The translations under genes and the position numbers were made by a program. 64,000 nt of DNA from an uncultured Aquimarina sp. (GTDB lineage Bacteria; Bacteroidota; Bacteroidia; Flavobacteriales; Flavobacteriaceae), in contig CANMLW010000007.1 in the NCBI GenBank assembly GCA_947498705.1, positions 1-64,000 of the forward strand. The letters are read 5' to 3'. Positions within the stretch are counted from its first letter, which is position 1. Each line of letters begins with the position of its first letter. Under the pieces are notes generated by a model that was not told the DNA's origin, ran no database searches, and saw only the letters and a program-made list of their open reading frames with translations. Positions 1 to 64,000 of this stretch are shown in pieces.

Positions 1-3000
1 ACACCCCCATCTTCGGCAGTATCAGGGATACCATTGGTACCCACACTGCCATTGGCCATACCATCACCATCGGTATCCAAGGTCGCATTACCTGTCTCTA
101 CAATATCATATAAGCCATCATTATCACTGTCTAAATCTAAATGGTTTGAGATACCATCACCATCGAGATCACAATTTAAATCACTCGTTGGAATTACAAC
201 CAAAGCATCTACAAAAACCCATGTATCAATACTCGAACCTAAAGACCCTAAATAGAAAGGATATGGCCCTGGAGTAGCTACACCAACTGAAGAAGGTATG
301 AATGTTACTGTGATTAACTCCCATGTACCGGGTGTACCTCCTGAAGTATCAAAATTAGTAATATTAAGAACTGTTGTTTCAAATTCTGCAGGACTTGAAA
401 AAGGTAGCGTTGATGAACTATCTAAATCTAGTTTAAAACCTATATTAACTAATGGATCAGCAGCAGGTACTGACGATGGCGCAACATAAGCAAAAGAAGG
501 TATAAAAATTTGATCAGGTGTATATTCTGTATAATAAAATTGTAGGGTTATTTCTTCATTAATATCATCTATTTGAAGCGTATTAAACATTCCTTCATCA
601 TTCGCTGGAGTTCCACCAAAATTACTTCTGAATCCCATAAATGAACCTCCTACTGGAGAAGGGTCAAACCCAGGCATACTAGCTATAGCTATATCTGTAC
701 CGTTAAAGTTAGCTAATGTAGTAGCAGAAATATCAGGTGTAGAAGCCTGCCCCCAAGGAGAAGGAACACTATTTACTTGTCCAGTAGTATAAGGTGTACC
801 TGGATTATTAACATCTACATAGTTATCATTAAAATCTCCATTAGCAATATAACTAATACTTGTACCCCCTCCTAATGATGGACACTCAACACTATCTAAA
901 ATACCATCATTATCATCATCTAAATCTATCGCATCTCCTATTCCATCGTTATCGGCATCATCAAAAATTAAGTCACAGGCATCTGAAATACCATCTCCAT
1001 CTCCATCAGGTCCTCCGACCTGTTGATAATCATCTGTGGTATCTATATCGGCGTCTGCAGGATCTGGATATGTTGCTGCCGTAACCAAACCATTGGCATC
1101 TACAATAGTCGTAGGGTCTACCGGATCTGTACCATACACTCCAGTATCTCCACCATCTGCAGTACTACTATTATAGGCTTCATTAGCATCACTACATCCA
1201 TCGGCATCACTATCTAAGTTAAGGTAATCAAAACTACCATCACTACCTGTATCTGTGGGTGTTAACCCTGCAGGTGATACCGGAGAAGGAATACCATTGG
1301 TAACTGTATTATCTGCATTGTTATCATCATCATCATGACGACCATCGTCATTGGTATCTGTTCCTCCTGCTTCTACTACATCATAAATACCATCATTATC
1401 ACTATCCAAATCCAAGAAGTCAGCAACACCATCGCTATCGGTATCTACACATACATTTTCTAGTAAAGTAAACCTAAATCCTTCTCCACTAGCTCCTCCA
1501 ACGGCAGAAATTGTAAATGAGGTTGCTCCTACCGGAAATACTACATTCCATTGTAATAAATCATTATCAATTGTTCCTGTTTGCGTAAAGGAACCTCCGT
1601 TACTAATACTAGCTCCATCTGTTTGATCGGTTTGATTGATGGGATCATTAATAACAGCATCTCCTGTTCCTCCTACCCAACTTACGGTATAGGTAGAAAA
1701 TCGGGCTCCAAAATCGGGCCCTGGTGGTTCTGGTAATAACGCATCGGCATCTACATATCCATATAATGCTAATTGTAAATCTGTTGCTGCTCCACCAGAA
1801 CTAATCGAAAAATTCGCCGCATTTAAGTCCCACATCCCAGCAGCAACTCTGTTATAATAAAAATACAATTCGTTATTGGTGGATAAACCATATTGTTCTA
1901 ATAGGCCATTAGTAAAGCTATGAGTTATCGTCCAACTACCTGTACCACCTGACGGTAAGCTTAACGTACCCGATTCATTACCATCTAACAGTCCATCATT
2001 TACAACCGCAAAAGTTGCTGGTTGTAGTGTTCCGTTACATTCGACAGAATCTAATATTCCATCATTATCGTTATCCAAATCCACACTATTTCCTACACCA
2101 TCTCCATCAACATCATCAAAAGTAGTATCACAAGCATCTACAATTCCGTCTCCATCGCTATCAGGTCCTCCTACCTGTTGATAATCATCGGCACCACTAA
2201 TATCTGTATCTACCGGATCGGTATAAGGTGCTGTACTTACTGTACCATTAGGGAATACAGTTGCCGGATCGGTACCATATACTCCTGTATCTCCTCCGTC
2301 GGCTGTACTACTGTTATAAGCTTCATTAGCATCACTACAACCATCATTATCACTATCCAGGTTTAGGTAATCAGGAGTTCCTGTTGTGGTTTCTGTTGGT
2401 GTTATTCCTGCTGGTGATACTGGAGATGGAATACCATTGGTTCCTGTATTATCAAAATTATTATCATTGTCATCATGTCTTCCATCGTTATTTATATCTG
2501 CTCCTCCTGACTCTACTACATCATAAATACCGTCATTATCAGAATCTATATCTAAATGATTTGGTATAGCATCATTATCCACATCGCACACCAACCAAAT
2601 ACCAAAAGCTACTGCTTCTCTACCTCCTTGATCTACCACTACATCTATTACTGTAGCATTTTTTGAATAATGAATAGTATTTCCTCCTGCACTGTTGGTT
2701 ACCGTTACTGTATTGGTTCCTACTCCTGTAAACGTACCTCCTGTACCTATAGTTTCTAATACCTGCCAAGGTTCCCCATCTGCAGTAAACGAGATAGATT
2801 CTGACCCCAGAGCGGTTTCTTCTGCATCTAATGCCAAAAGATCAATAGGGAAAGGAACTCCCCCTTTGGTTGCTGTAAATGTTACTCTAAAAGAACCATC
2901 TACACCGTCATTGGCCGCTATCGGATAGAATGCATCTGCAGTACCCGGTGTATTATACATCTGATGCAGTTGTGCTAAGAAATAAGTATTTAAATCATTA

Positions 3001-6000
3001 GGTACAAAAACATTACCATTAATACTGTTAGAAAACGTTGCTGTAATACTTAACCCATCTGAGAAGACAAAGGTTTGTGAATCTCCGTCATGAATCCCAT
3101 CTACAAAATCAGGGCCATCCCAGTTAAAAATATAGATTTGATCCTGAAAAGCACCTGAGCCAGAATCAGGATTAGCAATTGCTGCCTGATCGCATCGCTC
3201 TTCAACAGTATCCAAGATACCATCATTATCATCATCGAGATCAGCAGGATCTAATACCATATCATTATCGGTATCTGTCACTAATCCAGCTGGCCCTACG
3301 GGGTCAATAATTTGACTATCTACAACAGTATCATCACCAACCACTCCATCGGTAAGCACAAAGGTGGTTGTAGGCACATTAATAGAATTTATTAAGTCTG
3401 TACCTGTGGTTGCTGTAAAATTTTGAAAAATTTCGGTAATTCCCCCTGGATTAGTAGGCCCAAATTTTCTAAAAGTTTCTATTACAGAAATCCCGTGCCA
3501 ATAGAACTTTATAGTAGCCGATTCTCCTGGATTACCACATGTAAGTGTATAATCGATTAATCCTACAGGATACTCATATAAATCATCTTGAGATGCCAAA
3601 TCGGTTTCTAATAAGGCCGATATTGTTATAATCTGATTACAATCTCCTGTTACTTCTAAAGTGACATAGTCTCCACTACCTGTTGCATCGGGTATCGAAG
3701 CCACATTACTTTGTTGAGAATCTGGTATCCCATCATCGTTACCATCTCCTCCATTAGGTCCTGCATCTTCTACTGCTTCATCCACCCCATCACCGTCATC
3801 ACAAGCAGTAAACGTGACGTTATCTGTTACGGCAGCCACGGCTCCTGTATTATATGCTGCTGCAGTTACCAAACCATTAGCATCTACAATAGTTGTTGGA
3901 TCTACAGGGTCAGTACCATAAACCCCTGTATCACCTCCATCGGCATTGGCATCATTATATGCTTCATTAGCATCACTACAGGTATCTGCATCACTATCCA
4001 GGTTTAAATAATCTGGAGTTCCTGGTGTTGTTTGCGTAGGGGTTAACCCTGCTCCTGCCGAAGTTGGAATTCCGTTACTCCCAGTATTATCTGCATTATT
4101 ATCATCGTCATCTGCCCTACCATCATCGTTGCTATCGGTACCTCCTGCTTCTACAACATCATAGATACCATCGTTATCACTATCTAAGTCTAAGCAATTA
4201 GAAATACCATCGTTATCATCATCGTCTCCATCTACAAGTAACGTAACTGAGGATTGAGGAAAGAAATTCCATAACATTGCAACAGCAGAACCAGTATCGC
4301 GACTATCAAAAACATATAACGCTACGGTATATGGAGATGTATCAAAAGTAAACTCAGCTTGATGTCCATTAGCCGATCCCGTCATATTTAGTAGTACATC
4401 AGAAGATGTATTATCTACTCCTGTCAACAAATTAAAATTCCCTATCAAATTAAGGTTATTTGAGCCGTCTTCATCATTCACTATAAAACTTCCTACATCA
4501 TCGGCTACCGCATCATTAACACTAACAATAGCACCTCCTGGTTGCGCATTCAAAGGATCTGTATCAATGGTCCAGGTACCGGGCTCTCCCCAGGCATACG
4601 AATCCCTAACATCTGTATTATTTGCTGGAGCGGTTAAACTATTAATATCATTAATGACAAGACTAGGTATACTAAAAGCTGTTGGTGAATTTGTTGAAGT
4701 CCATATCAATTCTACTATTTCTCCATCTCCCAGACTATCCTGATTACCAATAAGACCTGTTGTGGTATTAAAAGCCACAGGGGTTCCTGCACTTACCGTA
4801 TTTGCTCCCTGATATATGTCTATTGCATATGTTGCGGCTCCATCGGTTATTCGTAGCCCTGGAGAGCCATTAGGTATAGTTCCTCCTCCAGATATAAAAG
4901 CAGAAGCTGGAATTGTTGTTACTGTATTGAATACTATTGTGATAGGATCAGAACACCCTTCTGCTGTATCCAAAATACCATCGTTATCATCATCTTGATC
5001 TGTTGCATCGGGGACTCCATCACTATCTGTATCAATTGGTGGATTGCATAGAGCATCGATACCATCTGTTACTGCGGCTACAGCACCAGTGTTATATGCC
5101 GCAGCGGTTACCAGACCATTGGCATCTACAATAGTTGATGGATCTGCCGGATCAGTACCATAGACCCCCGTATCACCACCATCGGCATTATCATTATTAT
5201 AGGCTTCATTAGCATCACTACAAGCATCTGCATCACTATCCAGATTTAGATAATCTGGGGTTCCTGATGTTGTTTGCGTAGCGGTTAACCCTGCTCCTGC
5301 CGAAGTAGGAATACCATTGCTAGTTGTATTATCTGCATTATTATCATTATCATCTGCACGTCCTTCTTGTCCTATCGTTGCGCTGGCTGTGCCTCCTGCT
5401 TCTACAACATCATAAATACCATCATTATCACTGTCTAAATCTAAATAATCAGGAATTCCATCTCCATCTGTATCCAAACAAGTATCTATAGTTAGATTGG
5501 TTAATTGCACATCATCTACTCCATCATTCGGGTTACCCCCATCTTTATTACTCATATCTATAATAATCTCTAACAATCCATTATTTGGAATGGTGGTAGG
5601 TAAATATAAGTCCCAACTATCAGAGACAGTACCTGTTTCTGAGTAAGGAAGAATACTTAAACTTCCTGATGCACCATTACTATAATTAATAGGTTGCGTA
5701 CCCGATATTGTACCCTCTTGTGTTTGGAAAGTAGCATACGTAACCCCTCCATAATTTACAGTTACTAGTACATAATCAGTACCTCCAGATGGAAATGCAT
5801 CTCTGGCAAATAGGGTTCCTACCGATAGAGTGTTTCCAAGTCCTAGTGGATTTACTCCTGTCAAACTCTGACTTATAGTTTGTATAGAATTATCTGTAGA
5901 ATAATATCCTCCAGCATGAGAAAATACAGTGGTACCATTACACTCTACCGTATCTAAAATTCCGTCATTATCATCATCGAGATCTACCGCATCATTTTCG

Positions 6001-9000
6001 AGGTCACCATCGGCATCTGAAGTTGCCGGACCTATTGGATCTATAATCTGGCTATCGATTACGGTATTATCTCCTACCGCTCCATCGGTTAATTCGTAGG
6101 TAGTTTTAGGAACATCTATCGTATTAATAGTTTCTATTTCAGAAGAAGCTGTAAATCCTTGAAAAACGCTGGTAACGTTTCCTGGGATTTCTGCTCCGTA
6201 CTTTCTAAAAAAGTCTATCCCAGCAATACCATGCCAATAAAATGTGATTTTTGCCGAGTCTCCCGGATTAATACACTGCAATGTAAAATCTATTAAACCT
6301 ACGGGGTATTCATATACCTCATCTTGTGATGCTAAATCCGACTCTAATAAAGCCGTCATTGAAGAAATTTGGGCACAATTTCCTGTTACTTCTAAGGTTA
6401 CATATGTTCCGTTACCTGAAGCATCAAGAATAGAGCCTACATTATTTTGCAATGAATCTGGAATACCATCATTGTTTCCATCTCCTCCATTGGGTCCAGC
6501 ATCTTCAACGGCAGCATCAATACCATCACCATCATCGCAAGAGGATGTCACTCCATTATCGGTTACAGCAGCCACAACCCCTGTATCATAGGCAGCCAGA
6601 GCAACCGTACCATCTGCATTAACAGTACCATCTGCTACAGTTAAAGGTTCTACAGCTGTATTATTAGGGTTGTATACTCCGCCATCACCCCCGTCGGCCA
6701 GTGTACTATCATACGCTTCATTGGCATCACTACAACCATCGGCATCGGCATCGGTAGATTGAAAATCAGGATTTCCTGAAACATCTGTATTTGCAATTGT
6801 ATAATTGATCGTTCCTGAATCAACAGGACTTTCTGCACCATCAAACAATCCATTAGCTCCTGATCCTGTATCTTGTCCATCGACTACCCCATTGGTACTA
6901 GGTAATCCATGTCCTGCTTCGATAGCATCATAAATTCCGTCATTATCACTATCGAGATCGAAGAAATCTGGCACACTATCTCCATCGGTATCGAAACCAG
7001 GTTCTATAGTCCCATTATTATTTCCTATTCCCGATCCTGTAGCTACAGAATCATCATCATCTAAATATGCAAATACTCCATCACCATCCAAATCTGCATA
7101 CGGATCTGAAGGAGATTCATCTATATTTGTAATACCGTCTCCATCAACATCTATATCCAAAGGATCCAGAATAAAATCATCATCATCATCTATAGACGAT
7201 GGTGCTAATGGACATGCAAATCCATCATTACTGGTTGTTTGCACAGTACTATTTAACAGTTGCCCCGAAGGGGTTCCTGTTGTATAATTATTGATCAGAT
7301 ATAATCCTCCATCATTAAAGGATACATATAAACGATCTTCGGCATCAGTAAAAGCAGCTCCATATCCTACCGTTGTAGAAGTTGGAACTCCTAATCCTGG
7401 TACCAGTTCTATTTCACTAGTACTTAAATGTACTATATATAAATTATCACTATCATCAACACCATATAACTTGTCATTAATAAATACAACATCGTTTACT
7501 TTTGCAGAAGGCGGTGCCCCACCTCCCAGTGCTGTATACGTTACGGGCACTAATGGAGGCGCTCCCCCAACAGTGCGCGTTGATAAGTTTTCTATTTTAT
7601 GGTACTCATCGCCGGTATTAATCCATAAGTTATCATTATCATCTACATCACCCGAGATTCCTCCAGAACCAAAACCGGTGATTTCTCCCAGATCTTCTAT
7701 TGCTCCGTCGGCTCCTATTCTAATCAGGTGTTTATTGATAGGACTGGATCCTCCACCCTTTCCTATGGCATAGGCATAATTATCAATTCTATTATATCCA
7801 GCTGCATTATATAATTCTGTAGTTGCAATCGGAGCTGAGTATTCTCCCGATATGGGGTCATAGGTTTTTAATTCTCCTGCTATGATTTGGTAAAAAACAC
7901 TTTCACAAGTAAAAGGTGTTAACGCACTTACAGGTCCACAAGCACTCGCATCTCCACTATCTGTAACTGCTGCTGTTGTATTTTGCGGGCTTCCTGTAAC
8001 CGTCGGCACTCCATCTTCATTTACTACATCTCCCAAACTACTATCACCATCTAGATCTCCTGCAAGAAATGACCCTGCGCCTTCTATCGCATCGGCACAT
8101 CCATCTGCATCTGCATCTGTTGATTGAAAGTCTGGTGTATCTGGAACTGCAGTATTATCGGTATTGGTAATAGTATAGGTAACTGTAGCAGTATTGGTAT
8201 CATTATTTTCTATTGCATCAAAAAGGCCGTTAGTTCCTGATCCTGTATCTTGTCCAGTAATTCTACCATTGGTATGTGCCTGACCGTGTCCCGCTTCTAC
8301 CACATCATAAATACCATCGTTATCACTATCCAGATCAAAGAAATCTGCAACCCCGTCACCATCAGTATCAAAAGCTGTCTCTACCAAACCGTCTATATTG
8401 CCAATCACAGCCGATCCATCATTATCGTCTAAATAGGCATAAATATCATCGGCATCGCCATCGGCAAAAGGATCAGATGGGGATTCGTCTAAATTGGTTA
8501 TTCCATCTCCGTCTAAATCCAGATCTACATTATCCAAACTATTATCTTCATCCTGATCTACTGCCGATTCTGCTGTTGCACAAGAGAATCCATCATTTCT
8601 TTGTGTATTTACAGTAAAACCAATATGTGTTGCCGTTGGCGAATTGGTTGTATAGTCTTCTATACTATATAATCCTCCAGAATTATTAGAGACATACAAT
8701 CTGTCTTGACTATCGGTATACACTGCTCCATAATTTACCACTCCCGTAGTTGGCAGGTCTCCTGTAATGGTTACAATTTGTCTATCTAAAGAAGGTAAAA
8801 TATTCCAGATATAAAGATTGGTTCCATCAACACCATAAAATGCATCATTAATAAATACAATATCGAGCGCATCCATTGCACCTGGGTTATTTGCCCAACC
8901 ATTTACAAGTGTAGTGGTAATGGTTCCTGATGGATTGGATGGTAAGGTAGATAGATTGTCTATTCTACGTAATCTTCTGGCATTACGTAAATATAAAGCG

Positions 9001-9425
9001 TCATTATCATCTACATCTCCTGCTATATAGTTAAGCGAAACATTGTCTAGAACTCCTAAATCATCAAAATCACCATTACTATCGATACGTATTAAATGCC
9101 CTGCTAAAGATTGCGGATCACCATTGGTATCGGTTTGCTCTACAATCGCATACATATAATCATCTGCTATATTATAGCCTCCTGCATTATATATTTGCAA
9201 CGTACTTAATGCTGTACCATACGTACCATCTGTGGCGTTATATTCTCTTAACTCACCATTTATAGCTTGATAAAACGTACTTGGACAATTAAACGGTACT
9301 GTTGCCTGACCATAATTTTTTTGTAACCCAAAAATTAAAAATAAGAGCCATATCATCACATAACTCTTTATTGTTGCTAAATTATTGGGTATTTTCGGAA
9401 ACGAAAGTTTAGTAAAAATTTTCAT
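1..9425 (-). CDS. Giant secreted TSP3-repeat surface protein, 3' end outside window
   Basis: One minus-strand frame opens at an ATG at 9425 and runs off the left edge, giving at least 3,141 codons. I read the frame over long stretches at both ends and in the middle and met no stop. A hydrophobic segment around residues 23-35 followed by GQA suggests a signal peptide. Residues about 40-285 and 500-742 are two related propeller-like domains, each opening with a Cys and FYQ and containing a DDYMYAI- or DNYAYAI-like strand; they recall DUF6923-type domains. The rest is a chain of acidic motifs such as DLDSDNDGIYD and DTDGDGVPD, typical of calcium-binding thrombospondin type 3 repeats, interspersed with beta-rich inserts of about 150-250 residues. 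A role as a cell-surface or secreted adhesin exported by T9SS is inferred; the C-terminal sorting domain would lie outside the window. Confidence 0.88.
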   Translation of the reverse strand, partial: MKIFTKLSFPKIPNNLATIKSYVMIWLLFLIFGLQKNYGQATVPFNCPSTFYQAINGELREYNATDGTYGTALSTLQIYNAGGYNIADDYMYAIVEQTDTNGDPQSLAGHLIRIDSNGDFDDLGVLDNVSLNYIAGDVDDNDALYLRNARRLRRIDNLSTLPSNPSGTITTTLVNGWANNPGAMDALDIVFINDAFYGVDGTNLYIWNILPSLDRQIVTITGDLPTTGVVNYGAVYTDSQDRLYVSNNSGGLYSIEDYTTNSPTATHIGFTVNTQRNDGFSCATAESAVDQDEDNSLDNVDLDLDGDGITNLDESPSDPFADGDADDIYAYLDDNDGSAVIGNIDGLVETAFDTDGDGVADFFDLDSDNDGIYDVVEAGHGQAHTNGRITGQDTGSGTNGLFDAIENNDTNTATVTYTITNTDNTAVPDTPDFQSTDADADGCADAIEGAGSFLAGDLDGDSSLGDVVNEDGVPTVTGSPQNTTAAVTDSGDASACGPVSALTPFTCESVFYQIIAGELKTYDPISGEYSAPIATTELYNAAGYNRIDNYAYAIGKGGGSSPINKHLIRIGADGAIEDLGEITGFGSGGISGDVDDNDNLWINTGDEYHKIENLSTRTVGGAPPLVPVTYTALGGGAPPSAKVNDVVFINDKLYGVDDSDNLYIVHLSTSEIELVPGLGVPTSTTVGYGAAFTDAEDRLYVSFNDGGLYLINNYTTGTPSGQLLNSTVQTTSNDGFACPLAPSSIDDDDDFILDPLDIDVDGDGITNIDESPSDPYADLDGDGVFAYLDDDDSVATGSGIGNNNGTIEPGFDTDGDSVPDFFDLDSDNDGIYDAIEAGHGLPSTNGVVDGQDTGSGANGLFDGAESPVDSGTINYTIANTDVSGNPDFQSTDADADGCSDANEAYDSTLADGGDGGVYNPNNTAVEPLTVADGTVNADGTVALAAYDTGVVAAVTDNGVTSSCDDGDGIDAAVEDAGPNGGDGNNDGIPDSLQNNVGSILDASGNGTYVTLEVTGNCAQISSMTALLESDLASQDEVYEYPVGLIDFTLQCINPGDSAKITFYWHGIAGIDFFRKYGAEIPGNVTSVFQGFTASSEIETINTIDVPKTTYELTDGAVGDNTVIDSQIIDPIGPATSDADGDLENDAVDLDDDNDGILDTVECNGTTVFSHAGGYYSTDNSIQTISQSLTGVNPLGLGNTLSVGTLFARDAFPSGGTDYVLVTVNYGGVTYATFQTQEGTISGTQPINYSNGASGSLSILPYSETGTVSDSWDLYLPTTIPNNGLLEIIIDMSNKDGGNPNDGVDDVQLTNLTIDTCLDTDGDGIPDYLDLDSDNDGIYDVVEAGGTASATIGQEGRADDNDNNADNTTSNGIPTSAGAGLTATQTTSGTPDYLNLDSDADACSDANEAYNNDNADGGDTGVYGTDPADPSTIVDANGLVTAAAYNTGAVAAVTDGIDALCNPPIDTDSDGVPDATDQDDDNDGILDTAEGCSDPITIVFNTVTTIPASAFISGGGTIPNGSPGLRITDGAATYAIDIYQGANTVSAGTPVAFNTTTGLIGNQDSLGDGEIVELIWTSTNSPTAFSIPSLVINDINSLTAPANNTDVRDSYAWGEPGTWTIDTDPLNAQPGGAIVSVNDAVADDVGSFIVNDEDGSNNLNLIGNFNLLTGVDNTSSDVLLNMTGSANGHQAEFTFDTSPYTVALYVFDSRDTGSAVAMLWNFFPQSSVTLLVDGDDDDNDGISNCLDLDSDNDGIYDVVEAGGTDSNDDGRADDDDNNADNTGSNGIPTSAGAGLTPTQTTPGTPDYLNLDSDADTCSDANEAYNDANADGGDTGVYGTDPVDPTTIVDANGLVTAAAYNTGAVAAVTDNVTFTACDDGDGVDEAVEDAGPNGGDGNDDGIPDSQQSNVASIPDATGSGDYVTLEVTGDCNQIITISALLETDLASQDDLYEYPVGLIDYTLTCGNPGESATIKFYWHGISVIETFRKFGPTNPGGITEIFQNFTATTGTDLINSINVPTTTFVLTDGVVGDDTVVDSQIIDPVGPAGLVTDTDNDMVLDPADLDDDNDGILDTVEERCDQAAIANPDSGSGAFQDQIYIFNWDGPDFVDGIHDGDSQTFVFSDGLSITATFSNSINGNVFVPNDLNTYFLAQLHQMYNTPGTADAFYPIAANDGVDGSFRVTFTATKGGVPFPIDLLALDAEETALGSESISFTADGEPWQVLETIGTGGTFTGVGTNTVTVTNSAGGNTIHYSKNATVIDVVVDQGGREAVAFGIWLVCDVDNDAIPNHLDIDSDNDGIYDVVESGGADINNDGRHDDNDNNFDNTGTNGIPSPVSPAGITPTETTTGTPDYLNLDSDNDGCSDANEAYNSSTADGGDTGVYGTDPATVFPNGTVSTAPYTDPVDTDISGADDYQQVGGPDSDGDGIVDACDTTFDDVDGDGVGNSVDLDNDNDGILDSVECNGTLQPATFAVVNDGLLDGNESGTLSLPSGGTGSWTITHSFTNGLLEQYGLSTNNELYFYYNRVAAGMWDLNAANFSISSGGAATDLQLALYGYVDADALLPEPPGPDFGARFSTYTVSWVGGTGDAVINDPINQTDQTDGASISNGGSFTQTGTIDNDLLQWNVVFPVGATSFTISAVGGASGEGFRFTLLENVCVDTDSDGVADFLDLDSDNDGIYDVVEAGGTDTNDDGRHDDDDNNADNTVTNGIPSPVSPAGLTPTDTGSDGSFDYLNLDSDADGCSDANEAYNSSTADGGDTGVYGTDPVDPTTIVDANGLVTAATYPDPADADIDTTDDYQQVGGPDGDGDGISDACDLIFDDADNDGIGDAIDLDDDNDGILDSVECPSLGGGTSISYIANGDFNDNYVDVNNPGTPYTTGQVNSVPSPWGQASTPDISATTLANFNGTDIAIASMPGFDPSPVGGSFMGFRSNFGGTPANDEGMFNTLQIDDINEEITLQFYYTEYTPDQIFIPSFAYVAPSSVPAADPLVNIGFKLDLDSSSTLPFSSPAEFETTVLNITNFDTSGGTPGTWELITVTFIPSSVGVATPGPYPFYLGSLGSSIDTWVFVDALVVIPTSDLNCDLDGDGISNHLDLDSDNDGLYDIVETGNATLDTDGDGMANGSVGTNGIPDTAEDGG

Positions 9426-9431
9426 AAGTTA

Positions 9432-9887
9432 TTATGATATGATGGTTTGAGTATTCTTTTGGGATAATCTTGTCGTAACAAAAACTGATTTCAAAAACAC
9501 AGATAAATCTGGTCTTGATTGCTCATCATGTAGGCTATCTTTTACAGCGCTAGGATGCTTTTTTGTTGTAGTGAGCATCGCAGTAGTAAACAATATAATC
9601 TTGCTATCGATAATAGTTTGCTCACTTGTATAGTCGGTGTATTCTATACTTTTATAGTATTTTGTCTCACTGTTCCTATCAGAAAGAAGTAGCAGACCAG
9701 AAGACGTTTGAAGAAAAGAATAGGAAATAAAAGAGTACAACACCAGTAAAAGAATTAAGATACTTATCTCTATTCTAATATTATATCTATATTTGCCCTT
9801 CACCTTTTTTGACAGATTATACGAGATGTCATCTGTCAAAAAAGATGATTTTTCTACATCGTGTGAAGTAAAAGAATTAAACTTCAT
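9432..9887 (-). CDS. Small single-pass membrane protein upstream of the giant gene
   Basis: A 151-residue protein that I do not recognise. Its first 40 residues are polar. A strongly hydrophobic stretch at about residues 42-60 (ISILILLLVLYSFISYSF) predicts one membrane segment, leaving a C-terminal region of about 90 residues on the other side. The stop codon lies 6 nt before the start of the giant surface-protein gene on the same strand, so the two are probably co-transcribed. It may assist expression or export of the giant protein, but nothing in the sequence proves that. The start at 9887 is the only good ATG before the membrane segment. Confidence 0.55.
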   Translation of the reverse strand: MKFNSFTSHDVEKSSFLTDDISYNLSKKVKGKYRYNIRIEISILILLLVLYSFISYSFLQTSSGLLLLSDRNSETKYYKSIEYTDYTSEQTIIDSKIILFTTAMLTTTKKHPSAVKDSLHDEQSRPDLSVFLKSVFVTTRLSQKNTQTIIS

Positions 9888-10019
9888 AATGGTTGATTTT
9901 ATTTTAAATTGATCGTTATTCAGACCCTGTCATTGTTAGCTCGCCAAAAGTTGCACAATTTCAGGGTTGTTTTTTATACCTAATTTTATATGATTTTGTT
10001 GTATCGTTTTACATGATTA

Positions 10020-10238
10020 CTATGTCGTATTAGAAAATAACTGACTCATTATGGTAACGGTCATTTTACTGTTTCTCACAATTTTTTTACTCCATACCAT
10101 TATCTTATGATAAAAGTTTATGGAAAAAGGAATCGTATTATTATTTAGAACAAAATATTGTAACTGATGTTGATGTAAAAGAAGCGAAAAGAAAATCGCC
10201 AATGTGAATAAGTTTATTACCAGGGTAATTTCATTCAT
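10020..10238 (-). CDS. Possible small membrane peptide (doubtful)
   Basis: A 72-residue frame beginning MNEITLVINLFTLAIFFSLL has an N-terminal hydrophobic segment (residues about 4-20) and a basic C-terminal half. It lies on the same strand as the two genes to its left, 132 bp from the next one. There is no recognisable family, and the surrounding DNA is AT-rich non-coding sequence in which such frames arise by chance. I keep it only as a candidate. Confidence 0.22.
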   Translation of the reverse strand: MNEITLVINLFTLAIFFSLLLHQHQLQYFVLNNNTIPFSINFYHKIMVWSKKIVRNSKMTVTIMSQLFSNTT

Positions 10239-10957
10239 AAGTATGTCTTTTATAATTTATAGTTCTGTATATCTATACTTTTGTATACACTTTTATAGTA
10301 CAAATTTGATGTTAGGTACTACTAGTATTATATATAGATTGTTATAAAATACATCTTGACAACTAGGGGTATGAAATAAAATGTTTACTGTATTCTAATG
10401 TACTTACGCTTTTACTGAAAAGTAGGTACGGTATTATACTTTCTTTAACAATATAAATGTATGCATAAAACTTTGATAGTCAAATACTTAAAATCATCAA
10501 AATAGTTATGGTTTTTCCGCACAACACTATAATTATCTGAATATCAGTAATAAATACTTAGATGTTATTCTACAACAAAAAAGAGAATTTTAAACTTTCC
10601 TAAGTTTTGCACAAAAAACACCTAAACACCTTATAAACAATAGGTTAAAACCATAACACCAGACCTATAAAACCCTGGCAATACAACGGTTTTTAAAAAG
10701 TGATTTATTCCCCGTAAATAGAAATTTAAAAGCAGTAATAAGCGAGTAACAAAATGCCCTAATAAGTTACTAAATGTTACTTTTTACATTTTAAACCGGG
10801 TAATTTCATGCATATTTTATAGCCAAAATGCAAATCAGCTATATTTTTTATACTAGTAAAAAACCGTAAATTTAACGTAGTTATCCCCCTAAAGGAAACC
10901 ACTTATTACCTCTTTTTGAAATATGGTTATCCCATTCTTTCGTTTATTTTTTTGCCA

Positions 10958-11040
10958 ACCCTTCGACAGGCTCAGGGCAGGCAACTTCGACAGGCTCAGG
11001 GCAGGTAACTTCGACATGGTCTGTCCTAAGTTTGTTGAAA
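10958..11040. repeat. Direct repeats of a ttcgacaggctcagggcagg unit
   Basis: Two nearly perfect copies of cttcgacaggctcagggcag follow each other (about 10961-10980 and 10985-11004), then a diverged third unit reads acttcgacatggtctgtcc and ends in taagtttgttgaa. The third unit recurs at 11538-11579, and a relative is found in reverse orientation near 16688-16755. This looks like a dispersed, non-coding REP-like family. Confidence 0.7.
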
Positions 11041-11386
11041 ATCCAGGATCACCATATTGTTATTTAATGTGAATTTGGGCTAAGAAAATTACGTCTTTTT
11101 GTGTGTTTTACTATATCAAAAATGTATTAAAAACAAGTAGCTTTCGTATAAAAAGCTATGTTACCTTGAGCCATAAAACAATGAATATAAATAAGTTGCC
11201 ATATGAACTCATAGCAAGTAACAATACAAATTACTATTATGGACATATTTTACAACATACGGTAAGTCAAAATTTAAAATGTTGAAAAAATTAAATTAAT
11301 TAGTTTTGGCGTAACCTTTCGCTCATTTTTGATTTGATCCAAAAACGAACCAAAAAGATCAAGGCTTACTAAAAAAAATAATTTGT

Positions 11387-11472
11387 TCCTTCTACCCTTT
11401 GGGAGAAGGTTAGGATGAGGGCGTTATACATTAGTTACCCTCACCTTAATCCTCTCCCAGAGGGAGAGGAAA
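11387..11472. repeat. REP-like inverted pair (gggagaaggttaggatgaggg)
   Basis: The first unit reads ccttctaccctttgggagaa then ggttaggatgaggg; after a short spacer a second unit appears in opposite orientation (ccctcaccttaatcctctcc then cagagggagagg). Each unit folds on itself and the two units pair with one another. The same element occurs at 21698-21781 (also as a pair) and at 62827-62864 (single). Confidence 0.75.
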
Positions 11473-11537
11473 TACAATTATCTTACTATCAGATACTCAT
11501 ATTAAAATTAGAGTTTATAGTAGTTACTTTTCTTATC

Positions 11538-11579
11538 TTTCGACATGGTCTGTCCTAAGTTTGTTGAAGGACTCAGGGT
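11538..11579. repeat. Second copy of the cgacatggtctgtcctaag repeat unit
   Basis: The stretch ttcgacatggtctgtcctaa followed by gtttgttgaagg matches the third unit of the cluster at 10958-11040 almost base for base, and it continues into ctcaggg as the other units do. It is a dispersed non-coding repeat. Confidence 0.65.
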
Positions 11580-11681
11580 GACTTCATTCCTATTTAGCCA
11601 TTTCTAACTTACTATTTTCCCATTGCAAATTAGCACCCTATAAGGTTGAAAGTTTTAAAATTAGGTATACACCAACAAAAT

Positions 11682-11740
11682 ATGCCAGAGCTACAAAATT
11701 GAGGAAGGCAGATTTTCCTTTAATTTTGCAAGTCTGGCAT
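11682..11740 (-). terminator. Long imperfect hairpin downstream of the response regulator
   Basis: Three nested arms pair: atgccag (11682-11688) with ctggcat (11734-11740), caaaatt (11694-11700) with aattttg (11722-11728), and aggaa (11702-11706) with ttcct (11715-11719). It lies about 50 bp beyond the response-regulator stop. On the plus strand it is followed by ttttt and on the minus strand by attttg, so it could act as a terminator or an RNA 3' end. Confidence 0.5.
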
Positions 11741-11789
11741 TTTTATAAACGAACTTATAAAAATAAGTAATTCTTTTCTTTCTAAGCTA

Positions 11790-12461
11790 TTATATAAAAC
11801 CTCTTTTACGAGCTTCTTCGAGCAGCATTTGGTCGTCTGCTTTGGCAATAGAAAACATCTCTTTGATTTGATTTTTTCTTTTCTCGATCGCACTTAGGGA
11901 TAAGCTTACATAATTGGGTAAGTTTTTGGTTTTTACCCCACGAGAAAGATGGTATAATATTTTTAGGTTTTTCTCATCTAGTGAGAATTTATTGGTCATC
12001 ATTTTTCTAAAATGATCGTTTACCGTAGCACTATAATACGCTTTACCTTTTACGATATTATTAAAAGCCAGTAATAGCTCTGCAGAGGTAAGATCACTCT
12101 TTATCAAGAAACCAGAAGGGTTTATATTTTTAAGAATGTTATGGATTCTGTGATCCTCTCTATGCATGGTTAGGATAATAATCTTGGATTTGGGTAAGAG
12201 TTCTTTGGCATGTTTTGCCAAATCCTCTCCAGAAGTTATGGTACCATCTGATGATGGTGGTAGTTTAATGTCTATAAAAAGCATATCATAAGGAACCGTC
12301 TCTGAAGATTTTACAATCGTCTCGTAAGCATCGTCGCAATTGGATGCAATATCGATTTTTATTTGATACTCTTTTTGATTTTCTCCTAACAGGGTATTCT
12401 TATAACCTTCTATAATCATCGGGTGATCATCGATCATAAGAACTTTTAGCTTTTTCTTCAT
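11790..12461 (-). CDS. Response regulator with receiver and HTH-type output (NarL/LuxR-like)
   Basis: This 223-residue protein has a receiver domain at residues about 5-130 with the acidic pair D11/D12, phosphoacceptor D64 in the strand LFIDIKLP, T98 and K121, all the expected catalytic positions. The C-terminal region (about 150-215) contains a helical segment, SLSAIEKRKNQIKEMF, in the place of a LuxR-type helix-turn-helix; it is a divergent version. It lies 97 bp downstream of the histidine kinase gene on the same strand and is its likely partner. A HisKA_3-type kinase followed by this class of regulator is a standard pairing. Target genes are unknown. Confidence 0.85.
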   Translation of the reverse strand: MKKKLKVLMIDDHPMIIEGYKNTLLGENQKEYQIKIDIASNCDDAYETIVKSSETVPYDMLFIDIKLPPSSDGTITSGEDLAKHAKELLPKSKIIILTMHREDHRIHNILKNINPSGFLIKSDLTSAELLLAFNNIVKGKAYYSATVNDHFRKMMTNKFSLDEKNLKILYHLSRGVKTKNLPNYVSLSLSAIEKRKNQIKEMFSIAKADDQMLLEEARKRGFI

Positions 12462-12558
12462 CTTAAAAATTATTGTTTAGTTCTACAGCATTTACATGTT
12501 GGTCATTACTCATAACAACCTATGTAACTACTTTTAGCAATTCAATTTGCGTTATATA

Positions 12559-14607
12559 TTAGACTGGCACACTTACTGACACAGTGGTACCAGCACCTTG
12601 GTTACTTAAAAACTGAACTACCCCACTCATCTGACTAACTCTTGATGTAATGTTCTTTAAACCGATTCCTTTTTTGACCTTGGTACTTTTAAAACCGATT
12701 CCATCATCTAAAATAGTAAGATTTATGTTACTATCCTCATAATCGAAATTAATTTTTATGTTTTCTGCCTGTGCATGCTTAAAAATATTCTGCATCGACT
12801 CTTGTAAAATCCTAAAAAAGTTTACTTTTTTATTGTCTGGGATTTCTTCCCAATCGATTTTCTCGTCGTTAGAAAACTCATAGTTAAGTTTATGGATCCC
12901 ACACAAGTCTTTGATCAGGGTTTCTACGGCATCCATATAGGCCACATCAGAGGGTAAGGTGTCTGATCCCAGATCGTGCGAGATGAGACGTATTTCTTTT
13001 TCTATAGCTTTTAGTTCTTCTATATATTTGTTTCTAGAAGGGGTAAACTCGTCATTGGCCCGTTGGTTGATCCCATCCAGACTCAATCGTACCCCAAACA
13101 GGCGCCCCAGTACCCCATCGTGTAACTCTTCTGACATACGTTGCTGCTCTAGCTGTCGTCCTTCTTCTAGTTTGATTTGCTGGTTAAGCAGCAGGCGGTA
13201 GATCTCTTCATTAGACTCTTGCTGGGTTTGCGCAAATTGTAGTTCTTTATTACTTTGCTGCTGTCTAAAGATAATATACCCTAATAAAAACATAGCCGTT
13301 AACCCCAAAATCGCAATGATGAGGATTTGGTTTTCCTTGCTTACTTGTATACTCTGTTCTTTAAATTCATCTGTCTCATATTTGATACGTGCAAATTTAT
13401 CTCGAAACAGTCGCTCTTCTTTGATCAAACTGTCATTGAGTGTTATATACTTATTGGCATATCCCAACCCTGTTTTATAATCAGACACCTTTGCTAATAA
13501 TTGATAAGCTTGCAATAGATCCTCGTTATCATGAATTTCTAAAGCTAAATCGCGAGATTGTTGTGCATAACCAATAGCTATACTATCTTTACCTATCGAT
13601 TGATAATATTCCCCCAAATGTAAGGCACTGGTGGCTAATCCATATTTATGTTGTATGCTATCTCGTATATGTAAAGCTTTATAAAACAAATTCGGGATAT
13701 TAGTCATATCCTTCGACAAAAAATTAACATAGGCTAGGTTATCTAACAATAATGCCCTTCTTCTAGGATCAATTTTTAAATATTCATTATGAGATAATGC
13801 TTTGTTAAAGTATTCCTTTGCCTTATCATATTTTTTTTGGGATTTATAGGTAGTACCAATATTATTATAGGAAATCACTTTCTGTTCTATTTCAATATCA
13901 GTTCCTTTAGCAATCTCAATTGCTTTCAAGTAATACCCAATTGCTTCCTCATACCGTTCTAAATGTTTACAAACAATTCCCAAATTAATATAGCATAAAC
14001 GTAAATAGTTATCATTTTTAACTATTTCAAATTTTTCTATAGCGGCAATCGTTTTGGATTCACTTTCACTATAATCTTTTATTTTACGAAGTATTTGAGC
14101 CAATGATAGTAAAACATCACCATGATCAAAGGCATAATCCTTTGGTTCATACTTTTTATTATCCAATGATAAATAAACCTTATCTGCATTATAAAAGTTT
14201 TTAATAGTTGAATCTAGCTCTGCCGTTGTTCTGTGGTAAGCACCTAAATAAAAATAGGATTTAGCAATATTAACAGAATCCTGAATAACGTTAGACAGCT
14301 TCAAAGCTTTCTCACTTAAGCTTTTATATTTATTATAATCTTTAACATTTAAATATTCATTAGAGATTTCGAGAAGTTTTTCAATCTTAAAAGAATTATT
14401 TACTAGAGTAGAATAAATCGTATAGGCCTTATCTAAATACTCTCTACGCTCCTCAATAGAAGTTGTTTTATCTTTACTTTTTTCTATATAAGATTCGATT
14501 AAATCAGATTTTAAAACATCCTCTTTTATCTTAACCTCATCGGTTGATTTATGACAACTAATCATTAAAAAACCAATAAAAAATAACTGTATAAAAAGAC
14601 GTTGCAT
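12559..14607 (-). CDS. TPR-containing sensor histidine kinase (HisKA_3 type), lipoprotein-like N-terminus
   Basis: A 682-residue sensor kinase. It starts with a signal peptide ending in a lipobox-like MISC (Cys18). Tetratricopeptide-like helical repeats fill about residues 50-400, including YEEAIGYYLKAIEIAK and YDKAKEYFNKAL. A membrane segment follows at about 428-447, then a coiled linker. The HisKA_3 dimerisation helix carries the phospho-accepting His in EELHDGVLG (H496), and the ATPase domain shows ESMQNIFKHA, DDGIGF and GIGLKNI boxes. The TPR part would be periplasmic and probably senses a ligand or protein. A Cys18 lipid anchor plus an internal membrane segment is an unusual pairing, so the N-terminus could instead be a cleaved signal peptide. 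Confidence 0.88.
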   Translation of the reverse strand: MQRLFIQLFFIGFLMISCHKSTDEVKIKEDVLKSDLIESYIEKSKDKTTSIEERREYLDKAYTIYSTLVNNSFKIEKLLEISNEYLNVKDYNKYKSLSEKALKLSNVIQDSVNIAKSYFYLGAYHRTTAELDSTIKNFYNADKVYLSLDNKKYEPKDYAFDHGDVLLSLAQILRKIKDYSESESKTIAAIEKFEIVKNDNYLRLCYINLGIVCKHLERYEEAIGYYLKAIEIAKGTDIEIEQKVISYNNIGTTYKSQKKYDKAKEYFNKALSHNEYLKIDPRRRALLLDNLAYVNFLSKDMTNIPNLFYKALHIRDSIQHKYGLATSALHLGEYYQSIGKDSIAIGYAQQSRDLALEIHDNEDLLQAYQLLAKVSDYKTGLGYANKYITLNDSLIKEERLFRDKFARIKYETDEFKEQSIQVSKENQILIIAILGLTAMFLLGYIIFRQQQSNKELQFAQTQQESNEEIYRLLLNQQIKLEEGRQLEQQRMSEELHDGVLGRLFGVRLSLDGINQRANDEFTPSRNKYIEELKAIEKEIRLISHDLGSDTLPSDVAYMDAVETLIKDLCGIHKLNYEFSNDEKIDWEEIPDNKKVNFFRILQESMQNIFKHAQAENIKINFDYEDSNINLTILDDGIGFKSTKVKKGIGLKNITSRVSQMSGVVQFLSNQGAGTTVSVSVPV

Positions 14608-14648
14608 TAAGAAAAATTTTACTCTAATTTAGATAATTAAGTAGCAAC

Positions 14649-14709
14649 AAAAAAGCAAAAACAAAAAAAGATCTTGTTTTATAAGATCTTTTTTTGTTTT
14701 TGCTTTTTT
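14649..14709 (-). terminator. Perfect 27-bp stem terminator
   Basis: Bases 14649-14675 are the exact reverse complement of 14683-14709, with a 7-nt loop (gttttat). The inner part of the stem is aaaaaaagatctt/aagatcttttttt, so T tracts are present in both directions. It lies just past the stop of the Asp-rich lipoprotein gene and 42 bp before the kinase start, so it should insulate the two genes. Confidence 0.85.
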
Positions 14710-14726
14710 ATAATGATTTTTATACA

Positions 14727-15020
14727 CTAGCTACCACCATTATTTCCATTATTTCCAGGATTTCCATTATTTCCAGGATTTCCAGGATAATTAGTTCCAT
14801 CATCATCTTCTCCACTATGTATATTCATACCATCATCATCTTCTCCTCCATGCGGAGAACCATCGTCATCTTCTCCTCCGTGTTTAGAACCATCATCGTC
14901 TTCTCCGCTGAAAATATCGGTATAATCGATTCCTACTTGATCTTCTGTTGCGTCTGCTTCACAAGCGATGAATAATGAGCTTAAAAATAGTATAGCGAAT
15001 ATAGTTCTTATAGTTTTCAT
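14727..15020 (-). CDS. Small Asp-rich lipoprotein with four GEDDDG repeats
   Basis: A 97-residue protein I do not recognise. Residues 1-20 form a signal peptide ending LFIAC, so Cys20 is the likely lipidation site. After a short linker come four copies of GEDDDG separated by short His/Ser/Gly linkers (residues about 39-75), then a tail of NPGNNGNPGNNGNNGG. The clustered Asp residues suggest metal (possibly calcium) binding; this is inference. The gene is monocistronic, bounded by the 27-bp stem terminator and preceded by about 420 bp of non-coding DNA. A frame on the opposite strand is only its shadow. Confidence 0.75.
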   Translation of the reverse strand: MKTIRTIFAILFLSSLFIACEADATEDQVGIDYTDIFSGEDDDGSKHGGEDDDGSPHGGEDDDGMNIHSGEDDDGTNYPGNPGNNGNPGNNGNNGGS

Positions 15021-15285
15021 AATCGTATTTTTTTAGTTTAGAATTTGTGTTACCTATTATAGATAACGTCTTAATTTGGTTTTACTTACTTTTTTTGTTT
15101 TTACTCGTATTTTCATCGGTTGCGCAATCGACTTTTAATAGTTACTTTTTGTACTGTTAGCGATCGTTTACTTTTTCTGTTTTTGTATCTCTAATTGTAC
15201 ACTACAAATGTAGGGGGATTATTCCCTCGCGCCCAATAAATTAGGGTGTTTATAGTGGTTTGGTGCCTGCCAGAAGTAGTTGTAC

Positions 15286-15297
15286 CCCGTATACGGG
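15286..15297. promoter_or_regulatory. 12-bp palindrome, possible operator
   Basis: The sequence cccgtatacggg is a perfect palindrome, and relatively GC-rich for this non-coding region. It sits about 265 bp upstream of the start of the Asp-rich lipoprotein gene, so an operator role is only a suggestion. Confidence 0.25.
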
Positions 15298-15379
15298 TAG
15301 TTGGCCATATTTTATGAAATGGGGGAAGTGTAAGAAATTACGGTATAATGATTTGGTAATACAATGGTACGTTTTTTTT

Positions 15380-15414
15380 TACAAAAAAACCGATAAATAG
15401 TTGCTATTTATCGG
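15380..15414 (-). terminator. Rho-independent terminator of the LytTR gene
   Basis: Read on the minus strand, an 11-bp perfect stem (ccgataaatag / ctatttatcgg, 3-nt loop) is followed by a run of seven T's. It lies 28 bp past the stop codon of the LytTR regulator gene. Confidence 0.85.
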
Positions 15415-15441
15415 TCGGTATATAATAGGTGTGAGGACATA

Positions 15442-16179
15442 TTATATATAGATTAAACTTTTCTTGGCGAGATTATCTTTTATTTCCTCGACATTATTCT
15501 TATACGATTTCGAAAACGGGATCATATCATCAGAGTTCTTGATGGCACATTTTGCCTTGCCAAAATGTATCCTCGAGACGTAGTCTATATTAATAATATA
15601 ACTATTATGTATCCTTACAAAATGCTTGGGTAATAATTCCTGAAAATGTTTTAGCGTTTTAAAAGCTTCTACCTTATTACCATCGCTCATCATAAAATCT
15701 GTCGTATTATTATCTGCCTTAAGATATAGGATCTCGTCTACATCTACAAAGCGATAATCGCCATAGGATTTAAAACACAAAGTGTTATCTCCCACATTAT
15801 CAAAGTCTTTCTCGAATCGCATCAAGGTTCTTTTGATCTGCGGTTTTCCAAAGGGTTTGAGCATATAATCCAAAATCCTGTTACGAATCCCCTCGATGGC
15901 ATATTCTGTAGTTTTGGTAATCACAATAAATTCTGGTAGTCGAGGCATGTATTTTGCCAACTCGACCATGAGCGAATATTTGGTTTGATTACCATGCATA
16001 CCCTGCACCTCGGGCTCTAAAAAAACAAGTCTTGGTCTTCTTTCTAAAATAAGATCTAACGCATCGTGCTCATTATCTGCGATTCCTGTACAGATATACT
16101 CGGTCTTTTCTTCGAGCGAAATCTGAATCAAATCAGAGATATTTTTGTCGTTATCTATAATTACGTATGGATATTTCAT
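15442..16179 (-). CDS. LytTR-family response regulator with Glu in place of the phosphoacceptor Asp
   Basis: A 245-residue protein with an N-terminal receiver-like domain (about 1-125) and a C-terminal LytTR DNA-binding domain (about 140-240), which shows the typical VDEILYLKADNNTT and HFVRIHNSYIIN segments. The receiver keeps acidic residues D9 and D11 and the DYMLKPF lysine motif, but the strand that normally carries the phosphoacceptor Asp reads VFLEPEVQG, placing E55 there. A Glu at this site can mimic phosphorylation, so the protein may act without a kinase. No LytS-type kinase gene lies beside it. The gene is monocistronic with its own terminator. Confidence 0.85.
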   Translation of the reverse strand: MKYPYVIIDNDKNISDLIQISLEEKTEYICTGIADNEHDALDLILERRPRLVFLEPEVQGMHGNQTKYSLMVELAKYMPRLPEFIVITKTTEYAIEGIRNRILDYMLKPFGKPQIKRTLMRFEKDFDNVGDNTLCFKSYGDYRFVDVDEILYLKADNNTTDFMMSDGNKVEAFKTLKHFQELLPKHFVRIHNSYIINIDYVSRIHFGKAKCAIKNSDDMIPFSKSYKNNVEEIKDNLAKKSLIYI

Positions 16180-16687
16180 GGGGTATCTATTACTATTAAA
16201 TTTATGATTTAGTGTGACGCATATTTATTCTATCTACAAGATAGGGTAAATCTCGTTTTTTTGGATACGCGAAAACCGTAATATTAGTATGGAACTACTT
16301 CATTAACAAAACCTTAGGATTTGCATTTCGTCTACAATTTTATGTATTTCGTCTATAAAAATTACCAAAAACACTTGCTACGTCATCTTTAACAGTCATC
16401 TTGATTTTAGTTAAAAAACTCCAAAATTGCAGATTTTGTCATAGAGAAACAGAAATAAATCCGTATGAAAAGTAGGATATCACGTGCTAATTTTACCCCA
16501 TATCTTACCCTCATTTACAATGTAGTATATCTGATATTTTTGACAGTATGTCTTATTCCAATATTTCATTACCTGTTTTATCCTTTTTAAAACGTATTCT
16601 ATACAGCAAATTAAAGAAGGCACGATCATGGTAAATGGAGCTATTTTTATGGTCTACTCGTTCTAATTTCATAGTATAATGATGACT

Positions 16688-16755
16688 TTTTGTTTTCTGT
16701 CTCCTCGAGCGCTTCGATAAACCTAGGACAGGCATTATCGAGATGTCATTTCGAA
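16688..16755. repeat. REP-like palindromic unit related to the 11-kb repeats
   Basis: The stretch contains gcgcttcgataaacctagga followed by caggcattatcgagatgtca. Its reverse complement reads tgtcctaggtttatcgaag, close to tgtcctaagtttgttgaag seen at 11020 and 11550. It therefore appears to be an inverted member of the same dispersed family. Confidence 0.5.
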
Positions 16756-16840
16756 AAATCACTACCATTGACGTATTTCATAGGTTTTATACGTTCTTAA
16801 ATTTACTTAAATCGTTTTTGATTTAACTCTTTCATTTTAT

Positions 16841-17044
16841 TTGCTCGCCCAAAGAAAACGAAACAAAAGAAAAGGCACTTTTTTCAAGGTATTTTTCAGT
16901 TTCACTGAAAACCAGATTTATTTTGCTAAAATCTTTCCAAGGCTTCAAGATTTTTTAACGCAAAATAAATCTTATACTGGTGAAAAAAGATTTCAAAGCT
17001 CCGCTTTGGAACGTCAGTTTAAACACTGGGTAAAATTTTATTGA
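16841..17044. repeat. Probable dispersed intergenic repeat (not a gene)
   Basis: The block starts gctcgcccaaagaaaacgaa and includes aaagctccgctttggaacgt. It contains partial inverted repeats: ttattttgctaaaatctttc answers the later ttttttaacgcaaaataaat on either side of aaggcttcaag. From memory this matches a type of repeat often found between genes in flavobacteria. A 67-residue frame runs through it, but its composition (basic and aromatic, no domain) argues against coding. Confidence 0.4.
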
Positions 17045-17157
17045 AAGTCTCAATTCGACGGATTTTTAAAGTCAAATCCGTACATCAAATTCACACTAGT
17101 ATATACCTTTTACTTTTATTAAAATCAGATATTCTTAGGGTATATGCACCATTTCTG

Positions 17158-17165
17158 TATCTTTG
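17158..17165 (+). promoter_or_regulatory. -7 box (TAtcTTTG) of the Sir2 gene
   Basis: TATCTTTG matches the Bacteroidota sigma-A -7 consensus TAnnTTTG. It lies 27 bp before the ATG at 17193, leaving a short leader. It also overlaps an in-frame TTG at 17163, which rules that codon out as the start. Confidence 0.6.
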
Positions 17166-17192
17166 AAAAGCTATATAAAAACACATCTACCT

Positions 17193-17870
17193 ATGAAAAA
17201 TATTGTGGTACTTACAGGAGCAGGAATGAGTGCAGAAAGTGGGATCAATACCTTTAGAGATGCAGATGGGCTGTGGGAAGGTCATGATATTATGGAGGTA
17301 GCCTCGCCTATCGGTTGGCAAAACAATCAGGAACTGGTCCTTGACTTTTACAACAAAAGACGCCAGCAATTACACACGGTCGTTCCTAATCAGGCACATA
17401 TCGATCTGGTTGCCCTCGAACAGCAATACAAGGTGACCATCATTACTCAAAATGTAGATGACCTGCATGAACGTGCCGGCAGCAACCATGTGGTGCATCT
17501 GCACGGTGAACTCTTAAAAGTACGTAGCCAACATGATGAGCATGAGGTTCTAGAGTGGACCTACGACCTGCATACAGGAGACTACTGCAAATACAACACC
17601 CAATTAAGACCTCATATCGTTTGGTTTGGAGAAGATGTCCCCATGATGGAAACCGCCATCACTTATACAGAGCAAGCCGATATTCTTTTGATCATAGGCA
17701 CTTCTATGCAGGTATATCCGGCTGCAGGACTAGTGCAATACACGCAACCCAATATCCCTATATACTTTATAGATCCTAATCCAGCCATTAACCCCTCTAA
17801 TAATCTTACTATACTGGCAGAAAAAGCTACCTCGGGTGTTGCCAAAGTGGTAAAGGAGTTGCTTGAGTAG
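17193..17870 (+). CDS. cobB: NAD-dependent protein deacylase, Sir2 family (CobB/SIRT5-like)
   Basis: A 225-residue sirtuin, which removes acyl groups from protein lysines using NAD. It shows the NAD-binding GAGMSAESGINTFRD segment, QNVDDLHERAG, the catalytic His in VVHLHGEL, and IGTSMQVYPAAGL. The FYNKRRQQ segment supplies the Tyr and Arg that mark the desuccinylase/demalonylase class (SIRT5, CobB). The four zinc-binding cysteines of classic sirtuins are missing: only one Cys is left, in GDYCKYNTQLRPHIVWFGE. This seems usual for Bacteroidota homologues. The ATG at 17193 is chosen because the upstream TTG overlaps the promoter. The haem-binding gene downstream converges on it. Confidence 0.9.
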   Translation: MKNIVVLTGAGMSAESGINTFRDADGLWEGHDIMEVASPIGWQNNQELVLDFYNKRRQQLHTVVPNQAHIDLVALEQQYKVTIITQNVDDLHERAGSNHVVHLHGELLKVRSQHDEHEVLEWTYDLHTGDYCKYNTQLRPHIVWFGEDVPMMETAITYTEQADILLIIGTSMQVYPAAGLVQYTQPNIPIYFIDPNPAINPSNNLTILAEKATSGVAKVVKELLE

Positions 17871-17900
17871 TGAGTATGAAGTACAAAGTTTAAGCCCCCT

Positions 17901-18422
17901 CTATAATACCGTCTTGCTACTATCGATAACAGTAGCAGGAATAGTATCACTAGTCTTTGCAGGAATGCTATCTATAGGGTTGATGATTTTATCTCTTACC
18001 TCTTTTGCCCAGGTGGTTAGTATATCGGCATCTTGATTAGATAGTTCATCATGAACCAAGGTATAGGGTTTTAATGGCATTGCCTTTTTTTCTATCTCTT
18101 CTATCAACTCTTCTAATTTATGTTCCTTTTGATCGGTAGTATACGAATCCCAATCAGAAACATTAAAATGTTCTTTTCCTTCGTTGATATGATAAGCCAT
18201 CCAGTGCGAAACAGGACTTACCTCCATATACCATGGATATCGGGTACTATTGCTATGGCAATCATAACAATTATTTTGCAAAATAGTCCTTACATTATCT
18301 GGTACAACTGTAGCAGTTTCAAAAGAGGTGATAGTTTCGTAACTGGCTTCATTTTTATTGGGTCTTAAAAACTGAGAGACAACCAATGCCAATAGCAAGA
18401 GTAAAAAAAATCGTTTTATCAT
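17901..18422 (-). CDS. Haem-binding domain protein (c-type cytochrome-like, periplasmic)
   Basis: A 173-residue protein with an N-terminal hydrophobic signal/anchor (residues 4-19). It has a single covalent haem-attachment motif CYDCH at about residues 52-56, followed by SNSTRYPWYMEVSPVSHWMA, the signature of the haem-binding domain family found in Bacteroidota. The distal Met ligand is probably in the MPLKPYTLVH segment near residue 114. It is probably an electron carrier or a haem-sensing periplasmic protein; the exact role is unknown. It converges with the Sir2 gene (30 bp between stops) and is divergent from the HEAT-like gene. Confidence 0.85.
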   Translation of the reverse strand: MIKRFFLLLLLALVVSQFLRPNKNEASYETITSFETATVVPDNVRTILQNNCYDCHSNSTRYPWYMEVSPVSHWMAYHINEGKEHFNVSDWDSYTTDQKEHKLEELIEEIEKKAMPLKPYTLVHDELSNQDADILTTWAKEVRDKIINPIDSIPAKTSDTIPATVIDSSKTVL

Positions 18423-18574
18423 TTTATTTGTTTTACAGCATTTCTATACTCTCTTTCCCTCCTATTGTATCCGTAATTTGAAATTGACCTATCAAACTGG
18501 TTACATCAGTTCTATAACGAAACAGTCCCTAACATACACTAGCACAATGAAATACTAATTTTTAGATATAACGG

Positions 18575-18607
18575 TTTTGCAGTACACATTATTATTAGGT
18601 AACTTTG
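18575..18607 (+). promoter_or_regulatory. Promoter of the HEAT-like gene (TTTTG, 20 bp, TAacTTTG)
   Basis: A TTTTG at about 18575-18579 and TAACTTTG at 18600-18607 fit the Bacteroidota -33/-7 arrangement. The ATG at 18633 is 25 bp past the -7 box, which supports that start over the TTG at 18609. Confidence 0.6.
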
Positions 18608-18632
18608 ATTGCAATATGATACGTTTATCCAA

Positions 18633-19190
18633 ATGGCACTTCTAGACGAAATTGTAGATAGCATTGATCACTCTCGCGAAAAAAGAGCACGTCTAGCTAA
18701 TATGCTGGTTGCAAACCCTACATTAATTCCCGAGTTATTGGGTATTTGCGCTATGGTAGATGACGATGCCTCTTGCAGAGCCGCCTGGGGACTCGAATAT
18801 ATGTGCAAAACCAAAATAGATGAAATATTACCGTATTTGGATCAACTACTAACCATTATCCCTACTGTATATAAACACCCGGCAGTGAGACCAATGGCAA
18901 AGATCATTGAACAATTAATGATCCAGTATTATCAAAAAAAAGAGGCTAGAACGCAACAGGCACTAACAAAAATGCACAGATCTCAGATTACAGAAATCTG
19001 TTTTGACTGGATGATCACCGATCAAAAAGTAGCTGTACAAGCCTATACCATGACCTCTTTGTACTTATTAGGAACAGAATTTGACTGGGTGCACGCAGCA
19101 CTTAAAACGATACTTGAAAACAATTATAGCAAAGGAAGCGCTGCTTATAAAGCACGATCCCGAATGGTGCTTAAGAAGCTTAGGGGGTAG
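18633..19190 (+). CDS. HEAT-repeat-like protein of unknown function next to purB
   Basis: A 185-residue, mostly helical soluble protein without a signal peptide. Helical pairs such as SCRAAWGLEYMCK, HPAVRPMAKIIEQLMI and KVAVQAYTMTSLYLLG are spaced like HEAT or armadillo repeats. I know no specific function. It precedes purB on the same strand, a neighbourhood I recall from other flavobacteria, but purB has its own -7 box and a G-rich tandem repeat separates the two. The start at ATG 18633 follows the promoter; a TTG eight codons upstream is almost on top of the -7 box. Confidence 0.75.
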   Translation: MALLDEIVDSIDHSREKRARLANMLVANPTLIPELLGICAMVDDDASCRAAWGLEYMCKTKIDEILPYLDQLLTIIPTVYKHPAVRPMAKIIEQLMIQYYQKKEARTQQALTKMHRSQITEICFDWMITDQKVAVQAYTMTSLYLLGTEFDWVHAALKTILENNYSKGSAAYKARSRMVLKKLRG

Positions 19191-19274
19191 TTGGGTATCG
19201 GGTCTTGGGTATCGGGTTTCTGGTATCGGGTGTCGGGTCTTGGGTATCGGGTTTCGGGTGTCGGGTTTCGGGTG
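19191..19274 (+). repeat. Twelve-copy heptamer tandem repeat (TYGGGTN)
   Basis: Starting directly after the stop codon of the preceding gene, twelve consecutive 7-bp units read ttgggta, tcgggtc, ttgggta, tcgggtt, tctggta, tcgggtg and so on. Eleven units hold a GGG run, spaced by 4 nt, which is compatible with G-quadruplex formation on the plus strand or in RNA. Frames translated through it on either strand only produce heptad-like RPDTRYP or SGIGYRV patterns and are not genes. Confidence 0.9.
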
Positions 19275-19360
19275 CTGGGAGTATTTGACTTTGGACATCT
19301 GACTTCCAACCTAAAATAAAAACCAAAACCATAAAATTCGTAATTCATAATTAATTGGAT

Positions 19361-19368
19361 TATCTTTG
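19361..19368 (+). promoter_or_regulatory. -7 box (TAtcTTTG) of purB
   Basis: TATCTTTG, matching TAnnTTTG, lies 20 bp before the purB ATG. It indicates that purB can be transcribed separately from the HEAT-like gene. I cannot see a clear -33 element. Confidence 0.55.
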
Positions 19369-19388
19369 CAGCTTCAAAAACAAAAACT

Positions 19389-20732
19389 ATGTCATTATTT
19401 CCTTTGCAAGCCATCTCACCAATAGATGGACGCTATGCATCAAAGACAAAATCACTTAGTGCATTTTTTAGCGAAGAAGCGTTAATCAAGTATCGTGTTC
19501 TGGTAGAAATTGAATATTTTATTGCATTATGTGAGCAACCTTTACCTCAATTACAAGATATAGACAGTTCATTATTTGATCAACTTAGAGAAATCTATAC
19601 TTCTTTTTCTAGCGAAGATGCATTAGCAATAAAGGACATTGAAAAAGTAACCAACCACGATGTAAAAGCCGTAGAGTATTTTATCAAAGAAAAATTTGAT
19701 TCGCTAGGTTTACAAGCATATAAAGAGTTTATCCATTTTGGATTGACTTCGCAAGACATTAACAACACGGCTATCCCGCTTAGTATTAAAGAAGCGATTA
19801 GCAATGTATATATTCCAGAGTATACAGCACTTTTAGAAAAGTTAAAATCATTGGTAGATGAATGGTCGGGGGTTTCTATGCTGGCACGTACGCACGGGCA
19901 ACCAGCTTCTCCTACTCGCTTAGGAAAAGAGTTTCAGGTATATGTTACCCGATTAGAGGCGCAATTTGATTTGCTTAAAGATATCCCAAGTGCTGCAAAA
20001 TTTGGAGGTGCTACAGGGAATTATAACGCACATAAAGTAGCCTACCCATCGATAGACTGGAAAGCATTTGGTACTCACTTTGTACAAGAAAAATTGGGAT
20101 TACATCATTCTTTCCCAACAACACAAATCGAGCACTATGACCATATGGCTGCGCTTTTTGATGGGCTAAAACGTATCAATACCATCTTATTGGATCTGGA
20201 TCGTGATGTATGGACTTATGTGTCGATGGACTATTTTAAACAAAAAATTAAAAAAGGAGAAGTAGGTTCTTCTGCTATGCCACATAAAGTAAATCCAATC
20301 GATTTTGAAAATAGTGAAGGAAATTTAGGAATTGCTAATGCACTTTTTGAGCATTTATCACTAAAACTACCCGTAAGCCGTTTACAACGTGATCTAACCG
20401 ATAGTACAGTACTTAGAAATGTAGGTGTACCATTTGGCCATACAATCATTGCTTTTCAAGCTACCCTAAAAGGACTAAACAAACTTTTACTAAATCAAGA
20501 GAAGTTTGCAGAAGATCTTGAAAACAATTGGGCAGTAGTCGCAGAAGCGATACAAACTATTTTGCGTAGAGAAGCCTATCCAAATCCTTACGAAGCATTA
20601 AAAGGATTAACCCGAACCAACGAAAAAATAAACCAGAACTCTATTGCCAATTTTATAGAAACACTGGAAGTATCGGATACGATCAAAACCGAATTAAAAC
20701 AAATTACTCCTTCTAATTATACAGGAATATAA
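19389..20732 (+). CDS. purB: Adenylosuccinate lyase
   Basis: A 447-residue enzyme of the fumarase/aspartase superfamily. It cleaves SAICAR to AICAR plus fumarate and adenylosuccinate to AMP plus fumarate in purine synthesis. The N-terminus AISPIDGRYASKTKSLSAFFS is diagnostic. TSQDINNTA, ARTHGQPASPT and the flexible signature loop GSSAMPHKVNPIDFENSEGN with its catalytic Ser are all present. The length agrees with the bacterial long form (about 450). It has its own -7 box and a terminator directly downstream. Cytoplasmic. Confidence 0.97.
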   Translation: MSLFPLQAISPIDGRYASKTKSLSAFFSEEALIKYRVLVEIEYFIALCEQPLPQLQDIDSSLFDQLREIYTSFSSEDALAIKDIEKVTNHDVKAVEYFIKEKFDSLGLQAYKEFIHFGLTSQDINNTAIPLSIKEAISNVYIPEYTALLEKLKSLVDEWSGVSMLARTHGQPASPTRLGKEFQVYVTRLEAQFDLLKDIPSAAKFGGATGNYNAHKVAYPSIDWKAFGTHFVQEKLGLHHSFPTTQIEHYDHMAALFDGLKRINTILLDLDRDVWTYVSMDYFKQKIKKGEVGSSAMPHKVNPIDFENSEGNLGIANALFEHLSLKLPVSRLQRDLTDSTVLRNVGVPFGHTIIAFQATLKGLNKLLLNQEKFAEDLENNWAVVAEAIQTILRREAYPNPYEALKGLTRTNEKINQNSIANFIETLEVSDTIKTELKQITPSNYTGI

Positions 20733-20755
20733 AAAGAAGTAAAAACACTTTTTCT

Positions 20756-20789
20756 AAAAGCTCTGATACAATTTATCAGGGCTTTTTTT
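20756..20789 (+). terminator. Rho-independent terminator of purB
   Basis: A 10-bp stem (agctctgata/tatcagggct, one G-U pair, 5-nt loop) is followed by seven T's, 24 bp after the purB stop codon. Confidence 0.85.
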
Positions 20790-21138
20790 GTTGTATTACC
20801 ATAATTACAAGAGACTAAAATGTAAGAAAACGTCTTATAAGTCAAAAAGAATTAACCACAACTATTCCTACATCTAGAAACGTCGACACAAATCTGGTTT
20901 TCAAAAATCAAACAACAATCTGATTTAAAATAGTTTAAGCACCTAAAAACTTTTCAAAAAAAGACAAACCTTATAGATACAAAACTTAAAAAAACCTACA
21001 GTTACCGTAAGATTATTATTACATAAAAACATGACTCCTACACTACAAAAACCGTAACAATCACTTAAAACAGCGAATTAGGTGATCGACTTTTTCTTTA
21101 GTTACTTCGAACTATCTTAAAACCAAAAAAATAACAAC
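20790..21138. other. Intergenic region without recognisable features
   Basis: About 350 bp of AT-rich sequence between the purB terminator and the next lipoprotein gene. It should include the promoter of that gene, but I see no clear TAnnTTTG box and no repeat. Confidence 0.4.
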
Positions 21139-21636
21139 ATGAAATTTAATTTGAAATCTGTTTTGACGGTAGTTCTTGTATCTATTGTAATGGTATCTTG
21201 CGGAGAAGATGCCGAAATTGAAAACACCAACGCTGCTACTGCGCTTGATTTGGTAGGAACTGTAGAATATCGTACGGCTACCAAAGAAGAACTTCAGAAA
21301 ATCCAAAAACCAACCGATAACAAGGCAAATTGCACCTTACACGGTGACACCGGTTGTTCTGATGGTGCTGCATCAGAATTTGAGCGCTATGTAAGAGAAT
21401 GTACTACCTATCCTCGTATCTGGCCACCAACAGGAGCAATAGAAATCAAATACAAAAGTATGGTATACTATGTAGATGGTGATTCTGATATTAACCTGGA
21501 TCATTACCAAGACGATCTTCAGGCACATGTAAGCACTCTAGGAACTGCGGCCTTTATCGACGCCGATATCATTTTCTGGCAATGTAATGACAGAGAACAA
21601 AACTCTTGCGTCATCAAATACACCGTTTACAAATAG
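21139..21636 (+). CDS. Lipoprotein of unknown function
   Basis: A 165-residue protein with a signal peptide and a lipobox ending VMVSC (Cys21), so it is probably anchored in a membrane facing the periplasm or surface. The mature part contains six further Cys residues (for example NCTLHGDTGCSDG, RECTTYP and WQCNDREQNSC), which suggests disulfide bonds. I recognise no family. The gene is alone, with purB upstream and a convergent DUF4252 gene downstream. Confidence 0.75.
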   Translation: MKFNLKSVLTVVLVSIVMVSCGEDAEIENTNAATALDLVGTVEYRTATKEELQKIQKPTDNKANCTLHGDTGCSDGAASEFERYVRECTTYPRIWPPTGAIEIKYKSMVYYVDGDSDINLDHYQDDLQAHVSTLGTAAFIDADIIFWQCNDREQNSCVIKYTVYK

Positions 21637-21697
21637 TACTATCTATGATATTTTGTACTTAAAACTAATTAATAATAATGTCTTAAGAACTTAAATA

Positions 21698-21781
21698 GTT
21701 CCTTCTCTATCTGGGAGAAGGTTAGGATGAGGGTTTTTTACTATAGTTACCCCTCTCCTTAATCCTATCCCAAAGAGGAAA
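21698..21781. repeat. REP-like inverted pair, second locus
   Basis: A unit ttccttctctatctgggaga followed by aggttaggatgaggg is answered by an inverted unit (cccctctccttaatcctatc then ccaaagagga). The arrangement is the same as at 11387-11472, with diverged sequence. Confidence 0.7.
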
Positions 21782-21841
21782 TACCAAAAGTTTACAGTTT
21801 AGGTATCTATCTTAAGATTAAAGTTCAATCCTATTAAATAA

Positions 21842-21880
21842 AAAAGCAGTTGTATAAAACATACAACTGCTTTTATTTTA
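21842..21880. terminator. Bidirectional terminator between convergent genes
   Basis: A perfect 14-bp stem (aaaagcagttgtat/atacaactgctttt, 5-nt loop) with a T-rich flank on the plus strand and an A/T-rich flank on the other side. It lies between the plus-strand lipoprotein gene and the minus-strand DUF4252 operon, 24 bp from the latter's last stop. Confidence 0.85.
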
Positions 21881-21903
21881 TAAGCGAATTAGAGCTCCTA
21901 GTA

Positions 21904-22449
21904 TTAATCAATAGAAATTCCTTCGGCTATTTCTTTTAAGGCCCCAAGATCTAATCTACCTTGTTCTACAGAACGTGCCAATTTGATCATTTTTTCGGGT
22001 TTCATATTATCGCCCAAAATACGCACCAAAGCCAATCCTTTGCTCTGATCGGTTGCAAATACCACCACCTCATCTATATTTTCTTCTCCCAGAGACTTAA
22101 GCACGACTTTGGTATCATTAGATCCAAATCGTATCAGAGTTTCATAGGTATCTGATTTTAGAATATTACTAATATCATTGGTCTCTTTATCATAGGCATT
22201 TTGCATCTCTTCATTTTTAAGTGGCAATAACAATAAATTTACCTTATGAATACTATTTAGTGCCTCTTTCTCTTCTTCGTTTAGATTAACTGCATCTGTT
22301 CTTATCAAACTAGCAGGCAGATCCAAAGAAATAAAATTTGCATCATTTTGATGATCTATAAAGTATTTCTGTAACGAAGGATCATTGTTACAACTTATCG
22401 ATAAAGAAATACCTATAATTGCTACGATCCAAATTCCTATATTTTTCAT
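21904..22449 (-). CDS. DUF4252 domain lipoprotein
   Basis: A 181-residue protein with a signal peptide ending ISLSISC (Cys20), so probably a lipoprotein. The mature region matches the DUF4252 pattern: LIRFGSNDTKVVLKSLGEENIDEVVVFATD, followed by a terminal LARSVEQGRLDLGALKEIAE helix. The function of DUF4252 is unknown. It is the last gene of a four-gene operon headed by an ECF sigma factor and is a paralogue of the gene before it. The 216-bp gap to that gene is long, so it may also have its own promoter. Confidence 0.8.
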   Translation of the reverse strand: MKNIGIWIVAIIGISLSISCNNDPSLQKYFIDHQNDANFISLDLPASLIRTDAVNLNEEEKEALNSIHKVNLLLLPLKNEEMQNAYDKETNDISNILKSDTYETLIRFGSNDTKVVLKSLGEENIDEVVVFATDQSKGLALVRILGDNMKPEKMIKLARSVEQGRLDLGALKEIAEGISID

Positions 22450-22665
22450 ATCCGTTTTTTGATTGATTATTTTTGATTGATCTAGTATATACTATCACAT
22501 ACTTTTTTTGTGATATACTTCTATTTTAAAATATGGCAAAACAGCTCTTTTAGACTTTTACATCAAACCGAACTGCCTTACCCCTTTTAGTAATTAGCCT
22601 AAATTATGTGTTGTAACGTCTTATCAACTCCAGTTACTATACTAAAGTATCCAAACACTATTTGA

Positions 22666-23205
22666 TTAATTACCTTTTTTTACATTCTTAAGCTCTTTTC
22701 CGCCAGGTATGTTTAAATCATTGGCCAGTTTAGACACTTGCTTAAGATCTATATTACCGGTAATGGTCAAAATAACGGTTTCTGGCCCTCCTGTTTTATC
22801 ATCATTACCTTGCAAGTACATAAAAAGTTCTCTTACATGATCTTCATCGCTTCCTGGCTTTATATAAAATTTAATGTTCTCGCCATCATCACTTTTTATT
22901 CGCATTAATTCATCTAATGAAGAGCTCTTTAAATACGTCTGTACATCTGTTCTCATTTGGTCACTAACTTTCTTGTTTTCTGTTACAAAAACCTTTATGT
23001 TATTAATATTTTCTACCAAATTAAGATACTCCTGAGTTTCTTTATCAGAGCTTTCGAAGTCTATCTTGCTAAGTAACTTAAACATTTTGCTAGTCATTAC
23101 CATCGAGGTAACATCTTTCATGTTTTCATACTTATCAAAATAACTTTGGGCATTCGATACAAAAGGTAAAACGACCAGTGCTAAAACAATTGCTATTTTT
23201 TTCAT
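22666..23205 (-). CDS. DUF4252 domain protein, exported
   Basis: A 179-residue protein with a cleavable signal peptide (residues 1-19, ending SNAQS) and no lipobox, so it should be periplasmic or secreted. The mature part (MTSKMFKLLSKIDF, VFVTENKKVS, ELFMYLQGNDD, VILTITGNIDLKQVSKLANDL) follows the DUF4252 pattern. It lies 43 bp behind the anti-sigma gene and should be co-transcribed with it. Together with its paralogue downstream it is a probable target of the locally encoded sigma factor. Confidence 0.82.
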   Translation of the reverse strand: MKKIAIVLALVVLPFVSNAQSYFDKYENMKDVTSMVMTSKMFKLLSKIDFESSDKETQEYLNLVENINNIKVFVTENKKVSDQMRTDVQTYLKSSSLDELMRIKSDDGENIKFYIKPGSDEDHVRELFMYLQGNDDKTGGPETVILTITGNIDLKQVSKLANDLNIPGGKELKNVKKGN

Positions 23206-23248
23206 AATAATTACATTTATACAATCACGAGTATAACTCGTAGTTTTT

Positions 23249-23683
23249 TTATTTAATAAATTTATTTTTAGTGTTTTCGAATTTTTTCAGGTACACTAGT
23301 TCCTGTTTGCCTTCATTCATATACGAAGAAACCATTTTTAATATTTTCTTGGTCTCTTGCAATGCTATTTCGGGATCTTCGTAAGTATCTATTGATTCTG
23401 AAGGCTTATTTATATCACTCATAAAAATCCCTGCTATTAACACAACCGAAGCTGCGATACCCACCCAGGCGTACCTCGTTTTTTTCTTTGGTTTGATTTT
23501 AAAATCTCGGGTAGCTGTAATGGTACTTTCTTCAGAAAAATACTGAAACATGCTTTTGTAATGTTCGAGGTGAGGCGACACAGTTTCTCTGGTAAAATAT
23601 ACCTTCAATTCTTTTTCTTCAGAAATGGTCGTTTTGCCTTCGAAATACTTTTCTAGTAGTTTTTCTATGTTAGACAACTCCAT
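23249..23683 (-). CDS. Anti-sigma factor-like single-pass membrane protein
   Basis: A 144-residue protein with a soluble N-terminus (residues 1-68), one membrane segment (about 71-88, YAWVGIAASVVLIAGIF) and a short periplasmic tail. The N-terminus (IEKLLEKYFEGKTTISEEKELKVYF) resembles the N-terminal part of Bacteroidota anti-sigma proteins. Its start overlaps the end of the sigma gene by 14 bp, indicating translational coupling. The predicted role is to hold the ECF sigma factor at the membrane; this comes from context and topology, since no zinc-binding ZAS motif is present. Confidence 0.75.
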   Translation of the reverse strand: MELSNIEKLLEKYFEGKTTISEEKELKVYFTRETVSPHLEHYKSMFQYFSEESTITATRDFKIKPKKKTRYAWVGIAASVVLIAGIFMSDINKPSESIDTYEDPEIALQETKKILKMVSSYMNEGKQELVYLKKFENTKNKFIK

Positions 23684-24179
23684 AATTATGTTTTTTTAAT
23701 AATTCTTCTCTAATTTTTTTTCTTCCTCTCGATAATGCAACTCTAACCGCTCCTTCTTTAATGTCGAGCATTTTTGCTATTTCTACATTATCGTACTGTT
23801 CTATATCTCTTAACTGTATAATAAGCCGTTGTTGTTCTGGCAAATCATTCATTATTTTTTCTACCCATGTAAAACTGTCTTTTGCTTCTACCTGTCGCTG
23901 TAAAGAAGGTTGTTCATCCTTATAATTACTATGAACAATCTTTAGATTTCCTGCTTCTTTTCCTTTTAACTTGTCAAAACAATAGTTTTTGGTCATTGTC
24001 ATCGCAAAAGCCTCGACATTATTATACTCTTGCATTTTATTTTTATTCTTCCAAAGCTTTAGCAAGATCTCTTGCGTAGCATCTTCTGCTTCCTCGTTAC
24101 TTACCAATAACCGTTTGGCCATCCTAAATAGCTTATCTTTAAACTTATCGGTAAGCGTTATAAATGCGCTCTCTTTCAT
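23670..24179 (-). CDS. RNA polymerase sigma factor, ECF (sigma-70) family
   Basis: A 169-residue ECF sigma factor. Region 2 covers residues about 10-80 (LFRMAKRLLVSNEEAEDATQEILLKLWKN), with the core-binding and -10-recognising part. Region 4 covers about 105-160 (LPEQQRLIIQLRDIEQYDNVEIAKMLDIKEGAVRVALSRGRKKI), a helix-turn-helix for -35 contact. It heads the operon sigma, anti-sigma, DUF4252, DUF4252. A 12-bp palindrome (gttttataaaac) lies just upstream at 24191-24202. The signal it answers is unknown; autoregulation is likely. Confidence 0.93.
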   Translation of the reverse strand: MKESAFITLTDKFKDKLFRMAKRLLVSNEEAEDATQEILLKLWKNKNKMQEYNNVEAFAMTMTKNYCFDKLKGKEAGNLKIVHSNYKDEQPSLQRQVEAKDSFTWVEKIMNDLPEQQRLIIQLRDIEQYDNVEIAKMLDIKEGAVRVALSRGRKKIREELLKKHNYGVV

Positions 24180-24438
24180 TTTGATTGGTGGTTTTATAAA
24201 ACTCTGTTAGCTTTATACCTTGGAGACGACTATATCTTTAATTTGTTACATTCTTTTTTTAATTTACAATAAAGTAGTTACTTTTAACGCTATATAGTAA
24301 ACTATGTTATACTGCAATATCTCTTTATAATAATGAGTAATTTGGGAAGAATATACTACCTTGAGGTAATTGTTATAAAGTTGCTTTCTAGCAACATATA
24401 GTAAAACGTAGATGATCAGAACAATAAAAATTTAATAC

Positions 24439-25908
24439 ATGCAAAATTTAAAGCACATAAAACGTATCCAGTATTTTCTATTACTTTTATTAGTTGGTAA
24501 TTTATGTACCGGATGTTTTACTGATAAAGATGATGAAGTACAAACACCAACAGCCAGCTCGATACATGATTTTATCTGGAAAGGATTAAATGCTTTTTAC
24601 TTGTATAAAGAAGAGGTTAGTGATCTGCAGAACGATCGATTTTCTTCTAATGAGGACTATGCTGCATTTTTAAATGGATTTACATCGCCAGAAGAAATTT
24701 TTAATGCGTTGCGAACCAAAAGAATAGTTGGAGAAATACCAGTAGATGATTTTAGCTTTTTGGTAGATGATTATGTAGCATTAGAACAAGCTTTTGACGG
24801 GATTACCAAAAACCACGGAATGGAATATGGTTTAAGAATATATGATGAAGACAGAGATAAATCTGATGATGAAATAAGAAAAGTATACGGATATGTAAGA
24901 TATGTTCTTCCTAATACTGATGCATCTGGCAAAGGAATCGAAAGAGGTTATATTTTTAGTACCATAAATGGCGCTCAAATCACCAACAAAAATTTTAGAC
25001 AACTAAGTGACCTAGATAGTTATACTTTGGGTTGGGCTTCTTTTAATAACGGAAACCCACAATCTAATGGTTCTACGGTATCACTTTCTAAAGTACAATA
25101 CACAGAAAATCCCGTTTTTCTAACAACAACTATAGATATAAGCGGTAGAAAGGTAGGATATCTAATGTATAACTCTTTTACTGCAGATTTTGACGAGCAA
25201 CTTAATACTGCTTTTGGTGACTTAAAAACTGCCGGAATAACCGATTTGGTGTTAGATCTTAGATATAATGGTGGTGGGTCTGTACGATCTGCTATCGACT
25301 TGTCTAGTATGATTACAGGGCAATTTAAAGATCAGGTTTTCACAACCGAGCAATGGAATGATGATCGACAAGAACAATTTGGAGATACTAATCGTTTTGG
25401 AGACCAGCTAAGAACCGAAACTGCAATCAATAGTCTTAATTTATCAGAAGTATATATTTTGACCTCTAGAAGTTCTGCTTCTGCCAGTGAATTGGTTATT
25501 AATGCTTTGGACCCTTACATCACTGTAAAGAAAGTAGGAACTACCACACGAGGAAAATTTCAGGCTTCGATTACATTATATGACACAGATGGTTTTGGCA
25601 GGAACGGAGCCGAATTAGCAGGACATACTTATGCCATGCAACCATTAGTGCTAAAATCTATCAATTCTAATGGTGTTACTGATTATTTTGCCGGTTTTGA
25701 TCCAGATATAGAAATTGCAGAACAATATGATGCATTAGGTGTATTAGGAAATGAAAATGAACCACTACTAAAAGCCGCATTAGATGATATCACAGGCGCA
25801 ATTCCTAAGTTTTCAAAATCTAGCATCGATCCATTTGATCACTTAAAGAATTTTGGAGACAGCAAGATGTTTTCTCCTATATACGAACGCATGTATAAAG
25901 AAAATTAG
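24439..25908 (+). CDS. S41 family peptidase (C-terminal processing protease-like), lipoprotein
   Basis: A 489-residue lipoprotein: the signal peptide ends at TGC (Cys26). After an N-terminal helical domain (about 40-110) comes a PDZ-like region (about 110-215), including RGYIFSTINGAQIT. The S41 catalytic domain (about 220-440) shows KVGYLMYNSF, LVLDLRYNGGGSV and the nucleophile Ser in SRSSASASELVINAL, followed by VGTTTRGK. The family cleaves unfolded or C-terminal peptides outside the cytoplasm. It is transcribed divergently from the ECF sigma operon and has its own terminator. Confidence 0.9.
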   Translation: MQNLKHIKRIQYFLLLLLVGNLCTGCFTDKDDEVQTPTASSIHDFIWKGLNAFYLYKEEVSDLQNDRFSSNEDYAAFLNGFTSPEEIFNALRTKRIVGEIPVDDFSFLVDDYVALEQAFDGITKNHGMEYGLRIYDEDRDKSDDEIRKVYGYVRYVLPNTDASGKGIERGYIFSTINGAQITNKNFRQLSDLDSYTLGWASFNNGNPQSNGSTVSLSKVQYTENPVFLTTTIDISGRKVGYLMYNSFTADFDEQLNTAFGDLKTAGITDLVLDLRYNGGGSVRSAIDLSSMITGQFKDQVFTTEQWNDDRQEQFGDTNRFGDQLRTETAINSLNLSEVYILTSRSSASASELVINALDPYITVKKVGTTTRGKFQASITLYDTDGFGRNGAELAGHTYAMQPLVLKSINSNGVTDYFAGFDPDIEIAEQYDALGVLGNENEPLLKAALDDITGAIPKFSKSSIDPFDHLKNFGDSKMFSPIYERMYKEN

Positions 25909-25972
25909 TCCTTTTTATAATAGCTGGATATACCCAATAATTAGCTATTAAGAAAATACATTATAAAAAATT

Positions 25973-26010
25973 AAGCAATCAGTTTTGACTAAAGCTGATT
26001 GCTTTTTTTT
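25973..26010 (+). terminator. Rho-independent terminator of the S41 peptidase gene
   Basis: A perfect 10-bp stem (aagcaatcag/ctgattgctt, 12-nt loop) is followed by T's, about 65 bp after the stop codon. Confidence 0.8.
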
Positions 26011-26590
26011 ATATCATAATATAACTCCCACCACAACCTTATTCATAACAAAAACTTAATTACCAGTAGTTTAATTAAGAAAGTTTTATGTTTTCGTTTA
26101 TTAATAATTTTATTACTTTGCAACCAAGTTGCATTAACAATGCTTTATAACACACAAACTCAAAAAACATGCTTACACTAATTAACAATGGTAGTATATA
26201 CTATCTATTAGATCTTTACAAAACTAATAACAAGAAGTATCAAAATTATTTTTAGGTAAGGAAACCGGCACTCATATTCCGGTTAATTCACTTCTTGAAT
26301 AAATTAGATACCCTACATCCAAATTGCAGAAAACAACATAGCAAAAAAGCTATTCTCCTACTGGTATTCACTTTATAGTACTTCTGTAAATACCAACAAG
26401 AACTGATTCACTTAACTATCTGCAGTATTAAATGATATAGGCAAAACTAATAACCACCTAATAGAATAACAATCTATTGGGGAGGAAGAACTACGCACCT
26501 TTTGCATTAAAAAGAGACAACAAACACACTTAATGATATCATTAAACTAAGTATTTAACCAAAATAAACATTAACACAATTCAATTAATT
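26011..26590 (+). promoter_or_regulatory. Long leader/intergenic region before the S8 protease, with nested hairpins
   Basis: 580 bp without a gene. A -7-like TTACTTTG occurs at about 26113-26120, which would leave a leader of about 460 nt. Nested pairings are visible: caagaagt (26231-26238) with acttcttg (26290-26297), enclosing aaccgg (26063+200 to 26268) with ccggtt (26279-26284). A palindrome, tagtatatacta, lies near 26192. No known riboswitch class is recognisable. Promoter placement and RNA structure are inference. Confidence 0.4.
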
Positions 26591-29407
26591 ATGAAAAAAA
26601 ATCATTTATGCATTTCTAAACAGAGAAAATCTCTGAAAGCCTCAAAAAAACTAAATACGGCACTTTCATTAACTTTCTTATTTTTCTCTTATCTCGTAGT
26701 TGCCCAAACCCAGCAACAAAAAGCAAAAATCATACAGCAAAGTAATTATTCTGAGCTTATGACATTGCAAAAAAACATAGAACAAGAAGAAGCCTCCCAG
26801 AAAACTGAAGCTATGAGAACTGCCCAAAAAAATAATTGGGAAGTACAAACAACTCATTCTGATGGTAGTTTTTCTGAACTACAAAAAATAGGTCCTAATG
26901 GAGAACCAATTTACTACACTACCTTTAATGCCGCTGCAGCAAGGTCTACAAGAGCTAACCACCTTAACTCTGGAGGTTCACTTGGACTTAATCTAGATGG
27001 ACAGAATATGACAGCTCATGTTTGGGATGCCGGACACGCAAGAGTCACACATCAAGAATATGATGGTGCTGGTGGTAATAACCGAGTTAGCATTGGAGAT
27101 GCTGGATCTGAAACTTTAGGAGTTGACAGTCATGCAGCTCATGTAACAGGAACCGTAGTTGCCTCTGGTGTACAAGCCAACGCAAAAGGAATGGCACCCC
27201 AAGCAAAAGCCATAGGCTATGGATGGAATAATGATGCTTCTGAAGCTACTACAGCCGCAGCTAACGGAATGATTGTTTCTAACCATTCTTATGGTTTTAG
27301 AGGAAACTCTGTACCTGATCAATGGTTTGGAGCCTATATCGATGAATCCAGAAAATGGGATGAAATCATGTTTAACGCACCTTTCTATCTTATGGTAGTT
27401 GCCGCAGGTAACGATGGAAATCAAGACAATTTTAACGCACAACCTTTAGACGGGAATTCATCTTATGATAAACTTACTGGTCATAGTACTTCAAAAAACA
27501 ATTTGGTAGTTGCCAATGCTCAGGATGCTAATATTGCTAATGATGGTACCTTAAATAGTGTAACTATTAATAGTGGCAGTAGCGAAGGACCAACCGACGA
27601 TTATAGAATCAAACCCGATATTACCGGTAATGGTACAAGTGTACGATCTACCCTAGAGAGAAATGATTCTGATTATGGTAGTTTTACAGGAACCTCTATG
27701 GCATCTCCTAACGTTGCAGGAACATTACTGCTGTTACAACAGCACTATAATAATGTCAATAACAACTTGATGAGAGCTGCAACCTTAAAAGGAATTGCAC
27801 TTCACACTGCAGATGACATCGGTCCTTCTGGTCCAGATGCTGTACATGGATGGGGGCTCTTAAATGGAAAAGCTGCTGCAGAGGCTATCACCAACAACGG
27901 AACTTCTTCTAAGGTAGAAGAACTTACCTTAAACAATGGACAAACCTATTCTATTACTGTCGAATCTGATGGAAGCTCTCCCCTATTGGCATCTATATCA
28001 TGGACCGATAGACCTGGAGCGACTGTAAGCGCTACCAACTCTAAAAATCCAGTATTAATCAATGATCTTGATATTAGAGTAACCAAAGGATCATCAACAT
28101 TCAACCCGTATAAATTAACCAGTATCACAACTAACAGCACAGGTGATAATAACGTTGATCCATATGAAAGAGTAGATGTCGCTAATGCATCAGGAACCTA
28201 CACAATTACTGTTACCCACAAAGGGTCTTTAACAGGTGGTAGTCAAAACTTTTCATTGATCGTTACTGGGGTTACCAACACCACTACGGTTTGTACCGCA
28301 ACTGTTCCCACCGGAATAACTTCTTCTGGCGTAAGTACAAACTCTGCCAATATTGGTTGGGATAGTGTATCTGGAGCTACTTATGATCTACGATACCGTC
28401 AAACAGGAACCAATAACTGGACGACTGTTTCTGCAAACAATACATCAAGTACAATCACAGGATTAACTGCTGCTACCGCCTATGAGGCTCAGGTAAGAAG
28501 TAAATGCTCTGATGGTAGTACTTCAAATTATAGTGGTTCTATTAATTTTACAACCACAACTACTCAACTAAACTATTGTACTGCCAGTGGTAATGATGCT
28601 TCTGATGAATACATTAGTAGAGTTCAATTAGGATCTATAAATAACACTTCTGGTGTAGGAAGCGGTTATACAGATCACACTTCTATCTCTACTAATTTGT
28701 CTAAAGGAGCATCAAATACCATTACCATTACTCCAACCTGGACCGGTACTACTTACAATGAAGCCTACAGCGTATGGATAGATTACAATCAAAATGGAAA
28801 TTTTGATGACGCCGGAGAACAGGTATGGACACAAGCTCGTACTCAAGACTCACCTGTAAGTGGTTCATTTACCGTACCCGAAACAGCAACTAATGGAGCT
28901 ACAAGAATGAGAATAATTATGCGATACAATGCGGCACCATCTGCTTGTGGTACGTTTAATTACGGAGAGGTAGAAGATTATACCGTAAACATACAAGCTG
29001 GAGGTAATTCTAATGATATTTGTGAAGGTATAGCAGCCTGGAGTTCGTCACAAACATATCAAACTGGTGACAAGGTTACCTATCAAGGAAACCTATACGA
29101 AAGAACAGCTACTGGATGGACTAACTTGGGTGCTTGCGGTACTGCTGCAAATGCTCTTTTTGCAAAGCAAAGTCAAAATCAAATTCCGGAAATCAATCGT
29201 TTTTCTATTCATCCAAATCCCGTGACCAGAGGTATCCTGAATATTGAAACCAATGTTTTGGAAATCAAGAACTATTCTATAATTAATACCTTAGGGCAGG
29301 TGATACAAAAAGGAACATTTACCAATAGCATAAATCTCCAAGAACTAAAATCGGGTCATTATATCTTAAAAACTCAGCATCAAGCAGAACACTTTATTAT
29401 TAACTAA
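26591..29407 (+). CDS. Secreted subtilisin-like S8 peptidase with T9SS sorting domain
   Basis: A 938-residue multidomain exoprotease. A signal peptide (about 20-39) ends SYLVVAQ. The S8 domain (about 130-440) has the triad: Asp in AHVWDAGHARVTH, His in VDSHAAHVTGTV, Ser in GTSMASPNVAG. Then follow a P-domain-like beta region (about 445-560), a fibronectin type III domain (about 570-655), a GEVED domain (YSVWIDYNQNGNFDDAGEQ ... NYGEVEDYTV, about 665-800), a carbohydrate-binding module of the CBM5/12 type (WSSSQTYQTGDKVTYQGNLYE, about 815-850), and a C-terminal type A sorting domain (SIHPNPVTRG ... LKSGHYILKT) that directs T9SS export and surface attachment. A role in degrading proteins bound to polysaccharide is inferred. 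It is alone between two terminators. Confidence 0.93.
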   Translation: MKKNHLCISKQRKSLKASKKLNTALSLTFLFFSYLVVAQTQQQKAKIIQQSNYSELMTLQKNIEQEEASQKTEAMRTAQKNNWEVQTTHSDGSFSELQKIGPNGEPIYYTTFNAAAARSTRANHLNSGGSLGLNLDGQNMTAHVWDAGHARVTHQEYDGAGGNNRVSIGDAGSETLGVDSHAAHVTGTVVASGVQANAKGMAPQAKAIGYGWNNDASEATTAAANGMIVSNHSYGFRGNSVPDQWFGAYIDESRKWDEIMFNAPFYLMVVAAGNDGNQDNFNAQPLDGNSSYDKLTGHSTSKNNLVVANAQDANIANDGTLNSVTINSGSSEGPTDDYRIKPDITGNGTSVRSTLERNDSDYGSFTGTSMASPNVAGTLLLLQQHYNNVNNNLMRAATLKGIALHTADDIGPSGPDAVHGWGLLNGKAAAEAITNNGTSSKVEELTLNNGQTYSITVESDGSSPLLASISWTDRPGATVSATNSKNPVLINDLDIRVTKGSSTFNPYKLTSITTNSTGDNNVDPYERVDVANASGTYTITVTHKGSLTGGSQNFSLIVTGVTNTTTVCTATVPTGITSSGVSTNSANIGWDSVSGATYDLRYRQTGTNNWTTVSANNTSSTITGLTAATAYEAQVRSKCSDGSTSNYSGSINFTTTTTQLNYCTASGNDASDEYISRVQLGSINNTSGVGSGYTDHTSISTNLSKGASNTITITPTWTGTTYNEAYSVWIDYNQNGNFDDAGEQVWTQARTQDSPVSGSFTVPETATNGATRMRIIMRYNAAPSACGTFNYGEVEDYTVNIQAGGNSNDICEGIAAWSSSQTYQTGDKVTYQGNLYERTATGWTNLGACGTAANALFAKQSQNQIPEINRFSIHPNPVTRGILNIETNVLEIKNYSIINTLGQVIQKGTFTNSINLQELKSGHYILKTQHQAEHFIIN

Positions 29408-29429
29408 GTTTTTTAGTAATTACCTTAAA

Positions 29430-29463
29430 AAATATCCCCAAAACCTAGGTTTTGGGGATATTT
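29430..29463. terminator. Perfect palindromic terminator of the S8 protease gene
   Basis: A 34-bp perfect palindrome centred on cctagg (aaatatccccaaaacc on one side) begins 22 bp after the stop codon. T-rich sequence follows on the plus strand and A-rich sequence precedes it, so it can end transcription in both directions. Confidence 0.8.
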
Positions 29464-29494
29464 ATTTATTCTATTTTACACAATTATGATTTCT

Positions 29495-29595
29495 TAAGTC
29501 AACTACCTCAGAGCAAGCTCACGAGACATCCAGCTGAAAAACAGTTTTTACATTTCGAGGCAAGCCTCGAAGAATTAAACTCCACAATGTGATTA
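29495..29595. repeat. Dispersed ~102-bp repeat, copy 1
   Basis: This segment (taagtcaactacctcagagc ... atgtgattaaa) is about 90% identical to 45548-45651. It holds an internal hairpin tcgagg-caag-cctcga. Both copies lie between genes, next to a terminator. No coding capacity and no target-site duplication is evident. Confidence 0.8.
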
Positions 29596-29662
29596 AATAA
29601 CACTATTTTTTATTTATACAGATTTCATAATATCATATCTTTTATTAATGATTTATCGCCTC

Positions 29663-31618
29663 TTAAAATTTAAGATTAAAACCGACTCTAACATTCCTTC
29701 CTCTTGTACTAAAACCAAATACTTCTTGATATTCTTCATTAATAATATTATCTACACTACCATAGATGTTTAGGTTTTTTAATAACTGATGACTAACATA
29801 GAAATCAAGAAGATGATATGAATCTAATGACCTGGGTTCTGAGGCAAAAGTGATATTATTAAAAAAACTATCGTCTCGGCTATCATTAAACTGATAACGT
29901 ATCGATGTATATGTTTTTTTGTTTAATTGATATCCAATATTTGTATTAACAATATATTCTGGGATTCTGATACTGGACACCTCATCATCTACATTGGTAT
30001 AAGTAAGGTTACCACTTAGTGACAATTTATCATCAAACAGTGTCGAACTTACTTCGAATTCTACACCGTCTGTAGTAAATTCATTTTCTATATTTTGATA
30101 CTTAAAAATAAAATCTCCCGTATCTACAAAATCCACAAAATTCTTTTCTTTTCTATTAAAATATACAGCACTTACTCTAAATTTTTTAGCCCACGAAAAC
30201 TCTACCCCTCCTTCTATAGTAGCGTTTTCTTCTGGTTTTAGATCTTGATTCCCAAAATCAGCAGCATACAACTGAAATAAAGATGGAGTAATATAAGCTG
30301 TACTATAAGAAGCGATCCCTTTAAGATAGTTTTCTCCCATTTTATAGGTATAGGATGGATTTATAGTATAAACCACATGAGTACCATATGAGCTATGAAC
30401 ATTTAATCTAGCTCCGGTATTCACGTTTAATCCAAAACTAGAAACATATACCAAATTAGCATACGGATCTACAATATCAAAATCGGCTTCTCTATCATTA
30501 ATAGTTTGTATCAACTCTTCTCCTCTACCAGAGGCATTAAAGCCATTATAATCACTATTTGAGCCATTGATCCCTATAACAGTATACAATCGGTTATTAA
30601 ATTTATATTTGTTATATACATCGTAGGTATAAAACCTACTTTCTGATTTTGATGGAAAAGCAGTTTCAAAAGTTCTTTCTAACAGCGCATAACTGGTAAC
30701 AACACCAATACTACCCTTTGGGTATGTATATGTTAGATTGGCACCAACTCTTACCTGTTCGCTATCAGAAATATTCTGTCCATCGACACCAGCTCCATCA
30801 TCAATATCATTTTTATATGCATCTAGATTACCAAAAAAACCTATGTTAAGTCGGTCACTCCACTTGTATCCTAACTTTGCATTTACATTATATTGAGAAT
30901 ACGCATCACTGGTAAAAGAACCTACAGAAGTATCTTCTGGTAGTTTCTTTGCAGAAGAGATCCCATCTGTAAATCGGTTACTAAAACTTGTCAAATAAGT
31001 TAGCTTGCCCAATGTACCATTTACTGAAGCCAAATTAACAAACTCATTGATATCATAATCCTGATCATCATTCGTCTGATTGGTTCCTATACTCGATTGA
31101 AAATTTACCGTTACCTTTTCTTTACTTGCTTTCTTTGTTATAATATTAACTACTGCTGTTCCAGCACCTGATCCATAAAGTGTACTAGAAGCACCTTTTA
31201 GTATTTCGATTTCCTTTACTTGATTTACAGATAACAACCTTAAATCGAACTCTCCTGAAATAATAGCGGGATCACTAATGGTTACACCATCTACTCGTAT
31301 TACAACCTGACGATTACGTCCCCCTCTAATAAAATAGCCTAAGTCTTTTCCGGCACCGCTTGTATTACCATTAATCACCATCCCAGCGACCCTGCTTAAA
31401 ACATTTGCTACCGATTGCCCTTGACTGCGTTGCAATTCTTTTTCTGTTACTTTGGTAATTACCTTACCACTATGCTCGCGCTTTAACTTGAACTTAGAAT
31501 CAGAAATAACAACTTCTTCTAATTCGTTTACATTTTCCTCTATTTGAGTTTCCTGCCCAAATACAACAGAGGAACCTAGCATTAAAAATGCTACTCCCAA
31601 AAATCTCTTCTTGATCAT
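29663..31618 (-). CDS. btuB: TonB-dependent outer-membrane receptor, BtuB-like (cobalamin uptake)
   Basis: A 651-residue outer-membrane receptor. A signal peptide (1-21, ending VFGQ) is followed by a short segment LEEVVISDSKFK that may act as TonB box. The plug domain (about 45-165) contains VANVLSRVAGMVIN, YFIRGGRNRQVVIRVDGV and VKEIEILKGASSTLYGSGAGTAVVNI. The beta-barrel follows to the terminal Phe of RVGFNLKF, the usual end of such proteins. Length and lack of a CarboxypepD domain fit BtuB-type rather than SusC-type receptors. A cobalamin riboswitch lies directly upstream on the same strand and cobalamin salvage genes are divergent from it, which identifies the substrate as a corrinoid. 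Confidence 0.9.
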   Translation of the reverse strand: MIKKRFLGVAFLMLGSSVVFGQETQIEENVNELEEVVISDSKFKLKREHSGKVITKVTEKELQRSQGQSVANVLSRVAGMVINGNTSGAGKDLGYFIRGGRNRQVVIRVDGVTISDPAIISGEFDLRLLSVNQVKEIEILKGASSTLYGSGAGTAVVNIITKKASKEKVTVNFQSSIGTNQTNDDQDYDINEFVNLASVNGTLGKLTYLTSFSNRFTDGISSAKKLPEDTSVGSFTSDAYSQYNVNAKLGYKWSDRLNIGFFGNLDAYKNDIDDGAGVDGQNISDSEQVRVGANLTYTYPKGSIGVVTSYALLERTFETAFPSKSESRFYTYDVYNKYKFNNRLYTVIGINGSNSDYNGFNASGRGEELIQTINDREADFDIVDPYANLVYVSSFGLNVNTGARLNVHSSYGTHVVYTINPSYTYKMGENYLKGIASYSTAYITPSLFQLYAADFGNQDLKPEENATIEGGVEFSWAKKFRVSAVYFNRKEKNFVDFVDTGDFIFKYQNIENEFTTDGVEFEVSSTLFDDKLSLSGNLTYTNVDDEVSSIRIPEYIVNTNIGYQLNKKTYTSIRYQFNDSRDDSFFNNITFASEPRSLDSYHLLDFYVSHQLLKNLNIYGSVDNIINEEYQEVFGFSTRGRNVRVGFNLKF

Positions 31619-31711
31619 TTTACTACTTAATTAATTACAATTACCGGAAAAAAGTATGTAGTTTACCCATACCCAAACCTTTATCCCGAAAGTTTGACTT
31701 CTATTAAATCA

Positions 31712-32010
31712 TGGCAGGTATCCTGGCTCGCGTCTTGTTATTTACCTTCCCACCTGAAAAAAACATCATTCTGTACCGTCTTTAATTGATAAAAACATCG
31801 AATACTATCTGATCCAAGCAGTGGCTATAGAGAATAACAACAAGCACCTATTACTAGGCTAAGCATACAGTTGCGGGAACAGCTCAGGAGTCTTGATTTA
31901 CGATTTTAGAGTCACCATCAAAAAAAATTATAACTCATAAATTTACCTTCGTACTTCACTTTACCTGATTCCCTTTTAAGCTTCCACTTCAAAACGAGGT
32001 GTCAGCACCA
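31712..32010 (-). ncRNA. Cobalamin (AdoCbl) riboswitch controlling the BtuB-like gene
   Basis: Read on the minus strand, the conserved boxes appear in order: ggtgctgacacc and aaaagggaat near the 5' end (about 32010-31964), gagctgttcccgcaactg (the conserved B12 box, about 31867-31890), agccactg (about 31820-31830), gtgggaagg (about 31748-31757) and the closing gccaggatacctgcc (about 31712-31727). This is the standard cobalamin riboswitch order. It ends about 94 nt before the receptor's start codon, so it should reduce receptor synthesis when cobalamin is plentiful. Confidence 0.93.
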
Positions 32011-32111
32011 AAATTCGGCGCGAATTTATTATATTTTAATGAATTTGAATTAAACTTTAGCAAAAAAATAATATATACTATTACCTTTAGCCTCTTTAAA
32101 ACGTGAATATA

Positions 32112-32615
32112 ATGATCTATTACATCACAGGAGGAGAACGATCTGGAAAAAGTGATTATGCGCAAAAGCTGGCATTACAGCTATCCAACACTCCACATTA
32201 TTTGGCTACTTCTCGTATTTGGGATGACAATCACCAACAACGTATAGATCGACATATTGCAGATAGAGACGAGCGTTGGATCTCGATAGAAGAAGAAAAA
32301 GAACTTTCTAAAGTAATTAGCGAATCTAGTGTAGTAGTGATTGATTGTGTGACTTTATGGTTAACCAATTTTTTTGTAGATACCGATAATAATATAACCC
32401 AATCACTATCCCAGGCCAAAGCAGAATTTGATAAGTTATTAGATCTTAATGCTACCATCATTATTATTTCTAATGAAATCGGAATGGGAGTTCATGCAAC
32501 CACAGAAATTGGCAGAAAATTTACAGAACTACAAGGATGGATGAACCAGCATATTGCCAAACATGCAGACAAAGCAACTTTAATGGTTTCAGGAATCCCA
32601 GTTCAAATTAAATAA
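32112..32615 (+). CDS. cobU: Adenosylcobinamide kinase / adenosylcobinamide-phosphate guanylyltransferase
   Basis: A 167-residue CobU. It phosphorylates adenosylcobinamide and then attaches GMP, giving AdoCbi-GDP, the nucleotide-loop activation step of B12 assembly and salvage. It begins with the P-loop MIYYITGGERSGKSDYAQKL. The guanylylated-His segment DRHIADRDERW, the VVVIDCVTLWLTNFF strand and EIGMGVHATTEIGRKF are present. I prefer the ATG at 32112 over a GTG three codons upstream, since the P-loop strand of the family starts there. It is the first gene of the cobU-cobT-cobS-cobC run, 7 bp before cobT. Confidence 0.93.
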   Translation: MIYYITGGERSGKSDYAQKLALQLSNTPHYLATSRIWDDNHQQRIDRHIADRDERWISIEEEKELSKVISESSVVVIDCVTLWLTNFFVDTDNNITQSLSQAKAEFDKLLDLNATIIIISNEIGMGVHATTEIGRKFTELQGWMNQHIAKHADKATLMVSGIPVQIK

Positions 32616-32622
32616 TAGCTAT

Positions 32623-33657
32623 ATGAATTTTGATATACATCCCATATATAATAAAAGCTTAGCAGCTTCAATTCAACACAAAATTGATCACAAAACAAAA
32701 CCTATAGGGGCACTGGGCACCTTAGAAAAAATTGCATTGCAAATCGGGCTAATTCAAAATACAGAAACTCCAACATTAGAGCATCCAGCTATTTTTGTTT
32801 TTGCAGGAGATCACGGTATTGCAGAAAAAGGAGAGGTAAATCCTTTTCCGCAAGAGGTTACATCACAAATGGTGTATAACTTTATTAATGAAGGAGCGGC
32901 AATCAATGTATTTTGTAAACAGCATCAAATTGATTTAAAAATTGTTGATGCAGGAGTAAACCATCAATTTGATAAAGCGCTTGATATCCTTCATGAAAAA
33001 ATTGATTTCGGAACTCAAAATTATCAGGAAAAACCTGCAATGACTATTGATCAATGTAATCTGGCTCTCTTACAAGGGGGTACACTAATTACCAATACAC
33101 ATAAGAAAGGAACTAATGTTATTGGTTTTGGTGAGATGGGAATTGGCAATACTTCATCTGCTTCTTTACTAATGGCATATTTTACCAAGACACCTATAGC
33201 AGAATGTGTAGGGGCTGGCACAGGACTCACCTCTGAAGCCATCACAACCAAACAAAATATATTATCGAATGTATTTAAGAAGTATGCTCCTTCTTCTGCA
33301 CTTGAAGCCTTAGCCACTTTTGGAGGGTTCGAAATTGCAATGATGACTGGAGCTATGTTAAGAGCCGCAGAATACAAAATGACAATTATTATCGATGGTT
33401 TTATTGTTACCGCTGCTCTATTAGTTGCACATGCCATCTGCCCTAATATATTAGACTATTGTATTTTTGCGCATACCTCTGGAGAGCAAGGGCATCAAAA
33501 AATGCTTGCATTTTTGAATAAACAACCACTGCTTAACCTTGGGATGAGACTGGGAGAAGGTACTGGTGGAGCTATAGCATATCCCATACTCGAATCTTCG
33601 GTTGCATTTATAAACAACATGGCCAGTTTTGAAAGTGCCGGAGTTTCTGAAGGGTAA
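32623..33657 (+). CDS. cobT: Nicotinate-nucleotide:dimethylbenzimidazole phosphoribosyltransferase
   Basis: A 344-residue CobT. It makes alpha-ribazole phosphate from 5,6-dimethylbenzimidazole and nicotinate mononucleotide, supplying the lower ligand of B12. Family features: KTKPIGALGTLEKIALQIG at the N-terminus, FAGDHGIAEKGE, FGEMGIGNTSSAS, GAGTGLT, and the catalytic Glu in RLGEGTGGAIA near residue 310. The length matches the family (about 350). Cytoplasmic. It sits 7 bp behind cobU. Confidence 0.96.
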   Translation: MNFDIHPIYNKSLAASIQHKIDHKTKPIGALGTLEKIALQIGLIQNTETPTLEHPAIFVFAGDHGIAEKGEVNPFPQEVTSQMVYNFINEGAAINVFCKQHQIDLKIVDAGVNHQFDKALDILHEKIDFGTQNYQEKPAMTIDQCNLALLQGGTLITNTHKKGTNVIGFGEMGIGNTSSASLLMAYFTKTPIAECVGAGTGLTSEAITTKQNILSNVFKKYAPSSALEALATFGGFEIAMMTGAMLRAAEYKMTIIIDGFIVTAALLVAHAICPNILDYCIFAHTSGEQGHQKMLAFLNKQPLLNLGMRLGEGTGGAIAYPILESSVAFINNMASFESAGVSEG

Positions 33658-33729
33658 CTCTCCCTAGTTGAAATTATTATATTTTTATAGAAATAAATAT
33701 CCTCTAGTGCGAAATCATATAGTTATAAA

Positions 33730-34497
33730 ATGCTAAAAAAAGAACTACATATCTTCTTTACTGCCTTGATGTTTTTTACTCGTATTCCTTGTCCAAAATG
33801 GGTACGTCATCATTCAGAGTACCTGCAGTTAAGCGCCCGATATTTTTCTTTGATAGGTATTCTAGTGGGTAGTATAGGCGGGATTGTGTTTTATGGCGCC
33901 TCTTTTATTTTTTCTACAGAAATCTCATTACTTCTCTCTATGTTCATGACTATATACATAACCGGAGCATTTCATGAAGATGGATTTGCAGATGTATGCG
34001 ATGGATTTGGCGGCGGGTGGACAAAGGATAGTATTTTACGTATCATGAAAGATTCTAGGTTGGGAACTTATGGTACCATAGGATTACTTTTTATACTCAC
34101 CATAAAATTTGCCGCAATACGAGAGATGGACCCTTATTTTATTCCATTATTGATTATATCTGGGCATAGCCTAAGTCGTTTTATAGCAACTACTTTACTT
34201 TTTACACATCTCTATGTTCGCGATGTTGAAAATAGTAAAGTAAAACCTACCGCAAAAAAAATAAGTAGCTGGTCACTGGTAATAAGTTTGATTTTAGGCT
34301 GTATTCCTTTACTATTTTTTAAAAACCTGTGGGTATTTCTAGTGATACTGCCTATGTATCTTTCTAAAGTATTTTTAGGAATTAAATTCAAAAAATGGAT
34401 TGGTGGACAAACAGGAGATTGTGCAGGTGCCGTCCAACAGCTTAGCGAAGTTATTTTTTATCTATCAATTCTTGCCCTATGGAAATATATTTGGTAA
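33730..34497 (+). CDS. cobS: Adenosylcobinamide-GDP ribazoletransferase (cobalamin synthase)
   Basis: A 255-residue polytopic membrane enzyme that joins AdoCbi-GDP and alpha-ribazole (phosphate) to complete the nucleotide loop of cobalamin. The N-terminal FFTRIPCPKW segment and the acidic motif GAFHEDGFADVCDGFGGGW with metal-binding Asp/Glu residues are typical, as is KDSRLGTYG. About six hydrophobic segments are visible. The C-terminal QTGDCAGAVQQLSE motif is conserved. It is 72 bp from cobT and overlaps the next gene by 19 bp. Confidence 0.95.
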   Translation: MLKKELHIFFTALMFFTRIPCPKWVRHHSEYLQLSARYFSLIGILVGSIGGIVFYGASFIFSTEISLLLSMFMTIYITGAFHEDGFADVCDGFGGGWTKDSILRIMKDSRLGTYGTIGLLFILTIKFAAIREMDPYFIPLLIISGHSLSRFIATTLLFTHLYVRDVENSKVKPTAKKISSWSLVISLILGCIPLLFFKNLWVFLVILPMYLSKVFLGIKFKKWIGGQTGDCAGAVQQLSEVIFYLSILALWKYIW

Positions 34498-34997
34498 GAC
34501 ATACAACCCCCAATATCGAAAAAGGTATCTGCTATGGGCAAAGTGATATCGGAATTACAGAAAGTTTTGATGCAGAGGTAATAAAAATTCATCAAAATAT
34601 TCCTATTTCAGAAATTTCTAAAATCTATTGTAGTCCTTTACAACGTTGCAAACTTCTTGCTCAAACTTGTAACAAACCTATTTTTTTTGATAATCGATTA
34701 AAAGAAATGGATTTTGGCGACTGGGAATTAAAATCATGGAATACCATAAACCCAAAAGAACTTGATCCATGGATGAAGGATTTTGTGACTACCAAGGTAC
34801 CCAATGGTGAATCATACATACAGTTACAAAAGCGAATGTTGGATTTCTATGCAGATCTAAATCTTCTTTCTGACGAAAAAATAATCATCATTACGCATGC
34901 GGGTCCTATACGAGCGTTACTGTCATATTTACGTAACATAGATCTCAAAGACTCTTTTAGCATAAATGTAACCTATGGCGAAGTTATTAAAATCTAA
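34479..34997 (+). CDS. cobC: Histidine phosphatase, probable alpha-ribazole phosphatase (CobC-like)
   Basis: A 172-residue phosphoglycerate-mutase-like enzyme. It starts with the RHG-type motif YLVRHTTPNIEKGICYGQSDIG; the catalytic His follows Arg8. The pattern YCSPLQRC, EMDFGDWE and the second His in IITHAGPIRALLSYL complete the active site. The Bacteroidota CobC-like proteins show this TxPxxxKGxCYGxxD signature. The task is to dephosphorylate alpha-ribazole 5'-phosphate. The start lies inside the end of cobS (19-bp overlap), so translation is coupled, and the operon context supports the assignment. Confidence 0.88.
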   Translation: MEIYLVRHTTPNIEKGICYGQSDIGITESFDAEVIKIHQNIPISEISKIYCSPLQRCKLLAQTCNKPIFFDNRLKEMDFGDWELKSWNTINPKELDPWMKDFVTTKVPNGESYIQLQKRMLDFYADLNLLSDEKIIIITHAGPIRALLSYLRNIDLKDSFSINVTYGEVIKI

Positions 34998-35122
34998 TAC
35001 CTGAGTCCCTTTATACTCCCTGATTTGTTTATAGGGTAACGATGAAATGCTCCCTATATTCAGTGAAATAACACTATCTATTTTTCACTGAAAACAGGTA
35101 AAAACTAATCGGCCAATACTTT

Positions 35123-35130
35123 TACATTTG
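35123..35130 (+). promoter_or_regulatory. -7 box (TAcaTTTG) before the frameshifted lipoprotein gene
   Basis: TACATTTG fits TAnnTTTG and is 47 bp before the start codon at 35178. A functional-looking promoter suggests the gene, although frameshifted, is or recently was expressed. Confidence 0.5.
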
Positions 35131-35177
35131 AAACATACACATTTGTTCATCAAACAAGTAACTTTAAACACATCATC

Positions 35178-35887
35178 ATGAAAAAAAAGATTTTAAAAAC
35201 AATTTCTTTAGCGGCCTTTCTTGTTTTCATAAGTAGCTGTGAAACCAATGAAGATCACTTCCCGGTCATTGAGCAAAAAGAGGCGTTTACCATAGACAAA
35301 TCAAAAGAAACGATCCATACCCTTACCAAATCCGGTCAAAATATTAATTGTTGGGATATTGAAAAATACGAAGGTGGAACGGTGGTCATTACCCCTGAAG
35401 TTTTTTTCCTTATGTAGGTGTTACCGTAGTAGGTGTTTCTGATCAAACTTGTGGCCCTTATTTAGGTTGGTCTGCAACAGGAAGCTTTACAATTGTCGAA
35501 AAAAATAGTCAACGTGTAAAAGCAATTCGAAACAGTACGGACGCTGGCGAAATTTCATTTATCTATCAAGCCAGTGCTACTCAAATAGGTATTTCTACAA
35601 TAAAGTTTAAAGCCATACCAGCATCACTTATATGTCCAGAAAGGAAAGATACAGAAATGCTACAGTACTATTCATCTATACATCCCAAAAACTATAATTC
35701 GGATTATAAATATGAATGGACAGTAGTGGATAATATAGGAACCCGTCATACTACAGGACGTGATGTATCACTACGCCGAGGAAGATCATCAAAAGTAACC
35801 ATTAAAGTATCAAAGAGAAATAGTACTTTTTGTGTTTCCCAAAGTAGAACGCAACACTTTTATGTTGATGGTCGACCAGGAAGGTGA
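35178..35887 (+). pseudogene. Lipoprotein gene broken by a -1 frameshift in a T7 tract
   Basis: The first frame encodes a lipoprotein signal (ISSC, Cys21) and 79 residues, ending at a TAG just past a run of seven T's (35401-35407). The frame that resumes at CCTTATGTAGGT (35408) is open to a TGA at 35887, and reads on sensibly (PYVGVTVVGVSDQTCGPYLGW ... HFYVDGRPGR). One extra T would join them to a 236-residue protein. The cause may be a sequencing error, a real null mutation or slippage (phase variation). The family is unknown; four Cys residues and beta-rich sequence suggest a disulfide-bonded secreted domain. Confidence is high for the break and low for function. Confidence 0.8.
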
Positions 35888-35911
35888 TACCATAAAAATT
35901 GCGCCCCATGC

Positions 35912-35945
35912 AAAAAGCAGTCAGTATTGGCTGCTTTTTTATTGT
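35912..35945 (+). terminator. Rho-independent terminator after the frameshifted gene
   Basis: A stem aaaaagcag/ctgcttttt (9 bp, extended by a G-T and a C-G pair, 6-nt loop) followed by T's begins 25 bp past the second-frame stop. Its presence supports treating both frames as one transcription unit. Confidence 0.75.
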
Positions 35946-36090
35946 TTATACCTATATCATCAATTTAGCAAAACACAATTATTCAATTATCTAATAAATA
36001 GTACTACTATGGAATAGCATTCATTAAAATTAACCTCATCCTACGATATAACTTATCCTGATTTACTATTTTTACAAAAAAGGATTTTTG

Positions 36091-37230
36091 ATGCGTATTA
36101 TTTTCTTCTTTACAATACTAACCACGTTTATGTTCTCTTGTAAGAAGGCACCCAAAGAAAATACACCTCTTACGGTGATGTATATGGCACCGCAACATAT
36201 CGAATGTGCATCTGGGCTTATAATTGAAAATCACGAGTCATATAAAGAAATTAAAGTTACCACTCCCTGGCCCGGTGCAAAGCGAGAATTAACCTATATT
36301 TTACATCCCAAAGGAACCGAAAAACCATTTAAATCGTCTACAGCAGTTTTTATACAGGTTCCTATAGAAAGAGTTGTAGTCACATCTACTACAGATATCC
36401 CTATGCTAGAATACCTGCAACTAGAAGAGAAATTAGTAGGTTTTCCTAATACCGATTATATTTCTTCAGAAAAAACCAGAGCACTTATTGATACAGGTGC
36501 TATTAAAGAACTAGGGAAAGAATATAATTTAAACACCGAGATTGTTCTTGAACTATCACCAGATCTTATTATCGGATTTTCGGCTACAGGAGATATTAAA
36601 GCCTATGACCTAATTCAGAAAACCGGAATACCAGTAGTAATGAATGGTGCGTGGATGGAAGAACATCCGTTGGGTAGAGCAGAATGGATCAAACTAATAG
36701 CTGCTTTTTTTGGAAAAGAAGATAAAGCCGAAGAAGTTTTCCAGAAAGTCAAAAAAGATTATAACGAAGCGATTAAACTTACTTACAATACCACAAATAC
36801 ACCATCTGTTTTATCTGGTAATATGTTTAAAGATGTTTGGCATATCCCTGGAGGTAATAGCTATATCTCTACTTTTTTTAAAGATGCAAATACAAACTAT
36901 TTGTGGGGTGATACAAAAGAAACCGGAAGTTTAGCCTTAAATTTTGAAAGTGTTCTCGAAAAAGGACAAAACGCAGCCCTTTGGATAGGAGCTGGCGGCG
37001 CTACATCTCTAGATGAACTCGCTCAAGAAAATCATAGATACCCATTATTTGATGCATTTAAAAATAAAGCCGTATATTCTTCATCCATAAAAAAGGGACC
37101 TAAAGGCGGTTTAATATATTTTGAACTCGGGCCTATGCGACCCGACCTAATTTTAAAAGACATTATCAAAATTGCCCACCCCGAACTATTAAAAGATTAT
37201 GAACCCTATTTTTTTGAAAAACTGAACTAA
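36091..37230 (+). CDS. btuF: Corrinoid/iron-chelate ABC transporter substrate-binding lipoprotein (BtuF-like)
   Basis: A 379-residue periplasmic-binding lipoprotein (signal peptide ending MFSC). The BtuF/FhuD fold is indicated by RVVVTSTTDIPMLEYLQLEEKLVGFPNTDYIS at about residue 95 and by ELSPDLIIGFSATGDIKAYDLIQKTGIPVVMNGAWMEEHPLGRAEWIKLIAAFFG further on. I choose the ATG at 36091, which is preceded by an aaaagga ribosome-binding site; the TTG just before it is not needed. The permease gene begins immediately after the stop. The neighbouring B12 genes make a corrinoid the likely substrate, but iron-siderophore binding proteins look similar. Confidence 0.82.
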   Translation: MRIIFFFTILTTFMFSCKKAPKENTPLTVMYMAPQHIECASGLIIENHESYKEIKVTTPWPGAKRELTYILHPKGTEKPFKSSTAVFIQVPIERVVVTSTTDIPMLEYLQLEEKLVGFPNTDYISSEKTRALIDTGAIKELGKEYNLNTEIVLELSPDLIIGFSATGDIKAYDLIQKTGIPVVMNGAWMEEHPLGRAEWIKLIAAFFGKEDKAEEVFQKVKKDYNEAIKLTYNTTNTPSVLSGNMFKDVWHIPGGNSYISTFFKDANTNYLWGDTKETGSLALNFESVLEKGQNAALWIGAGGATSLDELAQENHRYPLFDAFKNKAVYSSSIKKGPKGGLIYFELGPMRPDLILKDIIKIAHPELLKDYEPYFFEKLN

Positions 37231-38262
37231 TTGACCCAAAATAAATCATACAAACGAGCTTTTATAGGTATTCTGGTGATTCTTATCATTTGCTTTATAG
37301 CTAATATAAGTTTAGGGTCTGTTTTGATTCCTTGGTTAGATACCCTAAGTTGTTTGGTAGGTGGCGAAGTAGAAAAAGAATCCTGGAGACACATCATTAT
37401 CAATTATCGTTTACCCAAAGCCATGACAGCGGTTATTGTTGGTAGCGGATTAGGAGTTGCTGGCTTATTGATGCAAACACTATTTAGAAATCCGCTAGCG
37501 GGTCCTTTTGTATTAGGGATCAGCTCTGGCGCAAGTTTAGGAGTAGCTTTGCTAATCTTAGGAAGCTCGTTTGCAGCTGCTTCATTATCTACCTTTTTAA
37601 TTTCAAAATGGGCCCTGGTTCTTGCCGCTAGTTTGGGCAGTATATTGGTTTTGATAGCTGTTATGATTGTTTCTAGTAATGTAAGAGATACAATGGCCAT
37701 ATTAATTATAGGGCTCATGTTTGGTAGTATTACCTCGGCAATTGTAAGCGTACTCTCTTATTTTGCTCCTGCCGATCAATTACAACAATATATTTTCTGG
37801 GGATTTGGTAGTCTTGGTAACCTCTCCTGGTATGATGTTTTTATCTTTTTTTGTTTGTCATTTTTAGGATTAATACTATCCTTTATGGCCATAAAGCCAT
37901 TAAACACCCTATTATTGGGAGAAAACTACGCTCGTAGTCTTGGTTTAAATGTCAAAAAAAGTCGAGTTTTGATTATTATCGCAACAGGAATACTTGCAGG
38001 TAGTATTACCGCATTTGCCGGGCCTATTGCTTTTATTGGTTTAGCAGTTCCTCATCTTACTCGTCAATTGTTTCATACTTCAAATCATAAAACACTTATA
38101 CCAGCGGTCATACTCTTAGGAAGTATTGTTATGCTTGTTTGTGATAGTATAGCACAATTGCCATCCAGTGAATATACACTCCCTATTAATGCAATTACAT
38201 CGTTAATTGGTGCACCAGTCGTTATCTGGTTATTAATACGAAAACGAAAAATGCTTTTTTAA
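37231..38262 (+). CDS. btuC: FecCD/BtuC-family ABC transporter permease
   Basis: A 343-residue integral membrane protein with about nine to ten hydrophobic segments. Family motifs: LPKAMTAVIVGSGLGVAGLLMQTLFRNPLAGPFVLGISSGASLG near the N-terminus and AGSITAFAGPIAFIGLAVPHLTRQLF near residue 255, the loop that couples to the ATPase. The start is a TTG directly after the btuF stop codon; no ATG fits before the first conserved segment. It forms the membrane channel for the BtuF-like protein. No ATP-binding subunit gene follows; the next gene encodes an exporter. Confidence 0.85.
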   Translation: MTQNKSYKRAFIGILVILIICFIANISLGSVLIPWLDTLSCLVGGEVEKESWRHIIINYRLPKAMTAVIVGSGLGVAGLLMQTLFRNPLAGPFVLGISSGASLGVALLILGSSFAAASLSTFLISKWALVLAASLGSILVLIAVMIVSSNVRDTMAILIIGLMFGSITSAIVSVLSYFAPADQLQQYIFWGFGSLGNLSWYDVFIFFCLSFLGLILSFMAIKPLNTLLLGENYARSLGLNVKKSRVLIIIATGILAGSITAFAGPIAFIGLAVPHLTRQLFHTSNHKTLIPAVILLGSIVMLVCDSIAQLPSSEYTLPINAITSLIGAPVVIWLLIRKRKMLF

Positions 38263-38448
38263 TTTTCTACAAACTATTGCATTTTATTTCTAATAATTAC
38301 CAATCAATCTACAGGAATCAATCGATTTTCAGGAATTTTTACTACAAAGACAGAAATTCGTTGTAATGATAAACAGTACTTTCAAAAAGAATTACTTTAC
38401 TTTGTGAATTAACATGTACACACAAATTATTTTAATTAGAAAAGTTTA

Positions 38449-40653
38449 ATGCCAAAATTTCCATTTTACCATCAAGCAGAATCCAAAGACTGCGGCCCCA
38501 CTTGTATTAAAATTATTGCAAAACATTACGGTAGGGTTCTAAATACTCCAAAACTTAGGGCATTGAGTGAAACCACTAGAGAAGGAAGCTCACTTCTAGG
38601 GTTAAGCGAGGCTGTAGAACAAATTGGATTTAGATCACTTGGGGTAAAACTTTCTCTTACAAAACTAGATGAAGTACCGCTTCCGTGTATTGTACATTGG
38701 AATAAAGTACATTATGTAGTTGTCTATAAAATTAAGACTTCTCGTAAAGGCGAAATGACTATCTATATTTCTGACCCTGCTCATGGTTTGATTACCTATA
38801 CAAAAGAAGAATTTATTAAAGCCTGGATTGGTAATAACGCCGATGAGCATACTGAAGAAGGAGTTGCCTTATTAGTAGAGCCTACACCAAAATTTTATGA
38901 TGATAATCTGGAAGAAGAAAGTGAAAAATTTGGATTCAAATTCATCTCAAAATACTTATTCAAATACAAAGCTTTTCTTTTTCAATTAGTTTTAGGACTA
39001 CTGGCAGGAAGTTTACTGCAACTTATTACTCCGTTTTTAACACAAAGTATTGTTGACGTAGGTATTAAAAATCAAGATCTTAATTTTGTATACCTCGTAC
39101 TCATTGCAATGCTATCTCTATTTATTGGTAGAACCCTAATAGATGTATTACGTAGTTGGATTTTGCTTCATTTAAGTACCCGAATTAATATCTCATTAAT
39201 TTCTGATTTTTTTATAAAACTCATGAATTTACCTATCTCCTACTTTGATGTAAAAATGACAGGAGATTTATTGCAAAGAATTAACGATCATAAACGAATA
39301 GAACAGATCTTAACAATGTCCTCGTTAAGTGTATTATTTTCTATGGTCAACCTTATTGTATTTAGCATTGTACTTATCTATTACAGCGTCCCTATTTTTG
39401 GAATTTTTGCAGTGGGTAGTTTTTTCTATTTTGCCTGGGTACTTATCTTTTTTAAGAAACGTAAAAAGCTTGATTACAAACGTTTTTCTCAAATTAGTGA
39501 AGAACAAAGTAAGGTGATAGAATTGGTAAACGGGATGCAGGAAATTAAACTGCACAATGCCGAAAAAAGAAAGCGATGGAATTGGGAGTTTGTGCAAGCT
39601 AAACTTTTTAGAATTTCGATAGAAAATCTTGCTTTAGAACAATATCAAAACGTAGGATCTGCCTTTATCAATGAGTTAAAAAACATTTTGATCACTGTCT
39701 TTTCTGCCAAACTGGTTATTGATGGAGATATTACTCTAGGTATGATGCTTGCCATTATGGCAATCGTAGGACAATTAAATGCTCCTATCTCTCAACTTAT
39801 CAATTTCTTACGTGAATTGCAAGATGCACAAATATCATTAGAGCGACTAGGTGAAATCCATAATAAAGAAGATGAAGAAGAGGCTGGTGTAGAGAAAATC
39901 AAAGAAATTCCTGATAAAGTTGGATTTGATATTAAAGATATGGATTTCAGATACGTAGGATCTGAAAAACCAGTATTAGAAGGGCTTGACCTATCAATTC
40001 CTGCCAACAAAATAACAGCTGTAGTAGGTGTAAGTGGTAGTGGAAAAACCACTTTAATGAAGCTATTACTTAAATTCTATGAACCTGATAAAGGTCAAAT
40101 ATTTATTGGTAATCATGACCTTAAAAATGTATCTCAAAAATCATGGCGAGATCAATTTGGAGTGGTAATGCAAGAAGGGTATATATTTAATGATACCATC
40201 GCCAATAATATCGCTGTAGGAGATGATTATGTCGATAAGAAAAAATTAGCTCATGCTGTCGACGTAGCCAATATACAAGAGTTTATAGAATCACTCCCAC
40301 TATCGTATAATACCAAAATAGGTATGGAAGGAATTGGTCTAAGTACAGGGCAAAAACAACGCCTTTTTATCGCCAGAGCCGTATACAAAAATCCAAAATA
40401 CTTGTTCTTTGATGAGGCTACCTCTGCCCTAGATGCCAATAATGAAAAAGTTATTATGGAAAAGTTGGATACTTTTTTCAAAGATAAAACTGTAATGGTA
40501 ATTGCGCATCGATTAAGTACGGTAAAAAATGCACATCAAATCGTAGTACTAGACAAAGGAAAAATTGTTGAAGTTGGTAATCACGAAGCACTCATCAAAA
40601 AGAAAGGGAGTTATTTTAATCTAGTAAAAAACCAACTTGAATTAGGAAAATAA
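38449..40653 (+). CDS. Peptidase-containing ABC exporter (C39 peptidase, PCAT/bacteriocin type)
   Basis: A 734-residue exporter. Residues 1-140 form a C39 cysteine peptidase: Cys15 in ESKDCGPTC, His88 in VHYVVVY and Asp109 in YISDPAHG. It cleaves leader peptides after a double Gly. The membrane domain spans about 165-450. The ATPase domain (about 490-730) shows Walker A GVSGSGKTT, the signature LSTGQKQR (Thr instead of the second Gly), Walker B YLFFDEATSALD, and the H-loop AHRLST. It probably exports a processed peptide or bacteriocin together with the HlyD-like adaptor gene 100 bp downstream. No substrate peptide gene with a GG leader is recognisable nearby. Confidence 0.9.
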   Translation: MPKFPFYHQAESKDCGPTCIKIIAKHYGRVLNTPKLRALSETTREGSSLLGLSEAVEQIGFRSLGVKLSLTKLDEVPLPCIVHWNKVHYVVVYKIKTSRKGEMTIYISDPAHGLITYTKEEFIKAWIGNNADEHTEEGVALLVEPTPKFYDDNLEEESEKFGFKFISKYLFKYKAFLFQLVLGLLAGSLLQLITPFLTQSIVDVGIKNQDLNFVYLVLIAMLSLFIGRTLIDVLRSWILLHLSTRINISLISDFFIKLMNLPISYFDVKMTGDLLQRINDHKRIEQILTMSSLSVLFSMVNLIVFSIVLIYYSVPIFGIFAVGSFFYFAWVLIFFKKRKKLDYKRFSQISEEQSKVIELVNGMQEIKLHNAEKRKRWNWEFVQAKLFRISIENLALEQYQNVGSAFINELKNILITVFSAKLVIDGDITLGMMLAIMAIVGQLNAPISQLINFLRELQDAQISLERLGEIHNKEDEEEAGVEKIKEIPDKVGFDIKDMDFRYVGSEKPVLEGLDLSIPANKITAVVGVSGSGKTTLMKLLLKFYEPDKGQIFIGNHDLKNVSQKSWRDQFGVVMQEGYIFNDTIANNIAVGDDYVDKKKLAHAVDVANIQEFIESLPLSYNTKIGMEGIGLSTGQKQRLFIARAVYKNPKYLFFDEATSALDANNEKVIMEKLDTFFKDKTVMVIAHRLSTVKNAHQIVVLDKGKIVEVGNHEALIKKKGSYFNLVKNQLELGK

Positions 40654-40753
40654 ACACAATAATTACGAATAGAAGATGAATGAAAAAGAGAATGTCATGA
40701 CGCGTAAAAACTCATCACATACAACCAAAGTTCGTAATTTATAATTATACATC

Positions 40754-42052
40754 ATGCCAGACGACAATACATTAGACGATATACAATTACGCAGCGAAGA
40801 AGTACAAGAAATTTTAACGCGTGTACCGCATTGGATGATCAGGTGGGGAAATCTTTTGATTCTAGCATTGGTATTACTACTGCTTTTCTTATCATGGTTG
40901 ATAAAATATCCTGATGTAATACCGGCACAGGCCATTATTACCACCAAAATACCACCTCAAAAGGTATATGCCAAAGTAAATGAGAAAATAGAATCTATCT
41001 TAATAAAAGATAATCAACAAGTCACCAAAAATACACCGCTGGCAATTTTACAAAGTAGTGCTAATTACAAAGATGTATTCTTGCTTAAGTCTATTGTAGA
41101 TACTATCAAAGTAAGCAACACAGCTTTTAAATTTCCTATAAATAACATCCCTGTATTGTTTTTGGGTGAGATAGAAACCAGTTTTGCAATCTTTGAGAAC
41201 AGCTACTCTGAGTATATTTTGAACAAAGAGTTGCAGCCTTTTTCTAATGAAGCAATTGCCAACCAGGTATCTCTCTCAGAGCTTTATAGAAGGTTTGAAA
41301 ACTTGAAGGCTCAAAAAAGACTTAGTAAAACAGAGTTAGACTACAAAAAAAAGGAATTACAACGTCAAAAAAACTTATTCGAAAAAGGTGTTATCTCTGC
41401 CCAAGAGTATGAAAGTAAAGAGTTGGATTACCTGCAAGTAAAACGTGCCTACGAAAACAACGATGTACAATTGTCGCAAATTACAGAAAGTATTAGTAAT
41501 GCCAACAAAACATCAAAAGGTACCGAGATCAATAAAAGAAAGCAAGAGATTAATCTATTTAAAAAGGTAATACAGTCTTTTGGACAGTTAAAAAAGAGTA
41601 TTAAAGATTGGGAGTTGCGATATGTACTAAAATCTGATATGGATGGGAGAGCATCTTTTCTTAATTTCTGGACAGAAAATCAAACAGTAGCTGCTGGAGA
41701 TTTGGTATTTATTATTATTCCTTCTGAAGATTCATCATATATCGCAAAAATTAAAGCTCCTGCACAGAACTCTGGAAAAATTAAAGCAGGACAAACTGCT
41801 AATATTCGATTAGAGAACTTTCCTGATAATGAGTTTGGGACACTTAAAGGAAAAGTAAAACACATCTCACTTCTTCCTAATAAAGATGGTTTATACCTAA
41901 TAGAAGTAGCATTGCCAGAAAAACTAATTACCACGTACGACAAGGAGATTCCTTTTAAGCAAGAAATGAGAGGCGTTGTCGAAATAATTACAGAAGATCT
42001 TCGTCTTATAGAACGATTCTTTTACCAGTTTAGAACATTAATGGACAAATAA
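40754..42052 (+). CDS. HlyD-family periplasmic adaptor (membrane fusion protein)
   Basis: A 432-residue protein with one N-terminal membrane segment (about 31-53), a barrel-sandwich part (VYAKVNEKIESILIKDNQQVTKNTPLAIL), a long coiled coil (about 180-265, with EYESKELDYLQVKRAYEN), and a C-terminal beta-barrel (ARIKAPAQNSGKIKAGQTANIRL-like segment, about 330-380). It should link the C39 ABC exporter in the inner membrane to a TolC-like outer-membrane channel, which is not in the window. The gene pair is the classical type 1 secretion arrangement for peptides. Co-transcription with the exporter is likely. Confidence 0.88.
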   Translation: MPDDNTLDDIQLRSEEVQEILTRVPHWMIRWGNLLILALVLLLLFLSWLIKYPDVIPAQAIITTKIPPQKVYAKVNEKIESILIKDNQQVTKNTPLAILQSSANYKDVFLLKSIVDTIKVSNTAFKFPINNIPVLFLGEIETSFAIFENSYSEYILNKELQPFSNEAIANQVSLSELYRRFENLKAQKRLSKTELDYKKKELQRQKNLFEKGVISAQEYESKELDYLQVKRAYENNDVQLSQITESISNANKTSKGTEINKRKQEINLFKKVIQSFGQLKKSIKDWELRYVLKSDMDGRASFLNFWTENQTVAAGDLVFIIIPSEDSSYIAKIKAPAQNSGKIKAGQTANIRLENFPDNEFGTLKGKVKHISLLPNKDGLYLIEVALPEKLITTYDKEIPFKQEMRGVVEIITEDLRLIERFFYQFRTLMDK

Positions 42053-42322
42053 CCTTTCAGTCTTATTATAACGTCTCTGATTGTAATTTTACGTGACCCA
42101 TCCAATTGTAATATGGCATAGTGTAGTTCAAAATATAAGGCTTCATTTCTTACATCTTTTACTCTTTATACTTGCCTAAGCAAAACAACAACTGGTAGTA
42201 TCATGAATCATTATGCTTAAAAACATGTTAGATTTCTATAAATACATGTGTTTTGCAGAAAAAAGTTTTAAAGGTGATTTTTTTTTAATTACTTCTCTCA
42301 CATTTTGTCAAAAACTGTTCTC

Positions 42323-43483
42323 ATGAAAAAAGCATACCCATTTTTTCTTATCGTTCTTTTCTTGATTTCTTGTAAAAAAGAGATAAAAAATGAACCTGTT
42401 AATACTTCTTCTCAATCGTATAAAATTCCTGTATATGCATGGGCTATTTTACCAGAAAACAAAACAGATAACGAATTAAAAAATCAATTCGAAAGTCTAA
42501 AAAGCAAAGGTATTGACGGGTTGATGTATTCTGCAGGCCATAATCCTCTGATTTATAAAAGAGTAGGTAAAATCGCAAAACAAGTCGGAATGAAGTTTCA
42601 TGCATGGATTCCTACCATGATTCAATATACCAACCCCAAACTAAAGCCTGCTTGGTATGCCATAAATAGAAATGGAGAATCTGCTTTTGATAAACCAGCC
42701 TATGTATCCCACTATCAGTTTTTATGCCCTAGCAAACCAGAGGTACATGACTTTTTAATAAATCTGTATAATAGTATTGCTGCAATAGAAGAAGTTGATG
42801 GAATACATTTGGATTACATACGTTTTCCTGATGTAATTTTGGCAAAGGGGTTATGGGAAAAATATAATCTTATCATGGATAAAGAATACCCGCAATTCGA
42901 CTATTGTTATTGTGATGAGTGTATTCATGAATTTAAATCTCTATCGGGTATTGATATTAAGAGTGTAACAGATCCTTCTGAGGTTCAGGAATGGAAACAA
43001 TTTCGATATGATTTAATAACAAATCTTGTCAATAAATTAGCCAACAAGGTGCATCAAAAAAACAAAGTAATTAATGCTGCTGTTTTTCCCGGGCCTAATT
43101 CTATTGCAAAAAGATTAGTTCGACAAGAATGGGATAAATGGAACCTGGATGCTTTTTACCCTATGAACTATAATGATTTCTATTTGGGAGACACCTCATG
43201 GATTGGTAAACTTACCAAAGAAGAAGTAACAAGCCTTGAAGCAAAAAAACCAGTCTATAGCGGTTTGTTCATTTGTCCAAACCCCGAAAACAAAAAACAT
43301 GAGGCAGATCCAGAAAATCATGGATTATTACCAGAAGAATTAGAAGCAGCAATTAAAGAATCTATGATAAATGGAGCCTCTGGCATTTGTTTATTTACTC
43401 CAGATAGAATGACAGAAGCCCACTGGGAAGTTTTTCAGAAAGCTATCTATACAGATTATACCAAAACAAGCTCTCAAAAATAA
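42323..43483 (+). CDS. Putative glycoside hydrolase lipoprotein (GHL10/DUF4015-like TIM barrel)
   Basis: A 386-residue lipoprotein (signal peptide ending FLISC, Cys17). The mature part looks like a (beta/alpha)8 barrel: IPVYAWAIL, GIDGLMYSAGH, MKFHAWIPTM, DGIHLDYIRFPDV, NKVINAAVFPG, LDAFYPMNYNDFY and GASGICLFTPDR. The DGIHLDYIRFP segment is the hallmark of the putative glycosyl hydrolase families related to DUF187 (GHL10). The substrate is unknown. The ATG at 42323 is chosen since it directly precedes the signal peptide; an upstream TTG is unlikely. The stop overlaps the start of the next gene by one base, so the two are coupled. Confidence 0.8.
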   Translation: MKKAYPFFLIVLFLISCKKEIKNEPVNTSSQSYKIPVYAWAILPENKTDNELKNQFESLKSKGIDGLMYSAGHNPLIYKRVGKIAKQVGMKFHAWIPTMIQYTNPKLKPAWYAINRNGESAFDKPAYVSHYQFLCPSKPEVHDFLINLYNSIAAIEEVDGIHLDYIRFPDVILAKGLWEKYNLIMDKEYPQFDYCYCDECIHEFKSLSGIDIKSVTDPSEVQEWKQFRYDLITNLVNKLANKVHQKNKVINAAVFPGPNSIAKRLVRQEWDKWNLDAFYPMNYNDFYLGDTSWIGKLTKEEVTSLEAKKPVYSGLFICPNPENKKHEADPENHGLLPEELEAAIKESMINGASGICLFTPDRMTEAHWEVFQKAIYTDYTKTSSQK

Positions 43484-44655
43484 TGAGGGTTGTATCTATT
43501 GATATTTTAAGGGCTGTTACCATGGTTCTAATGATATGGGTCAATGATTTTTGGACGCTTATTGATATTCCAAAGTGGCTTACACATGCTACTGCCCATG
43601 AAGATTACCTGGGGTTTTCTGATATCATATTTCCTTTGTTTTTATTTATTGTGGGATTAAGCATCCCTCATGCGATAGAGCATCGACTTGTCAAAAAAGA
43701 GCCTACTTCAAAAATCGCGAAACATATTATCACAAGGTCCTTTTCTTTGATTATAATCGGTGTTTTTATGGTGAACTATGGTTCTGCTCATCATGAAAGT
43801 ATAAGCATAGGGAAATATTTTTGGGGTCTGCTCATGGCATTTGCCGTTGCTCTTATATGGATGGATTGGAAAAAAACACCCCTACAAAAAAAATGGCATC
43901 CCTATCTTAAAGTTACTGGTGTATGCATTCTTATTTTTCTGGCCATTATATACAAAGGAGGTCCTGAAGGGGTAGATTGGATGAAAACACAATGGTGGGG
44001 GATTCTAGGATTAATAGGTTGGGCCTATGCCATTAATGCATTGCTTTATCTCTACAGTAAAAAAAATAGCATTACTATTAGCATTATATGGGTTATTTTA
44101 AATGTGCTTTCTATAATGAATCAAATGGATCTTATTACTTTCAAAAGCGAAACTATTACCACTTTTTCTGTGCTTTATAGTGGTTCCATTCCCGCGTTTA
44201 CAACTGCAGGCATCCTAGCTTCTCTACTGCATATAAAACTATCTAAAACCAAACTACAATGGTTTTATATCACACTAATTGCACTAGGTGTAATAAACAT
44301 TGTTTTTGGATTGTCAACCCGATCATTTTGGGGCATTTCTAAAATACAGGAAACTCCATCATGGCTAGCTATTTGCACAGGAATTAGTTTTCTGCTGTTT
44401 TCTGTGATGCATTTCATAGCAGATGTCAAAAAACAAGTAAAATGGGCAATTATAATTGCTCCTGCAGGCACTGCAACTTTAACATGCTATATGATTCCTT
44501 ACTTCCTATATCCTATTTGGGTTATTACAGGTATAAAACTTCCTCACATCTTAAACATTTCGATAATCGGTTTGCTTATTTCTTTTGGCTTTGCTTTACT
44601 TGTAGTTGTTTTTACCGGTTGGTTAGAGCGAAAGGGATACAAATTAAAATTGTAA
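43483..44655 (+). CDS. HGSNAT/DUF5009-like membrane acyltransferase
   Basis: A 390-residue protein with about ten hydrophobic segments. The start MRVVSIDILRAVTMVLMIWVND and the second segment DIIFPLFLFIVGLSIPHAI match the family of heparan-alpha-glucosaminide N-acetyltransferase-like proteins, in which cytosolic acetyl groups are passed across the membrane to sugar residues. The gene starts inside the stop codon of the glycoside hydrolase-like gene (taatg), so both products are made together. That suggests a common role in modifying and degrading an amino-sugar polymer; this is inference. Confidence 0.8.
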   Translation: MRVVSIDILRAVTMVLMIWVNDFWTLIDIPKWLTHATAHEDYLGFSDIIFPLFLFIVGLSIPHAIEHRLVKKEPTSKIAKHIITRSFSLIIIGVFMVNYGSAHHESISIGKYFWGLLMAFAVALIWMDWKKTPLQKKWHPYLKVTGVCILIFLAIIYKGGPEGVDWMKTQWWGILGLIGWAYAINALLYLYSKKNSITISIIWVILNVLSIMNQMDLITFKSETITTFSVLYSGSIPAFTTAGILASLLHIKLSKTKLQWFYITLIALGVINIVFGLSTRSFWGISKIQETPSWLAICTGISFLLFSVMHFIADVKKQVKWAIIIAPAGTATLTCYMIPYFLYPIWVITGIKLPHILNISIIGLLISFGFALLVVVFTGWLERKGYKLKL

Positions 44656-44788
44656 TTATTTTCTAATAACCTGAGTACGATTCATCTGAAGTGTATGAGT
44701 TTGAGTGAAATTCTATTAAGAATTTTGTATCGAAAACAAGCATTTCGGTACTTAAGCCCAGATTAATACATAGTAAAAGTATATGTAC

Positions 44789-45532
44789 TCATTCTAAAAT
44801 TAGATATCCAAAAAAATCCGGAGCATGAAAATTTGGGGTTTCTCCCATGGTACTACTCCAACAAGCAAACGTGGCATTTTTTTCGGTAACGCTCCAATCT
44901 TTGCTTTTGTGATCCTCATTAGAAATAATTCTAAACATGTTAAGTCGATATACATTATCTATAGTAGTTTTCGGATATTGTAATAAACCAAGAGGAATTT
45001 TAAGGTATCCTATCCATGCTTTATTTTCACTGTCTTTTTTGACCGTATGAATGATCCCAGAAGTAGCTATATCTACCAGGTCTAATGCAAATTTTTTATC
45101 ACTTTTATAACGATTTGTTATTTTGGCCAAAAACAGGGCATTATTAGGATTTAACTGTATCTCCAGGTAGTTTTCCTTAGTTTCTTTTCCTTTACTTATA
45201 AAAAGCTCAAAAACCTCTTGTTTAAATAGCCATGAATTGTCTTTCGTATAGCTATTTTGATCTAACCTAGGATTGTTTCTACATTCGAATTTTATTTCTA
45301 AAAACTCGTTATCATACTTCATCGATACCAAAGTCTCTTCTTTTATAGGTTTCCCTCCTACCGAATGATTAAAATATGTAGTATCTATTTTGGTGAATGT
45401 ATCCTTATTAATTCTTAGTACCGGTAGTTCTTTATCAGGATAAATTACTATTGCGTTATTTGTTTTTTTTACTTCTTTTTCCTGACAGGATAATGAAAAA
45501 AGAATAAATAATGCTACAAGAGTTACTTTCAT
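44789..45532 (-). CDS. Lipoprotein with CBM9-like (DOMON) carbohydrate-binding domain
   Basis: A 247-residue lipoprotein (signal ending LFSLSC, Cys16). The mature part follows the family 9-like carbohydrate-binding pattern: YDNEFLEIKFECRNN, WLFKQEVFELFIS, YLEIQLNPNNALFLAKI, AWIGYLKIPLGLL, YRLNMFRI and ATFACWSSTMGETPNFHAPDFFGYLIL at the end. Such domains bind sugars or carry haem-like ligands; here the complete domain stands alone. It is convergent with the DUF5009-like gene, which fits a glycan-related neighbourhood. Confidence 0.8.
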   Translation of the reverse strand: MKVTLVALFILFSLSCQEKEVKKTNNAIVIYPDKELPVLRINKDTFTKIDTTYFNHSVGGKPIKEETLVSMKYDNEFLEIKFECRNNPRLDQNSYTKDNSWLFKQEVFELFISKGKETKENYLEIQLNPNNALFLAKITNRYKSDKKFALDLVDIATSGIIHTVKKDSENKAWIGYLKIPLGLLQYPKTTIDNVYRLNMFRIISNEDHKSKDWSVTEKNATFACWSSTMGETPNFHAPDFFGYLILE

Positions 45533-45547
45533 AATACTATAATATTG

Positions 45548-45651
45548 TAAGTCAACTACCTCCGAGCAAGTTCACTAGGCATCCAGCAGAAAAACAGTTT
45601 TTACATTTCGAGACAAGCCGCGGAGAATTAAACTCCATAATGTGGATTAAA
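45548..45651. repeat. Dispersed ~103-bp repeat, copy 2
   Basis: Roughly 90% identical to 29495-29595, in the same orientation (taagtcaactacctccgagc ... aatgtggattaaa). It lies next to a terminator as the first copy does. Confidence 0.8.
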
Positions 45652-45683
45652 AACCTCATAGAATTTCTGCTATGAGGTTTTTA
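45650..45683. terminator. Terminator downstream of the DUF885 gene
   Basis: A perfect 12-bp stem (aaaacctcatag/ctatgaggtttt, 8-nt loop) lies 24 bp past the DUF885 gene's stop. T's on the plus-strand side and A/T-rich DNA on the other make it usable from either side. Confidence 0.8.
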
Positions 45684-45707
45684 TTATATGATTATATCTG
45701 ATTAAGT

Positions 45708-47576
45708 CTAAGAACCAACTTTTCTATTTTTGGTGATACTTTTTTTAGAAATCCATACCGCTACCAAGTCCTCTAAGATGGTAAGAGGTACTGCTCCATT
45801 AGTCAATACAACATCATGAAACTCTCTGATATCGAATGCGTCACCTAATACTTTCTTTGCACTTTCTCTTAATTCCAGAATTTTATTCATTCCTATTTTA
45901 TATGCAGTTGCTTGACTTGGCATCACAATATGTCGTTCTACCATTTTTACAGCATCACTTTCTGCATTAGGAGTATTATCGGTATAATACTTAATACCTT
46001 CTTCTCTTGTCCATTTTTTGGTATGAATCCCAGTATCTACCACCAGTCGACAAGCTCTCCATAACTCCATTGCCAATCTTCCAAAATCAGAATAAGGGTC
46101 GCTATACATTCCTATTTCCTTGGGCAAATACTCGTTATATAATCCCCAACCTTCTATATAGGCAGTATATCCTCCAAATTTTCTAAACTTAGGTACTTCT
46201 TTTAACTCTTGTGCTATAGAAATTTGCATATGGTGCCCTGGTATTCCTTCATGATATGCCAGTGCTTCCATTTGATATTTGGGCATTGCCTTCATATCAT
46301 ATAAATTAGCATAATAAATTCCTGGTCTGGATCCATCTGGAGTTCCTTGCTCATAAAAAGCTGTTCCTGCACTTTTTTCTCTAAAAGCTTCTACTTGCTT
46401 TACTACTATATCAGCTTTTGGCTTGGTTATAAAGAGCTGATCCATTTTAGATTTCATTGTATCAATTAGCGCAACTGCCTGTTCTAGATATGCTTTTTTA
46501 CCTTTTTCATCCTGAGTAAAATAGAACTGAGAGTCTTCTTTCATAAACGTAAAGAAGTCTTTTAAGGTACCTTTATAACCTACTTTTTTCATAATATGAC
46601 GCATCTCCTCATGAATACGTGCCACTTCTTTAAGCCCGAGTTCATGAATTTGATCTGATGTCATATCGGTAGTAGTTGTTCTTTGCAATGCAATCTTATA
46701 GAACTTTTCGCCTTTAGGAAATTTCCACACCCCATCTTCGGTTGTTGCTCTTTGTTGTTGTTCTTCTAACAACGATATAAGTGCTTCATAAGCTGGTTTA
46801 ACACCTTCTAAAAGTCCTTTTTCTGCTTTAAATATTAACTCTTTTTTGTGTTCATCAGAAATTTCCAGAGCATTTACTTTTCCTTTAAAATCAGCTAGCA
46901 GTGTACTTTCTTTATTTGACTTATCAAAAGGTTGCCCGGTAATGATATTACGGCTATCATCCAAAACTTTTGCAAACACAAACTTAGGCAGCATGATACC
47001 GTTTTTCTCTCTCATTTTTATATTATCGACAAGTTGAGCAAACATTGGTTTAATACCGTATAATCTAGAAATATATGCCTCTGCATCTATAGTGTCGCTT
47101 ACCCTATGTATGCTAATTAAGAAACTTGGTATTTCTGCTTGCATACCATGCATTTGATTTACAGGATAGTCATAAAAACGGTATTGAAAATCTTCTATTT
47201 CATTTTCTAGATTTTGTTTCATCAATTTATAACTTAAAGTCGTCGCTTCATCTAATTTAGAAAGGTCTACCGAGTCCTTTAGGTAAGAAAGACGTTGTTT
47301 TGCCAGTTCTAAATCTTCAACTTTTCGTTTTGAAGATATATCATCCCATTTACCATAATCTTCTGTTTTAATACCCAAATAAGACTGCGTTATTGGGGAT
47401 TTTTTTAACTTATCCTGAAACTGTACTTCAAACCAATCGTTTAGTTTTTCAGAATACGTTTCATTACTTATCGCTGTAGAAGCATTCGTATTCTTAGCTT
47501 CTTTGTTTTCTTGTTTACAGCTAGCAATGGTCAGAAGAGATAAAAACAATAATCCCTTTATTTTTATTGCGTTCAT
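45708..47576 (-). CDS. DUF885 family lipoprotein, probable metallopeptidase
   Basis: A 622-residue lipoprotein (signal ending TIASC). DUF885 proteins form a large family with a zinc-peptidase-like motif; here it reads ALAYHEGIPGHHMQISIAQEL at about residues 445-465, followed by FRKFGGYTAYIEGWGLYNEYL. A second conserved region, VVDTGIHTKKWTREEGIKYY, is present. The family is thought to include carboxypeptidases, but the substrate is uncertain. The gene follows the S15-type hydrolase gene by 24 bp on the same strand, so both probably form an operon for periplasmic peptide breakdown. Confidence 0.85.
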   Translation of the reverse strand: MNAIKIKGLLFLSLLTIASCKQENKEAKNTNASTAISNETYSEKLNDWFEVQFQDKLKKSPITQSYLGIKTEDYGKWDDISSKRKVEDLELAKQRLSYLKDSVDLSKLDEATTLSYKLMKQNLENEIEDFQYRFYDYPVNQMHGMQAEIPSFLISIHRVSDTIDAEAYISRLYGIKPMFAQLVDNIKMREKNGIMLPKFVFAKVLDDSRNIITGQPFDKSNKESTLLADFKGKVNALEISDEHKKELIFKAEKGLLEGVKPAYEALISLLEEQQQRATTEDGVWKFPKGEKFYKIALQRTTTTDMTSDQIHELGLKEVARIHEEMRHIMKKVGYKGTLKDFFTFMKEDSQFYFTQDEKGKKAYLEQAVALIDTMKSKMDQLFITKPKADIVVKQVEAFREKSAGTAFYEQGTPDGSRPGIYYANLYDMKAMPKYQMEALAYHEGIPGHHMQISIAQELKEVPKFRKFGGYTAYIEGWGLYNEYLPKEIGMYSDPYSDFGRLAMELWRACRLVVDTGIHTKKWTREEGIKYYTDNTPNAESDAVKMVERHIVMPSQATAYKIGMNKILELRESAKKVLGDAFDIREFHDVVLTNGAVPLTILEDLVAVWISKKSITKNRKVGS

Positions 47577-47600
47577 AATCTTGGGTATTTGGGTTAATAC

Positions 47601-49451
47601 TTATTTTAAAATAGTGACCTCTATGGAAGAATCATGATATATCGTATGAGTCTGCTTTGTAAAGTCAGTATCCTTTGCTTTAAAAATATTAGGCACAAAG
47701 GTCTGTGGGTTCAAATCGATCAACGGAAACCATGTACTTTGCACTTGTACCTGAACCTTATGGCCTTTTTTAAAGGTATGGTGAATATCTTGTAATTTGA
47801 TGGTTACATCGGTCTTTTGATTAGGAATAAAAGGCTCTGGTTTACCAAAATCATTTCTAAAACGTCCTCTCATTACTTCGCTACGCACCATTAAATGATA
47901 GTTTGACATTTTTAAATATTCCTGAGTCTCTTTTGTATCTTCGGTTTCATCAGGGTATATATCTATTAGTTTTACTATCCAATCGGCATCTGTACCTGTA
48001 GTCGCTACTTTTAGCTGGGCAAGGATATCACCAGTTATAGTCATATCTTCTGTCAAAACTGGTGTTTCAAAAACCATTACATCTGGACGACGGGCTGCAA
48101 AACGTTGATCATCGGTCATATATTTTCGTAACTTGTATTCCATTTTAATATCTTCAGAATACGGTACTGGTTTTTTAGGATCACTCACAAACTGCACGTT
48201 TCCTTCTTGCGTTGCAGTTCCTAAAAGTCCGCCACCAGATAAGAAAAAGGATTTCTTTTCTATATTTTTTGGAGGCCAGGTATCATATGTATTCCATTCT
48301 TTTTTACCGGTATCAAATACTCGTATTTCTGATAACCCAGTGTTATTATCTCCCGATCCTTTAAGAAAATGATTAAAAAACTTTGTTTCTATATCACGTT
48401 GATACGCTATAGATAGATCATCTCCAAAATAAACATTTCCTATTGCCTGACGTTTTTTGGTGTAATACCAATCCCCATGTCCCCATGGACCGAATACCAT
48501 AATATTATAATTATCACTATTCTTCTCGATACTTTTATAGGTTTCTAAAGGCCCGTATAGGTCTTCTGCATCAAATAAACCTCCTACGGTCATTACGGCA
48601 GGTTTTACATTTTTTAGATGTTGTATAATCCCTCTTGATTTCCAGAACTCATCATAATTAGGGTGTTCTGATAATTGTTTCCAGAAAAAATTACCATCAA
48701 AATGTCCTTCTATATTACTTAAAGAACCTGCTTTTAAGAAAAAGTCATATTGGTCTTTACTTTTCAATTTTGGAAACTCATACCAAACCTCTTTGGTACG
48801 TCCTTCTTTGGGATATCCAAACACTGCGGTACCTCTCCAATAACTTAATATATACGCTCCATTATGATGAAAGTCATCAAAGAAAAAGTCTCCGATAGGA
48901 GCTTGTGGAGATACAGCTTTTAAAGCAGGGTGTGCATCTAACAAAGCACAATTAGCGTAAAACCCTGGGTACGAAATTCCCCAAACTCCTACTCTACCAT
49001 TGTGATTCGATACATTATTGATTAACCATTCTATAGAATCATAAGTATCGCTCGATTCATCAATTTGTTTTCCCTTTTTATTCGGAATATAAGCGCGCAT
49101 ATTATCATACTCTCCTTCACTGTTCCAACGACCCCGAACATCCTGATACACAAAAATGTTCCCTTCTTTCATCAAGAACTTATTAGGTCCTAGCCTTTTT
49201 CTAAATTTACCTTCTCCGTAAGGTTTACAACTATAAGGAGTACGCTGAAATAATATGGGGTATTTTTTTGAAGTATCTTTAGGTGAATAGATAGTCGTAT
49301 GTAATTTGATTCCATCTCTCATCACAATATCCACTTCCTGCTTGATATAGTGATCTTTAATTTTATAGGTATCTGCTGCTTCTTGAGAAAAAACGACACC
49401 TACATAAAGGAGCATTATGCACCTTAAAAGAATAAATTTTGTTGATTGCAT
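47601..49451 (-). CDS. CocE/NonD family hydrolase (S15 X-Pro dipeptidyl-peptidase-like)
   Basis: A 616-residue exported alpha/beta hydrolase (signal peptide 1-22, VVFSQ). The catalytic domain begins IVMRDGIKLHTTIYSPK and has the nucleophile Ser in VGVWGISYPGFYANCALL, the acidic residue in GGLFDAEDLYGP and the His in VFGPWGHGDWYY. A C-terminal jelly-roll domain (about 400-610) is typical of this family. Members act as acylases, esterases or X-Pro aminopeptidases. It is first in an operon with the DUF885 gene. Confidence 0.87.
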   Translation of the reverse strand: MQSTKFILLRCIMLLYVGVVFSQEAADTYKIKDHYIKQEVDIVMRDGIKLHTTIYSPKDTSKKYPILFQRTPYSCKPYGEGKFRKRLGPNKFLMKEGNIFVYQDVRGRWNSEGEYDNMRAYIPNKKGKQIDESSDTYDSIEWLINNVSNHNGRVGVWGISYPGFYANCALLDAHPALKAVSPQAPIGDFFFDDFHHNGAYILSYWRGTAVFGYPKEGRTKEVWYEFPKLKSKDQYDFFLKAGSLSNIEGHFDGNFFWKQLSEHPNYDEFWKSRGIIQHLKNVKPAVMTVGGLFDAEDLYGPLETYKSIEKNSDNYNIMVFGPWGHGDWYYTKKRQAIGNVYFGDDLSIAYQRDIETKFFNHFLKGSGDNNTGLSEIRVFDTGKKEWNTYDTWPPKNIEKKSFFLSGGGLLGTATQEGNVQFVSDPKKPVPYSEDIKMEYKLRKYMTDDQRFAARRPDVMVFETPVLTEDMTITGDILAQLKVATTGTDADWIVKLIDIYPDETEDTKETQEYLKMSNYHLMVRSEVMRGRFRNDFGKPEPFIPNQKTDVTIKLQDIHHTFKKGHKVQVQVQSTWFPLIDLNPQTFVPNIFKAKDTDFTKQTHTIYHDSSIEVTILK

Positions 49452-49627
49452 TAGTTTACATTTTGTTTATCGATGAAGATAAAAAAATGTGTTACTAGGC
49501 ATACAGTTTTAAGGAGATTTTAACATCTTAAAAAATGATACATTTTCTAAAGATTCATGTAACTTTTTCTCTTTTTGAGTGAGTATCCATCAACTCAATA
49601 TTTTAAATATGATTCTATAAACACATG

Positions 49628-49846
49628 TTAATCGGGTAATGTTTTGATATAAAAACCATGCTTTCTAACCATTTTGATAATATCATCTTCGGTTATATTG
49701 TTGGTAGCTTCTATCCAAAGTACATTATCAATATCCTCAAGGTCCACGGACCATCTCAAAATATCGGTATATTTATTAAATATGGGTTTTAAATGTTTTA
49801 CTTTTTTCTTTGATTTAATATCGGTACGAAATATTAATAGCTCCAT
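49628..49846 (-). CDS. Small conserved-type protein with ferredoxin-like fold pattern
   Basis: A 72-residue protein: MELLIFRTDI, KKVKHLKPIFNKY, ILRWSVDLEDIDNVLWIEA, TEDDIIKMVRKHGFYIKTL. The beta-alpha-beta-beta-alpha-beta order looks like an HMA/ACT-type small domain, but metal-binding Cys residues are absent. I recall similar small proteins in flavobacteria without a known function. It lies 13 bp after the gene for a two-pass membrane protein and belongs to the sigma-factor operon. Confidence 0.65.
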   Translation of the reverse strand: MELLIFRTDIKSKKKVKHLKPIFNKYTDILRWSVDLEDIDNVLWIEATNNITEDDIIKMVRKHGFYIKTLPD

Positions 49847-49859
49847 AGTGCAATGAGGG

Positions 49860-50261
49860 TTACTCTGATTCTGAGGTTGTATCTTGGTCTTGATTTAATT
49901 GTCTTTCTATATATTGTTGATACTGTTCATCTCCTTCTTCTTTCCAAAATTTATCATAGTATTTCCATTTTGAAAAATCGGTTTTAGCATCTTTTTTACA
50001 TTCGTCTTTTGACGATTTCGAACCACCCCCTGTACCACAACCACCAAGAAGTATTTTAAGTAATATAAATAACCCAACTGCTTGCCAGTATGTAAGTGTG
50101 GTTAACCCAAATATCTCTGGCATAAGCCAGTTCCATAACCACATAATTACAAAACCGAACAAAATGACTAATCCTATAATGGCTATCCCACCAAAAATGA
50201 TCATCCCGGCTATTTCTATGGGTGATTTTTTTCTAAACTTATGAGTGAAAAAATTTGTCAT
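49860..50261 (-). CDS. Two-pass membrane protein in a sigma-factor operon
   Basis: A 133-residue protein with two hydrophobic segments (about 17-46 and 54-74), a GGCGTGGGSKSS linker, and a polar C-terminal tail (KWKYYDKFWKEEGDEQYQQYIERQLNQ). Unknown function. It lies 14 bp downstream of the ECF sigma gene and could serve as a membrane regulator or as a target gene; it shows no typical anti-sigma domain. Confidence 0.7.
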   Translation of the reverse strand: MTNFFTHKFRKKSPIEIAGMIIFGGIAIIGLVILFGFVIMWLWNWLMPEIFGLTTLTYWQAVGLFILLKILLGGCGTGGGSKSSKDECKKDAKTDFSKWKYYDKFWKEEGDEQYQQYIERQLNQDQDTTSESE

Positions 50262-50275
50262 AATCTAATCTTTTA

Positions 50276-50803
50276 TTAATTATTTTCTAATTCTATTTTT
50301 TTATACAATATGCCAATTGCTCTATGCCTTCTGGACATAAGTGTTCCTATAGGAATTCCTGTTTCTTGTGAAATCTCTTTATACGAATACCCTTCAAAAT
50401 CTACTGCTATGATAATGTCTCTATACGCTGGTTTTAACTGATCAATACCTTTTTTTAACATCAGTACCATTTGATCTGATGGGTAATCCTCTACCGACTC
50501 GCATAGTATGTCTGCAAATTCTAATAAATCACTTCTCTTATCTATCGAATCCATCCTTTTTGTGGTTCGCATTACATCGATGATTTTGTTTTTTATAGAT
50601 CTGTAAACGAAACCAGCAACATTATTTATCGGTGCATACCTATCTGCCCCCGAAAACAATTTTAAAGCCACATCCTGAACGATATCTTCTGCATTACGAT
50701 TTACGGTAGTACTAATTTTAGTATTTACGTATACCTTGAGAGATTCATATTCTCTCCCGAAGAAATCCTTTAGCTTTTTATTATTGTCTGATTCCAATTT
50801 CAT
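50276..50803 (-). CDS. RNA polymerase sigma factor, ECF family
   Basis: A 175-residue ECF sigma factor. Region 2 at about 13-85 (REYESLKVYVNTKISTTVNRNAEDIVQDVALKLFSG ... VAGFVYRSIKNKIID) and region 4 at about 115-170 (LKPAYRDIIIAVDFEGYSYKEISQETGIPIGTLMSRRHRAIGILYK), a good helix-turn-helix. It heads a three-gene operon with a two-pass membrane protein and a 72-residue protein. Upstream lies a 566-bp intergenic region shared with the divergent gene array. Confidence 0.92.
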   Translation of the reverse strand: MKLESDNNKKLKDFFGREYESLKVYVNTKISTTVNRNAEDIVQDVALKLFSGADRYAPINNVAGFVYRSIKNKIIDVMRTTKRMDSIDKRSDLLEFADILCESVEDYPSDQMVLMLKKGIDQLKPAYRDIIIAVDFEGYSYKEISQETGIPIGTLMSRRHRAIGILYKKIELENN

Positions 50804-51318
50804 TAAAACCTTTTATTGGGCCTTTGATTAAAAAGACGATACTTTTCTAATGTATTGCATTTTTCTAGAATTATTTTTTTGATAATACATTATTTATAAT
50901 AAACTGACGATTGTCTACCCTAACTTGTTTCAGGGTTTCATCAATAAGAGTTGTTTATTAACATAGTAAAATTCTAAAGTAATTGCTGGGTAAGTCTTGG
51001 TATTAACCGAGATTAGTTTAACTATCAATTGTGAATGCATTGGTACACCACTTTTCAAAACATAGTTTCATCAATAAATGCGAAATGACATTAACATTAT
51101 TATGCATAAAAACGGGCAATCAATTATTTTTTAAAAACAGTTGAGTCTATGCCAATGGTTTTTTTTAGACACATATCTATATGTAGAGTAGTATAGTTGT
51201 AAGATAAATAAGTATACACGAATACAAAAACAACAGAAATATATCCCCAGGTTACTGTACATAATTTTAAATCAATCAGAAATCTATTAGATTTGTAGGA
51301 AATATAACTATATAGAAT
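50804..51318. other. Intergenic region between the sigma operon and the gene array
   Basis: About 515 bp without a gene, AT-rich. Small inverted repeats can be seen (acatatctatatgt near 51171; aaatctattagattt near 51278) but no array-type spacer element. It forms the left border of the one-directional array and should hold the sigma operon's promoter. Confidence 0.5.
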
Positions 51319-51345
51319 ATAATAGCAATTGCTATTATACCTTTG
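51319..51345 (+). promoter_or_regulatory. Promoter with embedded 20-bp palindrome before the gene array
   Basis: Bases 51319-51338 (ataatagcaattgctattat) are a perfect palindrome; its last base begins TATACC with the -7 box TACCTTTG at 51338-51345. The start codon of the first array gene is 24 bp further. A repressor dimer bound here would cover the promoter between the -33 and -7 sites. Confidence 0.6.
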
Positions 51346-51369
51346 TTATCTACAATTTTCAAAATATAA

Positions 51370-52218
51370 ATGTTTAACAAAATCTTTAAATACTTAAAAG
51401 AAAACTTTACAATTGATCAAGAAGGTTTAATTGAACTGGAAAGATTCTTTGACTCTTTAAATAAATCTACAGTAAAACTGGAGATGAAAATGGAACAAAT
51501 TGGAGAAAAGTACAAGTTTTCAACATTAAATGACTTAAAAACTCCAAGACAATATGATAGAACTAATACGCTCTTTTTTTGGAGAGAATTATGTGAATTT
51601 CCAATGTCAATTGCTCTTGATGAAGAGGAAATTGATAAGGAATTTATACTGTTTATAGATGAAGATGACATTTATAGCCCGTATTTTGAATCAGATAATG
51701 GAGATTTAAGTAATGTCTTTTATGACATATACCATAGCTGGGTAGCATTTATTTTCCAAAAATTAAAGTTATACAATAATGGTATTCCAATGGGAATAAC
51801 TGTGAATAGTGATATTATTTCTTATTATTTTAATGACTTTTCTTATCATAATTTCTCCAACTATCATCAACTCTATGACACAAAAAAAGAAGTTTCAAGA
51901 CCGTATAAGCGAGATCTGACAATAGAAGAAATATTTATTAGAACACATTTTATACAATTTCCTTACAAGAGGATAAAGTTGACTTCTTCTAATAAAAACA
52001 TTAAACAAGTTGCAGAATTAGTAGATTCTAAAATTCAAATTTCACAAATTGACTTACTTACAGGTGAAACTAATAATCAAGAAGAAAAAAAGCTTGAGTT
52101 AGGAAGTCTATATGAAAGAAAGGAAGGGTCGGATATTGATTACTTAATAAGATTATTCGAAGCAACAGTAAACAGAGATATGATATTTGACTTGAATGAA
52201 AGTTATTATGAAAAATAA
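51370..52218 (+). CDS. Array gene 1: unknown 282-residue protein
   Basis: A soluble, acidic, Phe/Tyr-rich protein without a signal peptide or membrane segment. I recognise no family. Predicted features: an N-terminal helical part (IFKYLKENFTIDQEGLIELERFFDSLNK), a middle region with DEEEIDKEFILFIDEDDIYSPYF, and a C-terminus rich in charged residues. It has its own promoter (palindromic, see upstream) and is followed 5 bp later by the first spacer element. All genes to 58.4 kb share its orientation. Confidence 0.7.
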   Translation: MFNKIFKYLKENFTIDQEGLIELERFFDSLNKSTVKLEMKMEQIGEKYKFSTLNDLKTPRQYDRTNTLFFWRELCEFPMSIALDEEEIDKEFILFIDEDDIYSPYFESDNGDLSNVFYDIYHSWVAFIFQKLKLYNNGIPMGITVNSDIISYYFNDFSYHNFSNYHQLYDTKKEVSRPYKRDLTIEEIFIRTHFIQFPYKRIKLTSSNKNIKQVAELVDSKIQISQIDLLTGETNNQEEKKLELGSLYERKEGSDIDYLIRLFEATVNRDMIFDLNESYYEK

Positions 52219-52223
52219 AAGTA

Positions 52224-52292
52224 GATAACACTATATAACAAAACATAGTTGCCCTTTAGGTCAACAACGATTGTTATATTAAACGTTAGTAG
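52224..52292 (+). repeat. Spacer element A (short form)
   Basis: About 69 bp, reading gataacactatataacaaaa at the left and ttgttatattaaacgttagt at the right. Outer arms tataacaa/ttgttata and inner arms gttg/caac pair around ccctttaggt. The right end, aacgttagta, is shared with element B. It sits between the stop of array gene 1 and the start of gene 2. Confidence 0.6.
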
Positions 52293-52305
52293 TAATTTGT
52301 CAAAA

Positions 52306-53349
52306 ATGAATGTAAAAAAATTTAAGGATTTTAAGGAACTAAAAGGAGGTATTGAAATCAATTCTTTAGAAGAATTAATTTCTCAACTTTTGAGTATATT
52401 TTCAATTAATAAAACCTCTTGGTCAGAAGGTATAGAGTCACTAAATGACTTAATAAGTTTAAAAAAACACGACGATTCTGTGTTATCCAACAAAATAGGA
52501 ATGTCCGTACTTAATTGGATTGATTCAAAGTATGATAATAATATGTTTAAAGATTTTTCTGGAAGCTATAGTTCTGACGATGAAGAATCAAAACAGATAG
52601 TTTTTATAATGGACTTGACTCTAGATACTATCTTTAAAATTAATCACAATACAGATGTTTTACCCTTTTTAAAATCTAAACTAAAAAAATCATCTAGCGA
52701 ATATGAGTCATCAGAAATTAAAAGCATAATTGATTGGATTAAAGAAACTAAGGCAAATCCTAAATTGAAAATTTCAGATAACATATTAGATCAGGTTTTG
52801 TCTAGAGCGGATAAATATTTTGAAGAAGAATATAACTCTAAAAATTTTGACTATCTCTTCTGTGGATTAAGAGAAACAATTCTGGAATATAATTTATGTT
52901 ACTCTATACATTGGTGCCAGAAATCTGAAAAATATCTTTCAAATGTTAAAAGAACTGGATGGATTGGAGCTGGTTCACTAATGATTGCTAAAGAGTCTGA
53001 CAAATTTGAAAGAATGGGGTCTAGCCCTTTTGTTAATTGGGTTTATCTTTTTGAATTGGATATTCAAAATTTAGAAGAATATTTTCATTTAGAAATTCCT
53101 TACAAAAATGAAAATGTATCAAAACTAAAGTCAGTTATTAAATGTTCAAGTGATGAACTTTTAGAAATGGTTAATAATCAAGAAAAAATAATTTACACCG
53201 AAAAAAAAGCTTGGTGTGATCATTTTCCAGATTTTCAAAATATTGCTGACGAACTAAACAAAGTAGATATTGAATGCCAAGTTGAAATTAAAACAAGAAA
53301 AAAAGCTACTAACAATGTAGAGCATAAACATACTAATGAAAATATCTAA
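52306..53349 (+). CDS. Array gene 2: unknown 347-residue protein
   Basis: A soluble protein with Lys/Glu/Ser-rich composition and no signal peptide. No family recognised. The N-terminal half is helical (EINSLEELISQLLSIFSINKTSWSEGIESL); the C-terminal half contains NFDYLFCGLRETILEYNLCYSIHW and KRTGWIGAGSLMIAKES. I chose ATG 52306, because frames extended upstream run into spacer element A. Its 3' end overlaps the following membrane-protein gene by 14 bp, making a two-gene unit inside one interval; a paired function (for example effector and partner) is speculation. Confidence 0.7.
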   Translation: MNVKKFKDFKELKGGIEINSLEELISQLLSIFSINKTSWSEGIESLNDLISLKKHDDSVLSNKIGMSVLNWIDSKYDNNMFKDFSGSYSSDDEESKQIVFIMDLTLDTIFKINHNTDVLPFLKSKLKKSSSEYESSEIKSIIDWIKETKANPKLKISDNILDQVLSRADKYFEEEYNSKNFDYLFCGLRETILEYNLCYSIHWCQKSEKYLSNVKRTGWIGAGSLMIAKESDKFERMGSSPFVNWVYLFELDIQNLEEYFHLEIPYKNENVSKLKSVIKCSSDELLEMVNNQEKIIYTEKKAWCDHFPDFQNIADELNKVDIECQVEIKTRKKATNNVEHKHTNENI

Positions 53350-53827
53350 AAAGTATAAAATCTCACTTCTGATTATGAAAATAATCATCGTATTAATGTT
53401 TATTAATAGTTCTATTCGTGGAATAAAAAAAGCCCTTTTTGAATGGGAAATAAACGGGGGTTCGGAAAAAGAAATTTATCATTTTTTTGACATTGGATTT
53501 GATAACGGATACTTCACTCCTATCTTAATATTACTTATTCCAATAGTTGGGATATTCCTAAATAAAAAAATAGGTTGGTTTTTAATTATCTCATATTTAT
53601 ATTATGTCGTAATGAGAGCTATATTTTTAAATACTACAGGTCCATATGATAATTCATTTAATATATCATTAATCTTATTCGGAATATTAGTCTTTATACC
53701 ATTTATTATATTAATGAATTTTTCAAAAATTCACGAAAACATATATGGACTCGAAAAAAGAAATCTGATTTGGAATAATATAATTGGAACTATTATCGGA
53801 ATAACTCTAAATCTGATTATAATTTAA
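53336..53827 (+). CDS. Array gene 3: four-pass membrane protein
   Basis: A 163-residue protein with about four hydrophobic segments (about 9-25, 54-72, 77-97, 107-127) and possibly a fifth at the C-terminus (IIGTIIGITLNLIII). No known family. Its ATG lies within the last codons of gene 2 (14-bp overlap), so translation is coupled to it. The interval ends in spacer element B. Confidence 0.7.
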   Translation: MKISKKYKISLLIMKIIIVLMFINSSIRGIKKALFEWEINGGSEKEIYHFFDIGFDNGYFTPILILLIPIVGIFLNKKIGWFLIISYLYYVVMRAIFLNTTGPYDNSFNISLILFGILVFIPFIILMNFSKIHENIYGLEKRNLIWNNIIGTIIGITLNLIII

Positions 53828-53839
53828 ACAGAATACGCT

Positions 53840-54002
53840 CTACAACACTATATAAGTGATCAATCGAATGGTAGAATGCCTGTTGTATTTTTGGTAAGAT
53901 GAAATGCTTTCGGAAAGTAAAGGATAGCAATCAATACATAAAAAATCAAAAAGCAAGGTAACATTTTGCTCTGCTACGACACATATATAAAACGTTAGCA
54001 GC
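53840..54002 (+). repeat. Spacer element B (long form)
   Basis: 163 bp from ctacaacactatataagtga to atatataaaacgttagcagc. Its outer ends are imperfect inverted repeats (actatataagtg against cacatatata), and inner arms near ggtaagatgaaatgc and acattttgctctgc pair. It aligns with elements D and G over its length, including ggatagcaatcaatac and the cgacacatata box. A start codon follows 13 bp after the gttagca core. Confidence 0.75.
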
Positions 54003-54015
54003 AATTAGAAAAAAC

Positions 54016-54675
54016 ATGAAACCGAAATTAATATTTACTCTCATCACTTTAATTATAGCATTGACTTCCTTAACTGACAAAAAATATTTTGAAGGAGTTA
54101 TAACTTATAGTGTTGAAACGAATATTTTAAAAGAGACTAATTACTCTGACTATCTAAAAGAAAGGTATGGAACTTCAATGAAATTTTATTGGGGAAAGAA
54201 TGGAAATTTATTAAGAAAAACTTTTGGAAATAACTTAGGTTTAGATTATTCATTATATATACATGAAGAAAATACATTTTATGTTAAATATAAAGGTATA
54301 GATACTCTATATTATTATAATGCTTTAACACAGGATAATGAGTTATTAGAAATGAAAGAGAGTAAATCAGAACCTATATTGAATCAAAAATGCAATAAAA
54401 TTGAGCTAAAGTTGAAAAATAAATACAATGGTAAAGAATTTATATCAGAATATCATTATTCTAAGAATTCCAAAATTAATTATAAACTTTATCAAAATGT
54501 GAATGATGGATTTGCGAATGTTATATATAAAATAACTGAATCTCCTTATCTAAAACTTAAATTAATTTTTGATGAAATCATTATGACATATTCAGCTGAA
54601 AAGATTGAAGAAAAAGAAATACCTGAAAATATATTTAAAATAGACACTGTATTACCTAGAAAAAAACATTTATAA
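54016..54675 (+). CDS. Array gene 4: exported 219-residue protein (GLPGLI/DUF4412-like)
   Basis: A signal-like hydrophobic N-terminus (residues 5-18) leads to FEGVITYSVETN, a beginning typical of Bacteroidota GLPGLI/DUF4412-type periplasmic proteins. Further beta-strand segments (MKFYWGKNGNLLRKTF, YSLYIHEENTFYVKY, CNKIELKLKNKYNGKEFISEYHYS) fit that pattern, ending with ENIFKID, close to the usual 'P.e.f.i' ending. Function unknown. The gene is bounded by spacer elements B and C. Confidence 0.65.
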   Translation: MKPKLIFTLITLIIALTSLTDKKYFEGVITYSVETNILKETNYSDYLKERYGTSMKFYWGKNGNLLRKTFGNNLGLDYSLYIHEENTFYVKYKGIDTLYYYNALTQDNELLEMKESKSEPILNQKCNKIELKLKNKYNGKEFISEYHYSKNSKINYKLYQNVNDGFANVIYKITESPYLKLKLIFDEIIMTYSAEKIEEKEIPENIFKIDTVLPRKKHL

Positions 54676-54677
54676 AA

Positions 54678-54752
54678 CTGTTGCCAACAATCACTATATT
54701 CATATACTCTTTTCGGGAATCAAATGCATCAAATAAAAAACGTTGTACAACA
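54678..54752 (+). repeat. Spacer element C (short form)
   Basis: About 75 bp, from actgttgccaacaatcacta to aaaaaacgttgtacaac. The left core gccaac and right core acgttgt are similar to those of the other elements; the interior (cttttcgggaatcaaatgca) is unrelated to the long form. It begins 3 bp after the stop of array gene 4. Confidence 0.55.
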
Positions 54753-54760
54753 TTAAAGAA

Positions 54761-55222
54761 ATGCTAGAAAGTTTATTTGTTGAAAATAAAAAAGCTCCAG
54801 AAGAGACAATTATCTACTATTCAAAGACACATAAAGCTTTTAACTTAATAGTTTCTATTTTGCTTCTTGGTTTTGGAATCTACGCTTTCTTCTATCACAA
54901 TTATTATTTAGGAATTGGAATAATTGTCCTATCAATTTACCTAATAAGCAACTATAATAAATCTCCTGAAAATGATACTCCTCAACTTATTCTTTCTAAA
55001 CAGGGTATTATTTCTAATGGTAACCGAATAAGAAAATGGTCAGAAATAAAAAATGAGGATATTATTGTTAAGCATTCATATTCTGGAGGACGAGGTGAAT
55101 ACTATCTAAGTTATGATCACAAAAATGGGAATGAAGAAATACTCATCGATGAACTGAATATAAGTACGCAAAAACTAAGTTATCTCCTGAAAATATATAG
55201 AAAAAGGAGTGAAAAAAGATAA
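54761..55222 (+). CDS. Array gene 5: two-pass membrane protein with PH-like tail
   Basis: A 153-residue protein with two adjacent hydrophobic segments (about 27-43 and 48-64) and a soluble C-terminal half: PQLILSKQGIISNGNRIRKWSEIKNEDIIVKHSYSGG. That layout resembles bacterial PH-like membrane proteins. A TTG at 54743 is in frame but lies in the right core of element C; ATG 54761 is preferred. Unknown function. Confidence 0.6.
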   Translation: MLESLFVENKKAPEETIIYYSKTHKAFNLIVSILLLGFGIYAFFYHNYYLGIGIIVLSIYLISNYNKSPENDTPQLILSKQGIISNGNRIRKWSEIKNEDIIVKHSYSGGRGEYYLSYDHKNGNEEILIDELNISTQKLSYLLKIYRKRSEKR

Positions 55223-55223
55223 G

Positions 55224-55405
55224 AACGTTGTAAAACAACATATATGTGATCATAGCAGCAAAGTGATGAATCGGTCAGTTATTTTATTTTTGGCAAGGCG
55301 CAATGCTTGCAGAAGGTAAAAGTTAGCAACCAATACGCAGAAAAATCGAAAAGAAAGGAGACATTTTGCCTTGCTATGACACTTATAGTAAACGCTATGT
55401 GCAAC
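55224..55405 (+). repeat. Spacer element D (long form)
   Basis: About 182 bp. It shares ggtaaaagttagcaa, tacgc, tcgaaaag and tgacacttatagtaaacg with element G, and its inner arms ttggcaaggcgcaatg and cattttgccttgc pair well. It begins at the stop of array gene 5 and ends 37 bp before array gene 6. Confidence 0.75.
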
Positions 55406-55441
55406 AAAATCAATTATTGATATAAACAAATTCCGAATCTA

Positions 55442-55729
55442 ATGTTTAAAAATATATTTAAGAGAAGAAAAAATGATTTAGCTTCAAGATGTCAAACCTA
55501 TCTTGAAGCTGGACCGCCGGAACATATGTCTAATTATGTATCAGGATCTTTAACAGAAATGATTATTGGACATGGAGCTCAGGGAAACAAATTGGATTCC
55601 GAGTTAGTAGAAATAGCTAGTATTATATTAACCGAGACTCAGTCAATTCAAAAAATCGAAGATGATAAGATTCGAGATTATTTGTTGCAAGGATCAATTT
55701 TAGTAAATGAAATTCTTAGTAGTCAGTAA
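55442..55729 (+). CDS. Array gene 6: small soluble protein
   Basis: A 95-residue protein without signal peptide: MFKNIFKRRKNDLASRCQTYLEAGPPEHMSN at the start and helical ELVEIASIILTETQSIQKIEDDKIRDYLLQGSILVNEIL at the end. No family recognised. It lies after element D; the 200 bp behind it contain only a weakly similar spacer (core-like aataacgtttatggc at about 55760). Confidence 0.55.
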   Translation: MFKNIFKRRKNDLASRCQTYLEAGPPEHMSNYVSGSLTEMIIGHGAQGNKLDSELVEIASIILTETQSIQKIEDDKIRDYLLQGSILVNEILSSQ

Positions 55730-55951
55730 TGAATATTCAAAGCACAAGAAAAATGAAAAATAACGTTTATGGCATTTGATATATCTAAACAACAATAGAA
55801 CTTTTATAGATTATCATGAAGAAGGGCTAAAATGAATCAAGTTATTGAAACAAAGAGTGATTAATAGACTTTAAAACTACACACAGTAATTTGTATATTG
55901 CATATGTACCTTCGCTAGGTAAATGTAAGAGATGTGCGTTTAATGTTGAAA

Positions 55952-56479
55952 ATGAAATTCGAAATAAAAAAAGCTGAATCAAAACATAAATATGAACTGC
56001 TACAACTTTATAGAGAAGTAGCTGAAATCTCGGATGGAATAATTCGAAATAAAGATGAAATCAATGGAGAATATATTTCGAACTTTCTTACCCAATCTAT
56101 AGAAAACGGACTTATTTTAATCGGAACTATTGGGGATAAAATTGTTGGAGAAATTCACGCTTATACTCCAGGAATTTACGCATTTCAACATATACTTACA
56201 GATTTAACTATAATCGTTGACCCCAATAATCAAGGAAAAGGAATTGGACGTAAGCTTTTCGATTTTTTTTTGGAAATAGTTGCCACCGACTTAACTCAGA
56301 TTAAAAGAATTGAATTGTATACTCGGGAACATAACGAGCGGAATGTTAGATTTTACGAAAGCCTTGGATTTATAAACGAAGGACGACAGAAAGATAAAAT
56401 ATTTATAAATGAATCTGAATTTGAAACACCATTACATATGGCTTGGTTCAATCCAAATTACGGAATGAAAAAACACTAA
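55952..56479 (+). CDS. Array gene 7: GNAT-family N-acetyltransferase
   Basis: A 175-residue GNAT acetyltransferase. The acetyl-CoA loop reads VDPNNQGKGIGRKLFDFFLE (QGKGIG), preceded by strands GLILIGTIGDKIVGEIHAY and LTIIVD, and followed by RIELYTREHNERNVRFYESLGFINEGRQ. Members acetylate small molecules or protein ends; the substrate is unknown. GNAT enzymes are common cargo of integron cassettes. I prefer ATG 55952, where the family's first strand (KFEIKKAESK) begins; GTG 55934 and ATG 55943 are also in frame. Confidence 0.85.
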   Translation: MKFEIKKAESKHKYELLQLYREVAEISDGIIRNKDEINGEYISNFLTQSIENGLILIGTIGDKIVGEIHAYTPGIYAFQHILTDLTIIVDPNNQGKGIGRKLFDFFLEIVATDLTQIKRIELYTREHNERNVRFYESLGFINEGRQKDKIFINESEFETPLHMAWFNPNYGMKKH

Positions 56480-56481
56480 AC

Positions 56482-56540
56482 ATAACAACCAACGTGTATA
56501 AGCAATAGCGGTTTGGGTATTTACTCAAACCGTTTTTTCA
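56482..56540 (+). terminator. Half spacer element F fused to a terminator
   Basis: Starting just after the GNAT stop codon, acaaccaacgtgtataagca resembles the left end of the long spacer elements. It runs into a hairpin (cggtttg/caaaccg, 10-nt loop, 56509-56532) followed by six T's. So a spacer-like end and a terminator occur together here. Confidence 0.65.
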
Positions 56541-56699
56541 TTTAAATAAAGTATATTGTTATCCGAAAAGTAGTTGTGAAGAATCCGCTACTACTCATAT
56601 ACAAAATCATTAGTAGCAACTCATACTTAAATAAGGTACTATATATGAGAAAAAAGAATTAATTCAAAAAAGTAAATTGATCATTTATAATTCAAAAAC

Positions 56700-57263
56700 A
56701 TGAAAAGATTACGAATAGCTATTCTTAGCATAACTGTACTATTTTTTACGGCATTCACAAAGACTTCTTATGACAATTATACTATAACACATGGACAAGC
56801 TGGCCCCTTTACAATAAATAGTGCTTTTCCTGGAGAAGGAAAACACTTTGGTTATGATATCGTGAAAAAACAAACCATTCGTTATGCTGAAGACGGAGCT
56901 GATACATTAACTGTTTTTCATGCACAAAAAGAGGAAATTACCCATATTATTATACACCCAAAATTTGACAACAATGCATTGATTGAAGAGTTAGAAGTGG
57001 TTAGTCCTTTATATGAAACTAAGGCTGGTATTGGAGTAGGAAGCTCTATCAACGACTTTTATTCATATTACAATGACGCTGAAGCATTATTCACTTTTGT
57101 TAGTGACAGCTACTGGTTAGAAACTAGAGCCGTACATGGTGCACAATTTCAATTTCAGGCCAAATCACATAAAGGCGCTCCAGATACTTTTGAAGATTTA
57201 ACTATTTTAGAAAAAAACAAAATAGACACAAAAGGAAGAATCATTAAAATTCGTTTATTTTAA
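56700..57263 (+). CDS. Array gene 8: exported 187-residue protein
   Basis: A signal peptide (residues 1-20, LFFTAFTKT) leads a beta-rich mature part: AGPFTINSAFPGE, FGYDIVKKQTIRYAEDGADTLTVFHAQ, ITHIIIHPKFD, TKAGIGVGSSINDFYSYY, EDLTIL. The segment around KAGIGVGSSINDFYSYYNDAE resembles a strand-turn motif seen in other Bacteroidota periplasmic proteins of unknown function. It is followed 11 bp later by a lipoprotein gene, so they are probably one unit. Confidence 0.65.
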   Translation: MKRLRIAILSITVLFFTAFTKTSYDNYTITHGQAGPFTINSAFPGEGKHFGYDIVKKQTIRYAEDGADTLTVFHAQKEEITHIIIHPKFDNNALIEELEVVSPLYETKAGIGVGSSINDFYSYYNDAEALFTFVSDSYWLETRAVHGAQFQFQAKSHKGAPDTFEDLTILEKNKIDTKGRIIKIRLF

Positions 57264-57274
57264 TAATCAACAAA

Positions 57275-57814
57275 TTGGTAGTAGTAAAAATACTAAAAGT
57301 AATATTTATATTAGTTTTAATCCTCTGTTTAGGATGTAATACCAGCAGAAAAAACAGAACTAAAATTGTGGTGAAGGGACAAGTAGATAAGTTGGAAAAA
57401 ATTGTGCACAACAATCTGAATAACGAGTCTGAATTGAATCCTGAAATAGTGTTGAATTCCATTGTGGAATTATATCTATCAGATAAAAATATAATTGTAG
57501 GATCTAATGAAAATCCGATTGACATTTACGTAACTTATGGCACTGATTTCTGGAGAGAAAATAACAAAAATAAAACCTTTGAAATTTCAATTGCTCACCA
57601 AAAAGTTGGTGAAAATGACGGAATTCTCTACGAGTACCGAATTGATATGATATACAAACCAACCGAATTTAAAGGAATTACGGGTTTTAATTTAGGTTAT
57701 AACCCAACATCGGATTTGGGACAATTCAAAAAGTCAATAAAAGAATCCGACGGATTTAAAAAAGCGTTGAAAATCAAACCTATTAGAGTAGAAATAATTA
57801 AAGAACGGATATAA
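57275..57814 (+). CDS. Array gene 9: lipoprotein of about 179 residues
   Basis: A probable lipoprotein: hydrophobic residues 4-18 end CLGC, with the lipidated Cys at about 21. The mature part contains VVKGQVDKLEKIVHNNLNNESELN, IYVTYGTDFWRENNKNKTFEISIAHQ and a C-terminal GQFKKSIKESDGFKKALKIKPIRVEIIKE, with no family that I recognise. The start is TTG at 57275; no ATG or GTG earlier in the frame precedes the signal. It ends 7 bp before spacer element G. Confidence 0.6.
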   Translation: MVVVKILKVIFILVLILCLGCNTSRKNRTKIVVKGQVDKLEKIVHNNLNNESELNPEIVLNSIVELYLSDKNIIVGSNENPIDIYVTYGTDFWRENNKNKTFEISIAHQKVGENDGILYEYRIDMIYKPTEFKGITGFNLGYNPTSDLGQFKKSIKESDGFKKALKIKPIRVEIIKERI

Positions 57815-57821
57815 AATAATT

Positions 57822-57992
57822 TGCTAACAACGTATATGAGCCAAGTGCAGCCAAGTGTTCGATCTAATGGTTATTATATTTTGATAAGACACAATACTTA
57901 CAGAGAGGAAAAGTTAGCAATCACTACGCTAGAAAAGTCGAAAAGCTAAGTAACACTTTGCTCTGCTTCGACACATATAGTAAACGTTGTAT
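57822..57992 (+). repeat. Spacer element G (long form)
   Basis: 171 bp from tgctaacaacgtatatgagc to cacatatagtaaacgttgta. The left core TGCTAAC is the exact reverse complement of the right core GTTAGCA seen in element B. The outer 30 nt on both sides form an imperfect inverted repeat (caacgtatatgagccaagtg against cactttgctctgcttcgaca). Confidence 0.8.
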
Positions 57993-58014
57993 CTCATAAT
58001 AATTTTAAAGACTA

Positions 58015-58419
58015 ATGCTAAATTTTTTCAAAAAAAAGAAAATCCAAATTCCTGAATTCTTAAAAATTGATGGATACCAAAATAAAGATAAATATTTCAT
58101 AAGAACCGCAAAGTGGGACTGGTTAAATAAAGAACAAATCAATGTTATCCAAAAGATAGATGGTAAAATTAAAATGATGACAATGGATTATTGGTATCAA
58201 GAAATATTTTTAGATGCTGATGGACAAAAAACAATAAAAGAAAACTTAGATAATATGGTTAAACAATTTATAGATAGTAAAATGGAAATTCCTAGTGAAC
58301 TTGATGAGATGTTAATTGAAATTTTAGACGAACTTGAAAATGAATTAAAAATTGTTCAACTTGTTGACCAGAAAACAGAACTTAAAATGGAATTTAAATT
58401 ACCATTATCAAAACAATAA
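58015..58419 (+). CDS. Array gene 10: small soluble protein
   Basis: A 134-residue protein, charged and without signal peptide: FFKKKKIQIPEFLKIDGYQNKDKYFIRTAKWDWLNKEQ then a helical acidic C-terminal part (SELDEMLIEILDELENELKIVQ). No family recognised. It begins 23 bp after the right core of element G and is the last gene of the array. Confidence 0.6.
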   Translation: MLNFFKKKKIQIPEFLKIDGYQNKDKYFIRTAKWDWLNKEQINVIQKIDGKIKMMTMDYWYQEIFLDADGQKTIKENLDNMVKQFIDSKMEIPSELDEMLIEILDELENELKIVQLVDQKTELKMEFKLPLSKQ

Positions 58420-58424
58420 AACAA

Positions 58425-58465
58425 AAACACAATGTTGTGATCCATACAACACTAAGACTGTATGA
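58425..58465 (+). repeat. Truncated spacer H at the right border of the array
   Basis: The sequence cacaatgttgtgatccatac followed by aacactaagactgtatg begins a few bases after the last array gene and resembles left ends such as ctacaacactatataagtg in element B. No right end follows; the convergent dsbD-like gene begins soon afterwards. It probably marks the array border. Confidence 0.45.
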
Positions 58466-58545
58466 ATATACATTTAAATTTATATTGCTTTTCAAAAACT
58501 AAACCTATACTAAATTCCAGTATCTAAGCCACCCAGCGGTAAAAC

Positions 58546-60528
58546 CTACTTTTCAAAATTCGTTAACCCCACCTTCAGCCATTTAAGGTATTCATTGGCA
58601 TCGGGTGTATAGGCAGTAGTAGCATTTAATAAATTCATATCTGTATCTAACAATACATAATACGGCTGTGAATTATTTTGAAAATTGAGGGTCTGAAATG
58701 TGGCCCATTTATCACCTACAGTTCTAATTTCTTTAACTCTACCCTCTGGTTTTAAAAACTTAAACTGCTCCTCTTTTGGCAGCTCTTCTCTGTCATCTAC
58801 GTACAAAGAGATCAAAATATAGTCATTTTTGAGAATATCTATAATATCTGGATGACTCCAGACCTGTTCTTCCATCTTACGACAATTTACACATGCCCAA
58901 CCCGTAAAATCTACCATAATGGGTTTATTTTGTGCTTTTGCAGCAGCAACACCTTTTTTAAAATCTGTATATGCATTTAATCCTAAAGGACCATGTGCTT
59001 CTTTTTCATAAATACTATAGAAAAGAGGTGGCGGAAAACCACTCAATAATTTTAAATTGGCATAGGCTGTATTGGTAAGTCCGGGAATTAGATACAACAC
59101 AAAGACTAAGGTAAGCACACCTAATGTTTTTCTACCTACACTCAATTTTTGAATAGGGCTATCATGTGGGAAACGTATTTTTCCGAAAAGATATAGTACT
59201 AACCCCAAACCTATTAGAATCCATATTCCTATAAATATTTCTCTTTTTAAAATCCCCCAATGCTCTACCAAATCGGCATTCGATAAAAACTTAAACGCCA
59301 ATGCCAACTCTATAAAACCAAGTACTACTTTTACCGCATTTAACCATCCCCCGCTCTTTGGCAGAGAATTTAACCAATTAGGAAACAACGCAAACAATCC
59401 AAAAGGTAAGGCCAAGGCTAGTCCAAAACCACCCATTCCTGCACTTAGCTGCATAGCTCCCCCATCACTGGTTAGGGATCCTCCCAATAAAGAACCAAGA
59501 ATAGGCCCTGTACATGAAAACGATACCAAGGCCAAGGTTAGTGCCATAAAGAACACTCCTACAATCCCTCCTATACTATTGGCTTTGTTATCTAACTTAT
59601 TACTCCATGAAGCAGGTAATGTGATCTCGAAATACCCAAAAAAGGATATAGCAAATACAATAAAAATGATAAAAAAGATACAGTTAAGAATCACATTGGT
59701 CGAGATATTATTTAATATCTCTGGATCTACAGAATCTAATAAATGAAAAGGAAGACTTAATAAAAGGTAAATGGCAAAAATAAAAACTCCATAAAGAATG
59801 GCATTAAATGTCCCTTTTTTACGATCCTTTGCGCCTTTTGTGAAAAAAGAAACGGTAAGCGGGATCATAGGGAATACACATGGTGTTAACAACGCTATGA
59901 GTCCTCCTAAAAAGCCTAAGATAAATATATTAAAATAACTTTTTTTCTCTACTTGTTCTGATGGATACGTATCCCAACCTTTAATATCAATCAGTAAGCT
60001 TTTTGACTTTTCTTTGTCTGCTTCTGTGATACTCGACAGATCTCCTTTGTTTTCTTTAACTTCTCCCAAAAGGTCGATAGTAAACTTTATTGCTTCTGGG
60101 GCCAAACATTTTTCATCATCACAGACTGAAAAATATACTTCGGCTTCTATACTTTTAAGACTTTTATCAATGAGTTTAATTTTCTGAGAAAAAGTTACTT
60201 TTTCCTCAAAATACTTCACGTCCATCTCAAAAATATTATCAAACTTTTGAATCCCAGCAGGCTCTGTAGTTTCTCCAACAAGCGCATATGTTGCTTCTGA
60301 TGCATTAAAGCTAAACTCTGTAGGGGTCGGTGCTAATTCATCGGCTGCTGCTTCATGCTGAGAATATAAATGCCAGCCTTTATCAATTTTTGCCTTAAAA
60401 TATAGTGTATACGTATCTTCACCTTCTTTTTCGACACTGGCTTCCCATTCTACAGGATCCAGAGTTTGTGAAAAAACTGATGTAGATACAATTAATAAAG
60501 ATATGAACAGCAAAATGATATTTTTCAT
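58546..60528 (-). CDS. dsbD: Thiol:disulfide interchange protein DsbD-like
   Basis: A 660-residue three-part electron shuttle from the cytoplasm to periplasmic disulfides. The N-terminal periplasmic domain (about 20-155) has the Cys pair CDDEKC; the membrane domain (about 205-500, eight segments) has LLTPCVFPMIPLTVSFF and SFSCTGPILGSLLGG with one Cys each; and the C-terminal thioredoxin-like domain (about 530-655) has GWACVNCRKME. All six redox Cys residues are present. A signal peptide (1-20, TSVFSQ) precedes. The gene overlaps the end of tilS by 4 bp, so they are translationally coupled. Confidence 0.93.
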   Translation of the reverse strand: MKNIILLFISLLIVSTSVFSQTLDPVEWEASVEKEGEDTYTLYFKAKIDKGWHLYSQHEAAADELAPTPTEFSFNASEATYALVGETTEPAGIQKFDNIFEMDVKYFEEKVTFSQKIKLIDKSLKSIEAEVYFSVCDDEKCLAPEAIKFTIDLLGEVKENKGDLSSITEADKEKSKSLLIDIKGWDTYPSEQVEKKSYFNIFILGFLGGLIALLTPCVFPMIPLTVSFFTKGAKDRKKGTFNAILYGVFIFAIYLLLSLPFHLLDSVDPEILNNISTNVILNCIFFIIFIVFAISFFGYFEITLPASWSNKLDNKANSIGGIVGVFFMALTLALVSFSCTGPILGSLLGGSLTSDGGAMQLSAGMGGFGLALALPFGLFALFPNWLNSLPKSGGWLNAVKVVLGFIELALAFKFLSNADLVEHWGILKREIFIGIWILIGLGLVLYLFGKIRFPHDSPIQKLSVGRKTLGVLTLVFVLYLIPGLTNTAYANLKLLSGFPPPLFYSIYEKEAHGPLGLNAYTDFKKGVAAAKAQNKPIMVDFTGWACVNCRKMEEQVWSHPDIIDILKNDYILISLYVDDREELPKEEQFKFLKPEGRVKEIRTVGDKWATFQTLNFQNNSQPYYVLLDTDMNLLNATTAYTPDANEYLKWLKVGLTNFEK

Positions 60529-61841
60529 CGATGTATTGTAATTTTTAATAGTTCTTTTGATTGGGGTGTTATTTTATATCTGTTATCTGCTCTGTAATTT
60601 ATAACCCATACTATTTCTTTTCCAGAACATAAAAGCCATACCCTTTCTTTGGCCAGTAATGATAATTTTTCGTCTTTGAAATATTTACTTAATTTTTTCT
60701 TTCCTTTCATTCCTAATGGATAAAAATAGTCGCCTTCTTGCCATTTTCTTACAATCAAAGGGTATTTTAACTTTCCTTTATCAACATAAATCGTAGTAAG
60801 ATCAGTATCCAATATTTCATTCACCTCTTTAAACTTAAGGGTTCCAGAAGGAATCATCACAATATTTTCTTCTTCAGGAACTTTATAGGTACAGTCAGAA
60901 ATTTCTTTGATCAAAGGGGTTATTAACAAATATTCTCTATCTTTTATTAATCGATGTGTTTCAGAAAAAATCTGTTTTCCAGATTGTGCTGTTATAATTT
61001 GTTCAATATCATCCCAAGCCTTGAAACCATAATCTTTCAACAAAAAGTATAAACAAGCTCTAGGGTTTCCAAAATCTCTTAATCTATTAATAGGTATTTT
61101 TATCGTATCGGTCTCTAAGACCTCAAACAGTTCTTTTTTGATTACAAATGTTTGATTTTTGATAAACTCACTCGCCTGATTAACATATTCTAACGTTTTA
61201 TTAAAATTCTGAAGAAACTGAGGGTTCATTAATTTTAATTGTGGAATGAGATCGTGTCTTACCTTATTTCTAAGATATTTGGTATCACTATTACTCCTAT
61301 CCTCACGCCATTCGATATCGTTCTTTGTTGCAAACTCATAAATTTGTTCTCTTGTAAAAGGCAATAAAGGGCGAATAAAAACATCATTAATCTCGGGTAT
61401 CCCTGTTAATCCATCAATACCGGTTCCTCTAGACAAATTAATCAAAAACGTCTCTAAAGAATCATCTGTATGATGTGCTGTAAGTATGTAATCAAACTTA
61501 TACAAGCCAGCAAGCTCTCTAAACCAGTCGTATCTCAATTCTCGTGCTGCAAGTTGAATAGATAAAGTATTTTTTTTTGCGTATACTTCTGTATCAAAAG
61601 ACTTTATATACAATGGAATATCTAACGTTTCTGATAGGTGTGTTACAAACTTTTGGTCTCCATCACTTTCTTCTCCTCTTAACTTAAAATTGCAATGAGT
61701 AAGACTAATATCCATACCCAAAACGTGACAAAGCCTTGTAAGTACAACACTGTCTAACCCTCCACTACAAGCTATTAACAATTTACTTCGTAATAGAAAT
61801 GTGAGATTGGCCGTAATATGATTTTTAAAGTCTTGCAGCAA
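60525..61841 (-). CDS. tilS: tRNA(Ile)-lysidine synthase
   Basis: A 438-residue TilS. It changes C34 of the CAU anticodon in tRNA-Ile2 into lysidine using ATP and lysine, so that the tRNA reads AUA. The PP-loop SGGLDSVVLTRL sits near residue 26-37, followed by HCNFKLRGEESDGD, LTAHHTDDSLETFLINLSRGTGIDGL and RPLLPFTREQIYEFA; the C-terminal domain has the VRKWQEGDYFYPLGMKGKKKLSKYFKDEKL segment. Length is typical for Bacteroidota. It is divergent from the sigma-region-4-like gene. Confidence 0.96.
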   Translation of the reverse strand: MLQDFKNHITANLTFLLRSKLLIACSGGLDSVVLTRLCHVLGMDISLTHCNFKLRGEESDGDQKFVTHLSETLDIPLYIKSFDTEVYAKKNTLSIQLAARELRYDWFRELAGLYKFDYILTAHHTDDSLETFLINLSRGTGIDGLTGIPEINDVFIRPLLPFTREQIYEFATKNDIEWREDRSNSDTKYLRNKVRHDLIPQLKLMNPQFLQNFNKTLEYVNQASEFIKNQTFVIKKELFEVLETDTIKIPINRLRDFGNPRACLYFLLKDYGFKAWDDIEQIITAQSGKQIFSETHRLIKDREYLLITPLIKEISDCTYKVPEEENIVMIPSGTLKFKEVNEILDTDLTTIYVDKGKLKYPLIVRKWQEGDYFYPLGMKGKKKLSKYFKDEKLSLLAKERVWLLCSGKEIVWVINYRADNRYKITPQSKELLKITIHR

Positions 61842-62003
61842 TAGGTTTTAAATTAAAAATTTTGGTTGTTCAAATATACGATTTTGAATCACTACTGCCA
61901 TTACTTGAATAAATCAATATTAAATACTGATTATCAAGTTTTTAACATTAATTGTGATTAGTTTTTACTATTTTTAGGAGACAACTTCTTAAAATACTGA
62001 TCA

Positions 62004-62708
62004 ATGAATAGGCCACATGAATCACAGAAACCTCATCAGACAAACCAACAAAAAGAATTTAGTAAAAAATTATTATCGATCGTACCTCATTTACACCCTT
62101 ATGTAAAGCACCGACTTTATATAGCAGAAAGCATTGGTATTCTACCTCAAAATATGTATTGCTCTAATGGTATTATTGATGACGCCATTGTAAAGTTACA
62201 TCAAGATGATATCGATACCGATATAGATACACTTTCTCTAGAGCTTACTCTTTTTAAAATTACAGATGAACTTTTGGACGAACTTTATATAAGCGAAGGT
62301 TGGCATCAAAAGAATATTAGTACGAACTACTTCTTGAAAGAAGAACTTGAAAGGCTTGAAGAAAATTTTACCGCAGAAGCTGATAATGAGCTAATCATGA
62401 AAGAAGAACTCGATGATATTTGCTACCAACAAAAGAATTATATTCATAAACAAAACTTTATTTATGATGATTTGGATTCTGATATTTTAAAAGTTGTGGA
62501 AATAGAGCCAAGTACTGATCAAAGAAAACAAAAACTTCTTGGTAAATTTTATAGTTGGCTCCCTATGGAAACGTCTAAAATTATCGACTTGTTCGTTTTT
62601 GGAAAGCTAAATTTTGTAGAAATCGCCACTATCAAAGGGATTAGTCCCCAAGAGGTAAAAGAAATCATTATCGACGTAAGAAAGAGTTTTAGACGTAATT
62701 TGATTTAG
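62004..62708 (+). CDS. Conserved-type protein with sigma-70 region 4-like C-terminus
   Basis: A 234-residue soluble protein. Residues 15-60 are rich in His, Lys and Gln (QKPHQTNQQKEFSKKLLSIVPHLHPYVKHRLYIAES). The centre is very acidic. The C-terminal 70 residues (GKFYSWLPMETSKIIDLFVFGKLNFVEIATIKGISPQEVKEIIIDVRKSFRRNL) follow the sigma-70 region 4 layout: a 'LP....I..L...G...eIA...g.s..eV' helix-turn-helix. Region 2 is not recognisable, so it is not a normal sigma factor; it may be a DNA-binding or RNA-polymerase-associated regulator. Divergent from tilS. Confidence 0.7.
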   Translation: MNRPHESQKPHQTNQQKEFSKKLLSIVPHLHPYVKHRLYIAESIGILPQNMYCSNGIIDDAIVKLHQDDIDTDIDTLSLELTLFKITDELLDELYISEGWHQKNISTNYFLKEELERLEENFTAEADNELIMKEELDDICYQQKNYIHKQNFIYDDLDSDILKVVEIEPSTDQRKQKLLGKFYSWLPMETSKIIDLFVFGKLNFVEIATIKGISPQEVKEIIIDVRKSFRRNLI

Positions 62709-62826
62709 GTTTCTCTGGTTAAAAGAGGAATAGCAACTTGCTGTATTTGCTCTCTCTGAGAAAGGAGTAATAAGATTTATGGATGAGAATTCGTAAATCG
62801 TATAAGGTTAAGGGTCATTACTGTAT

Positions 62827-62864
62827 CCCCTCATCCTAACCTTCTCCCAGAGGGAGAAGGAACT
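62827..62864. repeat. REP-like unit, third locus (single copy)
   Basis: The sequence cccctcatcctaaccttctc followed by ccagagggagaaggaact is the same unit as at 11387 and 21698, here as a single hairpin (ccttctccc/gggagaagg). It lies between convergent genes and can also act as a transcription stop. Confidence 0.8.
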
Positions 62865-62887
62865 AAATAAGTTTTAAATCGAGTTAT

Positions 62888-64000
62888 TTAGTTTATACTT
62901 TCTAAAACTTCTCTCATAGCCTTGGCTTTTAACAAGCACTCTTCGTATTCACGATCTGGGTTGGACTTGGCTGTTATAGCTCCTCCTACTGTATAGGAAA
63001 TATATTTTTGTTCTTCGTTATATAAAATACTTCGAATAACTACATTAAAATCAAAATCTCCTTTTGGGCTAAAATATCCTACTGCACCACTATATAATCC
63101 TCGTTTGGATTCTTCCAGATCTTCTATAATTTGCATAGCTGATACCTTGGGTGCTCCTGTCATACTTCCCATAGGAAACGTAGTTTTGATCACATCTACA
63201 GGAGAAGTGGTAGCATCTATTTCTGAAACCACAGTAGAAATCATTTGGTGTACCTGATCAAAAGAATATACTTTACACAACTCTTCGACAGTAACAGATC
63301 CTTTGACCGCTGTTTTCGAAAGGTCATTACGTACCAAATCAACGATCATAATGTTTTCTGATCGTTCTTTAGGGTCATTTTTAAGGATATTTATTAACTT
63401 TTGATCCTCTTGTATATCCTCAGATCTTTTTGCCGTTCCTTTGATAGGTTGTGAAATAATTTTTTGCCCTTCTTTCCGTAAATAACGTTCTGGAGATGCA
63501 GATAACAAATATTGATGCCTACTCTTTAAAAAAGTAGCAAAAGGAGGTTTTGATATCGAATTTAGATGTGTATAGGTTTGTAATGGGTCTATACAACTAT
63601 TTTGAGCAAAAAATTCTTGACAAAAATTAGCCTCATAAATATCGCCTCGATGTATATGAGCCAACATTTTATTGATCTTCTTTTTATAGGTGTCTTTTGT
63701 TATGCGGAGGCTTATTTTAATCTTACCACAAGGTGAATTCTCTTCTTTTTTGGTATCAGTATTTATTGCCTCAATTTCATTAAAATCCTCTTCTATTTCA
63801 TCATCAACCATGTTTAGATAATGTACCTCTAACACATCATCTTTTAGTAAAAAAATTTTTTTTGGTTGAAAAAAATACAAATCAGGAAACTCAAGCAAAT
63901 CTTTATTGGTCGAGCTTAAATTCTCTACATCGTTTTTTAGATCATAAGATAAGTATCCAAAAATCCAATCTTTGGCTTGTTCTTGATATTCTTTTAAAGC
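62888..64000 (-). CDS. pabB: Para-aminobenzoate synthase component I (chorismate-binding), 5' end outside window
   Basis: The frame stays open to the right edge (ALKEYQEQAKDWIFGYLSYDL is its first visible part), so at least 370 codons are present and the true start is beyond the window. The chorismate-binding domain shows LSASPERYLRKEG, ISQPIKGTAKRS, ENIMIVDLVRNDLS, PMGSMTGAPKVSAM and GLYSGAVGYFSPKGDFDFNVVIRS. WIFGYLSYDLKNDVE is typical of PabB. It makes 4-amino-4-deoxychorismate for folate synthesis. Anthranilate synthase TrpE is a related alternative, but lacks the WIFGYLSYDLKNDVE-type segment. Confidence 0.88.
   Translation of the reverse strand, partial: ALKEYQEQAKDWIFGYLSYDLKNDVENLSSTNKDLLEFPDLYFFQPKKIFLLKDDVLEVHYLNMVDDEIEEDFNEIEAINTDTKKEENSPCGKIKISLRITKDTYKKKINKMLAHIHRGDIYEANFCQEFFAQNSCIDPLQTYTHLNSISKPPFATFLKSRHQYLLSASPERYLRKEGQKIISQPIKGTAKRSEDIQEDQKLINILKNDPKERSENIMIVDLVRNDLSKTAVKGSVTVEELCKVYSFDQVHQMISTVVSEIDATTSPVDVIKTTFPMGSMTGAPKVSAMQIIEDLEESKRGLYSGAVGYFSPKGDFDFNVVIRSILYNEEQKYISYTVGGAITAKSNPDREYEECLLKAKAMREVLESIN

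Follow-up and report, generated by a model that had tools for sequence, protein, structure and literature searches.

A giant gene of an uncultured Aquimarina sp. with Asp-rich scaffold repeats and cysteine-bracketed inserts

Introduction

What kind of protein is encoded by a giant reading frame in which Asp-rich units recur between inserts that do not resemble one another, and how might such inserts be held and exchanged? The question is raised by the left edge of a 64,000-nt stretch of DNA (positions 1 to 64,000 of contig CANMLW010000007.1, here C7, of assembly GCA_947498705.1; hereafter the window) from an uncultured Aquimarina sp. An initial annotation of this stretch, made from the sequence alone, had proposed a giant modular protein with repeated Asp-rich units and variable inserts. 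Our analysis upholds that description and indicates that what the window contains is probably the N-terminal 3,141 codons of a giant surface adhesin exported by the type IX secretion system (T9SS) as a type B substrate, in which propellers, an Asp-rich scaffold and five Cys-edged inserts would form a calcium-stiffened rod with exchangeable displayed domains.

Results

A giant frame with repeated scaffolds and dissimilar inserts

The giant frame is indeed present and encodes 3141 aa, to which we add that it lies on the minus strand and is incomplete at the left edge of the window. Base 1 of the window is base 1 of C7, and the source genome consists of 88 contigs. Because C7 ends at this base, the C-terminus of the gene lies outside the window, and the 9425 bp observed are therefore a minimum. 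From the N-terminus, the predicted signal peptide is followed by propeller 1, an Asp-rich segment, propeller 2 and another Asp-rich segment; then come a choice-of-anchor U domain, insert A, a scaffold, insert B, a scaffold and a second choice-of-anchor U domain; and lastly insert C, a scaffold, insert D, a scaffold, insert E and the start of a further scaffold. The features are as follows.

3-9425, minus strand: giant ORF, 3141 aa, C-terminus missing, running off base 1 of C7 (from the ORF and contig position)
9306-9425, minus strand: N-terminal signal peptide predicted by eye, aa 1-40, with a hydrophobic core (stretch at about aa 21-40)
8580-9290, minus strand: putative beta-propeller 1 (DUF6923, by profile), bracketed by Cys47 and Cys282
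7914-8564, minus strand: Asp-rich segment 1 of the putative rod, with unit 1 (8304-8336), by motif
7191-7916, minus strand: putative beta-propeller 2 (DUF6923, by profile and model), bracketed by Cys507 and Cys738
6471-7193, minus strand: Asp-rich segment 2 of the putative rod, with unit 2 (6927-6959), by motif
6006-6488, minus strand: choice-of-anchor U domain 1 (NF041766, 32.1 bits, cut-off 32)
5484-5942, minus strand: insert A, Cys1162 to Cys1316 (second Cys just outside, at 5478-5480), no family match
5001-5483, minus strand: scaffold following insert A; contains unit 3 (5409-5441) and the CSDANEAY / DGGDTGVYG / DANGLV stretch
4233-4958, minus strand: insert B, Cys1491 to Cys1744, no family match
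3774-4232, minus strand: scaffold following insert B; contains unit 4 (4158-4190)
3261-3773, minus strand: choice-of-anchor U domain 2 (NF041766, 34.7 bits, cut-off 32)
2595-3200, minus strand: insert C, Cys2078 to Cys2280, CshA_NR2 adhesin domain (PF18651 profile)
2040-2594, minus strand: scaffold with unit 5 (2520-2552)
1455-2039, minus strand: insert D, Cys2463 to Cys2659, no family match
885-1454, minus strand: scaffold with unit 6 (1380-1412)
180-884, minus strand: insert E, Cys2848 to Cys3085, no family match
3-179, minus strand: first part of a further scaffold, containing unit 7 (105-137) and truncated where the contig ends

All seven DLDSDNDGIYD-type units reported initially were recovered at the places given for them, as matches to D[LI]DSDNDG[IL]YD. 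The conserved stretch said to follow each unit was found in part, since CSDANEAY stands behind five of the seven units, ADGGDTG behind four and DANGLV behind three; unit 1 continues differently from the others, and unit 7 is cut by the contig end. The frame contains 38 D.[DN].DG motifs in all, and it is on such motifs that the units are called putatively calcium-binding. The scaffold unit that we used as a query, 107 aa long with its own cysteine pair, matches all 37 same-genus genomes and, in a sample taken across the order, 40 of 148 (the source genome included in both counts). These scaffolds are like thrombospondin type 3 repeats in being made of Asp-rich DxDxDG-type repeats and differ from them in their 107-aa length with an own cysteine pair and in their response to the bacterial profile (TSP3_bac, PF18884), which gives the scaffold after insert A 16.1 bits, under the cut-off of 25. 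Eukaryotic thrombospondin type 3 repeats contain cysteines as well.

The duplicated propellers were likewise confirmed: DUF6923 (PF21959) matches two stretches of the frame (147.5 bits, cut-off 27), and the two domains are 43% identical to each other. An AlphaFold2 model of propeller 2, built from five aligned sequences, reached a pLDDT of 77.2. The 50 listed Foldseek matches to this model are mainly WD40, Kelch and other proteins that we take from their titles to be propellers (E about 1e-4, TM 0.41-0.52, rmsd 5.9-12.8), a moderate match that supports a beta-propeller fold for the second DUF6923 domain. A phmmer search of PDB chains with propeller 1 gave a single, meaningless match (E 0.81). 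Choice-of-anchor U domain 2 is a paralogous region with 69% DNA identity. Matches of the U domain to Pfam DHQ_synthase stayed below cut-off (E 0.0021 and 0.0082) and were attributed to chance, and NCBIfam BamM matches (E 0.013 and 0.0017, far under cut-off) were rejected.

The five inserts are mutually dissimilar. Insert C matches CshA_NR2 (PF18651) at 88.1 bits (cut-off 24, E 1.2e-24, on 2562-3218), a family for which excerpts of PMC10952558 give a beta-sandwich fold, and inserts A, B, D and E match no Pfam or NCBIfam profile at E up to 0.1. Searches of PDB chains with phmmer at E up to 1 returned nothing for inserts A, C, D and E; the 18 matches of insert B, of which the best is galectin-1 at E 0.08, were not relied on. 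A model of the insert-C module made by AlphaFold2 without an alignment was poor (pLDDT 46) and was discarded. The inserts had initially been described as beta-rich, which for insert C would agree with the beta-sandwich fold of its family.

Cysteines bracket the inserts

Each of the five inserts in the window sits in what we term a socket, which reads opener of the DLDDDNDGILDxxE type, Cys, insert, Cys and closer of the form D[LI]DSDNDG[IL]YD. By our assignment, the 30 cysteines of the window protein can all be placed in 15 positional pairs, one in each of the two propellers, the six scaffolds, both U domains and the five inserts. To survey sockets elsewhere, we used fetched giant frames of same-genus genomes and search patterns without any required cysteine. 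The resulting sample, which is not a census, comprised 63 regions, of which five (G058) were dropped as continued Asp-rich repeats, leaving 58 sockets in 19 genomes. A socket passed when a cysteine lay within the first 8 and another within the last 24 residues of the insert. Both edge cysteines were found in 57 of the 58 sockets, whereas random placement of the same lengths averaged 1.7 and never exceeded 7 in 1000 trials.

The same test was passed by nine of 11 sockets at loci of other genera and by 18 of 19 at shorter loci of the genus (L048-L076) that overlap with genes of the survey. Because sockets with DVDSDNDG escape the closer pattern, we applied a looser one to a further gene of G020, a single-contig genome (locus L084), and kept its count separate; all nine of its sockets passed. 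The paired cysteines are putative disulfides. No description of such a bracketing rule was found in the open-licence PMC literature that we searched.

Socket contents across the genus

The 58 same-genus inserts fall into 37 BLAST clusters (38 with the dropped G058 group), and 29 of the 37 are singletons. Pfam profiles identified CshA_NR2 in four inserts, L-type lectin in three (best E 4.5e-44) and F5/8-C in one, together with weak DUF642 and laminin-G matches, and NCBIfam added choice-of-anchor L in nine. Thus, the contents that can be named are mostly adhesin, lectin or galactose-binding-like domains. Four families dominate (CshA_NR2, L-type lectin, F5/8-C and choice-of-anchor L), and no fewer than 41 of the 58 inserts lie outside them. 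Four choice-of-anchor L inserts examined singly all belong to cluster 0, and eight of the nine members of this cluster occupy the same socket of related genes. CshA_NR2 inserts occur in different genes of the window genome, on C7 and C17.

Repeated DNA lies in the scaffolds

The DNA repeats noted initially are real and include a 74-nt family with 13 copies and 300-nt pairs at 68% and 86% identity. The longest exact intragenic repeat measures 28 bp, whereas 20 codon-shuffled controls gave 13-18 bp, and it is therefore not due to chance. Each of the 12 listed intragenic alignments of at least 100 bp (60-83% identity) includes only 0-3 insert bases, which places the repeated DNA in the scaffold. 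The further proposal that the repeats are similar enough for recombination fares poorly in the window copy, with its 28-bp exact run and 60-83% identity, and better in relatives. Recent duplications are seen in G024 (627 bp at 98.9%, with an exact intragenic run of 521 bp) and in G010 (1699 bp at 98.1%, with an exact run of 1522 bp); none of this kind is visible in the window gene. At the syntenic locus, the number of HYR-like copies likewise varies between relatives, with 37 in G020 and 21 in G001.

We then compared insert homology (BLASTP E up to 0.01) with flank identity across pairs of sockets, leaving out two of the 58 sockets with an incomplete flank and, of 1540 pairs, the 37 whose alignment spanned fewer than 70 columns; the pairs are not independent of one another. 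Where right flanks are 70 to <90% identical, inserts are homologous in 14 of 90 pairs. Where they are at least 90% identical, inserts are homologous in all 22 pairs, so no very recent swap was caught.

The closest homologue of the window gene is G024 C165, at 71% in the N-terminal part. At socket 1, the flanks of these two genes are 54% and 62% identical, and the inserts barely align (z 2.7). Against the socket 1 inserts of G024 C83, G020, G001 and G032, the window insert gives z values of -1.2 to -1.8, that is, no alignment; among these four, the three that were scanned are choice-of-anchor L domains and the fourth falls in the same cluster. In relatives the sockets stay in position and what they contain varies. 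Between G024 C83 and G001, identity climbs along the gene from ~45% to 97%, a pattern suggestive of mosaicism. G024 is apparently a metagenome-derived assembly, however, and so we do not lean on this comparison.

The locus and the missing C-terminus

Four genes upstream of the giant gene serve as a syntenic anchor.

11790-20732, both strands: syntenic anchor region
11790-12461, minus strand: response regulator
12559-14607, minus strand: TPR histidine kinase
15442-16179, minus strand: LytTR regulator
19389-20732, plus strand: adenylosuccinate lyase

Homologues of all four stand upstream of a giant gene in G001 (97, 69, 84 and 93% identity), and homologues of the first three do so in G020 (97, 71 and 85%). 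Both relatives carry a sulfatase gene between anchor and giant gene (identified by Pfam in G001), and the window has none. Their giant genes are intact from stop to stop (5151 codons in G020 and 4253 in G001) and contain one socket opener each together with 37 and 21 HYR-like units, respectively; the window gene has five sockets and, in its sequenced part, no HYR-like unit. Both end in the type B sorting domain TIGR04131 (42.5 bits in G020, 35.9 in G001, cut-off 35). A PorP/SprF gene (270.9 bits, cut-off 90.55) lies directly 3' of the G020 giant gene. The G001 contig ends before the region 3' of its giant gene.

A wider look at 30 giant frames with at least two units, chosen from search matches and hence not a random sample, showed that 21 run off their contig at the 3' side, eight are closed and one is cut by the fetched region; broken contigs are thus frequent for such genes. 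Six of the eight closed frames match TIGR04131 (four above the cut-off of 35, the others at 32.4 and 27.8 bits). The two that do not end in type B comprise one with a type A domain and one without a match.

When the last 515 aa of the G020 protein are compared with the window genome, contig C31 is the best match (E 2.5e-97; the next is at 1.3e-29). C31 encodes a 406-aa open-ended C-terminus with TIGR04131 at 37.2 bits and a PorP/SprF protein at 285 bits, and on these grounds it is the likely other end of the window gene. It could equally continue the paralogue on contig C17, which ends in a Calx-beta domain, since by eye the first part of C31 resembles the tail of one. No exact contig overlap was found that joins C7 to C31 or to another continuation, and we considered joining C7 to C31 and refrained because C17 is an equal candidate. 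PorP/SprF-like genes also adjoin giant-gene fragments on C9, C20 and C22. Directly behind the PorP-like gene, both C31 and C9 carry a gene for a protein of 654-655 aa with OmpA and PD40 propeller matches; the 654-aa protein of C31 is similar to PorE but scores under the cut-off (339.9 bits against 600).

Discussion

The reading that we favor, a T9SS type B surface adhesin, can be set out as a mechanism. From the sequence features described above, we infer the calcium binding, the disulfides and the ligands of the window protein. Calcium bound by the D-x-D-x-D-G repeats would turn the chain into a stiff rod. Each cysteine pair would form a disulfide that staples together the ends of an insert, such that the domain is shown sideways and might be swapped with the rod undisturbed. 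The inserts may recognise surface glycans or polymers. Export would rely on a C-terminal type B sorting domain, and anchoring on a PorP/SprF-like barrel. Finally, since the repeated DNA consists of conserved scaffolds rather than inserts, recombination between scaffolds could duplicate, lose or exchange inserts. Several of the observations above weigh against this reading: the window lacks the C-terminus and C17 rivals C7 as the partner of C31, four inserts have no family match, inserts are homologous in all 22 pairs with the most similar flanks, exact repeats in this copy stop at 28 bp, the TSP3_bac score is below its cut-off, the insert-C model was poor, no GEVED domain was matched, and two of eight closed frames do not end in type B.

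A close parallel in proposed function is offered by the RTX split-domain adhesins, exemplified by AhLap of Aeromonas hydrophila. Excerpts of PMC12077191 describe giant surface fibres of Gram-negative bacteria with calcium-binding repeats and several different ligand-binding domains per protein, and these domains bud from a scaffold domain with adjacent termini. We propose that the window protein works alike. The RTX adhesins use type I secretion and Ig-like split domains, whereas the window protein has a TSP3-like Asp-rich scaffold, Cys-bracketed sockets and a presumed T9SS type B route, and its frame holds no match to the RTX nonapeptide GGxGxDx(L/I/F/V)x. The words cystein, disulfide, Bacteroid and type IX are absent from the main text of PMC12077191.

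The shuffling of NR2-like adhesin domains is already published: excerpts of PMC10952558 report such domains in Bacteroidetes proteins with CHU_C anchors and propose domain shuffling. In the same source, NR2-like domains are invariably upstream of a GEVED-like domain, unlike the sequenced part of the window frame, in which no GEVED domain was matched. A section heading there places NR2 domains at adhesin tips, whereas the CshA_NR2 domain of the window is one of five inserts along the putative rod. The words thrombospondin, disulfide and cystein do not occur in the main text of PMC10952558.

Among T9SS systems, anchoring through a PorP/SprF-like protein is described for SprB-SprF and PG1035-PorP in PMC9143113 and PMC12618676. 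The type B CTD substrates of Flavobacterium johnsoniae, SprB-SprF among them, are described as T9SS surface adhesins with a type B sorting domain and an adjacent PorP/SprF gene, as we presume for the window protein. RemA of F. johnsoniae is similarly a T9SS-exported surface adhesin with a lectin domain according to excerpts of PMC12618676, and differs in having a type A sorting domain.

One alternative would make the window protein a mobile, SprB-like gliding adhesin that provides traction on the gliding track, with inserts that act as spacers or have no role of their own. The combination of a type B sorting domain with PorP/SprF is the SprB-SprF arrangement (PMC9143113 and PMC12618676), and the syntenic G020 gene has just such a gene directly 3' of it. 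We nevertheless regard this role as unlikely. The PorP-like genes of C31 and C9 each precede one for an OmpA/PD40 protein, of which the C31 example is PorE-like below the cut-off, and PMC9143113 proposes PorP-PorE-like anchoring for non-mobile substrates; moreover, the inserts include recognised lectin and adhesin families, so not all of them are mere spacers. The naming of these families also bears on the idea of a structural or matrix protein, or a decoy for phages or predators, in which the diversity of the inserts outweighs their binding. Such a role would suit a very acidic protein (14.3% Asp, net charge -489 without aa 1-40) with several paralogues in the same genome and with inserts that mostly lack a family, but those inserts that can be assigned are adhesins and lectins, and we consider it quite improbable.

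Two further explanations concern how the inserts came to differ. They might be one ancient domain diverging very fast under selection, with similarity lost and domains never exchanged. The 29 singletons among 37 clusters would then be expected, as would the homologous inserts in all 22 pairs with flanks at least 90% identical and the residual z of 2.7 between the socket 1 inserts of the window and G024 C165. What makes this account distinctly unlikely in our judgment is that the recognised inserts fall in different Pfam and NCBIfam families, that one family (CshA_NR2) occupies different genes of one genome (C7 and C17), and that flanks remain alignable where inserts do not. It is also conceivable that the repeat structure is an assembly artefact, given that short-read assemblies collapse repeats and that the window frame is itself among the 21 of 30 giant ORFs that leave their contig at the 3' side. 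We hold this to be highly improbable, however, because the frame stays open through 3,141 codons, the same sockets are present in the single-contig genomes G020 and G003, and the inserts of the window gene all differ from one another and are therefore not products of repeat collapse.

Beyond the single gene, we put forward tentatively, and with somewhat less than even confidence, that Bacteroidota possess a general exchange-socket system. In such a system, an Asp-rich rod with disulfide-stapled sockets would be loaded with unrelated lectin and adhesin domains, and recombination between scaffolds would swap, duplicate and delete them, giving each species its own specificity array, with the same locus differing between species.

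If our reading of the window protein and its sockets is true, the rule of opener, Cys, insert, Cys and closer would find candidate flavobacterial recognition domains directly from genomes, including the at least 41 of 58 inserts outside the four main families. It would also offer a reason why these genes break draft assemblies, as in the 21 of 30 frames, and why they are under-described. For T9SS surface proteins, it would supply an equivalent of the split-domain principle of the RTX adhesins.

Gene content at the giant-gene locus and elsewhere in the window

Upstream of the giant gene, which encodes a putative T9SS type B adhesin, lies a gene-poor region of 2.4 kb that holds short intergenic repeats. 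The following elements were located.

Window, about 10955-11045 and about 11540-11590: short intergenic repeats, comprising tandem copies of CTTCGACAGGCTCAGGGCAGG and two copies of TTCGACATGGTCTGTCCTAAGTTTGTTGAA
Window, 26591-29407 (+): subtilase of 938 aa that carries GEVED, fn3 and CBM5/12 domains and whose T9SS sorting tail is of type A
Window, 29663-31618 (-): TonB-dependent receptor gene
Window, 31696-32027 (-): cobalamin riboswitch (66.2 bits), just upstream of the receptor gene
Relative G001, L046 1530-4634: gene for a sulfatase that combines a ConA-like lectin domain with a type A sorting tail

The sulfatase gene of G001 lies between the regulators and the giant gene, and a similar gene is present at the syntenic locus of G020, a second relative. 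Unlike these two genomes, the window has no sulfatase gene between its giant gene and the regulators.

Repeat arrays and giant-gene fragments

At the syntenic locus (L028 / L030), the HYR-like tandem array comprises 37 units in G020 versus 21 units in G001, and both genes are intact. Another gene of G020, a socket gene of 7306 codons, contains within its 3′ part a tandem array of 390 bp, about 97% identical (L084 1-6561). For the C-terminus of a giant protein from G058, a further relative (L093 2401-2790), the NCBIfam model MtsD, a TSP3 cell-cell cohesion protein, gave a weak match of 16.9 bits, far below the cut-off.

Further giant-gene fragments in the window's own genome (L009, L010, L012, L014, L040 and L042) stop at contig edges, with N-terminal fragments on contigs C17 and C5 and C-terminal fragments on C9, C20, C22 and C31. 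These contig-edge fragments most likely represent several broken paralogues.
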